NCBI RefSeq assembly: GCF_900167975.1
Contig: NZ_FUZU01000004.1
Coordinates: 744,001-808,000, forward strand
Direction of reading: 5' to 3'
Length of the DNA stretch: 64,000 bases
DNA from: Ohtaekwangia koreensis
Lineage (GTDB): Bacteria; Bacteroidota; Bacteroidia; Cytophagales; Cyclobacteriaceae
Shown: one piece after another, positions 1-64,000 of the stretch
Layout: every line of letters starts with the position of its first letter
How positions within the stretch are numbered: position 1 is the stretch's first letter
Notes under the pieces: model-generated
What the model was told of the DNA's origin: nothing
The model's database searches: none
Seen by the model: only the letters and a program-made list of their open reading frames with translations
Made by a program: the position numbers and the translations under genes

Positions 1-1065
1 ATTATTCGTTGCTACAATACCAGATTGTAAAAAGCGCTGTAAATTATCTTTACCACGGGCAACCCAGGGAGTAGGTTTTATATTGCCGGTATAGGTTGTT
101 CCATCTGCAAAAGTTGTAGTGTACTCGGTTTCCGGAGTATACTCGCCATCATACTGAGGTATTAACTGTCCTTCGAATTTTGGTCCCCAGATATCATAGT
201 CAGAATCATTTTTACCTCCGCCTTTACCATTGCCAAATGCATATTTACCATGGTCGCCAGGGCCATATTCACTTTGCACTTTTGGTATTGTAAGGAAACC
301 ATTTTCTACCATCGTAGAGGAGTTGAACTCTACGGAGAAGCCACGCTTATCCTTTGAACCACGCTTGGTAGTAATTTGAATAGCACCATAAATTCCACGC
401 GAACCATATAGCGCAGAAGCTGCAGGGCCTTTCAACACGGTATAATTTTCAATATCATCTGCGCTGATGTTCCAGGTATCAGATTGTATCGGTACACCGT
501 CTACTACAAACAAAGGTTTCTTACCCCGCAGGTAAAGTTGTGGTGCACCTAAAAGTTCTGCTGAGGGAGCTACTGTTAAACCCGCTACTTTTCCTACCAA
601 CGAATTTATAGGGTTAGGCTCCCTTGCTTTAACAAGGTCAGAACCTTTTACGTCCTGTACAGCGTACCCTACCTTTGCTTTGTCCTTTTCAATACCCAGT
701 GCTGTTACCACTACTTCCGATAACTGTGTAGCATCGGTAGCCAACGCTACATCAACGGATGATCTGCCGGCCAACGGTACTTCTTGCGAAATATACCCTA
801 CAAATGAAAACACAAGGGTTGCATCAGTAGAAGGGACAGCGACAGAATACCGGCCTTCGGCATCTGAGATTGTTCCTGCGGATGTTCCTTTTACAAGAAT
901 GTTTACTCCGGGCAGTGGTGAAGAATCTTCACCAGAAGTTATGCGCCCGGACACCGAAGTTTGTGCGTAAGCACAAACGGCAAAAAGCCATGCTGCCAAC
1001 GCGAGCAGTACACGGCCAGATCTTTTTCCTAAAGAAACAGAATTCTTTAGTAGAGATTTGTTCAT
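1..1065 (-). CDS. SusC/RagA-type TonB-dependent receptor, N-terminal part (runs off the window)
   Basis: The reading frame is open from the window edge to an ATG at 1065, giving 355 codons; the beta-barrel is missing because it lies before base 1. An N-terminal signal peptide ends near AYAQ. A carboxypeptidase-regulatory-like domain follows (SGRITSGEDSSPLPGVNI), then the SusC motif LSEVVVTALG and a plug domain with KGPAASALYGSRG. Proteins of this family are outer-membrane channels that import oligomeric nutrients with a SusD lipoprotein, powered by TonB. There is no STN signalling domain, unlike the two SusC proteins later in the window, so no sigma/FecR partner is expected. The substrate cannot be inferred from this fragment. 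It is divergent from the XRE regulator at 1404. Confidence 0.93.
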   Translation of the reverse strand, partial: MNKSLLKNSVSLGKRSGRVLLALAAWLFAVCAYAQTSVSGRITSGEDSSPLPGVNILVKGTSAGTISDAEGRYSVAVPSTDATLVFSFVGYISQEVPLAGRSSVDVALATDATQLSEVVVTALGIEKDKAKVGYAVQDVKGSDLVKAREPNPINSLVGKVAGLTVAPSAELLGAPQLYLRGKKPLFVVDGVPIQSDTWNISADDIENYTVLKGPAASALYGSRGIYGAIQITTKRGSKDKRGFSVEFNSSTMVENGFLTIPKVQSEYGPGDHGKYAFGNGKGGGKNDSDYDIWGPKFEGQLIPQYDGEYTPETEYTTTFADGTTYTGNIKPTPWVARGKDNLQRFLQSGIVATNN

Positions 1066-1373
1066 AGATGAAAGGGTTAGGGTTGTTGATACACAGCAAG
1101 CACGGTCGTTATACTATACTTTTATATATAGTAATAAGTATATAGACCTGGCTTAATTCGAATCAAAGGTTGGCATTAGAATTAAAGTAGCGTTTAGAGG
1201 AACGTTACGTATGAATTAAACTTTGCATGAGCAGATGAATCTTCTATTAACGATTTTACTATTGACAAAGAAGAAACACCGAAACAAACCGATGAAAACC
1301 ATTTATAGACGTAACATTGGTATAACAAGGCCAAACAGCGATTTTAGTACACTTATCTGTACGCTGCTATTTT
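1066..1373. other. Intergenic region between susC fragment and XRE-cupin gene
   Basis: This AT-rich gap of about 310 bp carries the divergent promoters of the SusC fragment and the XRE regulator. It contains a TATA-rich run near 1115-1145 and a single TACGTA near 1206. No convincing gene was seen; the short reading frame at 1223-1417 looks spurious because it overlaps the regulator palindrome and start and has no recognisable features. Confidence 0.5.
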
Positions 1374-1398
1374 TTATGTTTACAATCAGTAAACATAA
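1374..1398. promoter_or_regulatory. Perfect inverted repeat before the XRE-cupin gene (probable operator)
   Basis: The arms are TTATGTTTAC and GTAAACATAA, 10 bp each and perfectly complementary, separated by AATCA. The repeat ends 5 bp before the ATG at 1404. Position and dyad symmetry fit an autoregulatory operator for a dimeric HTH protein; this is inference. Confidence 0.6.
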
Positions 1399-1403
1399 CA
1401 GTA

Positions 1404-1979
1404 ATGGTCGACAATGAAGTTGTATCGCGCATCGCGCAAAAAATAAGAGCTACACGGCTCGAAAAAAATCTCACTATACAACAGTTGGCCACACGCTCCA
1501 ACGTCAGTAAAGGACTCTTGTCTAAAGTGGAGAACTCACGCACAATCCCATCGCTTCCGGTTTTTGTCAGCATCATCCAATCACTGGATATATCCTTGAA
1601 AGAATTCTTTCACGACATGGTATTGACCAATGGTAAAGATTATTTGCTGGTAAAGAAAGATGACTGTACTCCACTGGAACGCGAAGGGAGGTCAGGCTTT
1701 CACTATCAATTTATACTCTCGCAGAACATAACAAACTGTAGCATGGATGCCGTACTCCTCACACTTGAGCCAGGCGCAAAGGGAAAACCAACCACTACTG
1801 ATGGGTATGAATTCAAATATATACTCAGCGGAAGCTGTGAATACCAGATTAATAATGAAGTGATCTTACTGGAAGAAGGCGACTCGATCTATTTCGATGC
1901 TTCTATTCCACATGTACCCCTAAATCACTCCAGGAAGAAAGTAATCATGCTGGTGATTTACTTTATTCTGGCAAAATAA
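1404..1979 (+). CDS. XRE-family transcriptional regulator with C-terminal cupin domain
   Basis: The protein has 191 residues. Residues about 7-65 form an HTH_3 domain (KNLTIQQLATRSNVSKGLLSKVENSRTIPS), and residues about 110-190 form a double-stranded beta-helix cupin (LEPGAKGK, YILSGSCEYQI, LEEGDSIYFDASIPH). In this family the cupin senses a small molecule and controls DNA binding, often for catabolism of amines, polyamines or phosphonates. It lies beside aminophosphonate-type genes on both strands and is therefore the likely local regulator. A perfect palindrome abuts its start, suggesting autoregulation. The effector is unknown. Confidence 0.9.
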   Translation: MVDNEVVSRIAQKIRATRLEKNLTIQQLATRSNVSKGLLSKVENSRTIPSLPVFVSIIQSLDISLKEFFHDMVLTNGKDYLLVKKDDCTPLEREGRSGFHYQFILSQNITNCSMDAVLLTLEPGAKGKPTTTDGYEFKYILSGSCEYQINNEVILLEEGDSIYFDASIPHVPLNHSRKKVIMLVIYFILAK

Positions 1980-2005
1980 ATATAGTATATGTAAAAAATT
2001 GAATA

Positions 2006-3130
2006 CTATAAGCGATCCATTAACTCTTCCGCAAGGCCAAAGCTTAAAGACATTCCAGCACCACCGAGTCCATTCACGATGGTAACGTTGGGTTCGGGTT
2101 CGATCACAAGACTTATATTGCCTTGCACTTTCGGATATATACCATGCCAGCGTTCGGTGATCCTGAAATCACCCAGGTCAACAAATGACCGGAGGTAGTC
2201 AACAATAACGTCATTGACATGCTCGGAATCAAAAGGCTCTACCGTGCGGCTATAGTGATGTGAGTCACCGATAATCAGCTCGCCTGCTTCATTTTGCGCG
2301 AGCAACACATGTACTCCATGTTTTTTAAAATCTTCGGATTGCTGGTCGTAGCGTTCATCAAGCTTTGCAAGAGACGAACATTCCGCAAAGGCCGCATAAT
2401 GTCGTAGAGTAAGCCCTGCACACAACGTAGGGCCTATGCTCACTGGCTTGGCAGTAACTGCCTTCATCATTTGGAGCTTGCATTTTGTTACCGGCTGCTG
2501 ATCGAATATTTCCGGGTATAGCGTTTCGAAGTCAGCACCGCTGCATACAAAAACCTTATCGGCACGCCAGCTTTCACGCGCAGTCTTTATATGTGGCACT
2601 GCTATCTCCGTTACAACGTGTCCGAATTTCAAAATCAATCCATACTTCTCCTGCAACCACAACGGAATTTTTCGAATAGCTTCACGTGCATATACAGTTC
2701 CCTCGGTATCACTCCATAAACCGCCATACAGATTTTTCGCGCGCACTACAGGCGACCGCTCTATAACTTGTGATGCATTCAGCAAACTACATTGATACGC
2801 TGCATCTTTATAGAGTTCCATAAATTCATTCAGCACATTCCACTCATCTTCATGATAGGCAACGTGAAGTGAACCATTTGTTTTGATCCAAAAGCCTGCC
2901 TGTGCCGCCACCTCTTGCCAATGCTGCCGTGCACGCAATGCACGGTTCAAACCAACACCCGGCTCCTGTCCGATCGGCCATACCAACCCAAAGTTTCGTA
3001 CCGAGGCGCCCACCGCGAACTGCTCGCGTTCAAACAACACAACTCTATATCCTTTACGAAGCGCCATGTACGCATGTGCCAATCCTACGATACCGGCACC
3101 AACAATGGCGATGTCTGCTGAACGATCCAT
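2006..3130 (-). CDS. TIGR03364-like FAD-dependent oxidoreductase (probable aminophosphonate oxidase)
   Basis: The 374-residue protein is a DAO-type flavoenzyme. The dinucleotide fold is at residues 6-36 (IVGAGIVGLAHAYMALRKG, then E), an early conserved segment GASVRNFGLVWP is present, and the C-terminal FAD motif is NGLGGAGMSLSFGLAEEL. The family is related to glycine and sarcosine oxidases. The TIGR03364 branch is known for its association with phosphonatase-like HAD hydrolases and is proposed to deaminate 2-amino-ethylphosphonates oxidatively to the aldehyde. Such a hydrolase is indeed encoded at 8497. It is divergent from the PHP gene at 3293. Assignment to the branch is from memory of the family and its context, so the exact substrate is open. 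Confidence 0.85.
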   Translation of the reverse strand: MDRSADIAIVGAGIVGLAHAYMALRKGYRVVLFEREQFAVGASVRNFGLVWPIGQEPGVGLNRALRARQHWQEVAAQAGFWIKTNGSLHVAYHEDEWNVLNEFMELYKDAAYQCSLLNASQVIERSPVVRAKNLYGGLWSDTEGTVYAREAIRKIPLWLQEKYGLILKFGHVVTEIAVPHIKTARESWRADKVFVCSGADFETLYPEIFDQQPVTKCKLQMMKAVTAKPVSIGPTLCAGLTLRHYAAFAECSSLAKLDERYDQQSEDFKKHGVHVLLAQNEAGELIIGDSHHYSRTVEPFDSEHVNDVIVDYLRSFVDLGDFRITERWHGIYPKVQGNISLVIEPEPNVTIVNGLGGAGMSLSFGLAEELMDRL

Positions 3131-3141
3131 TCTGTATAATA

Positions 3142-3159
3142 TACTTTATAGTGAAAGTA
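3142..3159. promoter_or_regulatory. Short inverted repeat in the divergent gap between FAD oxidase and PHP genes
   Basis: The arms are TACTTT and AAAGTA with a 6-nt spacer, 11 bp upstream of the oxidase start. Six-base arms are short, so this could be chance in AT-rich DNA. Confidence 0.25.
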
Positions 3160-3292
3160 AATTTATTATCACATTCAAAGGTTGCCGTTTACATTGATTT
3201 AGACCGGCCCCGAAGTTTATCATTTTGTTAAGGTTGCGCTTTAATATTTTTCTTGCAACATTTAACTGTAAACTTCGAATCTAAACCTGTAT

Positions 3293-4141
3293 ATGTGGTC
3301 TAATTTTCATACTCACAATGCGTACTGTGATGGTAAAGGTGTTATACAGGACTATATCCGCAAAGCGGAAGAACTGGAGATGCTCAGCCTCGGCATCTCA
3401 TCGCATGCACCATTGCCGTTTGCCAATAAGTGGTGCATGAAGCCTGCAGACCTGAATGCATACTTGAACGAGTTGCGTGATCTCAAGAAAAAATCTCCGG
3501 TAGATCTATATACCAGCTTGGAGATTGATTTTATACCCGGAGTAATTTCTCCAAATGATTTTCGTGATAAGCTTGACTATACGGTTGGGTCCATTCATTT
3601 TGTAGAACAACTTCCGGATGGAACACGTTGGGAGATCGATGGCACACATGCATTCTTCCTGGAAGGCTATGAGAAGATCTTCAACAATAACATTCGTGAT
3701 ACGCTCACGCGATATTATGAACTGACACGAGAGATGGTTGCAACTGCCTGCCCTACCGTCGTGGGCCATCTCGATAAAATTAAGATCCAGAACGTTGATG
3801 GAAAACTATTCAGCGAAAGCGATGCCTGGTATCAACAGGAAGTAAAAAAGACCATTGATGCGATTGCCGCGAGCGGGGCCATCATCGAAGTAAACACGCG
3901 TGGCTTATATCAAAAGAAATCAGCAACTACATATCCCGGCCCCTGGATACTGGAATATATACTTCAAAAAGCTATACCCGTTACGTTGAGCAGCGATGCG
4001 CATCATCCTGATGACCTGGTCAATCAGTTTTCGGATACCGCCATGCTTCTCCAAAAAATCGGCTTTAAAACCTTAACTATTTTACATGAAGGCCACTGGC
4101 AACCTTTCCCCTACAACGAACATGGCATCATTGTCCGGTGA
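3293..4141 (+). CDS. PHP-domain phosphoesterase, histidinol-phosphatase (HisK/HisJ) type
   Basis: This 282-residue PHP protein has the expected metal-ligand motifs: FHTHNAYCDGKG at the N terminus, SHAP near residue 38, EIDF near 98, GSIHF near 115, GHLDK near 158 and LSSDAHHPDD near 235. It would be a cytosolic metal-dependent phosphatase. The family name is histidinol-phosphatase, but no his genes are near. It overlaps the next transporter gene by 20 bp and sits among aminophosphonate genes, so hydrolysis of a phosphonate-derived phosphate ester is an alternative. PHP-family phosphoesterases are known in other phosphonate pathways. Function here is inference. Confidence 0.85.
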   Translation: MWSNFHTHNAYCDGKGVIQDYIRKAEELEMLSLGISSHAPLPFANKWCMKPADLNAYLNELRDLKKKSPVDLYTSLEIDFIPGVISPNDFRDKLDYTVGSIHFVEQLPDGTRWEIDGTHAFFLEGYEKIFNNNIRDTLTRYYELTREMVATACPTVVGHLDKIKIQNVDGKLFSESDAWYQQEVKKTIDAIAASGAIIEVNTRGLYQKKSATTYPGPWILEYILQKAIPVTLSSDAHHPDDLVNQFSDTAMLLQKIGFKTLTILHEGHWQPFPYNEHGIIVR

Positions 4142-5426
4142 GCATCCTATAACCCAATGGCTCCGGCAAACCAACGCGTTCTGGTTTACGATCTATACTT
4201 CGCTGGCAGCGTTTTGCTTATATACCTGTGTCTATGCCTTTCGTAAAACATTTGCCGCGGCCTCTTTCGAGGGAATTTTTTACTGGGGAGTAAGTTATAA
4301 AGTATGGCTGGTAATTTTTCAAGTGGTAGGTTATGGGCTGTCGAAGTTTATAGGTATCAAAGTTATTTCAGAATTAAAAGCGCACTCGCGATCGGTGGGT
4401 ATCGTAATTCTTGTATCGGTAGCCGGTATATCCTGGTTTTTGTTTGCGCTTATACCTCCACCCTATAATATAATATTCCTGTTTACCAACGGCCTGCCCT
4501 TGGGCATGATCTGGGGCATGGTGTTCGGATATTTGGAAGGAAGGAGAATGACCGAAGTTCTGGGTGCTGCTCTGTCTGTAAGTTTTATTTTCTCTTCAGG
4601 ACTTTGCCGCTCTACCGGAGCTTATCTCATTCGCGATTGGACAGTATCAGAAACCTGGATGCCGTTTGTTGCCTGTTGCATCTATAGTGTTCCCTTGCTG
4701 ATCTTTTTATACTTACTCGATAAAGTGCCGCCACCGTCTGCGCTCGATGAGCAGCTGCGAACGCGAAGACAACCGATGGATCTTGCTGAACGCAAAAAAT
4801 TCATCCGTACATTTTTGCCTGGAATAATTCTGTTTGTATGCTGCTATATGTTGCTCACCATCTTTCGCGATTTCCGCGATAACTTTTCAGCAGAAGTATG
4901 GAAGACACTGGGCCATGGAAACTCTCCCGAGATCTTTACAACAACCGAGGTACCGGTTTCCATTGCCGTGTTGATGATCATGGGAAGCATCATGATCATC
5001 AAAAACAATAAACTCGCACTGATGATCAACCATGTAATCATTGCACTCGGTATGGTATTGATCGGAATCAGCACACTTCTTTTTGAGCAGCATGTGATTG
5101 GTCCTACGACCTGGATGATCTTGATTGGTCTTGGACTTTACATGGGATACGTTCCTTTCAACAGCATCTTCTTCGACCGCCTGATCGCGGCCTTTCAATA
5201 TATAGGCACTGTAGGCTTCATTATGTATGTGGCGGATTCCTTCGGCTACCTGGGCAGTGTGAGTATTCTGCTTTTCAAGGAATTCGGTTACGCGAAGCTA
5301 AGCTGGGTGGAAGTGTTCATTACATCGGGGTATATTATTTCCGTTGCCGGCACACTGCTCATATGCGGTTCCATGCTTTACTTCCACAATAAGCACAAAC
5401 GATGGAAGAAAGAAGAAATAAGTTAG
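4122..5426 (+). CDS. DUF5690 family MFS-like transporter
   Basis: This is a polytopic membrane protein of about 434 residues with roughly 12 hydrophobic segments. It begins with the typical QTNAFWFTIYTSLAAFCLYT and contains YAFRKTFAAASFEG and GMIWGMVFGYLEGRR. The ATG at 4122 (MASLSGEH) is preferred to the one at 4086 because it gives a short 20-bp overlap with the PHP gene and an ordinary N terminus; the two genes are probably translationally coupled. DUF5690 proteins are found mainly in Bacteroidota. The neighbours suggest import of an organophosphorus compound, but the substrate is unknown. Confidence 0.85.
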   Translation: MASLSGEHPITQWLRQTNAFWFTIYTSLAAFCLYTCVYAFRKTFAAASFEGIFYWGVSYKVWLVIFQVVGYGLSKFIGIKVISELKAHSRSVGIVILVSVAGISWFLFALIPPPYNIIFLFTNGLPLGMIWGMVFGYLEGRRMTEVLGAALSVSFIFSSGLCRSTGAYLIRDWTVSETWMPFVACCIYSVPLLIFLYLLDKVPPPSALDEQLRTRRQPMDLAERKKFIRTFLPGIILFVCCYMLLTIFRDFRDNFSAEVWKTLGHGNSPEIFTTTEVPVSIAVLMIMGSIMIIKNNKLALMINHVIIALGMVLIGISTLLFEQHVIGPTTWMILIGLGLYMGYVPFNSIFFDRLIAAFQYIGTVGFIMYVADSFGYLGSVSILLFKEFGYAKLSWVEVFITSGYIISVAGTLLICGSMLYFHNKHKRWKKEEIS

Positions 5427-5479
5427 GCCGTCTTTTCACAAATCAATTTCCTTTAAAAAATTTTCATTTGTGCCCGGCC
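5426..5479. repeat. Imperfect two-part inverted repeat between DUF5690 gene and sensor gene
   Basis: Outer arms are GGCCG at 5426-5430 and CGGCC at 5475-5479; inner arms are CACAAAT at 5437-5443 and ATTTGTG at 5466-5472. It could fold into a long interrupted hairpin in the gap before the sensor gene. There is no clear T-tract, so termination is uncertain. Confidence 0.35.
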
Positions 5480-5524
5480 ACAACTATAAATTTCGTATTT
5501 TGAGGGGTAAATTATACTCTTGAA

Positions 5525-7804
5525 ATGGCTATCTTTCTAAAGAAACGACAGTTCCAGTTAAAATCATTGTCGCTATTCTTAATACCCGTTTTCCTACTCC
5601 TTGTATTGCTCTGCTACCTTGCTGCGCGAAGTCCCGAGAAACTGGCGAGTGAACGGTTCCCTGCCGTCACTATTTTCTTGGCACTCCTTGTACTATATGT
5701 TATACTGCTGATTCCCTTTACTAAAAAAACACGAACACGAATTCTGACGATCGGAACTTCCATCGCTGATCTTGCCGCTGGTAAATTTAATAACACCGTT
5801 ACCGTCAAGGAACAGGACGAGATCGCAGACATTGCCTTGGGTATAAATACATTGAAAGATGACCTGATGCGTAAAACCGAATTTGCTGAAGAGATCAGGA
5901 AAGGAAATCTCGATGCTGCTTACAAACCAAACAATGCTGATGACTTGCTGGGACATTCCTTATTGAAGTTGAAGGAAAATCTACTGGTAGTAAAAGAAGA
6001 GGATCAAAAAAGAAACTGGACTACCGATGGTCTTGCAAAATTTGTAGAAGTACTTCGCTCCAACAAAAATATAGATGCTCTGGCGCATGACATCACGAAA
6101 AGTCTTGTCAATCTACTGAACGCAAACCAAGGCGCAATCTTTATACTTAACGATGATCATTCTCACGATAAACACCTGGAGATGCTGGCGTGCTATGCTT
6201 TCAACCGCACCAAGCACCTCACCAAAAAGGTAGCGATCGGTGAAGGTCTTATCGGCCAAACGTTTCTGGAAAAAGAGACCCTATATTTAAAAGAAGTACC
6301 CGAAGATTTTGTGCGCATCACATCCGGTTTAGGGGAAGCTAATCCAAAAAATCTTCTCATCACTCCGTTAAAAGTAAATGAAGATGTAGTAGGTATAGTA
6401 GAACTGGCGTCATTCAAACCCTTTCAGGAACATGAAATAGCTTTCGTTGAAAAGATCGGAGAAAATATAGCACACACCATTCTTTCCTTTCGCACAAATG
6501 AAAACACAAAGCGCCTTCTCGATGAATCACATCAGCAGGCAGAAAACATGCGCGCGCAGGAAGAGGAACTGCGCCAAAACCAGGAAGAGTTACAAGCTAC
6601 ACAAGAAGAGATCAGTCGTAAGTATAATGCACTGTTCAAGCAATTAGCCGAGTTGAACTATCAATCTAAATTCGATCAGCTCAAATCGATCAACTCTACG
6701 AAGAAGCGAAACATCGAGTATTACTTCGATATCATCCGCAACCAGATCCGAACCTTCGCAGAAAATAAAATGGTAGTTTCTGCAGTCAATGATTTCAAAA
6801 AAGCATTTGCCAAAATTCATGAAGGTATATCGGATGAAAAGTTGGCGACCATCAAAGACAGCCTGAGGGAATACTATGCTAATGAATTTATACCACGCAT
6901 TAAAGACAACACCGATCAGTTGGAACGCGTCGAGCACTATTTCCCCGAGGAAATACGAGCGGACGTTTTGCAATACTTATATATCTCCAACAACCCGCAT
7001 CCTACAGGACAAAAATCGCTTTTGAACAGATCTGAGGACGAGAGTGAGTATAGCAAAGTACATGCACATTATCACCCGGTAATGCGAAGTTTTCTGGAGA
7101 AATTCGGATATTATGATATATTCCTGATCGACCACATTACGGGCGAAATGGTATATAGTGTATTTAAGGAAATTGATTTTGCAACAAGTCTTTTAACAGG
7201 TTTATACAGCAAGACGAATTTCGGTCGCGTTGTAAAAGAAGCGATTGAAAGCACTGACAAGAACTTTGTGAAGCTTGCTGATTTTGAACCTTATGACCCC
7301 TCTTATCATACACCTGCTTCATTTATAGCCTGCCCTATATATGACGGAGATGAGAAGGCGGGTATACTTGTATTCCAGATGCCAATCAACAAGATCAACC
7401 AGATACTGACAGGCGATGCTAACTGGCACGATGACGGACTTGGCGAAAGCGGCGAAACGCTCATGATTGGAAGCGATTACAAACTCCGCTCAATTGCCCG
7501 TGAGTTGATGGAGAATAAAAAAAGATACTTATCCGGATTGAAGAAGATTGGCTATAGCGATTCGATTACTCTGCAGATCGACAAAATGAATACCAGCATT
7601 TTGCTTGAGACAATCAAGCTCACTTCCGTGGATAAGGCATTGCAAGGAGAGACAGGCACACAGATAGAAAAAAATAAGCACAACATTGAAATGCTCAATG
7701 CCTTCGCGCCACTCAATATACCGGATGTTCATTGGATCATCTTGTCGACCATGAAGGAAGAAGAAGCTTCCATGCGTATAAATGATTTGCGGAAAGGTGC
7801 TTAG
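5525..7804 (+). CDS. Membrane-anchored HAMP-GAF-coiled-coil-Cache-like sensor without a recognisable output domain
   Basis: The protein has 759 residues. Two close transmembrane helices lie at about 13-33 and 45-66, so almost no periplasmic loop exists. A HAMP-like segment follows (about 70-150), then a GAF domain at about 170-325 (ATIFIL-type core, IGEGLIGQTFLEKETLYLKEVP, NLLITPLKVNEDVVGIVEL). A coiled coil with repeated EEELRQNQEELQATQEE is at about 335-375. The C-terminal half resembles Cache-type sensors (HPVMRSFLEKFGYYDIFLID, FIACPIYDGDEKAGILVFQM). No histidine-kinase, cyclase, GGDEF or MCP signalling domain was seen. The gene is 98 bp downstream of the DUF5690 gene. Its partner and ligand are unknown. 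Confidence 0.75.
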   Translation: MAIFLKKRQFQLKSLSLFLIPVFLLLVLLCYLAARSPEKLASERFPAVTIFLALLVLYVILLIPFTKKTRTRILTIGTSIADLAAGKFNNTVTVKEQDEIADIALGINTLKDDLMRKTEFAEEIRKGNLDAAYKPNNADDLLGHSLLKLKENLLVVKEEDQKRNWTTDGLAKFVEVLRSNKNIDALAHDITKSLVNLLNANQGAIFILNDDHSHDKHLEMLACYAFNRTKHLTKKVAIGEGLIGQTFLEKETLYLKEVPEDFVRITSGLGEANPKNLLITPLKVNEDVVGIVELASFKPFQEHEIAFVEKIGENIAHTILSFRTNENTKRLLDESHQQAENMRAQEEELRQNQEELQATQEEISRKYNALFKQLAELNYQSKFDQLKSINSTKKRNIEYYFDIIRNQIRTFAENKMVVSAVNDFKKAFAKIHEGISDEKLATIKDSLREYYANEFIPRIKDNTDQLERVEHYFPEEIRADVLQYLYISNNPHPTGQKSLLNRSEDESEYSKVHAHYHPVMRSFLEKFGYYDIFLIDHITGEMVYSVFKEIDFATSLLTGLYSKTNFGRVVKEAIESTDKNFVKLADFEPYDPSYHTPASFIACPIYDGDEKAGILVFQMPINKINQILTGDANWHDDGLGESGETLMIGSDYKLRSIARELMENKKRYLSGLKKIGYSDSITLQIDKMNTSILLETIKLTSVDKALQGETGTQIEKNKHNIEMLNAFAPLNIPDVHWIILSTMKEEEASMRINDLRKGA

Positions 7805-7841
7805 TCTATCAACACAGCGAATATAAATATATATTGTAATT

Positions 7842-7868
7842 ACGCTGATCTGTACTTCCGATCAGCGT
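7842..7868. terminator. Hairpin between convergent genes
   Basis: Perfect 9-bp arms ACGCTGATC and GATCAGCGT surround a 9-nt loop and overlap the stop codon of the minus-strand gene at 7862. No U-tract follows on either strand, so it may be a weak or Rho-assisted end for both genes. Confidence 0.4.
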
Positions 7869-8446
7869 GTTGCCACGATAGCATCACTTTGCACCAATCC
7901 GTTATAATACCGAATGATTTCAATAGCATGAGAAGGCTCCTGTGGACTAAGGCTCTTCTCCATCACGAACATCGAAAGCGAAACACCACCTTCCTTTAAT
8001 AATGCGGGATATACTTTACTACGAAATGTTTTCAACGAAAGCAGGTTATCCTCCATGTATATATAATACAGAAAATCATCCGCATCAGACAGAACCGGAG
8101 ATACATTATGTTTCTGCCTTCGGAGTATATCTATAGTACCATTCAGCACTACTTCATATAACCGGTGTCTTCCCCATGCTTCGCTTTCCCGGAGTGATAC
8201 ATACTTTCGGTTAATATTGTCCTTTACATCAAAAAATTGAAAGGACTGAATTCTATGAGCTGGGTATACATGTATATGATCGCTTGAGCGAAAAAGAATT
8301 ATATCATGCGCGGCTTCCACTGCTATAGCGCCCACCAATACTTGCTGTGTTTGGAGTACCAGCGCTCCTTCGTGCCAGGTATATTCCTGCGCTGCGAGTT
8401 TACAAATAGTAAACGAAAGCAAAAGAAAACATATACCTCTTTTCAC
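7862..8446 (-). CDS. Small secreted or periplasmic protein of unknown function
   Basis: The 194-residue protein starts with a signal peptide (MKRGICFLLLSFTICKLAAQ) read from a GTG codon. The rest is a predicted beta-rich domain with the segments YTWHEGALVLQTQQVLVGAI, IHVYPAHRIQSFQFFD and YVSLRE, resembling the many Bacteroidota exported proteins that lack a named family. No catalytic motif was recognised. The stop lies in a hairpin shared with the convergent sensor gene. Function cannot be assigned. Confidence 0.7.
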   Translation of the reverse strand: MKRGICFLLLSFTICKLAAQEYTWHEGALVLQTQQVLVGAIAVEAAHDIILFRSSDHIHVYPAHRIQSFQFFDVKDNINRKYVSLRESEAWGRHRLYEVVLNGTIDILRRQKHNVSPVLSDADDFLYYIYMEDNLLSLKTFRSKVYPALLKEGGVSLSMFVMEKSLSPQEPSHAIEIIRYYNGLVQSDAIVATR

Positions 8447-8496
8447 CTCATGTTAAAATTTGATTAACATGAAGTTAACGTTTCGTTAATACAACA

Positions 8497-9189
8497 TCAA
8501 GCGACAGTCTTTATAATTTCCAGAACCTCGTGTACGTTCTCAATAAGATGCGTATGTTTTTCCTTTGAAAGTTCCTCTCTTGAAAAGGCTCCCGTTGTAA
8601 CACCAATCACTAATGAACAACCTGCAGCATTCCCTTCTTGCAGATCGGAAGCGGTGTCACCAACTTTTGCAACACGACTCGAATTCTGCACGCCCGTAAG
8701 TTCCATAGCACGGAAGATCATATCAGGAAAAGGTCTACCATGGCCTACCTCGTCACTTGTAACACTAGCATCAATCAACGCTGCTTTTTTCCACCCGATA
8801 CGATCCAGCAACGGGTCTGTGATCTGACGATCAAATCCAGTATCAACCACAACCTTTAGTTTACTCTCCTTCAACTTGCGAAACGTCTCACTTACACCAG
8901 GCTTCTCACCTACGGACGCATCAGTCCTATAAAATTCGATCATGGTCTGCACGAATACAGTATGTATTTCGTGAATCCACGCTTCATCGATCGCACGTGT
9001 ACCTATATATCGTTTTTCCAGAAGTCCACGAATCGCTACGGGTTTGGGAATACCCATCACCGCGTTTGCATCTTCAATAGATATAGCCACGTTATGTATA
9101 GCAAGTGCTTGCTGCAACACACGGTGTACATCCTTATTATCCTTCACGGTAGTACCCGCGAGGTCAAATACAATCAATTCGATTGCCAT
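8497..9189 (-). CDS. Phosphonatase-like HAD hydrolase (TIGR03351-like, PhnX-related)
   Basis: The 230-residue HAD protein carries the phosphonatase signature FDLAGTT at residues 8-14 (D9 nucleophile, A11 in place of the second aspartate). The cap-domain lysine K49 sits in MGIPK and aligns with the Schiff-base lysine of PhnX. The later motifs are VVVDTGFDRQ and KVGDTASDLQEGNAAG. PhnX cleaves phosphonoacetaldehyde to acetaldehyde and phosphate. The TIGR03351 branch is known to co-occur with FAD amine oxidases rather than the PhnW transaminase, exactly as here. It is divergent from the HD gene at 9314. It probably acts in the cytosol on phosphonoacetaldehyde or a hydroxylated relative. Confidence 0.9.
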   Translation of the reverse strand: MAIELIVFDLAGTTVKDNKDVHRVLQQALAIHNVAISIEDANAVMGIPKPVAIRGLLEKRYIGTRAIDEAWIHEIHTVFVQTMIEFYRTDASVGEKPGVSETFRKLKESKLKVVVDTGFDRQITDPLLDRIGWKKAALIDASVTSDEVGHGRPFPDMIFRAMELTGVQNSSRVAKVGDTASDLQEGNAAGCSLVIGVTTGAFSREELSKEKHTHLIENVHEVLEIIKTVA

Positions 9190-9287
9190 ACTTATATTTT
9201 TAGTGCAAGATATAGTTCTGACTGATCTTGTGTTATACTATTTACACGAAACGCTTAAACTTAATGCGTGGATAATACAGATCTTAT

Positions 9288-9295
9288 TATCTTCG
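9288..9295 (+). promoter_or_regulatory. Possible -7 promoter box for the HD oxygenase gene
   Basis: TATCTTCG resembles the Bacteroidota TAnnTTTG element and ends 18 bp before the ATG at 9314. A convincing -33 TTG at the usual spacing was not found. Confidence 0.3.
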
Positions 9296-9313
9296 AAATA
9301 AAAAGACAGTGCT

Positions 9314-9874
9314 ATGAACACCGCGGCTACCCTTGATGAAGTATTTGGTCTCTATGAAAAATATGGTAATGCCGATTACATTGGCGAACCTGTATCTCAA
9401 CTTGAGCACATGTCGCAAGCAGCACAACTTGCTATCGAAGAAGGATACGATGATGAAGTTATACTCGCCGCATTCTTTCATGACATCGGACATATCTGTG
9501 TTATGGTGCGTGAAGAAAATAACATGGGAGGATATGGTGTTAAAAGTCATGAGAAGATTGGCGGTGATTACTTGCGTGAAAAAGGATTTCCGGAGCGTGT
9601 CGCAAAGCTTGTAGAGAATCACGTGCAAGCCAAGCGATACCTTACGTTCAAGTATTCTGATTACTACGAGCAATTGAGCGAAGCCAGCAAAAAGACATTG
9701 GAGTACCAGGGCGGAGTTATGCAGGCAGAAGAAGCTGATGCGTTCGAGAAGGATCCTCTTTTTCAAACCAGCATCCGTATGCGTCATTGGGATGAGATGG
9801 CAAAAGAAATGCATATGCCTGTTATCGATCTGGATGAACTCAAAAAGAAAGCGATAACGGTATTATCAAAATAG
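9314..9874 (+). CDS. PhnZ-like HD-domain mixed-valent diiron oxygenase (phosphonate C-P cleavage)
   Basis: The 186-residue protein matches the HDIG family associated with phosphonate operons (TIGR03276 type). All residues I know as essential in PhnZ are present with a small offset: Y22 and E25 (substrate gating), H32, H56-D57 (HD), H60, H79, H103, K107 and D160. PhnZ uses O2 to cleave 1-hydroxy-2-aminoethylphosphonate to glycine and phosphate. Its usual partner, the 2-oxoglutarate dioxygenase PhnY, is not in this window. The gene is divergent from the phosphonatase-like gene. The chemistry is well supported by residues; the precise substrate is inference. Confidence 0.9.
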   Translation: MNTAATLDEVFGLYEKYGNADYIGEPVSQLEHMSQAAQLAIEEGYDDEVILAAFFHDIGHICVMVREENNMGGYGVKSHEKIGGDYLREKGFPERVAKLVENHVQAKRYLTFKYSDYYEQLSEASKKTLEYQGGVMQAEEADAFEKDPLFQTSIRMRHWDEMAKEMHMPVIDLDELKKKAITVLSK

Positions 9875-9926
9875 CATTTTGCTTCCCTGTATCATTTCCT
9901 ATCTTGTAAGCTTACAGAGAGAAGAG

Positions 9927-11699
9927 ATGGTAAAAAGAATTCATAACATTATTAAACGCCTTATACTTTACGTTCACGATAATTTATCTCCACGCCATTT
10001 CTTCATTCTCTCGAGTATTATTGTCGGCCTCTCTTCCGGACTTGCCGCTATCTTTCTAAAATATTTTGTACACAGCATTGAGACACTCGTCACGTACTAC
10101 TCGCATAACTATGAAGAGTTCTTTTTGTTTACTCTGTTTCCAATCATTGGTATAGGACTTACTGTATTTTATATTCACCGGTTCCTGCACGGTAACTTCA
10201 AAAAGGGAAGCGCTGAAATTGTATATGCTATAACGAAGAAATCAAGTGTACTTCCTTCCAGTCAAATGTATACCAACCTGATCACGAGTGCGCTTACGGT
10301 TGGCTTTGGTGGATCAACCGGACTTGAATCACCCATGGTATCAACGGGGGCTGCTATCGGCTCCAACTATGGCAGAGTATATGGATTGTCCTATAAAGAA
10401 AAAACTATTTTACTCGCATGTGGTGCTGCGGCAGGAATCTCCGCAGCGTTCAACGCTCCCATTGCCGGTGTACTCTTCGCTGTTGAAGTATTGCTGACGG
10501 ATGTCAGTGCATCCGCGTTTATACCGTTAATCATCGCTGCTGCCTCCGGTGCATTACTGTCCAAGATCATTTTATCGGAGGGTGTTATTCTTTCGTTCGC
10601 CTTGCAACAACCGTTTAATTACCACAACGTTCCGTTTTATATAGCGCTGGGTATATTAACCGGATTCATGGCGCTATATTATACACGCACCTTTGAGTGG
10701 ATTGATGCGAAAATAAAATCAATCCGCAATATCTGGGTACGCGTGATTTCGGGTGGTCTGATGCTGTCGGTATTGCTACTCATATTTCCGCCCTTGTTTG
10801 GTGAAGGATACGAAACGATCAAGACGCTCTCTGACCTTCATCCTTCTGAGCTTGCACAAAATAGTTTAATCCAAAGATTCATTTCGTCCGACTATACATT
10901 GCTGATCTTCCTGGGATGCCTGGCCTTTTTAAAGTGCGTTGCTGCCGCGCTAACCATAGGCAGCGGTGGTAATGGCGGAAGCTTCGGCCCTTCGCTTTTT
11001 ATGGGTGCTTATCTTGGGTTTGTATTTGCGCGTATCATCAACATGCTGGGACTATCCTATATACCGGAAACCAATTTTACATTGGTAGCCATGGCCGGAA
11101 TGCTGAGTGGTGTTTTTTACGCTCCGCTTACCGCTATATTTCTCATTGCAGAAATTACAGGTGGTTATGAATTGATGATTCCGCTCATGCTCGTATCGGC
11201 CATCAGCCTCACCGTTGTAAATTATTTCGAACCACTTTCCATGGAAGCAAAAAAGCTTTCTAATAAACTAAAGTCACCGGTAGAAGATCGTGATAAAACT
11301 TTATTAAACCGTCTGGATCTTACTGAGTTGATTGAAACTAATTTCTCCACGATCCATCCGGAAGCTACGTTACAAGAATTGGTGAAAGTAATTTCAAATT
11401 CAAAACGTAATATCTTCCCGGTGTTGAGTAATGAAGAATTAAAAGGACTTGTCTTTCTCGATAACGTTCGTAATATAATCTTCAAACATGATCAATACGA
11501 CAAAGTCTTTGTACAAGATTTGATGACAACACCACAAGCTGTTATACACGCGAATGAAAATCTGCACAGCATCCTGAAAAAATTTGACGAAACGAACCAG
11601 TGGAATTTACCAGTCGTTGAAAATAACAAGTACCTCGGCTTTGTTTCCAAATCAAGTATACTTACGAAATATAGGGAGGAGTTAATGCGATCGGCTTAA
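9927..11699 (+). CDS. ClC-type chloride channel/transporter with CBS domains
   Basis: This is an integral membrane protein of about 590 residues. ClC selectivity-filter motifs are GFGGSTGLESPM and GSGGNGGSFGPSLFMG, and the first intervening helix reads AAAGISAAFNAPIAGVLFAVE. The last 130 residues form a CBS pair (FSTIHPEATLQELVKV, DLMTTPQAVIHANENLHSIL). The ATG at 9927 (MVKRIHN), preceded by a purine-rich AGAGAGAAGAG, is preferred to the upstream TTG at 9879. Proteins of this family move Cl- or exchange it for H+. The gene follows the HD gene by about 50 bp, but a role in the phosphonate pathway is not evident. Confidence 0.92.
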   Translation: MVKRIHNIIKRLILYVHDNLSPRHFFILSSIIVGLSSGLAAIFLKYFVHSIETLVTYYSHNYEEFFLFTLFPIIGIGLTVFYIHRFLHGNFKKGSAEIVYAITKKSSVLPSSQMYTNLITSALTVGFGGSTGLESPMVSTGAAIGSNYGRVYGLSYKEKTILLACGAAAGISAAFNAPIAGVLFAVEVLLTDVSASAFIPLIIAAASGALLSKIILSEGVILSFALQQPFNYHNVPFYIALGILTGFMALYYTRTFEWIDAKIKSIRNIWVRVISGGLMLSVLLLIFPPLFGEGYETIKTLSDLHPSELAQNSLIQRFISSDYTLLIFLGCLAFLKCVAAALTIGSGGNGGSFGPSLFMGAYLGFVFARIINMLGLSYIPETNFTLVAMAGMLSGVFYAPLTAIFLIAEITGGYELMIPLMLVSAISLTVVNYFEPLSMEAKKLSNKLKSPVEDRDKTLLNRLDLTELIETNFSTIHPEATLQELVKVISNSKRNIFPVLSNEELKGLVFLDNVRNIIFKHDQYDKVFVQDLMTTPQAVIHANENLHSILKKFDETNQWNLPVVENNKYLGFVSKSSILTKYREELMRSA

Positions 11700-11742
11700 T
11701 TTTAAGCTTACCCATTCACTACTAACTATTTAATGCTTGCGA

Positions 11743-13194
11743 CTATACCTTCGCAGATATAGTCATCGCCGTGAAGTACATCTTTGGTGAATTACATACG
11801 TGGCAGCGGTATGTTTCGGGGAGTTCGTCAAAGGGCACTCCGGGAGGAATGTTTACGGTAGCATCGCCATAGCGTTGATCGTAAATAGAAAGACAGTTGC
11901 TGCATTGATAGCTTGACACAACTATACCAGACTTCTCTTCCTTGTTCTTTTCCGTTTGTTTTTCTCTTTCCGGATTGAGCTGGCGATAGTACATCTTACT
12001 TAACTCGATAAGCAATGCCGGAATAATCTCTTTTTTTACATCGCGTGCATACGTGAGGTATGCAATCTTGTTAGGATTAAAATCTTTCGCATATAGTATA
12101 TTATAACGCTCGGTGTTTTCAAGCGATGTGTTGCGCTCGATAACAATGGACGTGAACAGAAAGCTGTCATGCTTCGTCTTGATGGTAAACGTAAGGCCAT
12201 GCGTGCTAATGTCCTGCTGATCAAGCTCACGAACCAGAAAGCGTTTTAATTCCAAGGCTTCAGCATCGATCACTGGTAAATGCCAGTTTAATTCCAGCGA
12301 TGAGTGACGACCATTGATACCAAATTTACCCATCAGCTTTTCCCAGCGAATACGATCGGATGCTTTTATACCTTTAATGATAAAAGCCTTCCACGGAATG
12401 ATATTGATCTTTCCGACATTCGTCTCCTGGCACAACTTGCTGGCAGCACTCATAAAGTCAATGTCGTATTGATTGTTGCGCCAATATAGTCCAAGCCAGT
12501 ATTGATTATTCAACATGGCATTCAATCCTTCGTAGTAAGGAAACGTGCTGTCAGGATATTTCAGCTTCTCGGAGATCACGCGATAGTTAATCCGCATTTT
12601 TCCCTGCAGAATCACGAAAAGTTCATCCATCCCGAAAGGTTGAAAATTTAAAATCAACTCCTCCAGTGCTTTGGAAACTTTCGCTATATCATGACTGAAG
12701 ATTAACTTAGGCCAGCACTCTACTATATTTCCCTTCCGGGGATCACGAATATATAGATACCAGTAATTATCCTCACGGGAAGCGATGAAATTCAATTCAC
12801 CCGTGAACAACGGAACTATACTTTGCACCGGGTCAACGATATTGATCTTGATCTTCGGCTTATAGTCGAAATTATCGATTACAAAATGGTATGTATCTTC
12901 CTTTACCCAGTTCGTGGTCTCCACAACGTTAACCGCTATATAGGAACTTACAATATTCTGGTATATAGATTGGTCACTTCCCAGTTCATAATCTATATGT
13001 ATATCACGAAAGGCATAATCGATTTTCTTTTCGTCAGCGCCATTGGAAGGGAACATGATGTCCTGCCGCGAACCAAAGAGTACAAATTTATTATCAAGAC
13101 TCTGCGAGATCTCCATGATCTTCAACAAATCCGCAGGCGACAATATACCTCCTTTAACAAACGCACGTATTAAGTCACTCTTCTTTGTTTCCAT
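11743..13194 (-). CDS. Rubredoxin domain fused to a siroheme-reductase-like scaffold
   Basis: The protein has about 483 residues from the ATG at 13194; the longer frame would begin with TTG. The N terminus (FVKGGILSPADLLKIMEISQ, VLFGSRQDIMFP) and a middle part (IPWKAFIIKGIK) resemble the ferredoxin-like half-domains of nitrite/sulfite reductases. However, the four cysteines that bind the 4Fe-4S/siroheme centre are absent. The C terminus is a rubredoxin with CSNC and CHVC binding one iron. Its position as the last gene after nitrate reductase suggests an electron-transfer or assembly role in nitrate assimilation. That role is inference. Confidence 0.8.
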   Translation of the reverse strand: METKKSDLIRAFVKGGILSPADLLKIMEISQSLDNKFVLFGSRQDIMFPSNGADEKKIDYAFRDIHIDYELGSDQSIYQNIVSSYIAVNVVETTNWVKEDTYHFVIDNFDYKPKIKINIVDPVQSIVPLFTGELNFIASREDNYWYLYIRDPRKGNIVECWPKLIFSHDIAKVSKALEELILNFQPFGMDELFVILQGKMRINYRVISEKLKYPDSTFPYYEGLNAMLNNQYWLGLYWRNNQYDIDFMSAASKLCQETNVGKINIIPWKAFIIKGIKASDRIRWEKLMGKFGINGRHSSLELNWHLPVIDAEALELKRFLVRELDQQDISTHGLTFTIKTKHDSFLFTSIVIERNTSLENTERYNILYAKDFNPNKIAYLTYARDVKKEIIPALLIELSKMYYRQLNPEREKQTEKNKEEKSGIVVSSYQCSNCLSIYDQRYGDATVNIPPGVPFDELPETYRCHVCNSPKMYFTAMTISAKV

Positions 13195-13367
13195 GATTCG
13201 AAAGCTCAAAGCTGAAAGTTTAAGCAGAAAGCGTGTGGCTGATCATCTGCTGAATCTTTCTTGTAATGAGTATAAATTTAGTAAGTATATTTTAATTTAC
13301 TGCTGCCTGTTTTAGCCGTAAGCCAGTATAAGTGCCCGCAGCGCGTTAACATCAGGCCGATCCCCTT

Positions 13368-16300
13368 TTAAGCCTTAAGCTTTAGGGGTTCGGTGACTTC
13401 CTCTTTCAGTAAGCGCTGTATCTCTGGTTTGCAGCTTCCACAACCCATGCCGGCTCCGGAGGTTTGGCAAAGTACGGGTAACGAACGGCATCCTCCATCT
13501 ATTAACTTCCGAAGGTTGCCTTCTCCTACCTGGTTACACGAACATACTAATTTACCAAGCATTGGTTCGGTCTTTTTACCAGAGCGTAGTAATTGCAATC
13601 TTCGTTCTGATAGTTCAATCTGACTTTCAATTAACGTTTTGAAATCTGCAAACTCAGATTTGTCTCCTACCAATACAGCGCCAACCAATTTATCATCCTT
13701 CACGATACATTTCTTATAGTATCGCATCGACTTGTCTATAAATAAAATTTCATCATACCCTTCGCTGTTCACAGGCGCTTCAGCAATGCCAATGGAACAA
13801 AGATCGAGGTTCGAGAATTTTAATATATTCATGGGCACAGAACCTTCATATGTACTTTGCACGTCTCCGTTCAGATATCGTGCAAGTACATCGGCCTGCT
13901 GTTCCGCTGCGGAAGTAATGCCGAGCAGTTTACCGCGATGTTCTGCAATTTCGCCCATCGCAAATATAGCGGGATCGTTACTTTGCATATAGTCGTTTAC
14001 AACTATACCGCGCGCACTTTCAACACCTGCCTCCGTTGCAAACTCTATATTCGGACGCGTACCTACTGCATATACCACAGCATCTACCTTCAGTGTCTTT
14101 CCACTTTTCAGTGCGGCATCCAGCCTTCCCGTTGCATCGTTCGATTGTCCTACACCTTCCACCTGGTCATTGAGGTATACACGAATGTCCATTTCCTCCA
14201 CGAACTCCAGTAACAGTTGCCCTGAAAGATTGTCCAGCTGACGCTCCATCAATCGTCCACTTAACTGGATGATCGATATATTCACATCCATCTCGCGAAG
14301 CGAAGCAGCAAGTTCAAGCCCCAGCAATCCACCACCGATAATTAGCACATGTCCCTGTGGCTTCAGGAATTTTTTAAGTTCATCAGCATCCTTTCGCATG
14401 CGCATCGTAAATACACCAGGCAAATGAACTGGTGCTTCCTTCGGTACAAAAGCGCGACTGCCAGTAGCGAGTATAAGTTTATCATACGTATGCTTCTTGC
14501 CATGTATATCTACCACAAATTGTTGTGTGCGGTTGATCATCACAATTTCATTCTCGCGATGAAGCGTAACGTTCAACTCTTCAAATTCACCAGCTTTAAA
14601 TTTCTGCAGGCGCTCCCACGACAATGTTTCATTCACATATTCAGGTAACAACACGCGGTTGTAAAATGGATCTTTCTCTTTCGAGAATACATGCAGTTCA
14701 TCACGCTGATTCAAGGCGCGGTAACTTTGTAAAAATCTATAGGCAGCAGCTCCCGCTCCCACTACAATTATTTTCTCTACCGCTTTTTCATACTTCCGTA
14801 CTTCTACTGCTGCAAATTTAAAGTCGGGTTCCTTCGAAGTAGGATCAACCAGATTACTCGTGAGATTGTTAGCACGCGCGAGGTCATTCTGCAAAATTTT
14901 TCCCCAGTGCATTGGCAGGAATACAACGCCCTTCTTGATATCATCTGTAACTTTTGCACTTACACGAACGGAGCCTCGAAAATTATCGACCTCTACTATA
15001 TCTCCGTCATTGATGTTGCGCAGCAAGGCATCATGCGGATGTATTTCTATGAACGGCCGGTCTATATGTTGCCGGAGTTTATTTACCTTACCCGTCTTGG
15101 TCATGGTATGCCATTGGTCGCGTATCCGTCCCGTTGTAAGAATCAACGGAAGATCGCTCGTTACCGGCTCTGATAAATTCTGCGGATTATCCAGCGCATG
15201 AAACTTTGCCTTGCGGGATGGTGTGAAGAACTGGTGATCACTAAAAAGTCTCGGTGTACCTTTATGACCACGTTGTGGCACTGGCCATTGGACTGTCCCC
15301 TCTTCTTTCAGGTGTTGATAAGTGAGTCCGCTAATGTCAAGATTTGTATTTTTTGTCAGGCGAGCATGCTCTTCAAATATATCTCCTGTAGATATATACT
15401 TAAAGCCATCAAAGCCCATCTGGTTGGCAAAGCGACAAAGAATTTCAACATCGGGAAGCGCTTCTCCGGGAGCATCCATTACTTTGTTCAGATAACTGAT
15501 CCTTCGCTCAGAATTGGTCATCGTACCCTCTTTCTCAAAATGTCCCGCTGCAGGAAGTATAAGATCTGCAAATTCAAGAGTATCCGATTTCCGGGATATA
15601 TCTTGCACCACAACGAAACGCGCCTTCTTCAACGCAGCCTCTACACGCCTGGCATCAGGCAAACTTACCAATGGATTTGTACAGATGATCCATATAGCTT
15701 TCAGTTCACCACGCTCCAGTGCTTCGATCATTTGTGTAGCCGTAAGCCCTGGTTTTTCGGAGAGAGAAGGAACGCCCCAAAATTCTGCAACTTCTTTACG
15801 ATGCGCAGGATTTGCATACGAGCGATGTGCGGCAAGCATCGTGGCCAGTCCACCCACTTCTCTTCCACCCATCGCGTTCGGCTGTCCGGTTAATGAGAAT
15901 GGACCAGAGCCTGGCTTACCGATATGTCCTGTGATCAGGTTTAAACTGATCAACGCTATATTCTTGTTAACGCCAATCACGCTTTGATTCAATCCCATCG
16001 CCCACAACGTAAGAAAGCCTTTCGATGCGGCTATATAGGACGCGGCTAACCGTATATCATTAACAGATACATCACAGTTCAACGCTGCTTCCTCTACGGT
16101 ATACAGAAATACAGCATCGCGGTATTTTTCGAAATCTTCGGTGTGCTTGGTGATGAAATCATAATCTACTTCACCATTCTCAATCAATACCCTGGCAATG
16201 GCATTGTATAGATATATATCTGTACCAGGAGTGATCTGCAAATGCAGATCGGCCATGGCGCAGGTTTGTGTTCTTCGTGGATCTACTACAATGAGTTTTA

Positions 16301-16898
16301 CATCAGGATTCGCTTGCTTGTGTGCTTCTATTCTCCTGAACAGAATCGGATGACACCATGCCGGATTTGCTCCGGCTATAAGAAAGCAATCTGCCAACTC
16401 AATGTCTTCGTAAGATACCGGAACAGAATCTTCCCCCAGTGTTTTTGCATAACCGGCAACAGCACTGCTCATGCACAAGCGTGAGTTCGTATCTATATTG
16501 TTTGTGCCGAGAAAACCTTTCACGAGTTTATTCGCGATATAGTACTCTTCTGTGAGACATTGACCTGAAACGTAAAAACCTACGGAGTCTGGTCCATAGG
16601 TTTGTGTGATGGATTTGAATACAGCCGCAGCTCGTTCCAACGCCTGGTCCCACGAGACACGTTGGTACGGATGACTCCTGCTATAGCGCATCTCCGGATA
16701 TAGCAGTCGGTCACTCCGATCCTGCATGGCATAGTGAAGGTTCATTCCCTTCGAACAAAGCATTCCTTTATTCACCGGATGATCCTTATCACCTTCTACC
16801 GTAATGTTTCCTTTACGGTCCTTCTTCACTACCATGCCACATCCTACACCACAATAGGAACAGGTCGTTTTAAAACTTTCTTCAGGTCGTCTGGTCAC
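13368..16898 (-). CDS. Assimilatory nitrate reductase, Mo-bisPGD catalytic part fused to FAD and [2Fe-2S] domains
   Basis: The protein has 1176 residues. The N-terminal 4Fe-4S cluster uses C13, C16, C20 and C48, followed by the molybdopterin oxidoreductase domains to about residue 690 (SRLCMSSAVAGY, TGQPNAMGGREVGG, dinucleotide-binding TTGRIRDQWHTMTKTGK). A pyridine-nucleotide-disulfide oxidoreductase domain follows from about 710 (IIVVGAGAAAYRF, LIIGGGLLGLELA). A BFD-like [2Fe-2S] domain ends the chain (VCSCNQ and CGSCKPEI). It reduces nitrate to nitrite in the cytosol, and the fusion puts NasB-like electron input on the same chain. The gene lies downstream of the nitrate ABC transporter genes. 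A shared transcript is likely. Confidence 0.95.
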   Translation of the reverse strand: MTRRPEESFKTTCSYCGVGCGMVVKKDRKGNITVEGDKDHPVNKGMLCSKGMNLHYAMQDRSDRLLYPEMRYSRSHPYQRVSWDQALERAAAVFKSITQTYGPDSVGFYVSGQCLTEEYYIANKLVKGFLGTNNIDTNSRLCMSSAVAGYAKTLGEDSVPVSYEDIELADCFLIAGANPAWCHPILFRRIEAHKQANPDVKLIVVDPRRTQTCAMADLHLQITPGTDIYLYNAIARVLIENGEVDYDFITKHTEDFEKYRDAVFLYTVEEAALNCDVSVNDIRLAASYIAASKGFLTLWAMGLNQSVIGVNKNIALISLNLITGHIGKPGSGPFSLTGQPNAMGGREVGGLATMLAAHRSYANPAHRKEVAEFWGVPSLSEKPGLTATQMIEALERGELKAIWIICTNPLVSLPDARRVEAALKKARFVVVQDISRKSDTLEFADLILPAAGHFEKEGTMTNSERRISYLNKVMDAPGEALPDVEILCRFANQMGFDGFKYISTGDIFEEHARLTKNTNLDISGLTYQHLKEEGTVQWPVPQRGHKGTPRLFSDHQFFTPSRKAKFHALDNPQNLSEPVTSDLPLILTTGRIRDQWHTMTKTGKVNKLRQHIDRPFIEIHPHDALLRNINDGDIVEVDNFRGSVRVSAKVTDDIKKGVVFLPMHWGKILQNDLARANNLTSNLVDPTSKEPDFKFAAVEVRKYEKAVEKIIVVGAGAAAYRFLQSYRALNQRDELHVFSKEKDPFYNRVLLPEYVNETLSWERLQKFKAGEFEELNVTLHRENEIVMINRTQQFVVDIHGKKHTYDKLILATGSRAFVPKEAPVHLPGVFTMRMRKDADELKKFLKPQGHVLIIGGGLLGLELAASLREMDVNISIIQLSGRLMERQLDNLSGQLLLEFVEEMDIRVYLNDQVEGVGQSNDATGRLDAALKSGKTLKVDAVVYAVGTRPNIEFATEAGVESARGIVVNDYMQSNDPAIFAMGEIAEHRGKLLGITSAAEQQADVLARYLNGDVQSTYEGSVPMNILKFSNLDLCSIGIAEAPVNSEGYDEILFIDKSMRYYKKCIVKDDKLVGAVLVGDKSEFADFKTLIESQIELSERRLQLLRSGKKTEPMLGKLVCSCNQVGEGNLRKLIDGGCRSLPVLCQTSGAGMGCGSCKPEIQRLLKEEVTEPLKLKA

Positions 16899-16956
16899 AG
16901 TTGAAAACTTTTATACTATATATGATTGCGTAACTATACCACGCTCACCCCGCACA

Positions 16957-17769
16957 TCAAGCCGCTTCTTGCTTTTTGAAGAAATCTTCTTCATCGATCT
17001 CTACTTTGTCCATGAGTAAACTCAACAGGCGTTCGCGGATGATTTTATACTCTTCTTGATTTACGATTTCCTTTTTATTACGTGGCCGTGGCAAATGAAC
17101 TTCTTCAATCTCCCGAATGGTTGCCGCAGGTCCATTGTTCATCACGATGATCCGGTCTGAAAGAAATATAGCTTCTTCTATATCGTGCGTTACCATTACA
17201 ATGGTTTTACTGCGTTGCGTCAGATTCCACATCTTCAACAATTCAATGTGCAGCGATCCTTTTGTTAAAGCATCCAAAGCACCGAAGGGTTCATCCAACA
17301 ACAATACATCCGGATCAATAGCAAACGCACGGGCAATAGCGGTACGCTGCTTCATGCCGCCTGATATCTGCTTGGGATATTTCTCACGATGTTCCCACAG
17401 ATTTACCATCTGTAAATATTTTTCAACCAAAGCGCGTTTTTCAAGTTTGCTTTTGGCAGGCAGTGCGGCATCTACCGCCTGGTATATATTTTCTTCTACA
17501 TTAAGCCATGGAAGCAATGAATAATTCTGGAAGACAATGCCGCGATCCGGTCCAGGGCCTTGCACTTCTTTGTTATTCAAAAGGACTTTCCCTTTTGTGG
17601 GGAACACCATGCCGCTGATGGCATTGAGTATGGTCGATTTACCACAGCCCGAGTGTCCGATGATCGATACGATCTCACCCTTCGCGACTTCGAGGTTGAT
17701 ATCTTTTACGGCTACAAATTTTCCCTTGGGAGTGTTGAAGGCGATCTCTATATTTTGGATGGAAATCAT
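16957..17769 (-). CDS. nrtD: Nitrate ABC transporter ATP-binding protein
   Basis: The 270-residue protein has Walker A GHSGCGKS near residue 38, Q-loop FQNYSLLPW, signature SGGMKQR, Walker B DVLLLDEPFGALD and the H-loop THDIEEA. It belongs to the nitrate/sulfonate/taurine (NrtCD/TauB) group, with the typical sequence near the Walker B site. It would energise nitrate uptake at the cytoplasmic face with NrtB. It is a single ATPase; the solute-binding C-terminal extension of NrtC is absent. It lies 38 bp after nrtB and 58 bp before nitrate reductase, consistent with one operon. Confidence 0.92.
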   Translation of the reverse strand: MISIQNIEIAFNTPKGKFVAVKDINLEVAKGEIVSIIGHSGCGKSTILNAISGMVFPTKGKVLLNNKEVQGPGPDRGIVFQNYSLLPWLNVEENIYQAVDAALPAKSKLEKRALVEKYLQMVNLWEHREKYPKQISGGMKQRTAIARAFAIDPDVLLLDEPFGALDALTKGSLHIELLKMWNLTQRSKTIVMVTHDIEEAIFLSDRIIVMNNGPAATIREIEEVHLPRPRNKKEIVNQEEYKIIRERLLSLLMDKVEIDEEDFFKKQEAA

Positions 17770-17806
17770 TTTAGTATATTCAAGTGTGATGTATATATTT
17801 TAACCG

Positions 17807-18664
17807 TTAAGCATCGTATGTTACTTTCTTTTCGAGCCAGGAAAAACCTTTGTCAAGGATAAGACCTACTATACCGATGATGAGAATCGCAGAGATCACT
17901 TTTTCAAGACTTAGTGCATTCCAGCTGTCCCATACGAAGAAGCCTATACCGACTCCACCTGAAAGCATTTCACCTGCCACGATCACTAACCATGCTACCC
18001 CTATACTGAGGCGAAGTCCGGTAATGATGTGCGGAAAGCTATAGGGCAGTAAAACTTTTGTGAGGTATTTCCATCTGGAGAAGCCAAACGCTTTTGCTAC
18101 GTTCTTGTGATCGTCCGGTAAAGAAGCAACACCAAATGCAGTATTAATCAGCGTTGGCCAAAGAGATGTTATAAAGATGATAAAAATCGTTGCTTTACTC
18201 GCAGACTCAAATGCAACCAACCCGATAGGAAACCATGCGAGTGGAGAAACTGGTTTTAATAACTGAACGATCGGGTAAAACATTTTCTTGCAAAAGTTAC
18301 TCGCACCAATCAACAACCCGATCGGTATAGCAATCATCGCGCCCAGAAGAAATCCGGAGAATACGCGTACAATTGAACTTCCCAATTGTAACCCGATTCC
18401 TTTATCATTCGGGCCGTAGTCATAGAAAGGATCTTTCACCAATTCCCAAAAAACACTAAACGTTGCCACCGGTGTCGGCAATGCTTCTTTGGTGATCAGG
18501 CTGATGATATACCAGAAACCAACCAGTATACCAAAACCAAGTACGTTAAACAGTAAACCTTGTACCAGGGTAATAACCTTGCTCAGGATCATGCTTCCGG
18601 CCTCATTGCTTCCACTGAATAAATCCCGTGTGGTTGAAAGTGTTAATGCTATTGTCCTTTTCAT
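17807..18664 (-). CDS. nrtB: Nitrate ABC transporter permease
   Basis: The 285-residue BPD_transp_1 permease has about six hydrophobic helices. The EAA-type cytoplasmic loop reads VAKAFGFSRWKYLTKVLLP, and SLWPTLINTAFGVASLP is typical of NrtB/CmpB. It forms the inner-membrane channel for nitrate with NrtA and NrtD. The gap to nrtA is 78 bp and contains a strong hairpin (18698-18733), suggesting differential expression of the binding protein and the permease. Confidence 0.92.
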   Translation of the reverse strand: MKRTIALTLSTTRDLFSGSNEAGSMILSKVITLVQGLLFNVLGFGILVGFWYIISLITKEALPTPVATFSVFWELVKDPFYDYGPNDKGIGLQLGSSIVRVFSGFLLGAMIAIPIGLLIGASNFCKKMFYPIVQLLKPVSPLAWFPIGLVAFESASKATIFIIFITSLWPTLINTAFGVASLPDDHKNVAKAFGFSRWKYLTKVLLPYSFPHIITGLRLSIGVAWLVIVAGEMLSGGVGIGFFVWDSWNALSLEKVISAILIIGIVGLILDKGFSWLEKKVTYDA

Positions 18665-18697
18665 TGAATTCGTATTGATATATAGAAGTATATAATC

Positions 18698-18733
18698 AGC
18701 GTTACGTTCATCTTTTCAGAAAAACGTAACGCT
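18698..18733 (-). promoter_or_regulatory. Intercistronic hairpin between nrtA and nrtB
   Basis: Perfect 11-bp arms AGCGTTACGTT and AACGTAACGCT enclose a 14-nt loop. No U-tract follows in the transcribed direction, so it may stabilise the upstream nrtA mRNA or partly attenuate transcription rather than end it. Confidence 0.6.
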
Positions 18734-18742
18734 TCCTGTATT

Positions 18743-19978
18743 TTATTTTTTAGCAACCTTCAAGTACTCGTCTGGCTTGTTGGGATCAAACGTTACTTTA
18801 TCAAGTGTCAGTGTGAACGGCTTCATATCATCGGTCGGTATCTTAATACCCATGCTTTTTGCAACTTCAATGTATAGATCCTGCATGATCAGTTTATCCG
18901 CTATAGCTTTATAGTCAGGGGCTGTCTGCAAATAATCGAAGCGAACAAATTGCGTCATGAACCAAATCGCGTGGGCTTTACGGGGAAGATTCGTTTCACC
19001 ACCACGATGATATAGCATGTAGTCATCGGTATAGATCTGCGTGCCGAGATCGCAACCGAGGTTATAATCTCCCATCAATCTCGCCTCAATTACGTCAGCC
19101 GGTGCATTGATATATTGTGGTTTACCAATGATACCTGCTGCCTTCTTTCTGTTCGCACGATTGTCAAGCCACTTGCATGCTTCCAGAATTGCTTTCATCA
19201 CATTCTTCAGATCCTCTCTTCTTGCTTCACTGAATTTCTTATTAACTACCAAAGCTTTTTCAGGATGATGTTTCCATATATCTTGTGTAGATATTTCTGT
19301 GAAGCCTATATTTTGTTTTGCTGCTAATCCGTTCCACGGCTCTCCTACACAATATCCATCCATATTACCAACCTTCATATTCGCTACCATTTGTGGTGGT
19401 GGAATTGTAATGATCTTGGAAGTCTTCTGACTTATACCAGCTGCTGCCAGCCAATAGCGTAACCAGATATCATGTGTACCTCCGGGAAACGTCATGGCAA
19501 ATGTTACTTCCTTATCTTCTTTCAATTTGGCTGCCACTACAGGACCTGCCTTAGCCGTTTGTCTGAAGCCTACTTTACCACAAAACTCTTTTGATAATGT
19601 TATAGCCTGTCCGTTGTTATTGAGAACCATGGCTATCTTCATTTCAGAACCTTCCTTTCCTCCTACTCCGGTATATACCGAGAAGGGCATGCTGAACAGG
19701 CAGTGTGCGCCATCCAGTTCACCTGTTAAAATCTTATCGCGTACGTTGGCCCAGGAAGCTTCTTTTGTAACTTCTACTTTAACACCATACTTCTCAAACA
19801 ATCCTAACTCTTTGGCCATTACAATAGGGGCGCAATCCGTAAGCGGTATAAAGCCTAATCGAATCACTTCACCCGTGCCAGTACCCGTACCGTTGTTAAC
19901 CGGCATAGCCGATGTAAGCATGAGCAATGCCATAGGCACTAACAAAACAGTACAAATTCTTTTTATATAGGTTTTCAT
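18743..19978 (-). CDS. nrtA: Nitrate-binding protein of the ABC transporter
   Basis: The 411-residue protein is related to NrtA/CmpA. It has an N-terminal signal segment (about 1-25) without a clear lipobox, then LGFIPLTDCAPIVMAKELGL, DGAHCLFSMPFSVYTG, GNMDGYCVGEPWNGLA and VVNKKF, all characteristic of the nitrate/bicarbonate receptor group. It would capture nitrate in the periplasm for NrtB/NrtD. The gene is 12 bp downstream of the porin gene, so the two are co-transcribed. Bicarbonate (CmpA) is the alternative ligand, but the neighbouring nitrate genes favour nitrate. Confidence 0.92.
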   Translation of the reverse strand: MKTYIKRICTVLLVPMALLMLTSAMPVNNGTGTGTGEVIRLGFIPLTDCAPIVMAKELGLFEKYGVKVEVTKEASWANVRDKILTGELDGAHCLFSMPFSVYTGVGGKEGSEMKIAMVLNNNGQAITLSKEFCGKVGFRQTAKAGPVVAAKLKEDKEVTFAMTFPGGTHDIWLRYWLAAAGISQKTSKIITIPPPQMVANMKVGNMDGYCVGEPWNGLAAKQNIGFTEISTQDIWKHHPEKALVVNKKFSEARREDLKNVMKAILEACKWLDNRANRKKAAGIIGKPQYINAPADVIEARLMGDYNLGCDLGTQIYTDDYMLYHRGGETNLPRKAHAIWFMTQFVRFDYLQTAPDYKAIADKLIMQDLYIEVAKSMGIKIPTDDMKPFTLTLDKVTFDPNKPDEYLKVAKK

Positions 19979-19990
19979 GGAGGATCGTAT

Positions 19991-21370
19991 TTAGTTTTTG
20001 AAAGTGAATTCTGGTTTGATGGAAATCATCAGGTAAGCCCAGTCAGAGAAATCCGATGCACGGCCAACGTTCTTCACCTTCGCAGAAGCCATCGTAGCTG
20101 TTGAGAACATGGTTGAATAACCGCCTTCAATAGTTACAGCTTTCGTCATGGCGTAGTTGAATACAAAGTCGATTTCTGTACCGAGACTCTTCTTCATCGT
20201 AGTGCCATCATTATTGACAACGGCTGTTGGCAACACAAAACGGTGTCCATCAAGAGAAAGTGTGAAATTATCTTTCAATCTATATTTCGCTTTCAGATAA
20301 TAATCAACCAGGCCATTCGCACCAAAACCATCGGCTACGTAGAAGTAATCCATATACCCCCAGAACTTATGTGGTGTTCCGTAAAGCGGATCAAAGCGCT
20401 GATATCTTTTTGTTGGATCGGATCCGTTGTTTCCTGAAGTTATATCTACACCAGGGCCAACGCTCAATTTTCTGCCTACTGCATATTGTGTTGATACCGA
20501 TGCGAAGTATTCACTTAACGAAGTACCTTCCCTATATTTTCCACCCTGATAGAAGGCGCTGATTGCAAATCCTAACTTTCTTTTTGCTGTTCCGAATACA
20601 TTACCACCAATTGTATAGCGGCTCCAGACACCGTGTTCATAGATCGGAGTTTTCTTCTCAGTATCCGTGGCAGCGAAATGAAATTTACTGAAGTCGTCTT
20701 TGAAAAAAAGCAGTGACGAGTTTCCGAAGAAATGTTTTCTGCCCAGGTATAGGAACTGCATGGATTTATACATCGCTCCCATACCATTGGTGCTGGCAGT
20801 ATACCCGGTGGGTGTACCATTATATATAGTATTCGACTTACGTTCTGCATTTTGATTGTAGGCAACACCCAAGTGCGCTGTCCAACCGTTGTGATCGAAC
20901 TTAACAAGTGCTGCATCATGTCTGCGTGCCTGTTGCAACCAATCGAGGTTTCCAAGAAGTCTTACATCATCATATACCAGTTCCTGACGTCCTACTTTTA
21001 ACGTAAAATTTTTAATCACCTTTCCCGTGTCAACGAGACTGATCTCCGCCCACGCCTCGTGCAGCATAAGGCCATCATTTGCATCAGTTGTAATTCTGTT
21101 GATAGAAGAAGCATCCTGTCCCCATACGCGAACATCCTGTGCAGAAGCATATAGCTTAAAACGATAGCCAGAATAACCAAAGTTTAAACGCGTTCGTTGT
21201 GAAGTGAAAAGCGCACGGGCTGTGTCTTTAATTTGTAGTGTGCCCTGACCGTTGCGAAGCTCTGTGCGTGTTCGCAATTGACCGGATACAGTGAACTGCG
21301 CGAATGCGTGTTGCAGACCCATCGCGCAAAAAAGCGTAAGTAAAATTGGTAAGTAATTCTTCTTATACAT
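19991..21370 (-). CDS. Alginate-export-type outer-membrane porin in the nitrate operon
   Basis: The 459-residue protein has a signal peptide ending near AFAQ and a beta-barrel pattern of alternating residues. The opening TVSGQLRTRTELRNGQG and the strand FTLKVGRQELVYDDVRLLGNLDW are typical of the alginate_exp family. Related proteins form outer-membrane pores for anions. Its place directly before nrtA suggests passage of nitrate across the outer membrane; this is inference from context. A long leader with two inverted repeats precedes the start. Confidence 0.82.
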   Translation of the reverse strand: MYKKNYLPILLTLFCAMGLQHAFAQFTVSGQLRTRTELRNGQGTLQIKDTARALFTSQRTRLNFGYSGYRFKLYASAQDVRVWGQDASSINRITTDANDGLMLHEAWAEISLVDTGKVIKNFTLKVGRQELVYDDVRLLGNLDWLQQARRHDAALVKFDHNGWTAHLGVAYNQNAERKSNTIYNGTPTGYTASTNGMGAMYKSMQFLYLGRKHFFGNSSLLFFKDDFSKFHFAATDTEKKTPIYEHGVWSRYTIGGNVFGTAKRKLGFAISAFYQGGKYREGTSLSEYFASVSTQYAVGRKLSVGPGVDITSGNNGSDPTKRYQRFDPLYGTPHKFWGYMDYFYVADGFGANGLVDYYLKAKYRLKDNFTLSLDGHRFVLPTAVVNNDGTTMKKSLGTEIDFVFNYAMTKAVTIEGGYSTMFSTATMASAKVKNVGRASDFSDWAYLMISIKPEFTFKN

Positions 21371-21381
21371 AAATTTGATGG

Positions 21382-21440
21382 TTTAGTAGTAACTAAATGT
21401 GAGTCCCCTGGAAAGAATGTCGCAGTTCATAAAGGGGACT
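21382..21440 (-). promoter_or_regulatory. Inverted repeats in the leader of the porin-nrtA operon
   Basis: The first repeat has TTTAGT at 21382-21387 and ACTAAA at 21392-21397. The second has AGTCCCCT at 21402-21409 and AGGGGACT at 21433-21440, a perfect 8-bp stem with a 23-nt loop. On the plus strand the second is followed by TTTCTATTTT, but the genes run on the minus strand, where it would be a 5' leader hairpin. Its role is unknown. Confidence 0.45.
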
Positions 21441-21528
21441 TTTCTATTTTCAGCAAGCGCCACCTGGTGGTACTTCTTTCATAATTTTATTCCTATTTAT
21501 TTCTATTGTGGTATATATAGTATAGGGG

Positions 21529-22869
21529 TTAGGCAGCTTTTAATTCCTGTTCGGTTAGTATGGTAGTCTGGTCGTTTGCATGTTGTTTCTTCATCGCACC
21601 GGCTACAAGTGATATAACCGATACCACAGTAACGGCTACGCCAATGGTAAACAAGCTATCGCGATAGGATACTTCGTTTGATGTAAATAAAAATCCTGCG
21701 AGTACTGCCCCTACATTTCCCCCGGCACCTACTATACCCGACACGGCACCTATAGCTTTCTTATTGATAAAAGGAACTACAGAATACGTAGCTCCATTGG
21801 ACATCTTGAGAAACAATGCAAACAACAACATGGTGACAATGGCCCACACCAATACATCCATAGTTGAGAAGAGCATAATGCCCAAGCCTTCAAACAACAG
21901 AAATATACTGAGGACAAGAATGCGTCCTTTCAATCCGAATTTCTTACCGGCTTTATCACCAAAAATTCCGCCGAGTGCACGGGCAAAAATGTTCATCATA
22001 CCGAACGTACCCGCGATGATACCCGCTTCTTTTAATCCTAAATTAAAATTGTCTACAAAATATAGTGTAGCGATGTTATCGATGGTGATTTCAATGCCGA
22101 AGCAAGCGCCATAGGCAAGGAAGAGAATCCATACTCTATAATCTTTACAAGCCTTAAAAAAGCTTCCTTTCTCATCACCTTTTTTTGCTTTATACTCTGC
22201 ATCTTTTTTTCGAAGGTCAGAAAGATTTCCTTCGGGTGTATCCTGTGTATAGAAATAGTATACAAAGCCCATGATAAACAATGCTACACCTGGAACAACC
22301 ATGCTATAGCGCCATGCAGTTTCATCTATATATCCTATACCTACAAAGGCTGCGAAGATCAACGGCATAACCATCAGCGTTACGCCTCCTCCCATATTAC
22401 CCCAGCCTGCAACCGTGGCGTTCGCAGTACCGACTACATTGGGAGCGAACATCACCGAAGTATGATATTGCGTAATGACGAAAGAAGCACCGATCACACC
22501 AATCGCCAGTCTGAATAACAGGAACGATTCATAACTATCCGCCAGCCCGATGAACATTACCGGTATAGATCCGAAAATCAGTAATACGGTATAGCAAATT
22601 CTTGGACCGATCTTATCGCAGAGCCAGCCAAAAATCAGACGTGCAAAAATGGTAATGGAAACCGATGCTATAATAATGTTGCCGACTTGTCCTTGCGTTA
22701 AGGCCAGGTCTTTTCGCACGATCGGCATAAGAGGAGCAATTCCAAACCATCCAAAAAAACAAAGGAAGAAAGTGATCCATGTAATATGGAACGCCCGCAT
22801 GGATGGGGATTTGAAATCCAGAAGGTTGATTTTGGTGGCTTTGCCAGCTTGTGTGATCTGATCCATCAT
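21529..22869 (-). CDS. narK: NarK-type nitrate/nitrite MFS transporter
   Basis: The 446-residue protein has 12 predicted helices. The nitrate signature GWGNMGGGVT is near residue 155 and the second repeat is GIVGAGGNVGAVLAG. The conserved nitrate-binding arginine region reads LLFRLAIGVIGASFVITQYH. It would import nitrate, or exchange nitrate and nitrite, at the inner membrane. It is a second uptake route beside NrtABD. It is the first gene of the minus-strand nitrate cluster and is preceded by an array of TACGTA sites. The gap of 158 bp to the porin gene may hold a second promoter. Confidence 0.95.
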   Translation of the reverse strand: MMDQITQAGKATKINLLDFKSPSMRAFHITWITFFLCFFGWFGIAPLMPIVRKDLALTQGQVGNIIIASVSITIFARLIFGWLCDKIGPRICYTVLLIFGSIPVMFIGLADSYESFLLFRLAIGVIGASFVITQYHTSVMFAPNVVGTANATVAGWGNMGGGVTLMVMPLIFAAFVGIGYIDETAWRYSMVVPGVALFIMGFVYYFYTQDTPEGNLSDLRKKDAEYKAKKGDEKGSFFKACKDYRVWILFLAYGACFGIEITIDNIATLYFVDNFNLGLKEAGIIAGTFGMMNIFARALGGIFGDKAGKKFGLKGRILVLSIFLLFEGLGIMLFSTMDVLVWAIVTMLLFALFLKMSNGATYSVVPFINKKAIGAVSGIVGAGGNVGAVLAGFLFTSNEVSYRDSLFTIGVAVTVVSVISLVAGAMKKQHANDQTTILTEQELKAA

Positions 22870-23180
22870 TTACGTATTTATTACGTATTAAACTTACGTA
22901 TTTGAGTCAAATTTTACGTATTAATACGTAAAAATATTTCTGAAACGGATTGCTATACGTAAAAAATCGTTTGCATTGCTACGTGTTTTATCGTACTCTT
23001 TTCTATTTGCGGAAAGATGAGTTGGCTAAAAATGCCGACAGGAGGCCGCGAAACCACAGTTTCAGCACATTTACACACAGACCGATGCGGTTTATTACAT
23101 AGAAATTGGATTTGATCTTATGGTTTTCCAGAGTAGTATAGCACCCCGTTTTAATTTTCATCTTCAATCATCATTACCGA
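22870..23180. promoter_or_regulatory. Divergent control region of narK and TonB receptor, with TACGTA array
   Basis: Five full TACGTA words occur: at 22871 and 22882 (a 7-3-7 inverted pair, 22871-22887), at 22895, and at 22915 and 22925 (a 7-2-7 pair, TACGTAT-TA-ATACGTA). A sixth lies at 22956. The 7-2-7 pair is the core of a perfect 22-bp palindrome at 22912-22933. NarL/NarP-type regulators bind 7-2-7 inverted heptamers beginning TAC. The rest of the gap, 22985-23180, shows no gene; TAATTTTC at 23152 is a possible -7 box for the receptor. Confidence 0.7.
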
Positions 23181-25547
23181 ATGAAAAGAGTACTACTATT
23201 AACTTCTTACTTTCTGATGACGTGTTCTGTTGCTTTTGCGCAGGAGACATCGCTATCGGGAAAAATTACAGATGCTGACGCACGGCCTTTGGCGGGTGCT
23301 ACCGTCCATCTTCTCAACACAAATTTTGGCGCTGTTACAGATGCCAATGGAGAATTTACAATTGCCAACGTTCCCCTGGCGAAGTATATATTTGCCGTTT
23401 CGGCAGTGGGTTATGCCAGTATACAAGGAGAGATTACAACAAGTAAGGACGCACCACCGCTGGCTATTACCCTCACGGAATCTATAACGCAACTGGACGA
23501 TGTAGTGGTAACAGCACAAAAGACAGAAGAGTCTCTTCAGAGAATACCGTTTAGTATCAGCGCCCTGTCTTCCAGAAAAGTAAATGAATATCGTCTGTGG
23601 AATATTAAAGATATAACTGCGATCGTTCCTAATTTATATTCTGCTAACCCCGGAGACAACCGGAACGTTACCTCCATCCGCGGAATAACTTCTACTTCGT
23701 ATGATCCTGCGGTAGCTACCTATATAGATGGTGTAAATCAATTCAGCCTCGACACATATATAGCACAGCTTTTTGATGTAGAGCGCATCGAAATTCTGAG
23801 AGGTCCGCAAGGAACTTTATATGGGCGCAACGCTATGGCTGGTGTAATCAACATCATTACCAAAGAACCCGGAAATACAACGCGGGGTTTTGTTGAAGCA
23901 ACGATTGGCAATTACGGTCAGCAACGTTATGGTTTTGGCGTACGTACACCTCTTATAAAAGACAAGCTGTTCTTTGGTGTTGCCGGTATGTATGATGCGA
24001 ATGATGGCTTCTATGATAATGAATACACGAATTCAAACTTCGATAAGAAGCATAACATCACAGGCAATTACTACTTAAAATATCTAGCCACCTCCAAACT
24101 TTCTGTAACGCTTAACGCGAAGCATAGCATTAACCGGAATGATGGCGCGTTTCCGCTGGCAGGAAGTATGGAGGATGCGGTCAGTAATCCGTTCAAAGTA
24201 AATCAGAATGCTACTACTACTTTGGTAGATAATGTTTTTAACAGTTCACTGAACATCAACTACGCAGGCAATGCTATCAACTTCAATTCGTTAACAACGT
24301 ATCAATCCAACTATCGCTACTATAAAGACCCGATTGACGGGGACTTCTCTCCAATTGATGGTGTTACCGTCATCAATAATTATGGTAAAGACTGGAACAA
24401 CGTAAAAGTATTTACGCAAGAGTTTAAATTCTCTTCTCCGACCACTTCATCTTCTCCTTTGAAATGGACAGCCGGTGCTTATCTATTTCACCAGGATAAC
24501 CCTGTGAAGCAAGCAACACACTTTGGGGACGATGCAGCCTATATAGATCCGAATGCAATGCCTGGTTCTGAAATTTTAAATACTTCTGATGGCAGCAGTG
24601 CTGGCGTTGCATTCTACGGTCAAGCTACATATACTTTATTTGAGAAGCTGGATTTTACAGCAGGCGTTCGTTACGACTACGAAAAGAAAAAGCAAAATGT
24701 ACATGGAGAATTTTTTATGGAGGGGTCGAGTGAACCTGTCTTCGAAACACAGCAAGACACTTCAGCTTCAACGTCTTTTAACGCCTTCTCACCCAAAGTG
24801 AGCGTAGCGTATCATTTCACCAATAACAATACAGTATATATTACGGGCAGTCGTGGTTTTCGTGCAGGTGGTTTAACGCAGTTGTCTTCTGATCCTTCAC
24901 AAGCTCCTCTATATGCGTACAAACCGGAATATAGTATCAATGCCGAAATCGGAATGAAGAACTCATTTCTGAATGACCGGTTACTGGTAAATTTTGCCGG
25001 TTACTATATTAAAGTAGACGATGCACAAGTGCCTACTTTGGTCTTGCCAGATGCCATCACTATAACGCGAAATGCAGGCGAGCTTACCAGCAAGGGAGTT
25101 GAACTGGAGATCTCCGCAATGCCTGTAAAGGGACTTCAATTTGATTACGCTTTAGGCGTGAATGATGCGACTTATAAAAAGTTAAGAGTTTCGCAGAATG
25201 GAACCGAAGTAAATCTGGATGGCAACCGCCAGATTTTTACGCCCAGACATACTTCTATGTTAGCCGCGCAATATAGCTATAGCTTCACAGGTTCACGCCT
25301 CACGTTGATAGCACGTGGCGAGTGGATGAATTTAGGAGATCAATATTTCGATCTTTATAACAACAATAAACAATCAGGCTATAGCGTGTTCAATGCCAAA
25401 GCAGGTGCAGCTTTCGGGAATTTTGAATTGATGTTCTGGGGACGTAACCTCGGAGACGAAGAGTATATTTCGTATGCGTACGATTTCGGGGCTGCGCATC
25501 TTGGCAATCCAAGAAACTATGGTGTAACCTTCCGCTGGAATTTTTAA
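23181..25547 (+). CDS. TonB-dependent outer-membrane receptor
   Basis: The 788-residue receptor begins with a signal peptide (ending SVAFAQ) and a carboxypeptidase-regulatory-like domain at about 22-105. A plug at about 115-230 (LDDVVVTAQKTEESLQRIPFS, IEILRGPQGTLYGRNAMAG, VINIITK) and a 22-strand-type barrel ending in FRWNF follow. It resembles siderophore and small-molecule receptors, not SusC, and no SusD is adjacent. It is divergent from narK and shares that control region, so it may be nitrate-regulated or simply a neighbour. The ligand is unknown. An intrinsic terminator follows. Confidence 0.9.
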   Translation: MKRVLLLTSYFLMTCSVAFAQETSLSGKITDADARPLAGATVHLLNTNFGAVTDANGEFTIANVPLAKYIFAVSAVGYASIQGEITTSKDAPPLAITLTESITQLDDVVVTAQKTEESLQRIPFSISALSSRKVNEYRLWNIKDITAIVPNLYSANPGDNRNVTSIRGITSTSYDPAVATYIDGVNQFSLDTYIAQLFDVERIEILRGPQGTLYGRNAMAGVINIITKEPGNTTRGFVEATIGNYGQQRYGFGVRTPLIKDKLFFGVAGMYDANDGFYDNEYTNSNFDKKHNITGNYYLKYLATSKLSVTLNAKHSINRNDGAFPLAGSMEDAVSNPFKVNQNATTTLVDNVFNSSLNINYAGNAINFNSLTTYQSNYRYYKDPIDGDFSPIDGVTVINNYGKDWNNVKVFTQEFKFSSPTTSSSPLKWTAGAYLFHQDNPVKQATHFGDDAAYIDPNAMPGSEILNTSDGSSAGVAFYGQATYTLFEKLDFTAGVRYDYEKKKQNVHGEFFMEGSSEPVFETQQDTSASTSFNAFSPKVSVAYHFTNNNTVYITGSRGFRAGGLTQLSSDPSQAPLYAYKPEYSINAEIGMKNSFLNDRLLVNFAGYYIKVDDAQVPTLVLPDAITITRNAGELTSKGVELEISAMPVKGLQFDYALGVNDATYKKLRVSQNGTEVNLDGNRQIFTPRHTSMLAAQYSYSFTGSRLTLIARGEWMNLGDQYFDLYNNNKQSGYSVFNAKAGAAFGNFELMFWGRNLGDEEYISYAYDFGAAHLGNPRNYGVTFRWNF

Positions 25548-25562
25548 TACTGCCTTTAAACG

Positions 25563-25607
25563 AACGGAGTGTCGTACTTCATTATCTTGTACGATACTCC
25601 GTTTTAA
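25563..25607 (+). terminator. Intrinsic terminator after the TonB receptor gene
   Basis: The stem AACGGAGT-G-TCGTAC pairs with GTACGA-T-ACTCCGTT, with one G-T wobble, and is followed by TTTT. It ends just before the small DUF3820 gene. Confidence 0.75.
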
Positions 25608-25616
25608 TATATATCT

Positions 25617-25850
25617 ATGGAACCACTTCAACCTGCTTCACCTGATTCTGAAATCCTTCGCGGGTTGGTATCCATGAAAATGCCATTCGGCAAATACAAA
25701 GGAATTGTTCTCTGCGATTTACCAGTATCTTATCTGGAGTGGTTCGCCAAGAAGGGATTCCCTCCCGGGAAACTCGGCATGATGCTCGGCACTATATATG
25801 AGATCAAGCTGAACGGACTCATGTATCTCCTGCAACCGCTGCGAAAATAA
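25617..25850 (+). CDS. DUF3820 family small protein
   Basis: This 77-residue protein has the hallmark MPFGKYKGIVLCDLP and SYLEWFAKKGFPPGKLG of DUF3820, a small family whose PFGKYKG motif also occurs in proteins linked to nucleic-acid processing. The function is not established. It starts about 14 bp after a terminator, so it probably has its own promoter within the receptor tail or is transcribed by readthrough. Confidence 0.8.
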   Translation: MEPLQPASPDSEILRGLVSMKMPFGKYKGIVLCDLPVSYLEWFAKKGFPPGKLGMMLGTIYEIKLNGLMYLLQPLRK

Positions 25851-25885
25851 CAGCCCCCATGATCATCTATAGTATAGTCACCCGG

Positions 25886-27124
25886 CTACGCTGCCTTTCT
25901 TAATTCATTTTGTGATTTTCTGGTTACCTGAAGATGTATAAAATACATCATGGCTACCGTTAGCATCATGGTGCCTACTACCGTATAGCCAAGAATACTA
26001 TAGTTCTCTAATTTACCGGATGCTGTTTGTACAACGATCAGGCCGGCTACAAATGTCGCGATGCCTCCGGAGATTTGCTGAATAGAAGAGTTGACGCCCA
26101 TGAACGCACCACGATCGGCAGGCTCTGGTACCGCTGTCATTAGCGCTGATGAAGAGATCATACGGGAAGATACCCCCACAAACATAATCACACTCACAAT
26201 TATAACGGCCCAAAATGGCGTGACTCCGAGGTTGCAATACACGACCACAATCGCTGCACTCAACATGGTACCCCAGAAGAACACGGTATATTTACCCACG
26301 GTATCGCTCAGCTTACCAATGATCGGGCCGCTGGCCATTGAAAAAATTCCGGTGATCATATATAGCATCGGAAGTTTATCCAATGGTATACCCAGGTTGT
26401 TTACACTAAATGCGCTGGCAAAGGGCATTAACATAAAGCCACCGGTAGCCAACAGTGTAGTTGCAGCGAATGCTTTCAGGTATGACTTATTCGAAACTGT
26501 TTTAGCCAAATGGACAATAGCGTTAGCTTGACTTTGAACTTGCAAGTGTGCATCGATCGGCTTCATATATAGTATAATCAAGATGCCGGTTACAATACTG
26601 ACACCAACAATCAGCATAAAGGGCGAATGCCAATCCCATTTATTAGCCATATATAGTCCGAGGGGAATGCCCAATACCTGGCTGCTTGCAAAAGACATCT
26701 GGATAAATCCCATAACGCGGCCGCGCACTTCCATTCTGAAGAGATCGGTAATGATAGCAAAACTGATCGAGCTTATTACACCACCGAATACACCGGTTAC
26801 TGTACGGGCAATCAAAAGAAAATTATAGTCTGTGGCTATACCGCAGAGAAACGTCCCAAATATAAATCCTGTATAGAAGAATAGTAAAAGTTTTTTCCTA
26901 TCAAACCGATCTGCAAAACCAGCTGCCAGTAATCCGGAAGTGCCTGCGCTAAAGGCATACGCGGAAACTACCATACCAAATTGTGCAGGTGTAATTTTCA
27001 GTGTCGGCATCAGTATCGCTCCCAAGGGCGAGAGCACCATGAAGTCAAGAACGATCGTAAACTGCAGGATGGTGAGTATAGCAATTATAAAGATCTCGTA
27101 TTTCGTGAATGTCTTTTTTTCCAT
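25886..27124 (-). CDS. MFS drug/metabolite efflux transporter
   Basis: The 412-residue, 12-helix MFS protein has the motif AGFADRFDRKKLLLF in loop 2-3 and TGVFGGVISSISFAIITDLF in helix 4-5, as in the DHA1 efflux group. It is the last gene of a probable operon with a TetR regulator and a small HMA-like protein (gaps of 45 and 29 bp). The arrangement suggests export of a compound sensed by the TetR protein; the substrate is unknown. Confidence 0.9.
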   Translation of the reverse strand: MEKKTFTKYEIFIIAILTILQFTIVLDFMVLSPLGAILMPTLKITPAQFGMVVSAYAFSAGTSGLLAAGFADRFDRKKLLLFFYTGFIFGTFLCGIATDYNFLLIARTVTGVFGGVISSISFAIITDLFRMEVRGRVMGFIQMSFASSQVLGIPLGLYMANKWDWHSPFMLIVGVSIVTGILIILYMKPIDAHLQVQSQANAIVHLAKTVSNKSYLKAFAATTLLATGGFMLMPFASAFSVNNLGIPLDKLPMLYMITGIFSMASGPIIGKLSDTVGKYTVFFWGTMLSAAIVVVYCNLGVTPFWAVIIVSVIMFVGVSSRMISSSALMTAVPEPADRGAFMGVNSSIQQISGGIATFVAGLIVVQTASGKLENYSILGYTVVGTMMLTVAMMYFIHLQVTRKSQNELRKAA

Positions 27125-27169
27125 GTTGAAAAATCAGTAGTAAATACCTCTATATAGTGGAACAAAATA

Positions 27170-27397
27170 TTAGTCAGGCAGCTCCTCACAATGAAAACCG
27201 GCCTTGCGTACCAACCTGATAACATCTGTTGTTGCTATTTGCTGCGCCTCAATTCGCAACACGCAATCTATATCACCACAGTCCACACTCCACCGGGTAA
27301 TGCGTGACTCCGCATTCAGAACCACCGCTATAGCAGGTATATCTGCTTCCAGGATGTTGGTTTTGAAAATCAATATATCTGTCAGAATTGTGTTCAT
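27170..27397 (-). CDS. Small HMA-fold-like protein without metal-binding cysteines
   Basis: This 75-residue protein has the pattern ILIFKTNI, then ITRWSVDCGDIDCVLRIEA and VIRLVRKAGFHCEEL. This beta-alpha-beta layout resembles heavy-metal-associated domains, but the CxxC pair is absent. Similar small proteins are widespread in Bacteroidota; their role is unknown. It lies between the TetR and MFS genes and is probably co-transcribed with them. Confidence 0.7.
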   Translation of the reverse strand: MNTILTDILIFKTNILEADIPAIAVVLNAESRITRWSVDCGDIDCVLRIEAQQIATTDVIRLVRKAGFHCEELPD

Positions 27398-27426
27398 AAG
27401 ATTTCAGATTTACGGTTATATAAATG

Positions 27427-28023
27427 TCAGGGTCGCAACGCTTTTATCACCAGCTTCAATGTCATGTTCATCATCTTTTCGTCAAGCACGAATTTCTCAC
27501 GATTGCTGTGCAAACCTTTTCCTGATATATGAGTCTTTACGAGCTGATATAGCGGAGAGAAGGCAACGGACCAGTAAATTTCAAATGGAAGTTTTACAAG
27601 TTCTTTTCGCTTGATTGCATTATGCGCAAACTTTCCCATCATCTCAATGAAGTTGCTGTCCATCTTTGTAAGAGCGACATTGTGATAGGGAGAATATTTT
27701 ATCTGTTCCATAAAATGCATACTCATCGGATTTTCAATGAGAAACTTTGCGCGGTTCATCCATTGTACTCTTAATCCTTCCTCGAAAGAGGCGTTAGGAT
27801 CAAAGTTTTTTAGAATAGCGTCTACCATTTTTTTCATCTCTGCGATCCATAGCTGCAGGATCAAATCATCCCGGTCTTTAAAGTAGATATAGATGGTTGC
27901 CGGTGAAACGCCAGCTGCTTTTGCCAGCTTTTGCATACTCAATCCGTCAAACCCTTTCTCTACAATCATCTGGATCGCCTTCTGGCGGATCGCTAATTCC
28001 TTACTTTCGTCCCGTGTTCGCAT
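27427..28023 (-). CDS. TetR/AcrR-family repressor
   Basis: The 198-residue regulator has an N-terminal HTH at about 20-60 (GFDGLSMQKLAKAAGVSPATIYIYFKDRDDL split over the recognition helix SPATIYIYF). The C-terminal part is an all-helical ligand domain. It probably represses its own operon with the HMA-like and MFS genes. A perfect 26-bp palindrome lies 12 bp upstream of its start. The inducing ligand is unknown. Confidence 0.92.
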   Translation of the reverse strand: MRTRDESKELAIRQKAIQMIVEKGFDGLSMQKLAKAAGVSPATIYIYFKDRDDLILQLWIAEMKKMVDAILKNFDPNASFEEGLRVQWMNRAKFLIENPMSMHFMEQIKYSPYHNVALTKMDSNFIEMMGKFAHNAIKRKELVKLPFEIYWSVAFSPLYQLVKTHISGKGLHSNREKFVLDEKMMNMTLKLVIKALRP

Positions 28024-28034
28024 TCTGAAGCAAA

Positions 28035-28060
28035 TATAAATGAATGTTCATTCATTTATA
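28035..28060. promoter_or_regulatory. Perfect palindromic operator before the tetR gene
   Basis: Arms TATAAATGAATG and CATTCATTTATA, 12 bp each and perfectly complementary, are separated by TT. The length and position are typical of TetR-family operators, and the core TGAATG-TT-CATTCA is a common form. Confidence 0.8.
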
Positions 28061-28151
28061 AAAAACTCCCGACTTTTTTTACTTATCGGGGCTTCAGATC
28101 ACGGCACAACCTTCCATCAAAGTATGTGTCGTATGTTGCCGAACATTATTT

Positions 28152-28159
28152 TATCTTCA
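28152..28159 (+). promoter_or_regulatory. Possible -7 promoter box for the NIPSNAP gene
   Basis: TATCTTCA resembles TAnnTTTG and lies 26 bp before the ATG at 28186. A TTG is 13 bp upstream, shorter than the usual spacing. Confidence 0.25.
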
Positions 28160-28185
28160 CTTGAAATACAACCAAATAAAAAAAT

Positions 28186-28962
28186 ATGAAGTTCTTTAAA
28201 GTAATGGTGCTGGTGCTTGCGGCAGTCTCCTTTAGCTATGCTGCTCCACCCAAGCGCGAGTTTTATGAAATCAAAATCTATGAAATCACAGGTGCTGATC
28301 AGGAAAAACAAATTGATGCGTATCTGAAAGATGCCTACCTCCCAGCGCTTCACCGTGCGGGTATACGTAACGTTGGGGTGTTCAAGCCTGTCCAAAAAGA
28401 CACTGCTTATTTTGGGAAAAGAATTTATGTACTAACACCGTTCTCATCACTCGAACAGTTTACGACTCTTCCCGATGTTCTTCAAAAAGACAAGCTATAT
28501 CTCGCTGCCGGTAAAAACTATATAGATGCTCCCTATAATATTCCGCCTTTCGCGAGGCTGCAATCTATATTGTTACGAGCATTCAGCTATATGCCCAAGC
28601 TTGAGACTCCAGCATTAGCCGGCCCAAAGGCAGATCGCATTTATGAATTGCGTAGCTATGAAGGTCACACTGAAAAGATCTATAGAAACAAAGTGCAGAT
28701 GTTTAATGAAGGTGGTGAGGTAACACTTTTCAAAAGGCTCGGCTTCAATGCTATATTTTATGGCGAGGTATTATCAGGAAACCGAATGCCGAACCTGATG
28801 TACATGACCTCTTTCGAAAACCAAACTTCACGTGACGAACACTGGAAAGCTTTCGGCAGTGATCCGGAATGGAAAAAATTATCGTCTATGCCAGAATATC
28901 AGAACAATGTTGCCAAGATCAATATTTACTTCCTATACCCTACCGAGTATTCTGACATTTAA
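28186..28962 (+). CDS. Secreted NIPSNAP-family protein
   Basis: The 258-residue protein has a signal peptide (about 1-20, ending SYAAPP). Two NIPSNAP-like ferredoxin-fold repeats follow: REFYEIKIYEI with YLKDAYLPALHRAGIRNVGVF, and RIYELRSYEGHTEKIYRNKVQMF with LFKRLGFNAIFYGEV and NLMYMTSFENQTSRDEHW. The biochemical role of bacterial NIPSNAP proteins is not settled. It is monocistronic and ends at a strong bidirectional terminator. Confidence 0.9.
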   Translation: MKFFKVMVLVLAAVSFSYAAPPKREFYEIKIYEITGADQEKQIDAYLKDAYLPALHRAGIRNVGVFKPVQKDTAYFGKRIYVLTPFSSLEQFTTLPDVLQKDKLYLAAGKNYIDAPYNIPPFARLQSILLRAFSYMPKLETPALAGPKADRIYELRSYEGHTEKIYRNKVQMFNEGGEVTLFKRLGFNAIFYGEVLSGNRMPNLMYMTSFENQTSRDEHWKAFGSDPEWKKLSSMPEYQNNVAKINIYFLYPTEYSDI

Positions 28963-28989
28963 TCTATCAGTATATATCTGATGAAATAA

Positions 28990-29030
28990 AAAAAGGACAC
29001 TACTTCTGGTAGTGTCCTTTTTCTTTTTTT
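28990..29030. terminator. Bidirectional intrinsic terminator
   Basis: A perfect stem GGACACTAC/GTAGTGTCC with a 5-nt loop is flanked by A-runs and T-runs on both sides. It serves the convergent NIPSNAP and PRC-barrel genes. Confidence 0.92.
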
Positions 29031-29039
29031 GACAGCGAA

Positions 29040-29462
29040 TCAATAGTTTGGATATGGAGATCCCCAATACAAATTCACGTCATTGAAATAAGTATGATCG
29101 TTCGTGTCTGGCCAGTGTGTTTTATCGAAGCCAGGAGTTTGTTTCAGATACTCTTTATCACGATTCAATACGAACAATTCTTTATCAGGATCAAGGCGAA
29201 GTTCCGCAAATGGAACCGCAAATAATTTTCCGCCTATACCGAGGAATGATCCGAAATCGATCACAGCATATTCAATATGTCCATCATTCAGATTCACCAT
29301 CAGGTTGTCAATCTTTCCAAGACTTTCTCCCTGAGGGTTCTCAACGCGATCACCAATAATAGATGACGCCGTTAATCTACGAACCGGAATGTTCGCATCA
29401 GGACCTTCATGATTCAGACCTGTACGATTGTCTATTTCATAATTCTTTTCCAGGATAGCCAT
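29040..29462 (-). CDS. PRC-barrel domain protein
   Basis: The 140-residue cytosolic protein has a PRC-barrel core (ASSIIGDRVENPQGESLGKIDNLMVNL, split by DGHIEYAVIDFGSFLGIGGKLFAVP). The short C-terminal tail has ETPGF-like and NLYWGSPYPNY segments. PRC-barrel proteins are general stability or binding modules, often stress-linked. It has no clear functional partner here. Confidence 0.85.
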   Translation of the reverse strand: MAILEKNYEIDNRTGLNHEGPDANIPVRRLTASSIIGDRVENPQGESLGKIDNLMVNLNDGHIEYAVIDFGSFLGIGGKLFAVPFAELRLDPDKELFVLNRDKEYLKQTPGFDKTHWPDTNDHTYFNDVNLYWGSPYPNY

Positions 29463-29605
29463 AGTACCTCCTTTTGTTTAGTTAGACAAATGAATTCCTG
29501 AGAATAAAATAAATAACTATGCCTGTGAAGTGAGGATTTTTATAGGAGCTATAGGGTAAGGAGTGTTTTGCACGTGGTGAGTATTTTTTTACTCACGGGG
29601 AAAGC

Positions 29606-30271
29606 TTATACCAGGTTTTCTTTTACTGCTTTGTTAACCATATCGATCGCATTGTTTACGCCAAGCTTCTTCATGATGTTGAAGCGATGTGTTTCAATGG
29701 TGCGAACGCTTTTACCAGACGCTTCAGCAATTTGTTTATTCTGCTTGCCTTCTACGATCATCTGAAGAATTTCTTTTTCTTTTCGTGTGAGGCTATAGCT
29801 GTCGTCAACTTCGATAGTGGCGTCTTTACTGGTGGTGAAAGGCTTTGTATTGAGTAAACGATTTGCGAGTACATTCGAGACAGCGCCACTGAAAAACTTA
29901 TTGCCGTTATATACTTGCTTCAACGCTTTAATAAATTCAGTTTTATCAGTGTCTTTCAGCAGATAGCCATACGCACCAGCATCGAGTGCCTGCAGTACAT
30001 ATTCTTCAGAATCATGCATGGACAGTATAACAGCTTTTGTTCCAGGCGAGTATGTCCCTAGTTTTGCAGCGGCTTCCAATCCGTTCATCTCCGGCATACG
30101 TATATCCAGCACCAGTATATCCGGGTGAAGCTTGCGTGCAGTTTCCAATGCTTCTACACCATTGCCTGCTTCGCCAATCACATCGATGTCTGCATCGGAT
30201 TCGAGCATAGCCTTTATACCATTGCGGACCAGCACATGATCATCTGCTAAAACTATATTTATCTTGGTCAT
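29606..30271 (-). CDS. NarL/LuxR-family response regulator (probable nitrate response)
   Basis: The 221-residue regulator has an N-terminal receiver with acidic D10/D11, phospho-acceptor D56 (LVLDIRMPEMNG) and switch residues LSMHDS and LLKD. The C-terminal LuxR HTH reads SLTRKEKEILQMIVEGKQ and GKSVRTIETHRFNIMKKLG. The start overlaps the stop of the sensor kinase by 4 bp (ATGA), indicating translational coupling. The NarX-like sensor, adjacent nirBD, and 7-2-7 TACGTA sites before narK, the kinase and nirB make it the likely nitrate regulator. It is NarL-like by family, not proven orthologous. Confidence 0.9.
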   Translation of the reverse strand: MTKINIVLADDHVLVRNGIKAMLESDADIDVIGEAGNGVEALETARKLHPDILVLDIRMPEMNGLEAAAKLGTYSPGTKAVILSMHDSEEYVLQALDAGAYGYLLKDTDKTEFIKALKQVYNGNKFFSGAVSNVLANRLLNTKPFTTSKDATIEVDDSYSLTRKEKEILQMIVEGKQNKQIAEASGKSVRTIETHRFNIMKKLGVNNAIDMVNKAVKENLV

Positions 30272-32127
30272 ACTTCTCCTGCTGTTGCTAATGTTTTTAC
30301 GGGGCTCCGCAATATCACTGTAGTGCCTTTTCCCAAGGTTGATTTTATATCGAGGTTGCCGTTAATATACTCGGTGCGTTCATACATATTAAAGAAACCA
30401 CGCCCAGACTCTATATTTACACTTCTTGCTTCCACCAGCTTTTCATCAAAACCATTTCCATTATCCGTTACGGAAATCAGAAGGTCAAGCTCGGTCATTT
30501 GTAATGTCACCTCAATCCGCGAAGCGCCTGAATATTTAATAGCGTTATTTATAGCTTCCTGTATAATTCGAAATATATTGTTTTCCACTTTTTGAGGGAG
30601 ACGAAAACTGGTATCACCTTCCATCGAGTATACCAATTCAATATCGGTAAGCTTACCGATCTCACGAATGAATACATTTAATGCCGCAGGCAAACCATAA
30701 TCACCAAGCACAGTAGGCTTCAGATTAAACGTTACTCTTCTTACTTCTTTAATTACCTGATTGATGAGTTGCTGAATCTCAGACAATTTATTCTGCGCAA
30801 CGTTCTCATCTTTTTTGAGATCGATCGATTCAATCTGGAATTTAAGTGAAGTGAGCATCTGTCCTATACCATCATGTATATCCATCGCCAGACGCTTGCG
30901 TTCTTCCTCTTGTCCTTCCAGGATTAACACCGAGCGAAACTTCTGCTGATTGATTTTTCTCTCAATCTCCGCTTTACTTTTCGCGCGTATATTTTGCTCA
31001 GCCAGTTTTTGTAGTGTTATGTCTGAACCGAGCACGAGCCACTCTTCTACTTCTGTCAGTTCATTCAGTGCAGGCACAATCATAACATCAACCCATCGAT
31101 CTTTACCATTTTTATCCTGGTATCGAATTATACCCTGCCATGAATGGCCATCCGAAAGCAAGTCTATCACTTCTTCCATCCATTCATCATTCAACCTTGA
31201 ATTTAAAAACAGGTCTTTCAAGGGAACGGATTTCGTTGTCAGTGTGCTGCCGGTTAACTCACTATAGAGATCGGATATAAAAATTACATTTCCGCCACGG
31301 TCAGTCTTCGCATAGATCTTGGGAGTCTCCATGGGAACGTTGACATGCGATAATTCTTCGTACGATTTTTCGAGTGAACCATATAGGGCTCCGATTTCCT
31401 TCGAGAGTTTCTTCGCGTTCTTTTCAGACGCGATCAACTGGTTAACCGTTTTATTTACTTGTACTGCTGTAGGCCTGAATACAAATAGAATTTCAAGTAT
31501 AATTACGACAATAGAAATAATGAGTAAAACATATTCGAGTGTGCTTAGTCTGTGAATCTTCAGCTTCGCTTCATGATCATATTGGAATACAATCAGGTTC
31601 ATGCCATCCAAAAATTCACGCTGGTGTTCTAATATAGTATCGATAGAGGCGCCTAATGTCTCATACGATACATCAGGGTCTTTGCTTAATTCCGTAATTA
31701 ATGTAGCGGCGCTTTGGCGTATAGCCTGGTGGTTGGCATTGATTCTGCCAAACATAGCTGCAATGGCTGCGCTGTTTTTTCCAGGGAGACGTAAACTATC
31801 ATTGCCGTTCTGTAGACCGTTGTGTGAGATTGTCCAAAGGTGAAGTGCCCCTTTCAACTCATCCAGAATTTCTACTCGCTCACTGCTGTCTTGCACAGGT
31901 TTCAATAGCAGCGCACATTTTGTAATGCGTTGACTCAACATCCGCTGACGTCCTGCTACGTTGATCACATGCGAATCACTCAACTGATTGTCAAGGTGAT
32001 TTTGAATAAGGAACTGGCCAATGATGGATACCGTAGCAATAACACTCAGCGCCATGATATACCACATGCCCAGCTTGCTGAAGCGGTTGAACTTTAACTT
32101 GCCTTCCGGATTAAATTTTAGCGTCAT
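30268..32127 (-). CDS. NarX-like nitrate sensor histidine kinase with PilJ-type sensor and PAS domain
   Basis: The 619-residue kinase has transmembrane helices at about 21-41 and 200-217 bracketing a periplasmic four-helix PilJ/NarX-type domain. Residues 54-67 (VINVAGRQRMLSQR) match the P-box by which NarX senses nitrate or nitrite. A PAS domain is at about 280-375 (IFISDLYSELTGSTL, WQGIIRYQDKNGKDRWVDVM). HisKA_3 follows (LAMDIHDGIGQ with the phospho-acceptor H), and the HATPase_c part ends with GRGFFNMYERTEYINGNLD. It is coupled to the NarL-like gene by a 4-bp overlap. TACGTA sites upstream suggest autoregulation. Confidence 0.9.
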   Translation of the reverse strand: MTLKFNPEGKLKFNRFSKLGMWYIMALSVIATVSIIGQFLIQNHLDNQLSDSHVINVAGRQRMLSQRITKCALLLKPVQDSSERVEILDELKGALHLWTISHNGLQNGNDSLRLPGKNSAAIAAMFGRINANHQAIRQSAATLITELSKDPDVSYETLGASIDTILEHQREFLDGMNLIVFQYDHEAKLKIHRLSTLEYVLLIISIVVIILEILFVFRPTAVQVNKTVNQLIASEKNAKKLSKEIGALYGSLEKSYEELSHVNVPMETPKIYAKTDRGGNVIFISDLYSELTGSTLTTKSVPLKDLFLNSRLNDEWMEEVIDLLSDGHSWQGIIRYQDKNGKDRWVDVMIVPALNELTEVEEWLVLGSDITLQKLAEQNIRAKSKAEIERKINQQKFRSVLILEGQEEERKRLAMDIHDGIGQMLTSLKFQIESIDLKKDENVAQNKLSEIQQLINQVIKEVRRVTFNLKPTVLGDYGLPAALNVFIREIGKLTDIELVYSMEGDTSFRLPQKVENNIFRIIQEAINNAIKYSGASRIEVTLQMTELDLLISVTDNGNGFDEKLVEARSVNIESGRGFFNMYERTEYINGNLDIKSTLGKGTTVILRSPVKTLATAGEV

Positions 32128-32128
32128 T

Positions 32129-32158
32129 TACGTAGGAAATTTACGTAATAAATACGGT
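32129..32158 (-). promoter_or_regulatory. TACGTA sites before the sensor kinase gene
   Basis: TACGTAG at 32129, TACGTAA at 32142 and a mismatched ATACGGT ending at 32158 (7-3-7 relative to the second site) lie directly upstream of the start at 32127. They match the sites before narK and nirB. Confidence 0.55.
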
Positions 32159-32268
32159 GAAATACTAATGCAATGTTTCCCATGCGGGAAATCAATAAAA
32201 TGAAAAATGCCAGACGATGTCGCCTGACATTCTTCTACCTAAACCTAATTTTAACAGAATGCAATTGC

Positions 32269-32652
32269 TTAGCGGGTAAATCCTATATGGACAAATCCCT
32301 CTTCAACTTTTACCGGGAAAACTGCTATACTGCACTCATCGGCATTGAGACAGTCGCCCGACTTTAATGAAAATGTTTTCTTGTGAAATGGACATGCAAC
32401 TTTGGGTTCACTTTCGTGTGAGCCAATCATACCGCGCGACAACGCCATCTGCATTTTATGCGGACAAAGATTCTGACATGCATACCATTCGTTCCGTCTT
32501 GTGAAATTGAAGACTGCGATCTGCATATCTTTATATTTCACGCAGGCTCCGCCATTCTCCGGGAAATCTTCCACACGTGCAGCCTTGAACCAAATCGAAA
32601 CTTCGCCTTCTGCAGCCGGTGTAAATGTTTTTATTTCGTTATGTAGTTCCAT
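32269..32652 (-). CDS. nirD: Nitrite reductase small subunit (Rieske-like)
   Basis: The 127-residue protein has the NirD Rieske-like fold: IWFKAARVEDFPENGGACVKY, then YACQNLCPHKMQMALSRGMIG and KVACPFHKKTFSLKSGDCL. The positions C..H and C..H are retained here (CPHK and CPFHK), so it may bind a [2Fe-2S] cluster, whereas classical NirD lacks it. With NirB it reduces nitrite to ammonium using NADH in the cytosol. It lies 23 bp downstream of nirB on the same strand. Confidence 0.93.
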   Translation of the reverse strand: MELHNEIKTFTPAAEGEVSIWFKAARVEDFPENGGACVKYKDMQIAVFNFTRRNEWYACQNLCPHKMQMALSRGMIGSHESEPKVACPFHKKTFSLKSGDCLNADECSIAVFPVKVEEGFVHIGFTR

Positions 32653-32675
32653 CGTGTTAACTATATATATACCTT

Positions 32676-35171
32676 TTATTTATTCCAATCGATCGGAGCT
32701 TTTTGTCCGCGCATATCTACATACTGAATGGTAGGATCTGTTTCTTCGGCATTAATAAAATGCTTGAACTTTGCGCGAAGCTTCGGATCTTCTACTACTT
32801 TCTTCCACTCACAATGGTAGTTTGCAATCAGTGTACCCATATCTTTTTCAAGTTCTTCACCGATGCCAAGCGAATCATTTACGATTACATCATAGAGATA
32901 TTCTAATCCGCCTTCCATTTTATTTAACCAGGTGGCGGTACGTGTCAACGGATCGGCCGTTTTTATATAGAACATCAGGAAGCGATCTATATACCGGATA
33001 CAGGTTTCGGTATCTACATCTGTTACCAACAATTTAGCGTGCTGCGGTCTCGCACCACCATTGCCGCACACATATAGGTTCCAGCCTTTATCCGTAGCGA
33101 TAATGCCAAAATCTTTTGACTGTGCTTCTGCGCATTCGCGGATACATCCGGATACTGCTCCTTTTAATTTATGCGGAGCACGCAACCCTTTATAGCGATC
33201 TTCCACATATACTGCAAATGAAACTGAATCCTGTACACCGTAGCGACACCATGTAGAACCGACACAACTTTTAATGGTACGCAATGCTTTACCATATGCG
33301 TGTCCACTTTCAAAACCTTCTGCAATAAGTTCTTCCCATATATCCGGAAGCTGATCCATGTGCGCACCAAACATATCAATCCGTTGTCCACCTGTGATTT
33401 TCGTATATAAATTATACTTCTCAGCAATGCGGCCTATAGCAGAAAGTTTTTGTGGTGTGATCTCTCCCCCGGCAATGCGTGGCACAACGGAGTAGGTACC
33501 CCCACGTTGAATGTTGGCGAGGTAACGATCATTGGAATCCTGAATGGTATCCTGGCTTACTACAAGTTCATTCCATATACTGGACATCAGCGAGGCAACG
33601 GCAGGTTTGCATACCTCACAACCGTCACCTGCGCCATGGGTATTCAAAAGCTGGTCGTAGCTTTTTATACCCTTCACTTTAATGATATCATACAACTCTT
33701 GTCTGGTGTAGTTGAAGTGTTCGCAAAGTGATTTTTTTATAGTGTGTCCAAGGGATTGCAGTGTGATTTTCAATAAGTCATTCACCATGGGTGTACATCC
33801 GCCACAACCGGTACATGCCTTTGTTGATTTTTTAATTTCGTCCAATGACTTTACACCACAGGATGTGATTTGTTCTACCAACGCGCCTTTGGTAATATTC
33901 TCGCACGAACAAATTTGTGCTGTATCCGGTAAACCTTTTACTCCGGCTGCTTCATCGTTTACTTTACCGCCTCCGCCAACGATCAACGTTTCCGGATTTT
34001 CAGGCAGTATCATTTTATTCATCACCATCTGGTGAAGTATATTATACTGGCTAGCATCTCCAATGAGAATACCGCCCAATAAATACTTACCGTCTTCCGA
34101 TATGTTGATGCGTTTATAAGTACCCTTGTGTTTGTTCTTAAAAACTATAGGTATATGTGGTGTTGCATCACAGAACGGATCTCCGAAACTTCCTACATCT
34201 ACCCCGATCAATTTTAGTTTCGTAGACATATCAAAACCAGTAAATTGTTTTGAAGTGTCATCCGTGATTTGGCGTGCTACTATATCTGCCATGTCATACC
34301 CCGGTGCCACCAATCCATATACCATATTGTTGTGTACAACGGCTTCGCCTATAGCATATATATTTTCATCGGTTGTGCGCATGTAGTTATCTACTACAAT
34401 ACCGCCACGCGGATGAACATTCAGCAACGTTGCCTTTGCCAGCTCATCGCGCGGACGGATGCCTGCAGAGATGACAAGCATCTCTATATCTAATTTTGTA
34501 TCGTCAGCAAACAACAATCCTTCGAGCTTGCCATTGCCTTCAATTTTTTTCGTGCTCTTGCCTGTATGTATAGTGATTCCTAACTGCGTGAGTTTATGCG
34601 CCAGAATTTCAGAGGCAGCATCATCGATTTGCCGGGGCATGAGGCGTGATGCAAACTCTACTACATGTGTTTCAAGTCCGAGATCCAATAATGCTTTTGC
34701 TGCTTCCAGTCCGAGAAGACCTCCGCCCATAACAGCACCGCGTTTTACCTTTTGTGCATACTCGGTGATCTGATTAAGATCTTCAATTGTACGGTATACA
34801 AATACACCATCGCGTTCAACACCTTCTATGGAAGGAACGAAGGCGCTGGAGCCCGTAGCGAGTACGAGATAATCGTATCGGTCTGACCGCCCGGTATGTG
34901 TACGAATTGTTTTATCGATCCTGTTTATTTCCGTCACCAACTCTCCGGTGTGGAGCTCAATGTTATTCTCGGAATACCATGTTGCAGGCGCCATCAACAA
35001 ATCATCTGCTGTTGAGCCAGAGAAATAACTACTCAGATGAACGCGGTCATACGCAGGTCGCGGTTCCTCTCCATATACAATGATCTCAACTGCGGCCGAA
35101 CGGTTACGTAGTTTTTCGCAAAACTTGTAACCAACCATTCCATTTCCTACTACGATGATCCTCTTCTTCAT
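32676..35171 (-). CDS. nirB: NADH-dependent assimilatory nitrite reductase large subunit
   Basis: The 831-residue protein is near the usual NirB length. An FAD/NAD(P) reductase unit comes first (IIVVGNGMVGYKFCEKL, MGGGLLGLEAAKAL). Two BFD-type [2Fe-2S] modules follow near 415-530 (CSCENITKG, CTGCGGCTPMV, CEVCKPAV). The siroheme half-domains follow, with cluster ligands in CVGSTWC and CIREC. It reduces nitrite to ammonium with NirD. Siroheme would come from CobA, encoded divergently at 35286 across a shared control region with TACGTA sites. Confidence 0.96.
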   Translation of the reverse strand: MKKRIIVVGNGMVGYKFCEKLRNRSAAVEIIVYGEEPRPAYDRVHLSSYFSGSTADDLLMAPATWYSENNIELHTGELVTEINRIDKTIRTHTGRSDRYDYLVLATGSSAFVPSIEGVERDGVFVYRTIEDLNQITEYAQKVKRGAVMGGGLLGLEAAKALLDLGLETHVVEFASRLMPRQIDDAASEILAHKLTQLGITIHTGKSTKKIEGNGKLEGLLFADDTKLDIEMLVISAGIRPRDELAKATLLNVHPRGGIVVDNYMRTTDENIYAIGEAVVHNNMVYGLVAPGYDMADIVARQITDDTSKQFTGFDMSTKLKLIGVDVGSFGDPFCDATPHIPIVFKNKHKGTYKRINISEDGKYLLGGILIGDASQYNILHQMVMNKMILPENPETLIVGGGGKVNDEAAGVKGLPDTAQICSCENITKGALVEQITSCGVKSLDEIKKSTKACTGCGGCTPMVNDLLKITLQSLGHTIKKSLCEHFNYTRQELYDIIKVKGIKSYDQLLNTHGAGDGCEVCKPAVASLMSSIWNELVVSQDTIQDSNDRYLANIQRGGTYSVVPRIAGGEITPQKLSAIGRIAEKYNLYTKITGGQRIDMFGAHMDQLPDIWEELIAEGFESGHAYGKALRTIKSCVGSTWCRYGVQDSVSFAVYVEDRYKGLRAPHKLKGAVSGCIRECAEAQSKDFGIIATDKGWNLYVCGNGGARPQHAKLLVTDVDTETCIRYIDRFLMFYIKTADPLTRTATWLNKMEGGLEYLYDVIVNDSLGIGEELEKDMGTLIANYHCEWKKVVEDPKLRAKFKHFINAEETDPTIQYVDMRGQKAPIDWNK

Positions 35172-35285
35172 TGCAATCGTTTTAAGTAATTCGAAGCCAA
35201 TTTTTAAGTAATTATACGTAAATATTCAGTACTGGCAAGCAGTTTAAAAGATAATTTACGTATTATTACGTATAAAATTTAAGTA
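35172..35285. promoter_or_regulatory. Divergent nirB-cobA control region with TACGTA pair and TTTAAGTAAT repeats
   Basis: A 7-2-7 inverted pair (TACGTAT-TA-TTACGTA) occupies 35257-35272, and a single TACGTAA is at 35215. In addition, the 10-mer TTTAAGTAAT occurs exactly three times, at 35181, 35203 and 35278, the last overlapping the cobA ATG. The TACGTA pair is a likely NarL-like site; the meaning of the 10-mers is unknown. Confidence 0.65.
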
Positions 35286-36077
35286 ATGGCTGACGTGCAG
35301 AAGACAAAGACCGTAACCATGGTAGGAGCCGGTCCTGGTGATCCCGAGTTAATCACTGTTAAAGGAGTGAAAGCGATTCAAAAGGCTGATGTCATTTTAT
35401 ATGATGCGCTGGCTTCCGAAGAGTTACTTGAATTTGCCAAGCCTTCCTGCAAACGGGTATATGTCGGAAAACGAAAGGGCAAAAAAGAATTCTCGCAGGA
35501 AGAGATCAATCAACTGATTGTATTTTATGCGCAACGCTATACGAACGTTGTTCGGCTGAAAGGTGGTGACTCTTATGTATTCGGTCGCGGCCATGAGGAA
35601 CTTGAATATGCTATGCGCCGTGGTATACATGTGGAAGTCATTCCAGGACTTTCAAGTGCACTTGCAGCGCCTGCTTCCTGTGGTATACCGTTGACAAAAC
35701 GTGGCGTTAATGAAAGTTTCTGGGTTATAACAGGTATGTTATCGTCAGGAGAAATGTCAAAAGATATAGCCCTCGCAGTACAATCGTCAGCGACTGTTGT
35801 TATACTGATGGGCATGACGCACCTCGAACAAATCGCTAAACTTTTTCAACAGGGACGATCACCTTTAGAGCCGGCCGCAGTAGTTCATCATGCGACTACC
35901 AGGAATCAAAAAGTAGTACGCGGTACAGTGAGCACAATCTATCAATTGGTACAGGAACAACAGGTCAGTTCGCCTGCTGTTATTGTCATTGGCAATGTTG
36001 TTAATGAAAGTTATTTGCTCGATGAATTTACAGAAAGGTATATACAAACCGCTTCGGTGACCTCACATCAAAAATGA
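35286..36077 (+). CDS. cobA: Uroporphyrinogen-III C-methyltransferase
   Basis: This 263-residue SUMT enzyme has the family motifs VGAGPGDPELITVKG, VVRLKGGDSYVFGRGHEE, EVIPGLSSALAAPASCGIPLTKRG and VILMGMTHLEQI. It makes precorrin-2 from uroporphyrinogen III with SAM, the first step to siroheme, the NirB cofactor. It is a stand-alone SUMT; the CysG-type oxidase/ferrochelatase part is not fused and is not in this window. It is divergent from nirB across a 114-bp control region. Confidence 0.95.
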   Translation: MADVQKTKTVTMVGAGPGDPELITVKGVKAIQKADVILYDALASEELLEFAKPSCKRVYVGKRKGKKEFSQEEINQLIVFYAQRYTNVVRLKGGDSYVFGRGHEELEYAMRRGIHVEVIPGLSSALAAPASCGIPLTKRGVNESFWVITGMLSSGEMSKDIALAVQSSATVVILMGMTHLEQIAKLFQQGRSPLEPAAVVHHATTRNQKVVRGTVSTIYQLVQEQQVSSPAVIVIGNVVNESYLLDEFTERYIQTASVTSHQK

Positions 36078-36191
36078 TGGCGTTTTGATATACCGTATCA
36101 TTCTCCTAACTTCCTCTCGCAATCGACAGTTTTGCTCCTGTTATACAGATAGCATAATTTTTATTGACCACTGGTTCTCAAACTTTTACGC

Positions 36192-36779
36192 ATGCCATTT
36201 AACGAACGTCTTGACAAAGCCTTCATTACATTTGACGCCTATAATGCCAATGATCCTCATCAAGAAATAGTCAACGGAGAATCTCAACCGAAAGAATTAA
36301 TGTATGGTCAGCGCATGACGGAATGGTTGAATAAGTTTGCTCCGGATGCTCCTGAATATTTACAACTTGCCGCGCGCTGTCAACATATAGGCCGTTGGGA
36401 AATACCACGAAGCTCGTATCCGATGGATAAGAAAGGTTATCTACAATGGCGCAACGCTGAGAAAGTACATCATGCAAAAATCGCTGAGCAAATTCTGCTA
36501 AGCTGTCGCTATGATACTGATACTATAGAAAAAGTAAAATTTCTTTTGTTGAAGAAAGAGCTTAAGACAAATCCGGATACGCAATTGCTGGAAGATGTAA
36601 TATGTCTTGTCTTCATTCAATATTACCTGGAAGACTTTGCATCACTACATGACGATGCTAAGGTGGTTGATATTCTTCAGAAGACTTTGAAAAAAATGTC
36701 TGCCCGGGCAATTACCGAAGCTGGTAAAATTCCGGTCTCCACAAAAGTGGGAACATTAATTGCCCAGGCAGTAGGATAA
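36192..36779 (+). CDS. DUF4202 family protein
   Basis: The 195-residue cytosolic protein matches DUF4202: MPFNERLDKAFITFDAYNAND, QRMTEWLNKFAPDAPEYLQL, AARCQHIGRWEIPRSSYPMDKKGYLQWR and DVICLVFIQYYLEDFA. The Q-H-I-G-R-W and Y-P-M-D-K-K pattern resembles a helical HD-like hydrolase core. It follows cobA by 115 bp on the same strand. From memory, DUF4202 often accompanies nitrite reductase and siroheme genes, so a role in nitrite assimilation is plausible. Its biochemical function is unknown. Confidence 0.85.
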   Translation: MPFNERLDKAFITFDAYNANDPHQEIVNGESQPKELMYGQRMTEWLNKFAPDAPEYLQLAARCQHIGRWEIPRSSYPMDKKGYLQWRNAEKVHHAKIAEQILLSCRYDTDTIEKVKFLLLKKELKTNPDTQLLEDVICLVFIQYYLEDFASLHDDAKVVDILQKTLKKMSARAITEAGKIPVSTKVGTLIAQAVG

Positions 36780-36824
36780 TATAGCGGGCTATATTTCCTT
36801 ATTGAACATCGCGCGATGTTTTTT
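36778..36824 (+). terminator. Probable terminator after DUF4202 gene
   Basis: Two small hairpins occur: AATATAG/CTATATT at 36778-36795, and AACATC-GCGC-GATGTT at 36805-36820 followed by TTTT. The second overlaps the 3' end of the convergent gene. Confidence 0.5.
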
Positions 36825-37173
36825 CCTTAACCAATTTTCCATTCTTATCAAAACGATATAGTCTTGTTTTGAGTGGATCCTGGAATTCAAGTAAATATCC
36901 GCTGCCTGACTTTTCTTTATATAGTCTTGCATTCTCCCAACCTTTATACGTATCCTCTGATAGTGTTTTGCGTAATTCAGCGGGAACATCTTTATGTTTT
37001 ATCTCCACCATATCTTTCCCATATGCCGCCTGTGATGGAACATTATCGGGAGCAGGATCACCCTGTTTGATGGGATCGCGTACAGAATCGGCTCTTGGTA
37101 CAGGAGCTTGTGCCTGTGCAGAAGCAATGCTAAAAACGATAGCACCGCAGAAAAGTAATATGAATTTGTTCAT
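36799..37173 (-). CDS. Small secreted hypothetical protein
   Basis: The 124-residue protein starts with a signal peptide (MNKFILLFCGAIVFSIASAQA). A low-complexity Pro-rich linker follows, then a beta-rich domain (DMVEIKHKDVPAELRKTLSEDTYK, SGYLLEFQDPLKTRLYRFDK split here for length). It resembles small periplasmic proteins with BLIP/PepSY-like folds common in Bacteroidota. No function can be assigned. Confidence 0.75.
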   Translation of the reverse strand: MNKFILLFCGAIVFSIASAQAQAPVPRADSVRDPIKQGDPAPDNVPSQAAYGKDMVEIKHKDVPAELRKTLSEDTYKGWENARLYKEKSGSGYLLEFQDPLKTRLYRFDKNGKLVKEKTSRDVQ

Positions 37174-37427
37174 AATAATATGCTTTAGTATATACCATAA
37201 ACACCTAAAACTGTGCCGCTACAAATTCGTAAACCTACCCTTTCGCAACGGGTGGGATGTAGATTTTTATACTCAGGCGACAACTAACCGTTGGAACAAT
37301 ACAATAAGTGCCCTTGATAAGTAAAGGCAGTAGAGGCGAGATGAAAATATTAAGGAAGGATAAATTGTATCCCGAAAAGCGAACGGCTTGATCTAAGTCA
37401 ATAGAACTATATATCACGTATCGCCAT
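37174..37427. other. Gene-free stretch between the small secreted protein and the isomerase gene
   Basis: This AT-rich stretch of about 250 bp holds the promoter of the minus-strand gene at 36799. The words GATGTAGATTTTTATACT near 37257 resemble GGTGTAGATTTTATACT before the FecR-SusC gap at 50727, but the shared word is short. No gene or RNA was recognised. Confidence 0.4.
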
Positions 37428-37465
37428 AAAAAAAGAAAGCCCTGCCAGATAGTATCCGACAGGGC
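37428..37465 (-). terminator. Intrinsic terminator of the 50.6-37.5 kb gene cluster
   Basis: A hairpin with outer stem GCCCTG/CAGGGC and inner GATA/TATC lies at 37439-37465. On the minus strand it is followed by TTTCTTTTTTT. It closes the gene string ending at 37484. Confidence 0.85.
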
Positions 37466-37483
37466 CTTTTCAGCATGATATAA

Positions 37484-38374
37484 TTACGCTACATCACAAA
37501 TCAATACTCCTTGTTTCAACGAAGCAATTTTGTCTTCACGCTTTGGTATAAATTCCTGTGCTACGTAACCTTTGAAGCCTGTTTCAACAATAGCTTTCAT
37601 AATGGCAGGATAATTCAATTCCTGTGTCTCATCGATTTCATTGCGACCTGGTACACCTCCGGTGTGATAATGTGATATATACTTGTTGAATTTACGGATA
37701 GTAGCAATTACGTCACCTTCCATAATCTGCATGTGATATATATCATACAGCAGCTTGAAACTATCCGAACCTACTTTATCGCACAACGCAGCACCCCATG
37801 CAGTGTGATCGCACTGGTAATCATGGTGGTCTACTTTGCTGTTCAGCAATTCCATTGACATGGTCACTTTATACTTCTCGGCAATTGGCATGAGGCGTTT
37901 CAAACCAATCGCACAATTCTCAATTCCTTTTTCATCATCCAATCCATTCCGATTACCGGAGAAACAAATGATCTGATTTAAACCAGCCGCAGCTGCTTTC
38001 GGAATTATATCGGTATAGCTTTTTACGAGTTCATCGTGTAAAGCAGGGTTGTTAAATCCTTCTGTAATTCCTTTACCTGCTCCCCATGGCATCGCAGAAG
38101 TCAATCCGTATTTTTTTAGGATCGGCCATTCTTCAGGTCCTGTCAACTCTATAGAGGACAGCCCTATATTTTTTGCGGCTTTGCAAAGATCTTCCAAGGG
38201 AATACTGCTATAGCACCAGCGACATGCAGAGTGATTTACTTTTCCTTTCAGGTTTCCTTCCAGTGCCGCTTCGGCTGCTGAAAGACGATGTGAAAGTGAC
38301 AGGCCTGCTGCCGCCACCGCTGCTGATCCGGCTATTTTCATAATGGCGCTTCTGCGTGATGATTTTTGACTCAT
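37484..38374 (-). CDS. Exported hydroxypyruvate-isomerase-like TIM-barrel protein
   Basis: The 296-residue protein begins with a twin-arginine-type signal (SRRSAIMKIAGSAAVAAAG). An AP-endonuclease-2/xylose-isomerase-like barrel follows: SSIELTGPEEWPILKKYGL, LELLNSKVDHHDY (SMELLNSKVDH), LLYDIYHMQIMEGD, YHTGGVPGRNEID and VAQEFIP. The E-D-H-E metal sites of the Hyi family are visible. Related proteins isomerise hydroxypyruvate or ketosugars. As the last gene of the SusCD/VCBS/ThuA cluster it may process a sugar acid in the periplasm; that is inference. Confidence 0.85.
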   Translation of the reverse strand: MSQKSSRRSAIMKIAGSAAVAAAGLSLSHRLSAAEAALEGNLKGKVNHSACRWCYSSIPLEDLCKAAKNIGLSSIELTGPEEWPILKKYGLTSAMPWGAGKGITEGFNNPALHDELVKSYTDIIPKAAAAGLNQIICFSGNRNGLDDEKGIENCAIGLKRLMPIAEKYKVTMSMELLNSKVDHHDYQCDHTAWGAALCDKVGSDSFKLLYDIYHMQIMEGDVIATIRKFNKYISHYHTGGVPGRNEIDETQELNYPAIMKAIVETGFKGYVAQEFIPKREDKIASLKQGVLICDVA

Positions 38375-38401
38375 ATCCTTGATGGTTAAAGTTCGGTAAG
38401 T

Positions 38402-41400
38402 TTATCGTTTAAATTCTATCCAGTCAACTGAAAACATGTGCTGATTTGGCTTCTGATCTTTTTTGAACACAAAGTAAAGATCGTTCTTTCCTCCGGGATC
38501 TTGTATAGGTGTACTGATTTCTTTATACGTTTCCCAATCTCCTGTTGCGGTATAATTCAGCGTGCTTATAATCGGACCCTTTGGTGAATTAACATGCACT
38601 TCAATTGTCGCGCCAACTTGTTTGGAAGAGTAACGATACGTAAGCTGCTTTATTCCTTTCAGATCGATTTGATTGAAAGCAAAGTATGATTTATGATGAA
38701 TGCTTCCCAGGAAATTATCATCACTGTTAATGTTGCGCAAACGATCAGCGTCTTCGGCTTGTACGCGTGCCGGTCGCAGAATCAACGCATCGCTTCCGGA
38801 TAACGGCACTGCATCTCCTCCCTTATCAGTATATACTGCGTTCAGCGCATAACGGCCTCGCGCATCTTTACTCTTGTGTTCTTTAAAAGCTACCGTTCCG
38901 GATTCCGGAAGACTAACAACTTCCTTCTTATCATTCAGTGAGAGAACATAGCGAACAATAGCCGATGCATCTTCTTTGGAAAGTTGAGGATGTGCATTCA
39001 TCGCATGATCGCCCCATACACCACCGCCTCCGGCTATAACTTTGCTCGCCAGTTTTACGACTGCTTTTTCTTTATCGGATTCATATTTCTTTGCCACCTC
39101 TATAAATGCGGGTCCTACTGATTTTCCATTGATCTGGTGACACGCTTTGCAATCACTTCCCTCCATTAACGATTTACCAAGATTGAAAGAAGAGATCTGC
39201 TGATGTCCTATTTCTTTGCCTGCATTTGGAAGATACTTGAGTGCGATTGATACATTCGCAGAATCTATAGCTTTATCTTCATTGTCGTGGATGGATACTT
39301 TATAGTGAAGTGGTGCATCGTCAAAAAAGAATGTAGTGTTATCTAATGTGGTTACAGCTACAGTCGGTATTGTATTTCCTACTTTGATGGAGAGTGTATC
39401 GGTGTCGGATTTTCCGGACGGATCAGTAACTTTTAAAGTCACTTTGAAAACACCGTTCTTTTCAAAGGTATATACCGGGTTCGCTTCTTCTATTGTCTTT
39501 CCATCGATTAACCATTCATAAGTAAGTTCGTCATCATCGAAATCAACACTGGATTTACTGTTGAAGTTTACTTTGAGTGGAGCAAGTCCTACCGTATCTC
39601 TTGTAGCTATACGTGCATAAGGCTTACGATTACCACCATTGTAGTCGATACGGACAAGTCGGGCATCTACGTTATCAATACCATATACTGAACCATACTC
39701 TAACATATAGAACGATCCGTTCGGGCCAACTTCCATATCTATAGGCCTTCTGAAATCACCGGTGGAAGGCATAAACGGTTCCATGCGTTTAAAATTATAC
39801 TCATCATCCAGGCGCACGATATATACCCAGTTACGCATCCAGTCATAAATGAATAAGCTCTTGTCGAAATACTCCGGAAATTTAGTAGTCGAAGAAAGAT
39901 CATCATTATAATGATATACAGGACCTGCCATGGCACTTCGTCCACCGGTACCTACATCTGGAAATTCATTCGACTTATCATACGGATACCAGATCATGGC
40001 CTTCTGCGCAGACGGAAGATTCTTTGCACCGGTATTATTCGGAGATGTATTCATCGGAGCATTCGGGTCGAAAAGTATACCTACCGACTTCGTTGCAAAG
40101 TCAAACTCCGGATATGGTTTGTTATCGCCTACAAAGTATGGCCATCCGTAGTTACCCGGCTTCTTTGCCTGGTTGATCTCATCATAACCGCGCGGACCTT
40201 TTGCTCCGTCCTTTCCGGAATCCGGGCCGATCTCTCCCCAATATACTATAGATGTAGCAGGATCAACGGAGATACGATATGGATTTCTGCAGCCCATCGC
40301 ATAGATCTCTGGTCGTGTCTGCGGTGTTCCTTTTGGAAACAAATTACCCTCCGGTATAGTATAGGTTCCATTTTCTTCCGGGTGGATTTTCAGGATCTTT
40401 CCACGTAAATCATTTGTATTGGCAGCAGAGCGTTGCGCATCGTATGTAATGCGTCCTGGAATTTCGTCTATTGGAGCAAAACCATCGGAAGCAAAAGGAA
40501 CAGTGTTATCTCCGGTAGATATATACAGGTTCCGGTCCTTATCCCACGCCAGTGATCCGCCAGTGTGCGCACTCACTTCAAGTTCCAGTGGAATTTCGAT
40601 CAGCACCTTTTCTGATTTCAGATCGAGTACGTTGTCTTTACTGATTTTAAAGCGCGATACATTTTGATGTGCCGGCAACGTATTGGGAGTATAGAAAAAG
40701 TATATATAGTTATTTTCAGCATACTCCAGGTCGAGCGTAAGTCCGAGCAGCCCGTTGCCGAAGCCTTCCTTCGTATCCGGCATTACCGGAAATTGATAGA
40801 GGAGTTTAGTCGTGTTATCAGTAGGTTGGTATACATAGAACTTACCCGTACGTTCTGCAAAGAATACCCTGCCATCCGGTGCTATCGCGAGCTCCATCGG
40901 TTCGTTCAGATCGTTTGACAAGATCGTTTTCGTAAAACGGTTTTCCTCTGGAGATTTAACAGCATATGCCTTTGCATAATCCAGCTTGATGTTGGCGCCC
41001 ATCGCATATTTTATACCACCGAGAAGATGCTTGAGAAATAATGGTTCGCTAAAGCTTTCATTGGTATGTCCACCTCCGGTATAGAAGGAACGTCCGCCAT
41101 CATAATCATGATACCATGCGATGGGATGGTCAGCACCATTTTCTCCGCCTTCATACGTTTCTTCATCAAGCTTCATCAATGTTTTTATGCCACCGAAAAT
41201 ACTTCTGTAATTATACCATTCATCGGTGCGCTCCCAGCGAAGCGGTAGCCCCTTCGTTGCGAGGTGTGTTGTATCGATTACATCGATCGTTGCACTACGT
41301 ACATTGGGATTACCGGGATGATTTAAGAAATAGGCACCCACCAGTTTATTATACCAGGGCCATTCATATTCTGTATCCGCGGCAGCGTGAATACCAACGT

Positions 41401-41737
41401 ATCCCCCACCCGCCTGGATATAGCGCTCGAATGCTACCTGCTGATCCGCATTTAATACATTGCCTGTAGTACTTAAAAATACAACCGCTTTATACTTCTT
41501 TAACTGGTCATCGGTAAAGTAATGCGCATCCCTGGTTGTATCGACTTCAAAACCATTTTCAGTTCCAAGCTTTTGCAGGGCCGCAACACCGGCCGGTATA
41601 GATTCGTGATGCCAACCTGCTGTTTTGGTGAAGACGAGAATGCGTGGACCGGAAGAATCTTCGCATGCACTTAACCACAATGTTATACCTGCCATTAAAA
41701 CCAGGGCAAGACTTTTCCGAACGAATGTTTTTATCAT
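38402..41737 (-). CDS. ThuA - PQQ-type sugar dehydrogenase - PKD - cytochrome c - CBM fusion lipoprotein
   Basis: The 1111-residue protein has a lipoprotein signal (LWLSAC). A ThuA domain is at about 30-240 (ILVFTKTAGWHHESIPAG, GYVGIHAAADTEYEW). A six-bladed GSDH/sorbosone-dehydrogenase propeller is at about 260-690 (LNEPMELAIAPDGRVFFAER, EIYAMGCRNPYRISVDP). A PKD domain is near 705-790, a cytochrome c with CKACH near 865-945, and a CBM6-like C terminus. It could oxidise a sugar and pass electrons to its own haem in the periplasm or on the cell surface. Related fusions occur in Bacteroidota. It lies between the VCBS lipoprotein and the TIM-barrel genes, 27 bp before the latter. Confidence 0.88.
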   Translation of the reverse strand: MIKTFVRKSLALVLMAGITLWLSACEDSSGPRILVFTKTAGWHHESIPAGVAALQKLGTENGFEVDTTRDAHYFTDDQLKKYKAVVFLSTTGNVLNADQQVAFERYIQAGGGYVGIHAAADTEYEWPWYNKLVGAYFLNHPGNPNVRSATIDVIDTTHLATKGLPLRWERTDEWYNYRSIFGGIKTLMKLDEETYEGGENGADHPIAWYHDYDGGRSFYTGGGHTNESFSEPLFLKHLLGGIKYAMGANIKLDYAKAYAVKSPEENRFTKTILSNDLNEPMELAIAPDGRVFFAERTGKFYVYQPTDNTTKLLYQFPVMPDTKEGFGNGLLGLTLDLEYAENNYIYFFYTPNTLPAHQNVSRFKISKDNVLDLKSEKVLIEIPLELEVSAHTGGSLAWDKDRNLYISTGDNTVPFASDGFAPIDEIPGRITYDAQRSAANTNDLRGKILKIHPEENGTYTIPEGNLFPKGTPQTRPEIYAMGCRNPYRISVDPATSIVYWGEIGPDSGKDGAKGPRGYDEINQAKKPGNYGWPYFVGDNKPYPEFDFATKSVGILFDPNAPMNTSPNNTGAKNLPSAQKAMIWYPYDKSNEFPDVGTGGRSAMAGPVYHYNDDLSSTTKFPEYFDKSLFIYDWMRNWVYIVRLDDEYNFKRMEPFMPSTGDFRRPIDMEVGPNGSFYMLEYGSVYGIDNVDARLVRIDYNGGNRKPYARIATRDTVGLAPLKVNFNSKSSVDFDDDELTYEWLIDGKTIEEANPVYTFEKNGVFKVTLKVTDPSGKSDTDTLSIKVGNTIPTVAVTTLDNTTFFFDDAPLHYKVSIHDNEDKAIDSANVSIALKYLPNAGKEIGHQQISSFNLGKSLMEGSDCKACHQINGKSVGPAFIEVAKKYESDKEKAVVKLASKVIAGGGGVWGDHAMNAHPQLSKEDASAIVRYVLSLNDKKEVVSLPESGTVAFKEHKSKDARGRYALNAVYTDKGGDAVPLSGSDALILRPARVQAEDADRLRNINSDDNFLGSIHHKSYFAFNQIDLKGIKQLTYRYSSKQVGATIEVHVNSPKGPIISTLNYTATGDWETYKEISTPIQDPGGKNDLYFVFKKDQKPNQHMFSVDWIEFKR

Positions 41738-41760
41738 TTTAAATTTCCCGGGATTATTAA

Positions 41761-44700
41761 CTATTTATAGGTATATGACTTTACCTGACCTTGATTTATG
41801 CCAAAGAGTATTTTTTTATCCATCACCATTGAACTCCTGACATCTCCAATAAGCTTAAGACCTGATTGCTGTTGCGTAACATATTTAAAATTACCGTTGC
41901 CATCACCTTCAAGAAGTATTCCATGGTTCGCATCGTACTTACCAAACTTCAGGCGTGCGTGCTGTATATTTCCTCCTAAAATTAAATCATCTTTTCCATC
42001 ATGATTGTAATCCAACTGCATAATTACATAAACGGGAGATACCTGCGCTTCGACCGGCAACGTTTTTTTATGAAATTTTCCTTGTGCATCGCTTAGAAAA
42101 AGAGTGGTACGAAGACAATTCGCTGAAAGTTTGCTAACCCCGTTAAGCTCTTCGGGTGTAAAAATATCTTGCAACGTAGCATCAGCATAACTTTTATAGT
42201 CGGGGAAACGCTTTCGCTTCGAGCCGATTTGTTCCAGCAATTCATCGCGGGTAACATACGTATAACTCTTGCCTTGTATGAATGTGCAAAGAATTGGATC
42301 CACTGAACCGTTGTTGTCGAAATCCTTGAAATATAGTTCAGCGGGCTCGGCATCGCTTACTTTACATTGTGTATTTAGTCCGGTGTTACCCACGATGAGA
42401 TCAGTCTTTCCATCCTGATTAAAATCACCGGTGAGAATTTTATTCCACCAACCTCGATATTTCTGGGAGAAGTAATCCGAAGTCTTCTCAATAAATTTTC
42501 CGTTCTCTTGTATCCATACTGTAACCGGCATCCACTCCCCTATTACGATGAGATCATTTTTCCCATCACCATTCAAATCCGTAAATGCCGCATCGGTAAC
42601 CATTCCTATAGTTTGCAAAGCAGGAGCAAGCGTAGCGATGGCATCTTTGAAGTTTCCTTTGCCGTCATTGATCAATATATAGCTGGATGGAGTTTCAGGA
42701 TACCTTCCGGGAATCACGCGACTCCCTACAAATAAATCCGGATAGCCATCACCGTTAACATCGCTAACACGAACACAGCTTTTGCTTGTACGCATCGGGG
42801 GTAAAGCGTCTGTATTTTTCTTGAAATTACCTTTGCCGTCATTGATATATAGTCTGTCTTGCAGGGCTTCATCTTCTGGCATAAAATTATGATAGCCTCC
42901 GCTGCATACATACAGGTCGGTATAGCCGTCTTTATTTACATCGGCAAATACTGCATCGGTATCATCGTTTTTCTTGTCAGCTTCAAACGCTGGCTGGTTT
43001 TTGCGAACAAACTGCCCGTTCTTCTGCTGAAGAAATAATTCGCCTGCCTGGTTTACACCTCCACCGGCATATATATCTTCCAATCTATCACCGTTTACAT
43101 CGCCTTTCGCCAGGCATGGTCCTGAGAAGGACATGGGATTTACCATCAGCGGTTGTCGCTTAAAATCATTTACGCGCTCTTGCTCGTGAGCAAAGGGCAA
43201 TATTGCTTTCTCTGTAAAGACTGGTCCTGGCGTTCGCGAGGGTATATATTTACTATCCGCATCGATCTCCCTTACAGTAATGAGTTGATCGGACTTTATA
43301 TTCTTAATTTTTTGTTGCTTTCCGGAAAGCCAAATGATTTGCATTGAATCGATGTTGGCTTCTTTGCCCAGGCCAACATGCAAGGTGGGAGACACACTGG
43401 ATTGATAACCACGGGATGGCATTTGCTCCAGGGTCTGTTTCGCGCCTTTTACATGCACTATAATTTTTGTGCCCAGGCCAACTGTATTTTTACCAGCTCC
43501 TTCCAGTTTTATTTTGAGATAATGATGTTGTGATTTTTTATTCGTTTCATTCTGGTAAATAAAAGCCGGGGCGTTGATGTTATTTACAACGAGATCAAGA
43601 TCCCCATCGTTGTCCAAATCAGAATAGGCTGCACCATTGCTGTTGGATGTATTCGTAAAGCCCCAGGCTGTATTTGCTTTCGTAAAGGAGAGATCGCCAT
43701 TGCTCCTAAATATATAGTTTGTAAGATTTGATGCCGGTATTTTATGAACGAGCTCCAGCACATCCTCCCGCATCAACCTTCCTTTTTGTTGTACATAGTT
43801 ATCCATATACTTTACGAAATCCATGTTGGTAAAATCCCGTAAATAACCGTTGGTTATATAGAGGTCTTTCCATCCGTCATTGTCATAATCGGCAAAGAGC
43901 GCTGCCCAACTCCAGTCTGTATTCGAGACACCAGACAATTGTCCTATCTCAGAAAAAGTACCATTGCCATTATTTAGTTGAAGCATGTTACGCATATACT
44001 GGTAATAAAAACCAATACGTATGTTCAGATCGAACTTGCCATAATTATCGGGCGCCAATAATAATTTTTGCCGGTGATTATCTTCCGGAAGCATATCAAG
44101 TGTAAATATATCGGGTAGCGCATCATTGTTCACATCGGCTATATCATTTCCCATTGAGAAATTAGAAGTATGGCCGATCATGGATTTGAGCTTATCTGTA
44201 AATGTACCGTTACCGTTGTTGATATATAGATAGTCCGGAACGTTGTAATCGTTGGTGATGTAGATGTCTGTCCATCCATCATTATTGAGGTCTGCGAGTC
44301 CGGCCCCCAGCCCATACGTTAGCGCTGTGCTACTAATACCGGACTTTGCCGTAACATCATCGAAATGATTGTTAACGTTCTTAAATAAACGGACTCCGCT
44401 TGCCGGATCTTGTTCCTTTAACATCTGCGCAGTACTCGCTTCATTTAGTACGGGCAGCGCATTGATGTTGTGGTTGAGCAGAAACATGTCCAGGTCACCA
44501 TCACGATCGTAATCAAAAAAATATCCCTGTGTAGAAGTAGAAGGACTGTCCAATCCGTATTTTTTTCCCTCTTCTTTAAATTGAGGGATACCGTTCGCGT
44601 CATTGCCATAATTGATATATAGCTCATTTACTCTGCGTTCGGGCCTGAGGTTTCCGGAGTAACAAATGTATAGATCAAGTTTACCATCGCCATTCACATC

Positions 44701-45090
44701 AGCCATGGTAACACCTGTTTTCCAAGGACCGTTGCGCGTATGTATTCCGGATGGTTGTGTGATCTCTGTGAACTTCATGCCGCCAGCATTCAGATATAGC
44801 TTGTCGGCAGCCATGTTTGCAGTGAAGTATAGATCGTCCAGTCCATCACCATTGATGTCACCGGCCGCTACACCTCCACCGTTGTAAAAATATTCGTAGA
44901 TGAGCACGTTGGTGTTGAACGCTTCTGTGAGCGTGTTACTAAAATCAATATGCGTAACTGCGGGAGGAAGTAATTTAAAAAGTGTTTCTGCCGGAGGTGG
45001 CGCAGAAGGCGTTTCCTGCTTCGGAGAATCTTTGCAACCTGCTGCAAGCAATGCAACGGTCAACAGACTACTGATAAAATAATGCTTCAA
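41761..45090 (-). CDS. VCBS/FG-GAP repeat lipoprotein with UnbV/ASPIC domain
   Basis: The protein has about 1109 residues. I place the start at TTG 45090, which gives MKHYFISSLLTVALLAAGC, a clean lipoprotein signal. The ATG at 45150 lies inside the terminator hairpin of the preceding susD gene. Many Ca-binding FG-GAP repeats follow, such as DINGDGLDDLYF, DVNGDGKLDLY and DYDRDGDLDMF. A UnbV/ASPIC segment is near residue 550 (HVGLGKEANIDSMQIIWLSG). Such surface beta-propeller proteins often accompany SusCD pairs; they probably bind substrate or partner proteins. The start codon choice is moderate in certainty. Confidence 0.88.
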   Translation of the reverse strand: MKHYFISSLLTVALLAAGCKDSPKQETPSAPPPAETLFKLLPPAVTHIDFSNTLTEAFNTNVLIYEYFYNGGGVAAGDINGDGLDDLYFTANMAADKLYLNAGGMKFTEITQPSGIHTRNGPWKTGVTMADVNGDGKLDLYICYSGNLRPERRVNELYINYGNDANGIPQFKEEGKKYGLDSPSTSTQGYFFDYDRDGDLDMFLLNHNINALPVLNEASTAQMLKEQDPASGVRLFKNVNNHFDDVTAKSGISSTALTYGLGAGLADLNNDGWTDIYITNDYNVPDYLYINNGNGTFTDKLKSMIGHTSNFSMGNDIADVNNDALPDIFTLDMLPEDNHRQKLLLAPDNYGKFDLNIRIGFYYQYMRNMLQLNNGNGTFSEIGQLSGVSNTDWSWAALFADYDNDGWKDLYITNGYLRDFTNMDFVKYMDNYVQQKGRLMREDVLELVHKIPASNLTNYIFRSNGDLSFTKANTAWGFTNTSNSNGAAYSDLDNDGDLDLVVNNINAPAFIYQNETNKKSQHHYLKIKLEGAGKNTVGLGTKIIVHVKGAKQTLEQMPSRGYQSSVSPTLHVGLGKEANIDSMQIIWLSGKQQKIKNIKSDQLITVREIDADSKYIPSRTPGPVFTEKAILPFAHEQERVNDFKRQPLMVNPMSFSGPCLAKGDVNGDRLEDIYAGGGVNQAGELFLQQKNGQFVRKNQPAFEADKKNDDTDAVFADVNKDGYTDLYVCSGGYHNFMPEDEALQDRLYINDGKGNFKKNTDALPPMRTSKSCVRVSDVNGDGYPDLFVGSRVIPGRYPETPSSYILINDGKGNFKDAIATLAPALQTIGMVTDAAFTDLNGDGKNDLIVIGEWMPVTVWIQENGKFIEKTSDYFSQKYRGWWNKILTGDFNQDGKTDLIVGNTGLNTQCKVSDAEPAELYFKDFDNNGSVDPILCTFIQGKSYTYVTRDELLEQIGSKRKRFPDYKSYADATLQDIFTPEELNGVSKLSANCLRTTLFLSDAQGKFHKKTLPVEAQVSPVYVIMQLDYNHDGKDDLILGGNIQHARLKFGKYDANHGILLEGDGNGNFKYVTQQQSGLKLIGDVRSSMVMDKKILFGINQGQVKSYTYK

Positions 45091-45116
45091 CGCGGTCAGG
45101 ATATATTTAGAATTTA

Positions 45117-45152
45117 GAAAATCTATGCCGGTGTTTTCAGGCACCAGCATAG
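45117..45152 (-). terminator. Hairpin after the first susD gene
   Basis: CTATGCTGGTG pairs with CACCGGCATAG (one G-T wobble) around an 8-nt loop and is followed by ATTTTCT on the minus strand. It begins about 20 bp after the susD stop, and probably gives partial termination between susD and the VCBS gene. Confidence 0.7.
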
Positions 45153-45171
45153 ACTCTAAATATAGCTTACT

Positions 45172-47049
45172 TTACTGGGATTCGTATCCCGGGTTCTGAT
45201 CTAACTTATCATTTCTATTTATTTCATCACGGTGTATCGGCAGGAAATACATCTTATCCAGCCAGAGGCGGTTTTCAATACCCGGATCTATATCCAACGG
45301 TTCATACTTATAGTTATAATTATCCGGATCATACCGATAAATCTTCACATCCTTACCAGCTTTAAGTGTAGCAGTGATGCTGATCCTTCCTGCTTTTTGT
45401 CCTAGCGTTTCAGACGCAATCATCCATCGCCTTGCATCATGATAGCGGTGTTCTTCGTATGCAAGCTCAACTCTGCGTTCATTCCTATAGCGGTCGCGAA
45501 GTACCGCTCCGGCATCTACAACGGCAGGCATACCCGCCCGGAAACGGATCTGGTTAAGCCAGGTGATCGCCTCGGCTTCTTCGCCAAGTTCAATGCAGGC
45601 TTCTATATAGTTCAACACGGCTTCGGTATAGCGAAGGAATGGCCAAGGTATTTGCTGTCGCGTGTTTTGATCTACTATAGCGGGATTCGGATCAATGAAC
45701 TTCTTCATATAGTATCCGGTGCGTGTACCATTCCAGTCTTCAATGGAACTCTGCCGTGTATCGAGACCAAAGTATGATACGACAGAACCGGAACTGTTCA
45801 CGATTTGATACTGCCCTGTTTGAATCTCGTTATAGGGATCTTTACCAGCAGCATCTGCAGTACGTGGTTTCCAAGGTGAGCCATCACGCAGAATGGTTGC
45901 ATCCATTCGCGGGTCTCTGTCGGTATAGGGTGCAGCAGCATGATCCGGGTTATCCCAATCAAATGCAGTACCGTCCATCATCTCATAATCATCTACCAGA
46001 TTTTGGATCGGTGTATTACCTGCCCAGTTGTGATAACCGTTCGGACCGTTGTTACGACCAACCCATGCACCGCCTTCATCTTTTGCATTGATAAAGTAGC
46101 GCGCAAAGATCAATTCTCTCTCACCACCATTTTTTGCCAACGCTATATTTGCATAGTTGGCTGTACCCTCCGTTGCAGACACTGGCGCTGCCAAATTGAA
46201 TGAGTATCCTAATCCAAGGTCTACAACAGCCTTCGCAGCATCTTTGGCTTTCTGCCAACGTTCCGTTTGTGAACCACTGGAATAACCCAGTAAATCATAA
46301 TTCTGGAACGAGCTCAACAAAGTCGACTTGGTTGCAGCTTTCGCCTGGTCATGCAGGTCGCTCGCGGCATATAGCAGAACTCGCGCCTTCAACGCTAATG
46401 CTGCAGTCTCAGAAGTTCTTCCCGATGGCATTGTTTTATCATCCAGCAGTTGTGCTGCTTTGTCACAATCGGCTACAATGAAATCAACACATTCTGCAAA
46501 TGTATTCCGTGCTATAGTATAGTCTGTTTCACCGAGTTTATAGCTTCTGTCAACAATGGGGACACCACCGTAATACCGGAGCAACTGGTGATAAAAGTAT
46601 GCACGCATAAAGTAAGCTTCACCTTGAAGCACACTCGCCTGAATCTGACCTGTATTTTCAAACTGTGGTGTCTCCAGGTTTTCGATAGCCAGGTTACACG
46701 CACGGATGCGTTGATACATGCTTGTCCAGTTGAGTGTATTATTCACCCATCCTATATCTGCAGGATTGGAACGTGATTCTGTAATTGTATTTATACCGCG
46801 GCCGGGGTGCGTAAACATAGCTTCATCCGTCAGGGATGCGAGCATCTGTTCATCGAATCCTCCATTACCCAGTCCGTTATATATATCCGTAACAAAGGCC
46901 TGTGACAAACCTGGATCTTTCCATACATCTTCGGACGGCACTTCATTCAGGGGCTTTGTACTTACGAAGTCATCATTACAACCTGTTACTGCGAACATGG
47001 CAACGACTGTACCAAGCGCTAAAATTTTAAGCTTATTCATATTCTTCAT
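45172..47049 (-). CDS. SusD/RagB-type nutrient-binding lipoprotein (unit 1)
   Basis: The 625-residue protein has a lipoprotein signal (MFAVTGC). The SusD pattern follows: STKPLNEVPSEDVWKDP, MYQRIRACNLAIENLE, EAYFMRAYFYHQLLRYYGGVPIVD (read in two parts) and the C-terminal RYTEAVLNYIEACIELGEEAEAI and LDQNPGY. It would be the surface lid that binds substrate over the SusC channel encoded 11 bp upstream. It is longer than average. The substrate is unknown. Confidence 0.95.
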   Translation of the reverse strand: MKNMNKLKILALGTVVAMFAVTGCNDDFVSTKPLNEVPSEDVWKDPGLSQAFVTDIYNGLGNGGFDEQMLASLTDEAMFTHPGRGINTITESRSNPADIGWVNNTLNWTSMYQRIRACNLAIENLETPQFENTGQIQASVLQGEAYFMRAYFYHQLLRYYGGVPIVDRSYKLGETDYTIARNTFAECVDFIVADCDKAAQLLDDKTMPSGRTSETAALALKARVLLYAASDLHDQAKAATKSTLLSSFQNYDLLGYSSGSQTERWQKAKDAAKAVVDLGLGYSFNLAAPVSATEGTANYANIALAKNGGERELIFARYFINAKDEGGAWVGRNNGPNGYHNWAGNTPIQNLVDDYEMMDGTAFDWDNPDHAAAPYTDRDPRMDATILRDGSPWKPRTADAAGKDPYNEIQTGQYQIVNSSGSVVSYFGLDTRQSSIEDWNGTRTGYYMKKFIDPNPAIVDQNTRQQIPWPFLRYTEAVLNYIEACIELGEEAEAITWLNQIRFRAGMPAVVDAGAVLRDRYRNERRVELAYEEHRYHDARRWMIASETLGQKAGRISITATLKAGKDVKIYRYDPDNYNYKYEPLDIDPGIENRLWLDKMYFLPIHRDEINRNDKLDQNPGYESQ

Positions 47050-47060
47050 GGATAAGGTTG

Positions 47061-50000
47061 TTAAAATGTTACTGTTAAACCTGTATTCAGAATTTTTGCC
47101 TGCGGATAGTACTGACCTGTTCCGCCAGTAGACTCCGGATCAAACACATCGAATTTGTCGAAGGTTAACAGGTTTAACGCGTTGACATAAATCCGTAAAC
47201 CGCTGATGCCAACTTTATTGCCAAAAGCAGATGGTATAGTATATCCCAACTCTATATTCTTGAGGCGAACATAGTTTGAGCTTCTAAGCCAGTATGTATT
47301 ATCGTTTGAATAATACTGATTGCTTCTGTCTGCAATGCGTGGATGTTCACTGCTTGGGTTGTCGATGGTCCAGCGATTTTTATATACATCCAACAGGAAG
47401 TTTCCGATACTTCCGGATTCACCTGTACTTACATAAACCTGTGCACCGGTTGCACCCTGGAATAATATAGAGAGGTCAAAGTTTTTATACCGTGCCCCTA
47501 TATTTAAACCTCCTTGGAAAAGAGGAATATTGGTTCTGTCATTCCGTACGCGATCATCGGGTGTTATAGCGCCATCGCCATTGTAATCTTTATACCTCAT
47601 GTCGCCAGGGCGAAGTGTGTTGGTAATGGCTGAATAATCAAGTGTTTCTGCCTGAATATCTTCTTCTGTTCTAAATACACCATCATACTGATATGCTAAA
47701 TATGTATACATTGGTTTACCCGTTGTTTGCTGCCAGCTTGGAGCACCCGGAGCTTCATCCCAGTATATAACTTTGTTTTTCGCATAACCGCCATTTACAC
47801 TTACGTTGTATGAAAGCTCACCAACCTGTCCGTTGTAACCGATCAGGAATTCCCAGCCTTTGTTGTTTACCTTGCCTATATTTTCAGCAGGCAATGTCAT
47901 ACCGGTAGTTTGTGGTACGGATGCATTCTTACGCCACAGAATGTTACTGCGCTTGTTCCAGAATACATCAAACTGGAAATTGATCTTTCCGGAGAGCAAT
48001 GCTCCTTCCAGACCCAAATTGAAGTTATTGGCAACCTCCCAAGTAACCGTTGGATTGGGAACCCGTGTTTCATATATAGTTCCTACTTCCTGTCCGCCTA
48101 TTATATAGCTACGGAAAGCGTTTGTTGACAGGTACTGATATTCCTGAAGTTCATCACCGTCAATGGTTCCGTTCGCATTCACATCATAGTATATCTGGTC
48201 ATTACCCAACTGTCCCCATGAACCGCGGAGCTTGAAGTAGCTTACAACGTTTACATTGTTCTTCCAGAAATCCTCTTCAGAGATTTGCCATCCGGCCATA
48301 ACACCGGGGAAGAAACCATAGCGTGTATCTTCGGGGAACATATAGGATCCATCATATCTCCAGAGAAATTCCAACAGATATTTTTCTTTATAGTTATAGG
48401 CTACGCGACCAAAGTAATTTATACGGGCGCGTTCCCAGCCTCCACCATTCGCATTCTTTTCTGCATTTCCTCCCGCAATCAACTGATCGACTGAAGAAGA
48501 AATAAAGAATCTCCTATAGGAATTGAAGTAATCATTATCAATGGTCTCGCGGTTTGTACCCGCCAGAAAAGTCAGCGCGTGATCGTTGAAAGTCCGCTCG
48601 TAGGTAAGTATACCTCCAAGTAGAACGTTGAGCTGATCTTCATCGCCTTGCGACAATCTCGGTTCAGCAGGACCACGTTGTCCTTTCGATAGTTTCGGAG
48701 TCACGCCATCGTCTTCATAGGAAACTTTATCCCATGTATATAGATACCATGGAATCTCCCACTTTTTCGTACGCTTTATATATTTATCAACAGAAGCTGT
48801 TCCGGTAAGTTTCAAACCTTTTACCCAGGGTATAGTAACATCCACAGATCCATTCGTTTGTACATAGTAACGTGTATCACGATCGTAACCGGTTTGATTC
48901 GTTGTGATTACCACCGGGTTTTCGCCGTTCTCAATATCGGGTCCGGGTAATCCGTTTGGCCAGAAAGCTGGCTGTGTCGGTAAACCACGCATCTGCATTC
49001 TAAATATAGCACCGGCACTGCGTGTAGGATAAAATCTGTTTTCCTGGCGACCTAATATACCGATCGTTGTTTTTATATACTTATTGACATTTGCATCGAG
49101 GTTAATACGAATATCATATTGCTTATAGCCAGTAGCTGCATTCTTATAGTATGCATCCTGATTTTGGTAGCCAAGCGATGTGAGGTATTTAAAGTTCTCT
49201 GTACCGCCTGTGAGTTGCAGGTTGTGACGTGATTGTGGCGACCAATTCTTCAAGGTAGCATCATACCAATCCGTGTTCGGATGTCCCCAGGGATCCGATC
49301 CATCTTTGAACTTTTGAAAATCATCCGGAGTATAGGGAGCATCTACCACAGTTCCGTTCGGCCGGGTATAAGTTCCGGACTGTTTAAAGGCCGCGTTGGC
49401 GGCACTCCATTCATCTACCGGTAAATTAAAAATCTCCAACTCGTTTCTCATTTCAGCAAACTGTGTGGCGTCTGCGAGTTTCGGCACAACCGTTGGCCGT
49501 GACCATCCCTGATTGAACGAGTATAAAATTTCAGGCTTACCTGTTTTACCACGCTTTGTTGTGATGAGGATTACACCATTGGCAGCACGTGATCCATATA
49601 TAGCAGCGGATGCATCTTTCAATACAGATATACTTTCAATGTCTGCAGGATTTAAACGTTCTATACCGCCTGACCTGGCCGGTATACCATCGATCACGAT
49701 CAACGCATCATTACTACCCAATGTATTCGATCCGCGAATGCGAATGCTTGAACCATCGTACCCGGGTTCACCGCTTCTGTTTACGGCGATTACCCCCGGC
49801 ATACGTCCGGCAATGGAGTTGGTTAAATTCAACGCTGGCGATTTTACCAGATCAGATCCCTTTACCGTTGCCACTGCACCGGTAACTGTTTCTTTCTTCT
49901 GCTCTCCATATCCTACTACTACTACTTCTGACAATTGCTGTACATCGGCTACCAATGCAACATCCACAGTAGTACGATTGGTAATGTCTACTTCCTGCGC

Positions 50001-50591
50001 TATATACCCTATAAAACTAAAGATCAGCGTAGTACTTCCGCTCGGTACATCGAGAGTATATCTTCCATCGGAATCAGTAGTTGTACCGACTGTTGTTCCT
50101 TTCACCAAAACGTTTACACCGGGAAGTGATTCGGTGCCGTCTGTTACCCGTCCGGTAACACTGAACAATGTGTTCTCTGTTACAAGATTTTCGGTTGCTG
50201 TTACTTCTTCTGTATCATCTTCTATACCTCTAACCTTGTTGAGTACAATACGGTCTTTAATTACCTGGTATTGTATATTCAACGGGCCGAGAAGTTTATT
50301 TAAAACTGACTCGAGTTTTTCTTTTTCCGCGCTAAAGGAGACTTCGTCCTTGAGCGAGATAAAGTTCTTACTGTAAACAAACCGAACAGAAGCATTTTTT
50401 TCAATTCTGTCTAATGCTTTGCTCAGACTTACCTTTTCGACCGTAAGCGTAACGCTTCGGTCCAAAAGACTTTGTGCTTTGCCTACTTCTGCCCGGGAAA
50501 TACCGGTTAGAATCAGCATAACGACAATCTGGCTCAACGTAATTCGCATAATTTTGCTGAGGTTGACGTGCGTTTGTAGAATCTCTTGCAT
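47061..50591 (-). CDS. SusC-type TonB-dependent transducer with STN domain (unit 1)
   Basis: The protein has about 1176 residues from ATG 50591; the longer frame starts with GTG. The N-terminal hydrophobic segment is MRITLSQIVVMLILTG. An STN domain follows (SVTLTVEKVSLSKALDRIEK), then a CarboxypepD-reg-like domain (VTGRVTDGTESLPGVNVLVKG), plug (LSEVVVVGYGEQKKETVTGA, VLKDASAAIYGSRAANGVI) and a barrel ending in TGLTVTF. The STN domain signals through the adjacent FecR and sigma factor when substrate binds. The 5' leader (50592-50747) carries an oppositely oriented terminator. Substrate unknown. Confidence 0.95.
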   Translation of the reverse strand: MQEILQTHVNLSKIMRITLSQIVVMLILTGISRAEVGKAQSLLDRSVTLTVEKVSLSKALDRIEKNASVRFVYSKNFISLKDEVSFSAEKEKLESVLNKLLGPLNIQYQVIKDRIVLNKVRGIEDDTEEVTATENLVTENTLFSVTGRVTDGTESLPGVNVLVKGTTVGTTTDSDGRYTLDVPSGSTTLIFSFIGYIAQEVDITNRTTVDVALVADVQQLSEVVVVGYGEQKKETVTGAVATVKGSDLVKSPALNLTNSIAGRMPGVIAVNRSGEPGYDGSSIRIRGSNTLGSNDALIVIDGIPARSGGIERLNPADIESISVLKDASAAIYGSRAANGVILITTKRGKTGKPEILYSFNQGWSRPTVVPKLADATQFAEMRNELEIFNLPVDEWSAANAAFKQSGTYTRPNGTVVDAPYTPDDFQKFKDGSDPWGHPNTDWYDATLKNWSPQSRHNLQLTGGTENFKYLTSLGYQNQDAYYKNAATGYKQYDIRINLDANVNKYIKTTIGILGRQENRFYPTRSAGAIFRMQMRGLPTQPAFWPNGLPGPDIENGENPVVITTNQTGYDRDTRYYVQTNGSVDVTIPWVKGLKLTGTASVDKYIKRTKKWEIPWYLYTWDKVSYEDDGVTPKLSKGQRGPAEPRLSQGDEDQLNVLLGGILTYERTFNDHALTFLAGTNRETIDNDYFNSYRRFFISSSVDQLIAGGNAEKNANGGGWERARINYFGRVAYNYKEKYLLEFLWRYDGSYMFPEDTRYGFFPGVMAGWQISEEDFWKNNVNVVSYFKLRGSWGQLGNDQIYYDVNANGTIDGDELQEYQYLSTNAFRSYIIGGQEVGTIYETRVPNPTVTWEVANNFNLGLEGALLSGKINFQFDVFWNKRSNILWRKNASVPQTTGMTLPAENIGKVNNKGWEFLIGYNGQVGELSYNVSVNGGYAKNKVIYWDEAPGAPSWQQTTGKPMYTYLAYQYDGVFRTEEDIQAETLDYSAITNTLRPGDMRYKDYNGDGAITPDDRVRNDRTNIPLFQGGLNIGARYKNFDLSILFQGATGAQVYVSTGESGSIGNFLLDVYKNRWTIDNPSSEHPRIADRSNQYYSNDNTYWLRSSNYVRLKNIELGYTIPSAFGNKVGISGLRIYVNALNLLTFDKFDVFDPESTGGTGQYYPQAKILNTGLTVTF

Positions 50592-50678
50592 AATTTTGAT
50601 TGTTTCGTTTTTACAAAATGAGATAAGTGCCCCTGTTCTGATTATGTATACTTCATAAACAGGGGTCACATTTTAATT

Positions 50679-50715
50679 GATTAGGGGTGCCGCAATCACT
50701 CCTAATCTCTTTTTT
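50679..50715 (+). terminator. Plus-strand intrinsic terminator in the FecR-SusC gap of unit 1
   Basis: GATTAGG-G-GTG pairs with CAC-T-CCTAATC, 11 bp with one wobble and a 7-nt loop, followed by TC and a T-run at 50710-50715. The flanking genes run on the minus strand, so a transcript ending here would be antisense to the susC leader. Confidence 0.65.
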
Positions 50716-50747
50716 ACGAATGGGGTGTAGATTTTATACTTACATAG

Positions 50748-51797
50748 TTAATTTGATTTAGTGGTTGTGTCTTCTTTCACACACCCCGTTCCATCGAGGT
50801 ATATTGTGTCGTCTTTCAGTTCATAGGTAGCCTCAATCGAACGGCTCAGCATTTCTAAAATGTCGGCCAGGTTCTGATTGGTAAAGTCTGCCCTTAGCAG
50901 GCAGTTCTTCAGGTTTTCATTTTTAACTTGTATTGTTACGTTATACTTTTCTTCGAGCATGCGCAGCACGCGATCTACAGGTACATTTTCATATACTATA
51001 GTTGTTACCTGCCACATGGATAGTTCGGGTAATTGAATCGGTGCTTCCTTCAGTAAACGGTTCTCCGATTTAACATACGTAACACGTTCGTTTGGTGTGA
51101 GCAGAACAGATGATGAGTCGCGAGTATCTGTTGGTTTCATTTGTACGGCTACCTTACCCGTCATCACCGATACCTCTATTGTGGAAGCATCGTTATAGGC
51201 TTTTATGTTAAAGCTTGTACCGAGTACTTTGGTGGTAACATTTCCGGTGGTAACAATGAAGGGACGGTTCTCTTCCCTGGCGACATCGAAGAATGCTTCG
51301 CCTTTCAATTGAATGAAGCGTGATGCTTTTGAAAATGTAGTGGGATATTCTATACTGCTGCTTGGCTTTAGCCATACAGTGGTTCCATCAGAAAGGTCCT
51401 GCCGAAGTATAGATTGTGTTTTATTGACTACAGTGGCAATGGTTGCCTGCAGATTGGCTGGAACATCGGCAGCTTTGCGATCTTTATATAGTATACCTAT
51501 ACCAATAACTGCGAGCACGCTGATAGCAGCAGCCACTTTGAAAAACAGCCACCTTGTAGAATTATCGTGGTCGTGCTTTTTTTCGTCTTCCGGAAATTGA
51601 TCCGCCTCATTCAGATTATTCTTGATCTGCTGCATCATCTTTTTCCTGAGCAATTCGTGTTGTTGAATGTCCAGCAACCTGATATCGTCAGCAGATGTCT
51701 CAAAAGAGTCGTACCAGGTGTTAACAAGGTCATTCTCTTCAGGCGTACATTTTCCTTGAAGGTATTTTTGCAGAAGCTCAGGTGTAATTCTTTCCAT
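50748..51797 (-). CDS. FecR-type anti-sigma factor (unit 1)
   Basis: The 349-residue protein has an N-terminal cytosolic part (ELLQKYLQGKCTPEENDLVNTWY), one transmembrane helix near residues 87-105 (WLFFKVAAAISVLAVIGIGI) and a periplasmic FecR domain (RQDLSDGTTVWLKPSSSIEYP, LKGEAFFDVAREENRPFIV). A DUF4974/STN-like C terminus follows (RVLRMLEEKYNVTIQVKNENL). It holds the sigma factor inactive until the SusC signal arrives. It lies between the sigma gene and susC in the canonical order. Confidence 0.93.
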   Translation of the reverse strand: MERITPELLQKYLQGKCTPEENDLVNTWYDSFETSADDIRLLDIQQHELLRKKMMQQIKNNLNEADQFPEDEKKHDHDNSTRWLFFKVAAAISVLAVIGIGILYKDRKAADVPANLQATIATVVNKTQSILRQDLSDGTTVWLKPSSSIEYPTTFSKASRFIQLKGEAFFDVAREENRPFIVTTGNVTTKVLGTSFNIKAYNDASTIEVSVMTGKVAVQMKPTDTRDSSSVLLTPNERVTYVKSENRLLKEAPIQLPELSMWQVTTIVYENVPVDRVLRMLEEKYNVTIQVKNENLKNCLLRADFTNQNLADILEMLSRSIEATYELKDDTIYLDGTGCVKEDTTTKSN

Positions 51798-51932
51798 TGT
51801 TCAGGCATTTACTAAAACGATCCGTTTGCCGTGTTCAATCGTTTTAGAAGGTCGCTTACTAAATAGTCAGGTCTTACAGGCTGATCCCCTATACGCACCA
51901 GAAAATATTTTAAAAAAGAATTTGAGACTTGA

Positions 51933-52514
51933 TCAGATTAATCCGATCGTGGATGAGATGACGACTATAATCTGTTTGATATTCATGCGCAAAACACGCA
52001 GTGCTTTGCCTAGCTGATGCTCCACCGTTTTCTCAGATATACCGAGCTGTGAAGCAATTTGCTTCATGGTGAGATTTTCCTGGCGGCTTAACTTAAATAC
52101 CTGCTGACATTTAGGAGGAAGCTTGCTGATCTCTTTTTGTACCGATACATGAAGATCGTTTGCAAACACAAGTTCTTCTGTACAGTTATCAGCCTCCGAT
52201 AATGTTTTGAGCTGGAGGTTGAAATATTGCTTTCGGATACTTTCGTGATGCAGGTGATTTATCACTTTATATTTCACAGCAGTATATAAATACGCTGTGA
52301 GTGATTTGATGTGAACAAGTTCGCGATTGATCCAGAGACTGGTAAATATATCCTGTACGAATTCTTCGGCGATTTCCCTGGATTGAATCCGCCTATAGGC
52401 TGTCGAGTATAGCTTGCGCCAATACCGATTATAAATCTCCTCGAACGCAGCCATGTTCTGCTGTTTGAGCAAGTCTACAAGATTTTGGTCAGAATAATCT
52501 TTGAACTTATTCAT
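51933..52514 (-). CDS. ECF RNA polymerase sigma factor (unit 1)
   Basis: The 193-residue sigma-70 family protein has region 2 (AFEEIYNRYWRKLYSTAYRR, AEEFVQDIFTSLW) and region 4 (LPPKCQQVFKLSRQENLTMK, IASQLGISEKTVEHQLGKAL). It belongs to the Bacteroidota expansion family that pairs with FecR. It would activate the downstream susCD unit and probably the VCBS/ThuA genes. The gap to FecR is 135 bp. No promoter was assigned with confidence. Confidence 0.94.
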   Translation of the reverse strand: MNKFKDYSDQNLVDLLKQQNMAAFEEIYNRYWRKLYSTAYRRIQSREIAEEFVQDIFTSLWINRELVHIKSLTAYLYTAVKYKVINHLHHESIRKQYFNLQLKTLSEADNCTEELVFANDLHVSVQKEISKLPPKCQQVFKLSRQENLTMKQIASQLGISEKTVEHQLGKALRVLRMNIKQIIVVISSTIGLI

Positions 52515-52680
52515 GAGGAACCTTGGTCTAGGGGTATAACAATATTAAAACAATTTCCTGCGGATTAACAGTCTTTTTTACACTTTTCACTCAAAAAAAG
52601 TGATTTGTAAACGGTTGCGACTCACTTTTTCATTGTTAATCAGTCGTTTAAGTGCTTAAAAAATGTTTAAAAGTTTTTTA

Positions 52681-52714
52681 GAAAAGAAGCCGCTCCATTT
52701 CTGGTAGCGGCTTC
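52681..52714 (-). terminator. Terminator after the second susD gene
   Basis: A perfect 9-bp stem GAAGCCGCT/AGCGGCTTC, extended internally by CCA/TGG, is followed on the minus strand by TTTTCTAAAAAACTTTT. It separates unit 2 from unit 1. Confidence 0.88.
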
Positions 52715-52758
52715 ATAACTAACCCAAGACAACTATAATTCAATGACCAACTATGAAA

Positions 52759-54456
52759 TCAGTTTGCACCGTTTGGCTTCAACAACGGGTTCGCATTGAT
52801 GGCTTGATTTGGAATCGGGAAGATTGTTTTGTCAGCAGCATCGGCTGGTTTATCCCACCACTCCGAACCAAATTTATTCCATCGGATAAGATCTGTTCTA
52901 CGATGACGCTCTCCTAAAAATTCTCTTCCAAGTTCATCTACAAATTCATCATCCGTTAATTTGCTCAGATCAGCTTCGTAGCTTTGGTCATCCCAATCTT
53001 CTGCTTTGAAATTTCTTTCACGCACAGCATCGAGTAATACAGCAGCTCCGGCTTTATCACCAGCCCTATATTTACACTCGGCCAGTGAATAGTATATTTC
53101 AGCAAGTCTGATTTCGGGTGCAGCATTGAACTGAAATAAATTTTGGGACATGGGCAGCCATGGAAATTTCAGCAAGCGTACTCCTGAATTTTCTTCACCC
53201 GTATTTACGTGTGAACCTTCCTGCCAGCGACCATTCGGTTTTTCGGAGAAACGTCCAACCTGGTCAACAAATTTCAACGGCTGACCATTCCACTCTTCTG
53301 TACCTTTCACTGTTTTGGTGCTATCGTATCCAAAACCTTTTGCTTTGTTAAATTCATACATCTGACCAATGAGGAAAAATCCTTCGTATTCACCACCGGT
53401 AGCAGTTGTATGGAACGGCTGTTTACGTTTATCGCTATCAGCAAATTTTTCATACGGTTTACCCAATGTATACGGAAGTTCGTCTCCGTTGAGATCAAGT
53501 GAAGGAGTTAAATGTATACCATTCCAGCCACCCCAATCATTATCCAATGAATAGCGCGCCTGGTAATGCATCATTGCATTATACATCCAGCCAAACTCAT
53601 ATATATTCTTAGCATGTGGAAACTCGAATATATTTTCCGGAGATTTGTAGCCTTTTACACCTGAACGGAATGGGCCTTTATAATCAGGATCTATTGTATA
53701 GGTACCATACTCGCCATCGATGATTGCCTGTGCATATTGAGCACATTCAGTATACATTGCGGTGCCTATCCATTTCTCTGCATTCAGATATAGTCTTACC
53801 AGCAATGAAGCAGCACCTCCCTGATCCCAACGACCAGACCGAGCGTTCTTCGGCAGATTGGGTAAAGACTCTTTTATTTCTTTTTCTATATATGCAAAAA
53901 CTTCCTGAGCTGTTGATTGAGGTTTAATCGTTTCTATATCTTCAACAATCGGCACACTTCGGAAGAAGTCAAGTAAGAAAAAGTAAAACCAGGCACGTAA
54001 CGTTCTGATCTCTGCTAAATGTCTCACTTTATCAGCCTCGGTTAATCCAAGAGTGGGATAATCCAGCCTTGTCAAATCACGAATCAATATGTTACATTGT
54101 CCTATACCTTGATAGGGTCCCGTCCAACTTCCATAAATTTGTCCCTGATCTGGGTTCCACGCATGATTATGTAAGCGTATCCAGTTACCATCATCGTATC
54201 CGTGCTTTCCTTTTTGCGTCCACACGAATTGATCAGCTGTTAACTCTTGTAGCAACCAACGGTCACCATCCCAACCGCACCAGTGTGCATGTTCATATGG
54301 GCGAACAAGTGCAGCGATAACTGAATTTTTATCCTGGTAGTATACATCTGCCGGCAATACATCGAATGCTTCTTCATCCAGATTTGTACATGACGTTGCT
54401 ACCATTACTGTAATGAGTAAGGTATAGCGCAATATATTTTTCATCATACTTTTCAT
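52759..54456 (-). CDS. SusD/RagB-type nutrient-binding lipoprotein (unit 2)
   Basis: The 565-residue protein begins with a lipoprotein signal (LLITVMVATSC). SusD motifs follow: LDEEAFDVLPADVYYQDKNS, QCNILIRDL, AEIRTLRAWFYFFLLDFFRSVPIV (read in parts), and the C-terminal APEIRLAEIYYSLAECKYRAGD. It would pair with the SusC encoded 23 bp upstream. The substrate is unknown. A strong terminator follows it. Confidence 0.95.
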   Translation of the reverse strand: MKSMMKNILRYTLLITVMVATSCTNLDEEAFDVLPADVYYQDKNSVIAALVRPYEHAHWCGWDGDRWLLQELTADQFVWTQKGKHGYDDGNWIRLHNHAWNPDQGQIYGSWTGPYQGIGQCNILIRDLTRLDYPTLGLTEADKVRHLAEIRTLRAWFYFFLLDFFRSVPIVEDIETIKPQSTAQEVFAYIEKEIKESLPNLPKNARSGRWDQGGAASLLVRLYLNAEKWIGTAMYTECAQYAQAIIDGEYGTYTIDPDYKGPFRSGVKGYKSPENIFEFPHAKNIYEFGWMYNAMMHYQARYSLDNDWGGWNGIHLTPSLDLNGDELPYTLGKPYEKFADSDKRKQPFHTTATGGEYEGFFLIGQMYEFNKAKGFGYDSTKTVKGTEEWNGQPLKFVDQVGRFSEKPNGRWQEGSHVNTGEENSGVRLLKFPWLPMSQNLFQFNAAPEIRLAEIYYSLAECKYRAGDKAGAAVLLDAVRERNFKAEDWDDQSYEADLSKLTDDEFVDELGREFLGERHRRTDLIRWNKFGSEWWDKPADAADKTIFPIPNQAINANPLLKPNGAN

Positions 54457-54479
54457 AAATAAGATTAAAGGGATCGTAC

Positions 54480-57400
54480 TTAGAAACCAACCTGCACACC
54501 AAGTGCAAAATTGCGTACAACAGGGTATACGTTTAGACTGCCCATGCCTGGCTCAAGGCCGGTTACACCTATAGCAGCCGGATCAAGTCCGGTGAAGCCG
54601 GTTAAGGTAAACACGTTGCGCACAGTACCGTATACACGAACACTGCTGATTTTGCCCTGTCCTATTTTCGGAGACCAGCCGAGTGTAATGTTCTCGAGTC
54701 TGAAGTAGTCACCATCTTCAAGGAAGTAATCAGTAATTACTTTTCCGCTGGTGATATGTCCGTTGCGACCATAGGCATCTTCAAGCAGGTTCACATTTGG
54801 TTCAGCCTGCAAACCATAGTACATCTGGTATAGATTCATGATCTGGTAATCGAAACGTCCGCGGAAGAAGAGGGACAGATCAAAGCGTTTATAGCTAAAG
54901 GTATTACCGAATGATAATTCATACCGTGGCATACCATGCCCTATATAAGTCTTATCGCGGTTTGCATCTGCTTGCGTAGAAGCTACGATAGCTTCACCAC
55001 CAACCTCTGCATTTTTCCAGATGAGTATTTTACCATCTTCATCTACACCGGCATATTTATACCCCCAGAAGCTTCCGATCTCGGTTCCTTCTTCGAGGCG
55101 ATAAGCAGGGCCCGGGTTACCCGGTGAAGGAAGATCGCCCATATAGCGGAAGTCAGCCTTGAACTTGTCATCTCCGAATTTATCCATACGTGATTTCGTA
55201 TAGGAGCCGGTAAGATTTATAGTATAGCTGAAGTCAGATGTTTTAATCGCGTTCCAAGCTATAGCCAATTCAATACCTCGTGCACTCTGCGTACCTACAT
55301 TTACAAACATACGATCATGCAGATAAGGAGGCACCGGTACTAGGTAATCATTTATCAAATCACTTCCCTTACGAATGAAGCCATCAATGCTACCACTTAC
55401 GCGATTTTCAAACAAGGCGAAGTCAAGCCCCAGGTTGTAAGAAACCTGTTTCTCCCAGCGAAGATCAGGGTTATAATTGTTGCCAGGTCCAAATACTTGA
55501 ATCCACTGTCCCTCATCGTTCTGATATTGACCATAACCATCATATTTCGCCAGAGAAGTATAGCGATCAAATCCCGTACGGCCGGTTACACCATATGACA
55601 CGCGTAGCTTCAGGTCATTGATAGCACCTATATCCTGAACTGCCGGTAATGAAGATATACGCCATGCGGCTGACAAAGCAGGGAATAATCCCCATTTGTT
55701 TTTATTCCCAAATTTTGTATTTCCTTCATACCTGAATGAACCCATAAAAAAATATCGATCATCGAAACTATAAGTGAGACGACCTAAGAACGCAATTGTC
55801 TTTTCTCTACTCTTCCAGGAATCCATGACATCTGCCATCTTAATTGGTTGGCCATTTCCATAGTTACCAAAACCAATATTGTTATAGCCATAAGAATCAG
55901 AAGGGAAGCGTCTATTTTGTAACCAATGACCTTCATTATTAAACTCCTGATACGAATAACCTCCCAGCACTTTAATGTCGTGACGATCAATTGTAGTATT
56001 GTAATTACCAAGCCACTCCAATGTATAGTCCGTCCAACGCTCGTCCTGCAAACGGGCACGGCCGGTAAACATGCCGTTGATCGATTCAGATGATTTCCCG
56101 TTATAATATTGTTTCAGCAACATGTCTTGCGTCTGACGTGCTAACTTAACTTCTGTACTTAAATTCTTAAGCAGATTTAGCTTCACATTGAAATCGAAAA
56201 TAGAATATACACGCTCTGCCCGAAGCTCACGAGTTTTTAAGGCCTGTACAGGGTTGTAGGTATCATATCCCTGTAAATTATTATAAAAAGTAGGATTGTT
56301 AGGATCCATTATCGGAATGGTCGGATTCAGTTTTACGGCTTGCTGAAATGCACCGTAATTGTTTACCGGATTAGCAAAGTCAGTACCCAGCAAATCTTCA
56401 TTTGCTACACGGTATGATATATTTCCCCCGAGTTCCAGGAAACCATTGAGTGCTCGCTGTACGAAGTTTGTTCGTAAGCCATATTCTTTTCTTCCAGAAG
56501 CTATATCTATACCATCTTTTGTACGATAGCTTGTAGACACACGTAGCGTTGTATTCTCATTACCACCTGACACAGCGATGAAGTGGTTCTGACCAAAGTT
56601 TCCAGTGTTAATCAGTTGATCATACCAGTCAGTGCGTGCACCGCGATCGGCATCACGTCCACGCTCCAGAAACTCTTCTGCTGAAAGTATATTTGGTCTT
56701 GCTGCAACGACATCATGTTCAATATAGCTATCGTACGTAATTGATGGCTTACCAGCTTTGCCTTTTTTAGTTTGTACTATAATAACACCGTTGGCGCCAC
56801 GCGATCCGTAGATTGCTGCTGCACCTCCATCTTTCAAAACATGGAATGACTCAATATCCTGTTGGGCTAAATTTCGAAGATCGCCACCCGGCATACCATC
56901 GATGATGATCAGCGGAGCGTTACCAGCTTTGAATGACGATGCACCGCGAATCTGTATATCGGTACCACGGTTCGGATCACCAGCCGCAGGGTTTGAGACA
57001 GTAAGGCCTGCTACTTTACCATCGATCATTTGCAACGGGCTGTTGAATGCACCTTGCAACATTTCTTTATTGCCTACCGATACAACAGCACTGGTAAGTT
57101 CACGTTTCTCTTCTGTACCATAACCCACCACAACAATCTCTTCGAGTGTTTGTGTGTCGGCCGTTAATGTAACATCAATGATTGTACGATCAGAGACAGC
57201 GATCTCTTGTGTAGCATATCCGATGAAAGAATATACCACAACCGGATTATCGCTGACCAGGTCGAGTGAGTATTTTCCATCTGCGTCTGTAGTAGTTCCG
57301 TTGGATGTTCCTTTTTCAATTACGTTAACACCAGGCAGTGGCTGTCCGGCATCATCCTTTACAACACCGGAAATCTGTATAGCGATGATGCTATAGTTTT

Positions 57401-57794
57401 CACTTGCTGTACGTATGGGCTCTTCGGGTGGAGCGGCTTCTGTTAATACAATTTGTTTTCCGATCACCTCGTATTCAACCGTGCTGTTAAATACTTTTGT
57501 CAGCACATCTTCCAGTGGCGCATCAGCAGCATTTAATGTTACGTTCTCAATATTCTTTAAGAGACGCGGACGATACGTAAATTTTACACCGGCTTTAGAT
57601 TCGATGGCTGCGAGAACAGATTTGATTTTAGCATTTTCTACCTGGAGGGTCACCTTACGTTTTAACACCTCCTGCCCGCTTGTATCCACAGCGTAACCGA
57701 ACATGATCGTTGCGCAACTGATCATCATATGGATCACGGTGATTTTCATAAAGAATAGAAATGCTTTTCTAAAAGGTTTAGGTTTATTATTCAT
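54480..57794 (-). CDS. SusC-type TonB-dependent transducer with STN domain (unit 2)
   Basis: The 1104-residue protein has a hydrophobic signal region (FLFFMKITVIHMMISCATIM). An STN domain follows (VTLQVENAKIKSVLAAIESK), then a CarboxypepD-reg domain (DDAGQPLPGVNVIEKGTSNG), plug (LEEIVVVGYGTEEKRELTSA, HVLKDGGAAAIYGSRGANGV) and a barrel ending in NFALGVQVGF. The STN domain makes it a signal transducer for the adjacent FecR/sigma pair. Its 168-bp leader contains two strong hairpins. Substrate unknown. Confidence 0.95.
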   Translation of the reverse strand: MNNKPKPFRKAFLFFMKITVIHMMISCATIMFGYAVDTSGQEVLKRKVTLQVENAKIKSVLAAIESKAGVKFTYRPRLLKNIENVTLNAADAPLEDVLTKVFNSTVEYEVIGKQIVLTEAAPPEEPIRTASENYSIIAIQISGVVKDDAGQPLPGVNVIEKGTSNGTTTDADGKYSLDLVSDNPVVVYSFIGYATQEIAVSDRTIIDVTLTADTQTLEEIVVVGYGTEEKRELTSAVVSVGNKEMLQGAFNSPLQMIDGKVAGLTVSNPAAGDPNRGTDIQIRGASSFKAGNAPLIIIDGMPGGDLRNLAQQDIESFHVLKDGGAAAIYGSRGANGVIIVQTKKGKAGKPSITYDSYIEHDVVAARPNILSAEEFLERGRDADRGARTDWYDQLINTGNFGQNHFIAVSGGNENTTLRVSTSYRTKDGIDIASGRKEYGLRTNFVQRALNGFLELGGNISYRVANEDLLGTDFANPVNNYGAFQQAVKLNPTIPIMDPNNPTFYNNLQGYDTYNPVQALKTRELRAERVYSIFDFNVKLNLLKNLSTEVKLARQTQDMLLKQYYNGKSSESINGMFTGRARLQDERWTDYTLEWLGNYNTTIDRHDIKVLGGYSYQEFNNEGHWLQNRRFPSDSYGYNNIGFGNYGNGQPIKMADVMDSWKSREKTIAFLGRLTYSFDDRYFFMGSFRYEGNTKFGNKNKWGLFPALSAAWRISSLPAVQDIGAINDLKLRVSYGVTGRTGFDRYTSLAKYDGYGQYQNDEGQWIQVFGPGNNYNPDLRWEKQVSYNLGLDFALFENRVSGSIDGFIRKGSDLINDYLVPVPPYLHDRMFVNVGTQSARGIELAIAWNAIKTSDFSYTINLTGSYTKSRMDKFGDDKFKADFRYMGDLPSPGNPGPAYRLEEGTEIGSFWGYKYAGVDEDGKILIWKNAEVGGEAIVASTQADANRDKTYIGHGMPRYELSFGNTFSYKRFDLSLFFRGRFDYQIMNLYQMYYGLQAEPNVNLLEDAYGRNGHITSGKVITDYFLEDGDYFRLENITLGWSPKIGQGKISSVRVYGTVRNVFTLTGFTGLDPAAIGVTGLEPGMGSLNVYPVVRNFALGVQVGF

Positions 57795-57833
57795 ACCTTA
57801 GAATGTTTTTGTTAGACAATAGGCAAAAACTTG

Positions 57834-57860
57834 ATGCTGCGCGAGTAATCGCGCAGGCAT
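57834..57860 (-). promoter_or_regulatory. GC-rich hairpin in the susC leader of unit 2
   Basis: A perfect 7-bp stem TGCGCGA/TCGCGCA with loop GTAA sits at 57838-57855, and the flanks ATGC/GCAT can extend it with one bulge. It lies about 45 bp upstream of the susC start in the transcribed leader and could affect translation or RNA stability. Confidence 0.5.
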
Positions 57861-57863
57861 GAC

Positions 57864-57902
57864 GGGCTGATGATAGTACCAGTATCATTAGCCCATTTTT
57901 TT
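57864..57902 (+). terminator. Plus-strand intrinsic terminator in the FecR-SusC gap of unit 2
   Basis: GGGCT-G-ATGATA pairs with TATCAT-T-AGCCC (one wobble, 7-nt loop), followed by A and a T-run at 57896-57902 on the plus strand. Flanking genes run on the minus strand, as in unit 1. Confidence 0.75.
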
Positions 57903-57962
57903 ATTTATATATAGTAGGGGTCTATTTCATAGCGCGCGGGTTTGGTGGAACATTAAAATTTC

Positions 57963-58970
57963 TCATTGGCATCCTTTACTCGTGATGGTAATTGCCGCAT
58001 CCTGAATTTTATATTCAGCTCCGATAGCTTTACAGATTATTTCGATTCGCTGATACAAACCTTCGTCCGACATAGAGGTTGTGAGACTACAATTCGAAAG
58101 GATATCCGGATCATATAGTATATCAACACCGTAGTTTGCCTCCAGGACTTCAAAAATTTTTGTCACCGGAGTGCCATCATATTTCATTTCAAAAAGTGTT
58201 GGCTTTTCAAGTACGATCTTCGGATCATCCACAAGCTTCTTTGTTACTTTCATGATTTCACTATTATACACGGCCTCCTGATTTGGCGTGAGTATAACTT
58301 CCTGATCATGTTGAATTACTTTCGGATTGGTTGAAACGGAAACTTTACCAGTCTTTACTGCCACGGTGGTTTGCTTTGCGCCTTTGTACGCCTTTATCGT
58401 AAAACTTGTGCCCAGTACTTTTGTGATCACTTCATTCGCATATACCAGGAAGGGCCGAAGTGTATCGCGCTTCACATGAAAGAAGGCTTCACCGGCAAGA
58501 TATACTTCACGTTTATCGTCTTGAAATATATCGGCTACACGCAGTTCGCTCCCAGGTTTGAGCGTTACTTCACTTCCATCTTCCAGCGCTATCAAGCGCG
58601 GAGTACTGGTTTTATTTTCTATCAACTGTATACCGGAAAATTTCTGACCGAAATTTTCAAGCGACAGAGGCAACTTTTTAGTATTTGAAAAATGTGACGA
58701 AAGAAAGATTACGCCTCCTGCCATGATCAGCAACAATACTGTTGCTGCAATCTTCCACGAATAATGGAATGTTGATTTTCTTGTACGTTTTATTTGCGAC
58801 TGAAGCCTTGACCAAAGTCGTGCCTGCGTAATTATAGTATATTCTTCACCCGTCTCCTGTTTCGGGTTATCAATGGCTTCATACCACTTGAGTATAAATT
58901 CCTCTTCCTGCGGTGAACATTCGCCACGGGTATATCGCTCTAATAGCTTGCTGAATTCTTCGGGTGTCAT
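57963..58970 (-). CDS. FecR-type anti-sigma factor (unit 2)
   Basis: The protein has about 335 residues from the ATG at 58970; the longer frame begins with GTG. An N-terminal sigma-binding part (MTPEEFSKLLERYTRGECSP), one transmembrane helix (SWKIAATVLLLIMAGGVIFL) and a periplasmic FecR domain are seen (ALEDGSEVTLKPGSELRVAD, YLAGEAFFHVKRDTLRPFLV). The C terminus is DUF4974-like (KIFEVLEANYGVDILYDPDI). It should inhibit the sigma factor encoded immediately upstream until SusC unit 2 binds substrate. Confidence 0.93.
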   Translation of the reverse strand: MTPEEFSKLLERYTRGECSPQEEEFILKWYEAIDNPKQETGEEYTIITQARLWSRLQSQIKRTRKSTFHYSWKIAATVLLLIMAGGVIFLSSHFSNTKKLPLSLENFGQKFSGIQLIENKTSTPRLIALEDGSEVTLKPGSELRVADIFQDDKREVYLAGEAFFHVKRDTLRPFLVYANEVITKVLGTSFTIKAYKGAKQTTVAVKTGKVSVSTNPKVIQHDQEVILTPNQEAVYNSEIMKVTKKLVDDPKIVLEKPTLFEMKYDGTPVTKIFEVLEANYGVDILYDPDILSNCSLTTSMSDEGLYQRIEIICKAIGAEYKIQDAAITITSKGCQ

Positions 58971-59052
58971 AAACAGTAATAGTAAAGACACAGAAGTGGT
59001 CGGCTATCCTAAATTCTTATGTAAATTTTTTTTAATGAGCAGATGAACGTTC

Positions 59053-59634
59053 TTATTGATCGATAAAAAGAAGAATAGCAAGTATAAAATCGCGGAGCTG
59101 TATACGAAGCTCTTTCAACGATTTCGTAAGGTGATATTGAATTGCTTTCTCCGAAAGCTTCAGTCTGTTTGCAATTTCAGAAGTGGAGCGACCTTCTATG
59201 CGACTAAGTCGAAATACTTGCTGTGATTTTTTTGGAAGTCTGCTCACAGCATGTTCTATAGCTTGCGACAAGTCATCATAGATCACCGTGTTCTCCGTGT
59301 CATCTTTTTGTTGTGGTATAAAATTCTTGTAGTAATCCCAATATTTACGCTGCGTAACTCTTTGCCGGATGTGATTGATCACACGGTTACGCACTGCGGT
59401 TTGCAAATAGAATGAAAGATTGGTAATCAGAAATGAATCTCTCTTCTCCCACAATGTTGAAAAGATACTTTGCACAATCTCTTCAGCTTCTTCACGAGAT
59501 TGTACTTTGGAATATGCCTGGTTATATAGCGGCCGCCAATGCTTTTTAAAGATTGCTTCAAAAGCATGCTCACTACCAAGGCGTAAACCTTGTAGCATTT
59601 GTTCTTCTGTTGTATAGAGGTTCAGGTGCGACAT
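59053..59634 (-). CDS. ECF RNA polymerase sigma factor (unit 2)
   Basis: The 193-residue protein has region 2 (AFEAIFKKHWRPLYNQAYSK, AEEIVQSIFSTLW) and region 4 (LPKKSQQVFRLSRIEGRSTS, IANRLKLSEKAIQYHLTKSL). It has the same length and layout as the unit 1 sigma factor but a clearly different sequence. It lies 82 bp before its FecR gene. It would direct transcription of susCD unit 2. Confidence 0.94.
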   Translation of the reverse strand: MSHLNLYTTEEQMLQGLRLGSEHAFEAIFKKHWRPLYNQAYSKVQSREEAEEIVQSIFSTLWEKRDSFLITNLSFYLQTAVRNRVINHIRQRVTQRKYWDYYKNFIPQQKDDTENTVIYDDLSQAIEHAVSRLPKKSQQVFRLSRIEGRSTSEIANRLKLSEKAIQYHLTKSLKELRIQLRDFILAILLFIDQ

Positions 59635-59887
59635 TCAGCAACTCCATACAATTTTAAATAAAATTTGATACAATCGTTTTCGGACACGGAAAAAATTTAC
59701 ACTTTATCTCACAACATTATTTTTCACACTATATAGAGTGTTGACTTAACGTACGTTACAACATCATCGTGATATAAGAATCCGTGTCCGTGCTTTTTAA
59801 TAAGTGTTACAATGACGCGAATTTATATCGACAACTATATATAGCTATACATCAACCTATATTTGAAGGTCTTCAAATTTCACAGCA

Positions 59888-62359
59888 TCATTCACTCCGT
59901 AAAGAGTTGACAGGATTTGCGCGGGCTGCCTTCCACGTTTCATAACTTACAGTAACCAACGTAACGGCTAGTAGTCCAAGAAGACTGATTAAGAATATAA
60001 ATGGACTGATCATGGAGCGATATGCAAAATCATTCAGCCAGCGGTCTGCTAAAAAGTAAGCTATAGGAATAGCAATGATGGCTGCCACCAAAAATATTTT
60101 TACAAACACCCACACAAACATTGTAACAACCTGCCGAACAGCAGCACCCAGCACTTTGCGAATGCCTACTTCTTTTGTTTTCTGCTCCGCAGTATAGGAA
60201 GCTAATCCAAATACGCCCAGCGCTGTAATGATGATGGCGAGTACAGCAAAACTTTTTGCAAGAGAAGATACTCTGCTTTCTGCCAGGTACATTCTGTTGA
60301 ACTCATCACTCACGAACCAGTAATCAAAACCAACACCGGGAAAGATCTCTTTCCACTTTTTTTCAATGGACTTAATTTTCTCCTGGAAATTTCCTGCAGG
60401 TAACTTTATATAGGCAATGCGATCGATGAAGTGTACATGAGGATTTAATACTAAGGGCTCGATGGGTTGGTGCATCGAACGAAATGGAAAATCTTTTACT
60501 ACACCAATTACTTTATAAGTCCGATTACCATTACCGTTATTATCATCAACTTCCATAACGGATGAACCGATAATTTTTTCAAGCGGCTGCTGAAGCGCTT
60601 TTACTGCGGCTTCGTTGATAATCATAGAACTTGAATCTGCTACATTGGCTGCATCGAAATCACGACCCGCTATAAATTCCAGTTGATATGTTTTCGCGAA
60701 GTCAAAGTCTATATTGAGTTGGTTCCATTGAAGATCTTTGTCGTGTAGCTCTGGAAACTTAAGCGTTGTTCCAATCCATCCGAAATAATTTAACCGTGGC
60801 AAATGATTAGCCATCGTTACATGCTCTATATCTTTATCCTGTAATATAGCTTGCTTGAAGGCTGCAAATTTATCCTGTGGTGCTGTTCCTCCATACCGAA
60901 TGGAAAGTAGCTGACTTCCTTGTGCATTGAGTTTTGTATTCTGCATGTGCTCCATCTGCCTGATCACGATGAACGTGGAAATGATCAATACCAAAGAGAC
61001 GGTATATTGAATGGTCACTAATCCTTTCCGGAATAATTCTGCGCCAGCACCTTTTATTACTTTTCCTTTTAACACTTCGACCGGTCTGAACCCAGAGAGA
61101 TATAGGGCCGGATAACTTCCGGACACAAACGCCATAAACATTACAATAACGCCTACGATCAGTAACATAAATGGATTCAGTAAGGATGCCACTGTAAAAG
61201 ATTTATGTGCTAACTGATTAAAAGGTTGTAAGAAAATAATGACGAGCAATACCGCGAGTATAAGAGACCCTGCTGTCATCAGTATAGATTCACTGAAAAA
61301 TTGCCACGCGATTTCACTTCGTCTGCTGCCCAGCGATTTACGAAGCCCTACTTCCTTTGCTCTTCGTGCAGAACGTGCTGTGGCCAGGTTCATATAGTTT
61401 ATACAGGCGATCACCAATATCAATATAGCGACAGAGCTAAAGATGGCCAGGTATTTTTTATCACCACGAATCCCATTCTCCCACAAATTCTTCTGATCAA
61501 AATGCAGGCCTGACATCTTTGCCAGAAATGGTTTGAGTTTCCACCCACCGGCAACAAAACCAGAATCGGCTTGTGCCATCTGATTTCCCCACATCTGCAA
61601 ATCTTTTTCCAGTGGCTTGATGTCAGACGAATGTTTTACAACAATATAGCTCTCGAAAAATTCGGCCTCCCGAAAGGATGTGCCCTCCATATATACAGTA
61701 AAATTATTGCGTACGCTTCGCAGTGCATTTACGTTAATTATATATTGCGGCTTAAAATGTGAGTTCGAAGGAAAGTCTTTATATATACCTGTAACGACAA
61801 CATCGATCTCTTTACCATCGGTAGCCCAGTTGTGCTTTATAGAAACCACTTGTCCTATAGGATCAAGTTCATTGAATAATTTCTTTGCACCGGTTTCGCT
61901 TATCACCAGTGTATTATAATCTTCAAACATCTTATCTTTGTTTCCCTTCAGAAGATCGAATGCCAGCACAGCGTCAAAGCCGGGTTCGGCCCAGCGCACC
62001 TCTTCAGTCAAAATAATTTTATCACTCGCTTTGTGATGGAACGATGTAGGATACCCTATATTATCAATGCGTATACCGTGTGTAACTTCGCTGCGTGTTT
62101 CCTTCAATTGCTTTAACCAATACCCTGGTGCTACGGTGTTGTCAAATTCTTGTCCGCTGGCATTGGTAAATGTACAGCCGATGCGATATGTATCTTCATG
62201 ATACGGATGCATGGTGTCGTATTGTAGCTCGTCACTGATATATAGGAATATAAGAATAGCGCAGGCAAGTCCTAACGCGAGCCCGAACATATTCAGTACA
62301 GCAAAGAGTTTTTGGCGTTTGAAATTTCGAAGCGCGATGAGCAGATAATTTCGAATCAT
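59888..62359 (-). CDS. MacB/FtsX-type ABC transporter permease
   Basis: The protein has about 823 residues from ATG 62359 (MIRNYLLIALRNFKRQKLFA); the longer frame starts at GTG. The pattern is that of the Bacteroidota MacB_PCD/FtsX duplicates: a helix at the N terminus, a large periplasmic domain, three central helices (SVAILILVIACINYMNLATA, RSARRAKEVGLRKSLGSRRS), a second periplasmic domain, and three terminal helices (YTAEQKTKEVGIRKVLGAAV). Such proteins act in mechanotransmission or export with an ATPase. No ATPase gene is adjacent, so the partner is elsewhere. Confidence 0.93.
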   Translation of the reverse strand: MIRNYLLIALRNFKRQKLFAVLNMFGLALGLACAILIFLYISDELQYDTMHPYHEDTYRIGCTFTNASGQEFDNTVAPGYWLKQLKETRSEVTHGIRIDNIGYPTSFHHKASDKIILTEEVRWAEPGFDAVLAFDLLKGNKDKMFEDYNTLVISETGAKKLFNELDPIGQVVSIKHNWATDGKEIDVVVTGIYKDFPSNSHFKPQYIINVNALRSVRNNFTVYMEGTSFREAEFFESYIVVKHSSDIKPLEKDLQMWGNQMAQADSGFVAGGWKLKPFLAKMSGLHFDQKNLWENGIRGDKKYLAIFSSVAILILVIACINYMNLATARSARRAKEVGLRKSLGSRRSEIAWQFFSESILMTAGSLILAVLLVIIFLQPFNQLAHKSFTVASLLNPFMLLIVGVIVMFMAFVSGSYPALYLSGFRPVEVLKGKVIKGAGAELFRKGLVTIQYTVSLVLIISTFIVIRQMEHMQNTKLNAQGSQLLSIRYGGTAPQDKFAAFKQAILQDKDIEHVTMANHLPRLNYFGWIGTTLKFPELHDKDLQWNQLNIDFDFAKTYQLEFIAGRDFDAANVADSSSMIINEAAVKALQQPLEKIIGSSVMEVDDNNGNGNRTYKVIGVVKDFPFRSMHQPIEPLVLNPHVHFIDRIAYIKLPAGNFQEKIKSIEKKWKEIFPGVGFDYWFVSDEFNRMYLAESRVSSLAKSFAVLAIIITALGVFGLASYTAEQKTKEVGIRKVLGAAVRQVVTMFVWVFVKIFLVAAIIAIPIAYFLADRWLNDFAYRSMISPFIFLISLLGLLAVTLVTVSYETWKAARANPVNSLRSE

Positions 62360-62449
62360 GGCCGTAGGTTTTAGTATACTAAAGAAACGATACCAATGTG
62401 ATAAATGGTTATCACCCACCTGGCAGGATTTTATCAGACAAAAAGTAAT

Positions 62450-62707
62450 CTATCTTTTCTTGAACTTATCGAGCCATCGGTTGGCTTCTTTTTGTCGTTG
62501 TATCTTTCCTTCAGATAAGTATTGATTCAACTTTTCGTTCATCGGCCCTTTTGATGTGAGGTGATAGTAACCGCATTCATCACATAAATATACCGACACC
62601 GGTCCCATACCCGGGGCATAATCAAACGCTGTCCTTGTTTCAATCAGAACGTCCTCAGCAATTTCTTTGGAGAGATAACATTTTTTATGTGTGATGCAAT
62701 TTGACAT
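62450..62707 (-). CDS. Small cysteine-containing protein, probable zinc-ribbon type
   Basis: The protein has 85 residues from ATG 62707 (MSNCITHKKCYL), chosen because the extra 23 residues of the longer frame look unrelated to the domain. Two cysteines at 4 and 10 and CDEC near 43-46, followed by GYYHLTSKGP, could bind one zinc. The C terminus is lysine/arginine-rich (GKIQRQKEANRWLDKFKKR). Similar small proteins occur in Bacteroidota with no known function. Confidence 0.7.
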   Translation of the reverse strand: MSNCITHKKCYLSKEIAEDVLIETRTAFDYAPGMGPVSVYLCDECGYYHLTSKGPMNEKLNQYLSEGKIQRQKEANRWLDKFKKR

Positions 62708-63094
62708 ATAGGTTGCACTGATTGCCAGAAGAGATTCGAAACGCAAAGTTACAGTAAAGTATATAGCGCGCGGCATTTCTTATAAAGAAGCTATTGATAC
62801 ATCGACAGCACAATCAGCCAGGTGATTCAAAAGTGGTGCACCATCTATTATGATAAGCAGATATACTATAGATATATCTGGAGTTTAAACTTTTAACGCA
62901 TCCGGTTTACTCTGACTGGAAATTCTAACCATATAAACCCCACAGAAATCGATTGAAAAACCGGAATTATACCCTACTAAAAGATATTTTATACCCCTCT
63001 TCGCGTGAATGATCCGTATTCTTTAACAAAATGATCCCATCGCTCTTTTAGTCACTTTTTACCTTCATGCAAACGATTTAAACCAACGTCAAAC
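62708..63094. other. Gene-free stretch before the GH12-like gene
   Basis: The stretch contains the possible upstream extension of the small gene to 62776, an inverted repeat at 62858-62880, and AT-rich DNA likely to hold the GH12 promoter. No further gene was seen. Confidence 0.45.
62858..62880. promoter_or_regulatory. Inverted repeat upstream of the GH12-like gene
   Basis: Perfect arms CAGATATA and TATATCTG are separated by 7 nt. It lies 215 bp before the start at 63095. It could be an operator, but it is AT-rich and far from the gene. Confidence 0.35.
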
Positions 63095-63844
63095 ATGAAA
63101 AACATCTTTGCATTTCTAATCATGGCGAGCCTCGTATTGGCATGTCAAACAGAAGAAGTTCAACCATCTAATACCGAAGTATTGGCTGCGTGGGGATCCA
63201 GCGCTCAGTACGCCACATGGTCTAATGGTGGTTATACACTTTATAATAACATTTGGGGATCGGGGGCCGGAGCTCAATCAATCTGGGCCAACTCCTATAG
63301 CAACTGGGGCGTGTGGGCTAATCACCCGAACACGAATGGAATCAAATCGTATCCAAACTGTACACGTTATGTCGGGCGCACACTCAGTTCTTTAAACACA
63401 TGCAGCACCAGCTATAATATTACAACGCCTGCTGGCGGTGCATGGACTGCAGCGTATGATGTATGGGACAGTGGCAAGCAGCACGAGATCATGCTGTGGA
63501 TGAATTATACCAGCAACCCGAACGGAAGCGGCAACATCAAGCCTATATCTTATAATTGGAATGCCAGTGGTAATCCCGTTCCTACACACACCAATGTTTC
63601 CATTGGAGGCCATACCTGGAACGTATTCCGTGGCAACAATGGAAGTAATCATGTATACTCTTTCCTGAGAACAAGCAAGACAAACTCTGCAACGATTAAT
63701 CTAAAAGATATTATGAACTGGGTGAGAGCCCGTGGGTGGTTCGGAGATATTACAGTAGGCGATGTACAATTGGGATATGAGATCACATCGTCAAGCGGTG
63801 GCCTCAATTACGTTACCAACAGTTACTCGGTTTCGTTTAATTGA
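63095..63844 (+). CDS. GH12-like secreted endoglucanase/xyloglucanase lipoprotein
   Basis: The 249-residue protein begins with a lipoprotein signal (FLIMASLVLAC, C17). The body matches glycoside hydrolase family 12: YTLYNNIWGSGAGAQSIW near 48-64, the nucleophile E131 in HEIMLWMNY, GGHTWNVFRGNNG, and the acid/base E229 in VQLGYEITSS. This family cleaves beta-1,4-glucans or xyloglucan with retention. The enzyme probably acts on the cell surface or in the periplasm. No SusCD pair or other glycosidase is next to it. The assignment is by motif recognition. Confidence 0.85.
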   Translation: MKNIFAFLIMASLVLACQTEEVQPSNTEVLAAWGSSAQYATWSNGGYTLYNNIWGSGAGAQSIWANSYSNWGVWANHPNTNGIKSYPNCTRYVGRTLSSLNTCSTSYNITTPAGGAWTAAYDVWDSGKQHEIMLWMNYTSNPNGSGNIKPISYNWNASGNPVPTHTNVSIGGHTWNVFRGNNGSNHVYSFLRTSKTNSATINLKDIMNWVRARGWFGDITVGDVQLGYEITSSSGGLNYVTNSYSVSFN

Positions 63845-63952
63845 TTCATCGCTCGTTTGATTTTCTTCATTCTATAGGGTGATCACATTCTTTGTTGGAC
63901 GGAGAATCACGCAGCGCATAACACTATGGATGTATCAGTTGTAAGGTTTTAT

Positions 63953-63960
63953 TATCTTGC
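63953..63960 (+). promoter_or_regulatory. Possible -7 promoter box for the gene at the window end
   Basis: TATCTTGC resembles TAnnTTTG and ends 22 bp before the ATG at 63983. The -33 spacing is not consensus. Confidence 0.25.
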
Positions 63961-63982
63961 GCCCCAATTAACAAAACAGATT

Positions 63983-64000
63983 ATGAAAGCTGCAGAAATC
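63983..64000 (+). CDS. First six codons of a gene truncated by the window end
   Basis: An ATG at 63983 is followed by AAAGCTGCAGAAATC (MKAAEI) to the window edge, and a promoter-like box is about 25 bp upstream. The identity cannot be told. Confidence 0.35.

Follow-up and report, generated by a model that had tools for sequence, protein, structure and literature searches.

Introduction

Several described regulatory systems bear on the locus analysed here. For FixJ, the available portions of PMC4999443 give a SELEX consensus of GTAMGTAG, the site TAAGTAATTTCCCTTA and a second class of sites, GTAGTTTCCC. The fixK promoter of R. palustris has GTACGTAG according to an excerpt of PMC13327599. The NarL operator is given as TACYYMT in the excerpted text of PMC4886647, and an 18-bp tail-to-tail palindrome with a 4-bp spacer is described for SsrB in part of PMC2837388. 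The N-box of the nitrate receptor McpN from P. aeruginosa, [IVL]-[ND]-x-A-G-x-Q-R-M-L-[ST]-Q, includes the nitrate-binding arginine, and PilJ's own domains do not bind nitrate according to the same source (PMC6381276).

Bacteroidota are common polymer degraders in marine and soil habitats. Among the titles listed by searches of open-licence literature, none gave an account of how nitrate assimilation is controlled in this phylum. Here we analyse a stretch of 64 kb from Ohtaekwangia koreensis (the window), in which TACGTA sites stand upstream of nitrate genes.

Results

Upstream of narK (21529-22869, minus strand), which encodes a nitrate/nitrite MFS transporter scoring above the TIGR00886 cut-off, a TACGTA pair with an 11-bp offset, TACGTATTTATTACGTA (22871-22887, a 7-3-7 arrangement), lies 1 base from the start codon. 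The 16-bp predicted operator TACGTATTAATACGTA (22915-22930) forms the middle part of a 22-bp perfect palindrome, TTTTACGTATTAATACGTAAAA (22912-22933), and single TACGTA half-sites are located at 22895-22900 and 22956-22961. The gap between nirB and cobA contains the 16-bp predicted operator TACGTATTATTACGTA (35257-35272), 13 bases from the cobA start codon, and a second one, TAAGTAATTATACGTA (35205-35220), which the initial annotation had not listed. TAAGTA half-sites are present close to the nirB start (35183-35188) and by the cobA start (35280-35285). Upstream of the sensor-kinase gene, one TACGTA half-site (32129-32134) lies 1 base from the start codon and another is paired with a degenerate TACGGT (32153-32158) at an 11-bp offset (together 32142-32158); the offsets in this promoter are only 13 and 11 bp. 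The initial annotation had reported the 7-3-7 pair, the 7-2-7 pair within the palindrome and the extra single sites before narK, a 7-2-7 pair before nirB/cobA, and two or three sites before the kinase. All of them are present, the kinase promoter having two exact sites and one degenerate site. The observation of TACGTA sites at nitrate promoters is confirmed as real, and it is stronger than first claimed.

The genes behind the paired sites of this genome are assimilatory. On the minus strand, the large and small subunits of NADH nitrite reductase are encoded by nirB (32676-35171), a proposed regulon member, and nirD (32269-32652). The divergent regulon candidate cobA (35286-36077, plus strand) encodes the uroporphyrinogen-III methyltransferase providing siroheme for NirB, and it is followed by a gene for a DUF4202 protein (36192-36779, plus strand), which in relatives is often found next to nirBD, cobA and the kinase. 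Behind narK, also on the minus strand, come genes for an outer-membrane porin-like protein of the Alginate_exp family (19991-21370), an nrtA-like substrate-binding protein (18743-19978; a weak match, named by its position beside nrtB and nrtC), the nitrate ABC transporter permease NrtB (17807-18664) and the ATPase NrtC/D (16957-17769). No site was found in the 158-bp gap between the porin gene and narK, and the two probably form an operon. The nrt genes are followed by the gene for a fusion of a NirB-like N-terminal half with a NasC-like assimilatory nitrate reductase (13368-16898), for which the NasC model gives 539 of 1100 bits, below its cut-off, and by that for a NIR_SIR_ferr and rubredoxin protein (11743-13209), which often stands after nasC in relatives. 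The TonB receptor gene at 23181-25547 was considered as a regulon member; it has no label at the nitrate promoters of relatives and is not claimed.

In the window, 29 copies of TACGTA are counted where 12.9 are expected; 0 of 100 shuffles reach 29, and three intergenic regions, 566 bp combined, hold 11 of the copies. The pattern TACGTAN{3,7}TACGTA matches the 7.24-Mb genome 5 times, with two overlapping matches, and all 5 are in the narK, kinase and nirB/cobA promoters of this cluster. The reversed-pattern control gave 7 matches genome-wide, at places that were not reported; therefore, it is the clustering and not the total that is unusual. The refined pattern TAMGTAN4TACKTA is found at 3 places in the genome (control 4), all 3 within this cluster. 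With W4 for N4 there are still 3 (control 1), and the expectation for the window is 0.01. The outcome of this genome-wide scan, which had been proposed as a check of the initial annotation, favours its claim of a nitrate regulon.

De novo motif finding yielded TA[C/A]GTA-W4-TAC[G/T]TA. The strict positions are the inner GTA/TAC and the relaxed ones the outer C/G, which is the opposite of NarL's TACYYMT, and at motif position 4 a G stands in place of NarL's Y. In the matching promoters of relatives, TACGTA ranks first of 4,096 hexamers in over-representation in both sets (238 vs 8.4 expected and 312 vs 14.4 expected), and at least one copy lies upstream of nirB in 41/42 promoters of the family set and 51/53 of the named set. 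A degenerate partner of TACGTA at the 10-bp offset takes the form TAAGTA if it stands to the left and TACTTA if it stands to the right (35 vs 0 in the family set, 54 vs 1 in the named set). TAAGTA-N4-TACTTA occurs 3 times in the family set and 31 times in the named set; the NarL-like order TACTTA-N4-TAAGTA occurs 0 times in either. The 76 fetched loci contain 101 refined sites, 28 of which come from loci selected for a site or for nirB; of the 101, 85 lie within 500 bp upstream of a labelled nitrate gene, 16 do not and 0 are inside one. Nine unlinked places, out of at least 14 unlinked paired sites, were also fetched from kinase-bearing genomes: 5 are upstream of narK or the porin gene, and 4 are upstream of a Crp/Fnr gene preceding porin-nrt genes. 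In 8 of 12 further loci (L219-L230), a site stands upstream of narK or the porin gene. TA(A/C)GTA-N4-TAC(G/T)TA marks nitrate-assimilation genes in many Bacteroidota. The departure from the enterobacterial TACYYMT proposed earlier holds, and the motif is common to many members of the phylum.

The sites go together with the kinase. Two or more refined sites are present in 41/49 family genomes with the kinase and in 10/99 without it, and nirB in 48/49 and 5/99, respectively. As a negative control, TACGTA is absent upstream of nirB, narK, porin and nasC in four genomes that have nirB and lack the kinase. There are exceptions. Four kinase-bearing genomes are without any refined site, and 30 of the 99 kinase-less genomes have one. 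Of 378 genomes in a phylum sample that lack a long kinase match, about 41 carry at least three refined (N4) sites, as counted by eye. Two Flavobacterium genomes without a kinase match, G229 and G430, carry 14 and 16 refined sites, apparently dispersed as judged from four 3-kb loci, and two of the viewed sites in genome G011 are not upstream of nitrate genes. These three genomes rule out that the motif is exclusive to nitrate genes.

The sensor histidine kinase (30268-32127, minus strand) has a PilJ domain, a PAS domain, HisKA_3 and HATPase. Its residues 55-66, INVAGRQRMLSQ (31930-31965, minus strand), match the published N-box pattern exactly, and the kinase would, by its sequence, belong with the conserved-arginine nitrate sensors. 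The exact N-box is found in 25/51 family kinases and 25/54 named kinases, and a relaxed form in 44 and 52; the kinase of the same genus at L066 reads AGTQRYKSQ at this place. In the PDB, the sensor domain matches PilJ chains best (E 1.6e-10 and 3.9e-10), and the McpN structure, nitrate receptor 6gcv, ranks behind them (profile match E 1.4e-8). The N-box points to nitrate. In NCBIfam, the kinase stays below the cut-offs of NarX (74 of 578 bits) and NarQ (84 of 553), and also of its best model, MctS (133 of 700).

The neighbouring response regulator (29606-30271, minus strand), composed of REC and a LuxR/GerE-type HTH, is the proposed operator-binding protein. Its recognition helix, SVRTIETHRFNIM (residues 188-200; 29672-29710, minus strand), is of the FixJ type and shares the pattern SxRT[VI]E[VT]HRxN[VI]M with the FixJ helix SPRTVEVHRANVM; the positions aligned with NarL read E-T-H-R-F vs K-V-H-V-K. 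The top PDB match of the whole regulator is E. coli NarL (E 7.5e-36). With the HTH alone, EsrB, SsrB, VraR and FixJ all score above NarL. Four NCBIfam models stay below cut-off: MctR, the best, with 186 of 300 bits, NarL with 155 of 250, NarP with 130 of 343 and FixJ with 75 of 255. Divergent regulators without the E-T/V-H-R-F helix (L190, L194, L204) have no TACGTA pairs at their loci. Regulators of Spirosomaceae carry an altered helix; three loci were available from this family, one of them including a nirB promoter. The NarX/NarL-like pair of the initial annotation stands insofar as the sites go with a local two-component pair; by NCBIfam, its kinase is neither a NarX nor a NarQ equivalog and its regulator is not a NarL equivalog.

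In flavobacteria, the operator is fused to a TAnnTTTG box and there is no -33 box. TTTG occurs at the -33 spacing in 3/59 composite promoters, ordinary promoters not having been scanned as a control. No clear TAnnTTTG is seen in the nirB promoter of the window. A Crp/Fnr gene is part of the nitrate cluster in 29/170 sources from relatives, and 18 of these 29 genes have TACGTA or a refined site within 200 bp upstream. The protein is present in 15/148 family genomes, 13 of them with the kinase, and no Crp/Fnr gene of this kind was found in the genome of O. koreensis. Genome G075, with Crp/Fnr and nirB and without the kinase, has nitrate promoters lacking TACGTA.

Discussion

Judged by its bases, the predicted operator resembles a FixJ site more than the textbook NarL site. 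The half-site TAMGTA is contained in FixJ's GTAMGTAG, and the fixK site TAAGTA-ATTT-CCCTTA shares the 16-bp 6-4-6 layout, both according to excerpts of PMC4999443. The recognition helix agrees as well, and the operator upstream of a Crp/Fnr gene in some relatives recalls the step from FixJ to fixK. However, FixL is a haem-PAS oxygen sensor whereas the kinase here has a nitrate N-box, the targets are those of nitrate assimilation, the genome itself is without such a Crp/Fnr gene, the FixJ model stays below its cut-off, and FixJ also has a second site class according to the same source. With NarX-NarL and NarQ-NarP the locus shares the HisKA_3 kinase, a sensor domain structurally related to that of McpN, the REC-LuxR regulator and targets including nirB and narK. 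It differs from them in the operator's strict and relaxed positions (as far as the excerpted TACYYMT goes), the PAS domain, the assimilatory genes and model scores far under the cut-offs. McpN has the same N-box but is a chemoreceptor and not a kinase. SsrB and EsrB provide the nearest HTH domains in the PDB; their signals and targets are others, and with SsrB the 4-bp spacer of the palindrome is shared. MctR and MctS are the top-scoring models, though sub-cut-off.

We consider it probable that a nitrate-sensing kinase drives the regulator at 29606-30271 on FixJ-type operators and thereby controls, most likely activates, nitrate assimilation. The operator is most likely the binding place of this two-component switch. 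Computation shows the motif, how it is concentrated in these promoters and how it goes along with the kinase, as well as the N-box and the FixJ-like helix and half-site, and all of these point in this direction. The kinase would detect nitrate, presumably in the periplasm, via its N-box PilJ domain and would phosphorylate the regulator. Dimers of the latter would then bind the 16-bp dyads TA[C/A]GTA-W4-TAC[G/T]TA, which often form helically phased arrays. The predicted targets are narK together with the genes behind it (porin, nrtABC and nasC), nirBD, cobA and the operon of the kinase and regulator themselves; the bound regulator most likely activates them.

An operator of the NarL type is 16 bp long in its 7-2-7 form. 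This length, the best PDB match of the whole regulator and the plausibility of nitrate as the signal would suit a NarL-type regulator reading a heptamer that is slightly changed in Bacteroidota but keeps the outer TAC strict. This is improbable, as the outer C is relaxed while the inner GTA is strict, and both the helix residues and the HTH alone lead away from NarL. On the orientation test and the de novo motif, a NarL-type operator is rejected. Hence the NarL-type nitrate regulon first proposed is retained in that the sites mark nitrate genes, and not in its TAC start. A repressor relieved by nitrate, or one acting on some targets only, such as the kinase operon, is unlikely but deserves more weight. 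Operators lie 1-40 bp upstream of several start codons, an adjacency that suits repression, and in flavobacteria they overlap the likely -7 box. On the other hand, the mostly absent -33 box of the composite flavobacterial promoters suits an activator.

The regulator's binding is itself a prediction, and relatives may have a Crp/Fnr gene in their nitrate clusters; even so, another transcription factor as the binder is very improbable. The TetR protein encoded at 27427-28023 is rejected, with this TetR in only 1/140 loci (L066), and Crp/Fnr is rejected as a general binder, being missing from the own genome and from 133/148 family genomes; the TACGTA-free nitrate promoters of G075 also speak against it. 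Least probable of all, by our estimate, is that the sites are a repeat, an RNA hairpin or a methylation/restriction signal. In the two kinase-less Flavobacterium genomes, TACGTATAAATACGTA does have the look of a dispersed element, but in kinase-bearing genomes the sites recur across many promoters of a single pathway, with spacers that vary, a constant 10-bp offset and helical phasing.

Returning to the FixJ-type regulator, we tentatively raise the possibility, itself somewhat doubtful, that a nitrate-sensing kinase acting on a FixJ-type operator makes up a separate kind of nitrate regulon. In flavobacteria this operator would be built into the promoter, as TAMGTA-W4-TACKTA-nn-TTTG without a -33 box, the regulator would replace the -33 contact, and a Crp/Fnr gene would form an optional second tier like that of FixJ-FixK. 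If so, Bacteroidota would possess a promoter class whose -7 box and response-regulator site are joined in one composite element.

Across about 100 loci, this analysis names a regulator together with its operator consensus, its likely signal and its likely targets. With these four named, the nitrate response of Bacteroidota becomes directly testable. The type of sensor also appears separable from the type of operator, since a nitrate sensor of the NarX/McpN kind would here be combined with a DNA site of the FixJ kind.

Results

Pfam and NCBIfam assigned narK, nrtB, nrtC, nirB, nirD and cobA in the window, and nrtA was named from a weak match and its position. A NasC-kind nitrate reductase, below the NasC model cut-off, is fused to a NirB-like half in a single 1176-aa protein (13368-16898), and a porin-like protein is also encoded. 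The domains of the sensor kinase (30268-32127, minus strand) are PilJ, PAS, HisKA_3 and HATPase; those of the response regulator (29606-30271, minus strand) are REC and GerE. The whole reads as an assimilation cluster, with cobA supplying siroheme synthesis for NirB. A DUF4202 gene (36192-36779) often adjoins nirBD, cobA and the kinase, among the family as well as the named relatives described below, and a NIR_SIR_ferr and rubredoxin protein (11743-13209) often lies downstream of nasC in relatives.

The initial annotation had proposed a NarL-type nitrate regulon from TACGTA inverted heptamers before narK, the kinase and nirB/cobA. Every one of its sites was found in the window sequence. TACGTA occurs there 29 times against 12.9 expected, and 11 of the 29 lie in three intergenic regions (upstream of narK, upstream of the kinase and the nirB-cobA gap). 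The proposed genome scan, run with TACGTAN{3,7}TACGTA, gave five matches in 7.24 Mb, all in the narK, kinase and nirB/cobA regions; a reversed control pattern gave seven, as a total count only. The starts of narK (22871) and the kinase (32129) both carry TACGTAAATG, and in each a single base separates a half-site from the start codon.

Relatives were sampled in two sets, with genes labelled by tblastn using window proteins. Among 148 genomes of the family, the kinase (E up to 1e-60) was present in 49, at 52 places; the 51 outside the own genome (L066-L116) form the family set. Nine unlinked paired-site places (L117-L125) were taken from at least 14 listed. The named set kept 54 of 80 loci, from Flavobacteriaceae, Cyclobacteriaceae, lewinellas, Flammeovirga and others. 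The 26 dropped were two family-set duplicates, L156 (a contig without nirB and without a pair) and 23 kinases matching mainly in the kinase core or having another layout, including Firmicutes and Spirosomaceae-type L190, L194 and L204. The two sets are partly dependent, since L128 is shared with the family set (G025).

In these relatives, TACGTA sites lie upstream of nirB/cobA, the kinase and the narK/porin/nrt/nasC operons. The family set has 238 TACGTA in 141 promoter regions (8.2 per kb versus 0.21 in the remainder of the loci) and the named set 312 in 179 (6.7 versus 0.25 per kb). TACGTA ranks first among 4,096 hexamers in both promoter sets. At least one is found upstream of nirB in 41/42 family and 51/53 named cases, of the kinase in 22/40 and 3/7, of a separately placed regulator gene in 1/4 and 31/36, of narK in 9/15 and 24/27, of the porin in 17/21 and 5/21, and of nasC in 3/18 and 11/29. 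Site-to-site distances peak at 10, then at 20-24, 31-33 and 41-45, in steps of about one helical turn. Five of the nine unlinked places are upstream of narK or the porin, and four are 12-18 bp upstream of a Crp/Fnr gene heading porin and nrt genes.

TACTTA and TAAGTA are also enriched in nitrate promoters. At the 10-bp offset the order is TAAGTA-N4-TACGTA or TACGTA-N4-TACTTA in 35/35 family and 54/55 named cases. Motif finding from random starts in the nirB promoters (42 family, 53 named) gave TA[C 0.80/A 0.18]GTA-W4-TAC[G/T]TA for the family set and the same form for the named set, with C 0.49/A 0.48 at the outer position. The inner G reached 0.98-0.99 in both. The refined 16-bp consensus, TAMGTA-N4-TACKTA, occurs at three places in the own genome, all within the nitrate cluster, 35205-35220 among them.

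The consensus accompanies the kinase. TAMGTAW4TACKTA was found in 45 of the 49 kinase genomes (128 sites, control 20) versus 30 of the 99 kinase-less ones (48 sites), and at least two copies in 41/49 versus 10/99. nirB is present in 48/49 versus 5/99. The p values computed for these contrasts take no account of relatedness between the genomes. One of those five nirB genomes under the kinase threshold, G046, has a kinase fragment and four TACGTA upstream of nirB; the other four have no TACGTA upstream of nirB, narK, the porin or nasC. In a phylum sample of 395 genomes, 17 gave a long kinase match, and at least three refined sites were present in 16 of these versus about 41 of the 378 others, counted by eye. 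In some kinase-less genomes the palindrome is apparently there for other reasons. Two Flavobacterium genomes without the nitrate kinase (G229 and G430; L235-L238) have 14 and 16 TACGTATTTATACGTA-type sites scattered genome-wide, frequently doubled 32-33 bp apart; they resemble a dispersed element or a separate regulon.

Discussion

The NarL operator has a 7-2-7 layout. Its heptamer is TACYYMT (PMC4886647), with a strict outer TAC and a pyrimidine at position 4, and the motif here is the opposite in its strict positions. The suggested departure from the enterobacterial consensus is thus borne out by the TA[C/A]GTA-W4-TAC[G/T]TA motif; a NarL-type heptamer with a TAC start is not, as the outer C is relaxed and the inner G strict. 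The likeness is rather to FixJ. For FixJ, SELEX gave GTAGTTTCCC and GTAMGTAG as consensus motifs, and its site at fixK is TAAGTAATTTCCCTTA (PMC4999443). GTAMGTAG includes the half-site TAMGTA, and the fixK site has TAMGTA as its left half and a 4-bp spacer, as in the operators here. R. palustris fixK carries GTACGTAG (PMC13327599). The recognition helix is SPRTVEVHRANVM in FixJ and SVRTIETHRFNIM in the window regulator, and the aligned NarL stretch is stvkvhvkhml. Nearly every regulator in the family and named sets retains the helix residues E-T-H-R or E-V-H-R. An HTH-only PDB search placed EsrB, SsrB and VraR nearest, with FixJ (7.8e-6) ahead of NarL (4.1e-4). The Spirosomaceae-type regulators (L190, L194, L204) read RTVSNHRAN, RTVDNHRAN and NTVANQRAS, and no TACGTA pairs occur in their loci; this association is suggestive only, because the nirB promoter is visible in L204 alone.

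For the signal, residues 55-66 of the window kinase, INVAGRQRMLSQ, match the McpN N-box pattern exactly; in McpN the N-box arginine binds nitrate (PMC6381276). A profile of 12 kinase N-termini matched the nitrate-bound McpN domain 6gcv (E 1.4e-8), and two PilJ chains outscored it in total, over two repeats. PilJ domains are without the N-box and bind no nitrate (PMC6381276), so the nitrate-sensing argument depends on the N-box. Its exact form is present in 25/51 family and 25/54 named kinases and a relaxed form in 44/51 and 52/54. Second-copy pairs at L110-L113 have lost the arginine (AGRQSML, AGRQNML, AGQQAML) and have no nirB nearby, and TACGTA sites adjoin them all the same. They are perhaps paralogues with a different ligand.

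Relatives of the Crp/Fnr gene behind the unlinked operators occur in 29 of 170 sources searched (3/51 family and 21/54 named loci), 18 of the 29 with TACGTA or a refined site within 200 bp upstream. The gene is not in the own genome; 15 of the 148 family genomes have it, 13 of them with the kinase. An operator lies closely upstream of it beside nitrate genes at L119 9219, L121 8531, L122 8418, L123 9052 and L091 17379. This arrangement recalls FixJ control of fixK, and by that analogy the gene may form a FixJ-FixK-like second tier. As a general binder of the sites its product was ruled out: most kinase-bearing genomes are without the gene, and G075, which has Crp/Fnr and nirB and lacks the kinase, carries no TACGTA at its nitrate promoters.

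The Bacteroidota -7 box is TAnnTTTG. In the named set it occurs near operators 107 times versus 19 in shuffles. At 47 sites it starts exactly 6 bp past the operator centre, and its start positions peak again at 16-19, 26-27 and 36-39. The family-set signal is weak (29 versus 14, just two at +6), and nirB promoters contain the box in 37/53 named versus 0/47 family cases. The window narK promoter has a near form, TACGTATTAATACG-TAAAATTTG, and the window nirB promoter no clear -7 box. At composite sites in named loci, TTTG at the -33 spacing was seen in 3/59, with about three expected by chance as estimated from base composition. The flavobacterial operator position would fit an activator taking over the -33 contact, and it would also suit a repressor. 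For either mode, regulator binding, phosphorylation and control of the nitrate genes are predictions from sequence. Aimed searches of open-licence papers found no report of this regulon.

Placement was assessed in genomes with the kinase, where 76 fetched loci contain 101 refined sites: the 51 kinase loci account for 73 of them, and loci chosen for a site or for nirB account for 28. None is inside a labelled gene, and 85 are within 500 bp upstream of one. The other 16 include six upstream of the Crp/Fnr gene, one 533 bp upstream of narK, and three that follow the regulator in three genomes belonging to a single genus, where no gene could be recognised. Three more of the 16 lie about 120 bp upstream of a citrate synthase gene, each in a different genome of a single genus (L224 6929, L225 6356, L226 6826), a possible carbon-supply link, and two precede a single-domain globin gene (L228 6261 and 6425), possibly for NO detoxification. 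Another of the 16 is 52 bp upstream of hemA (glutamyl-tRNA reductase; L101 6763), whose product would feed siroheme synthesis.
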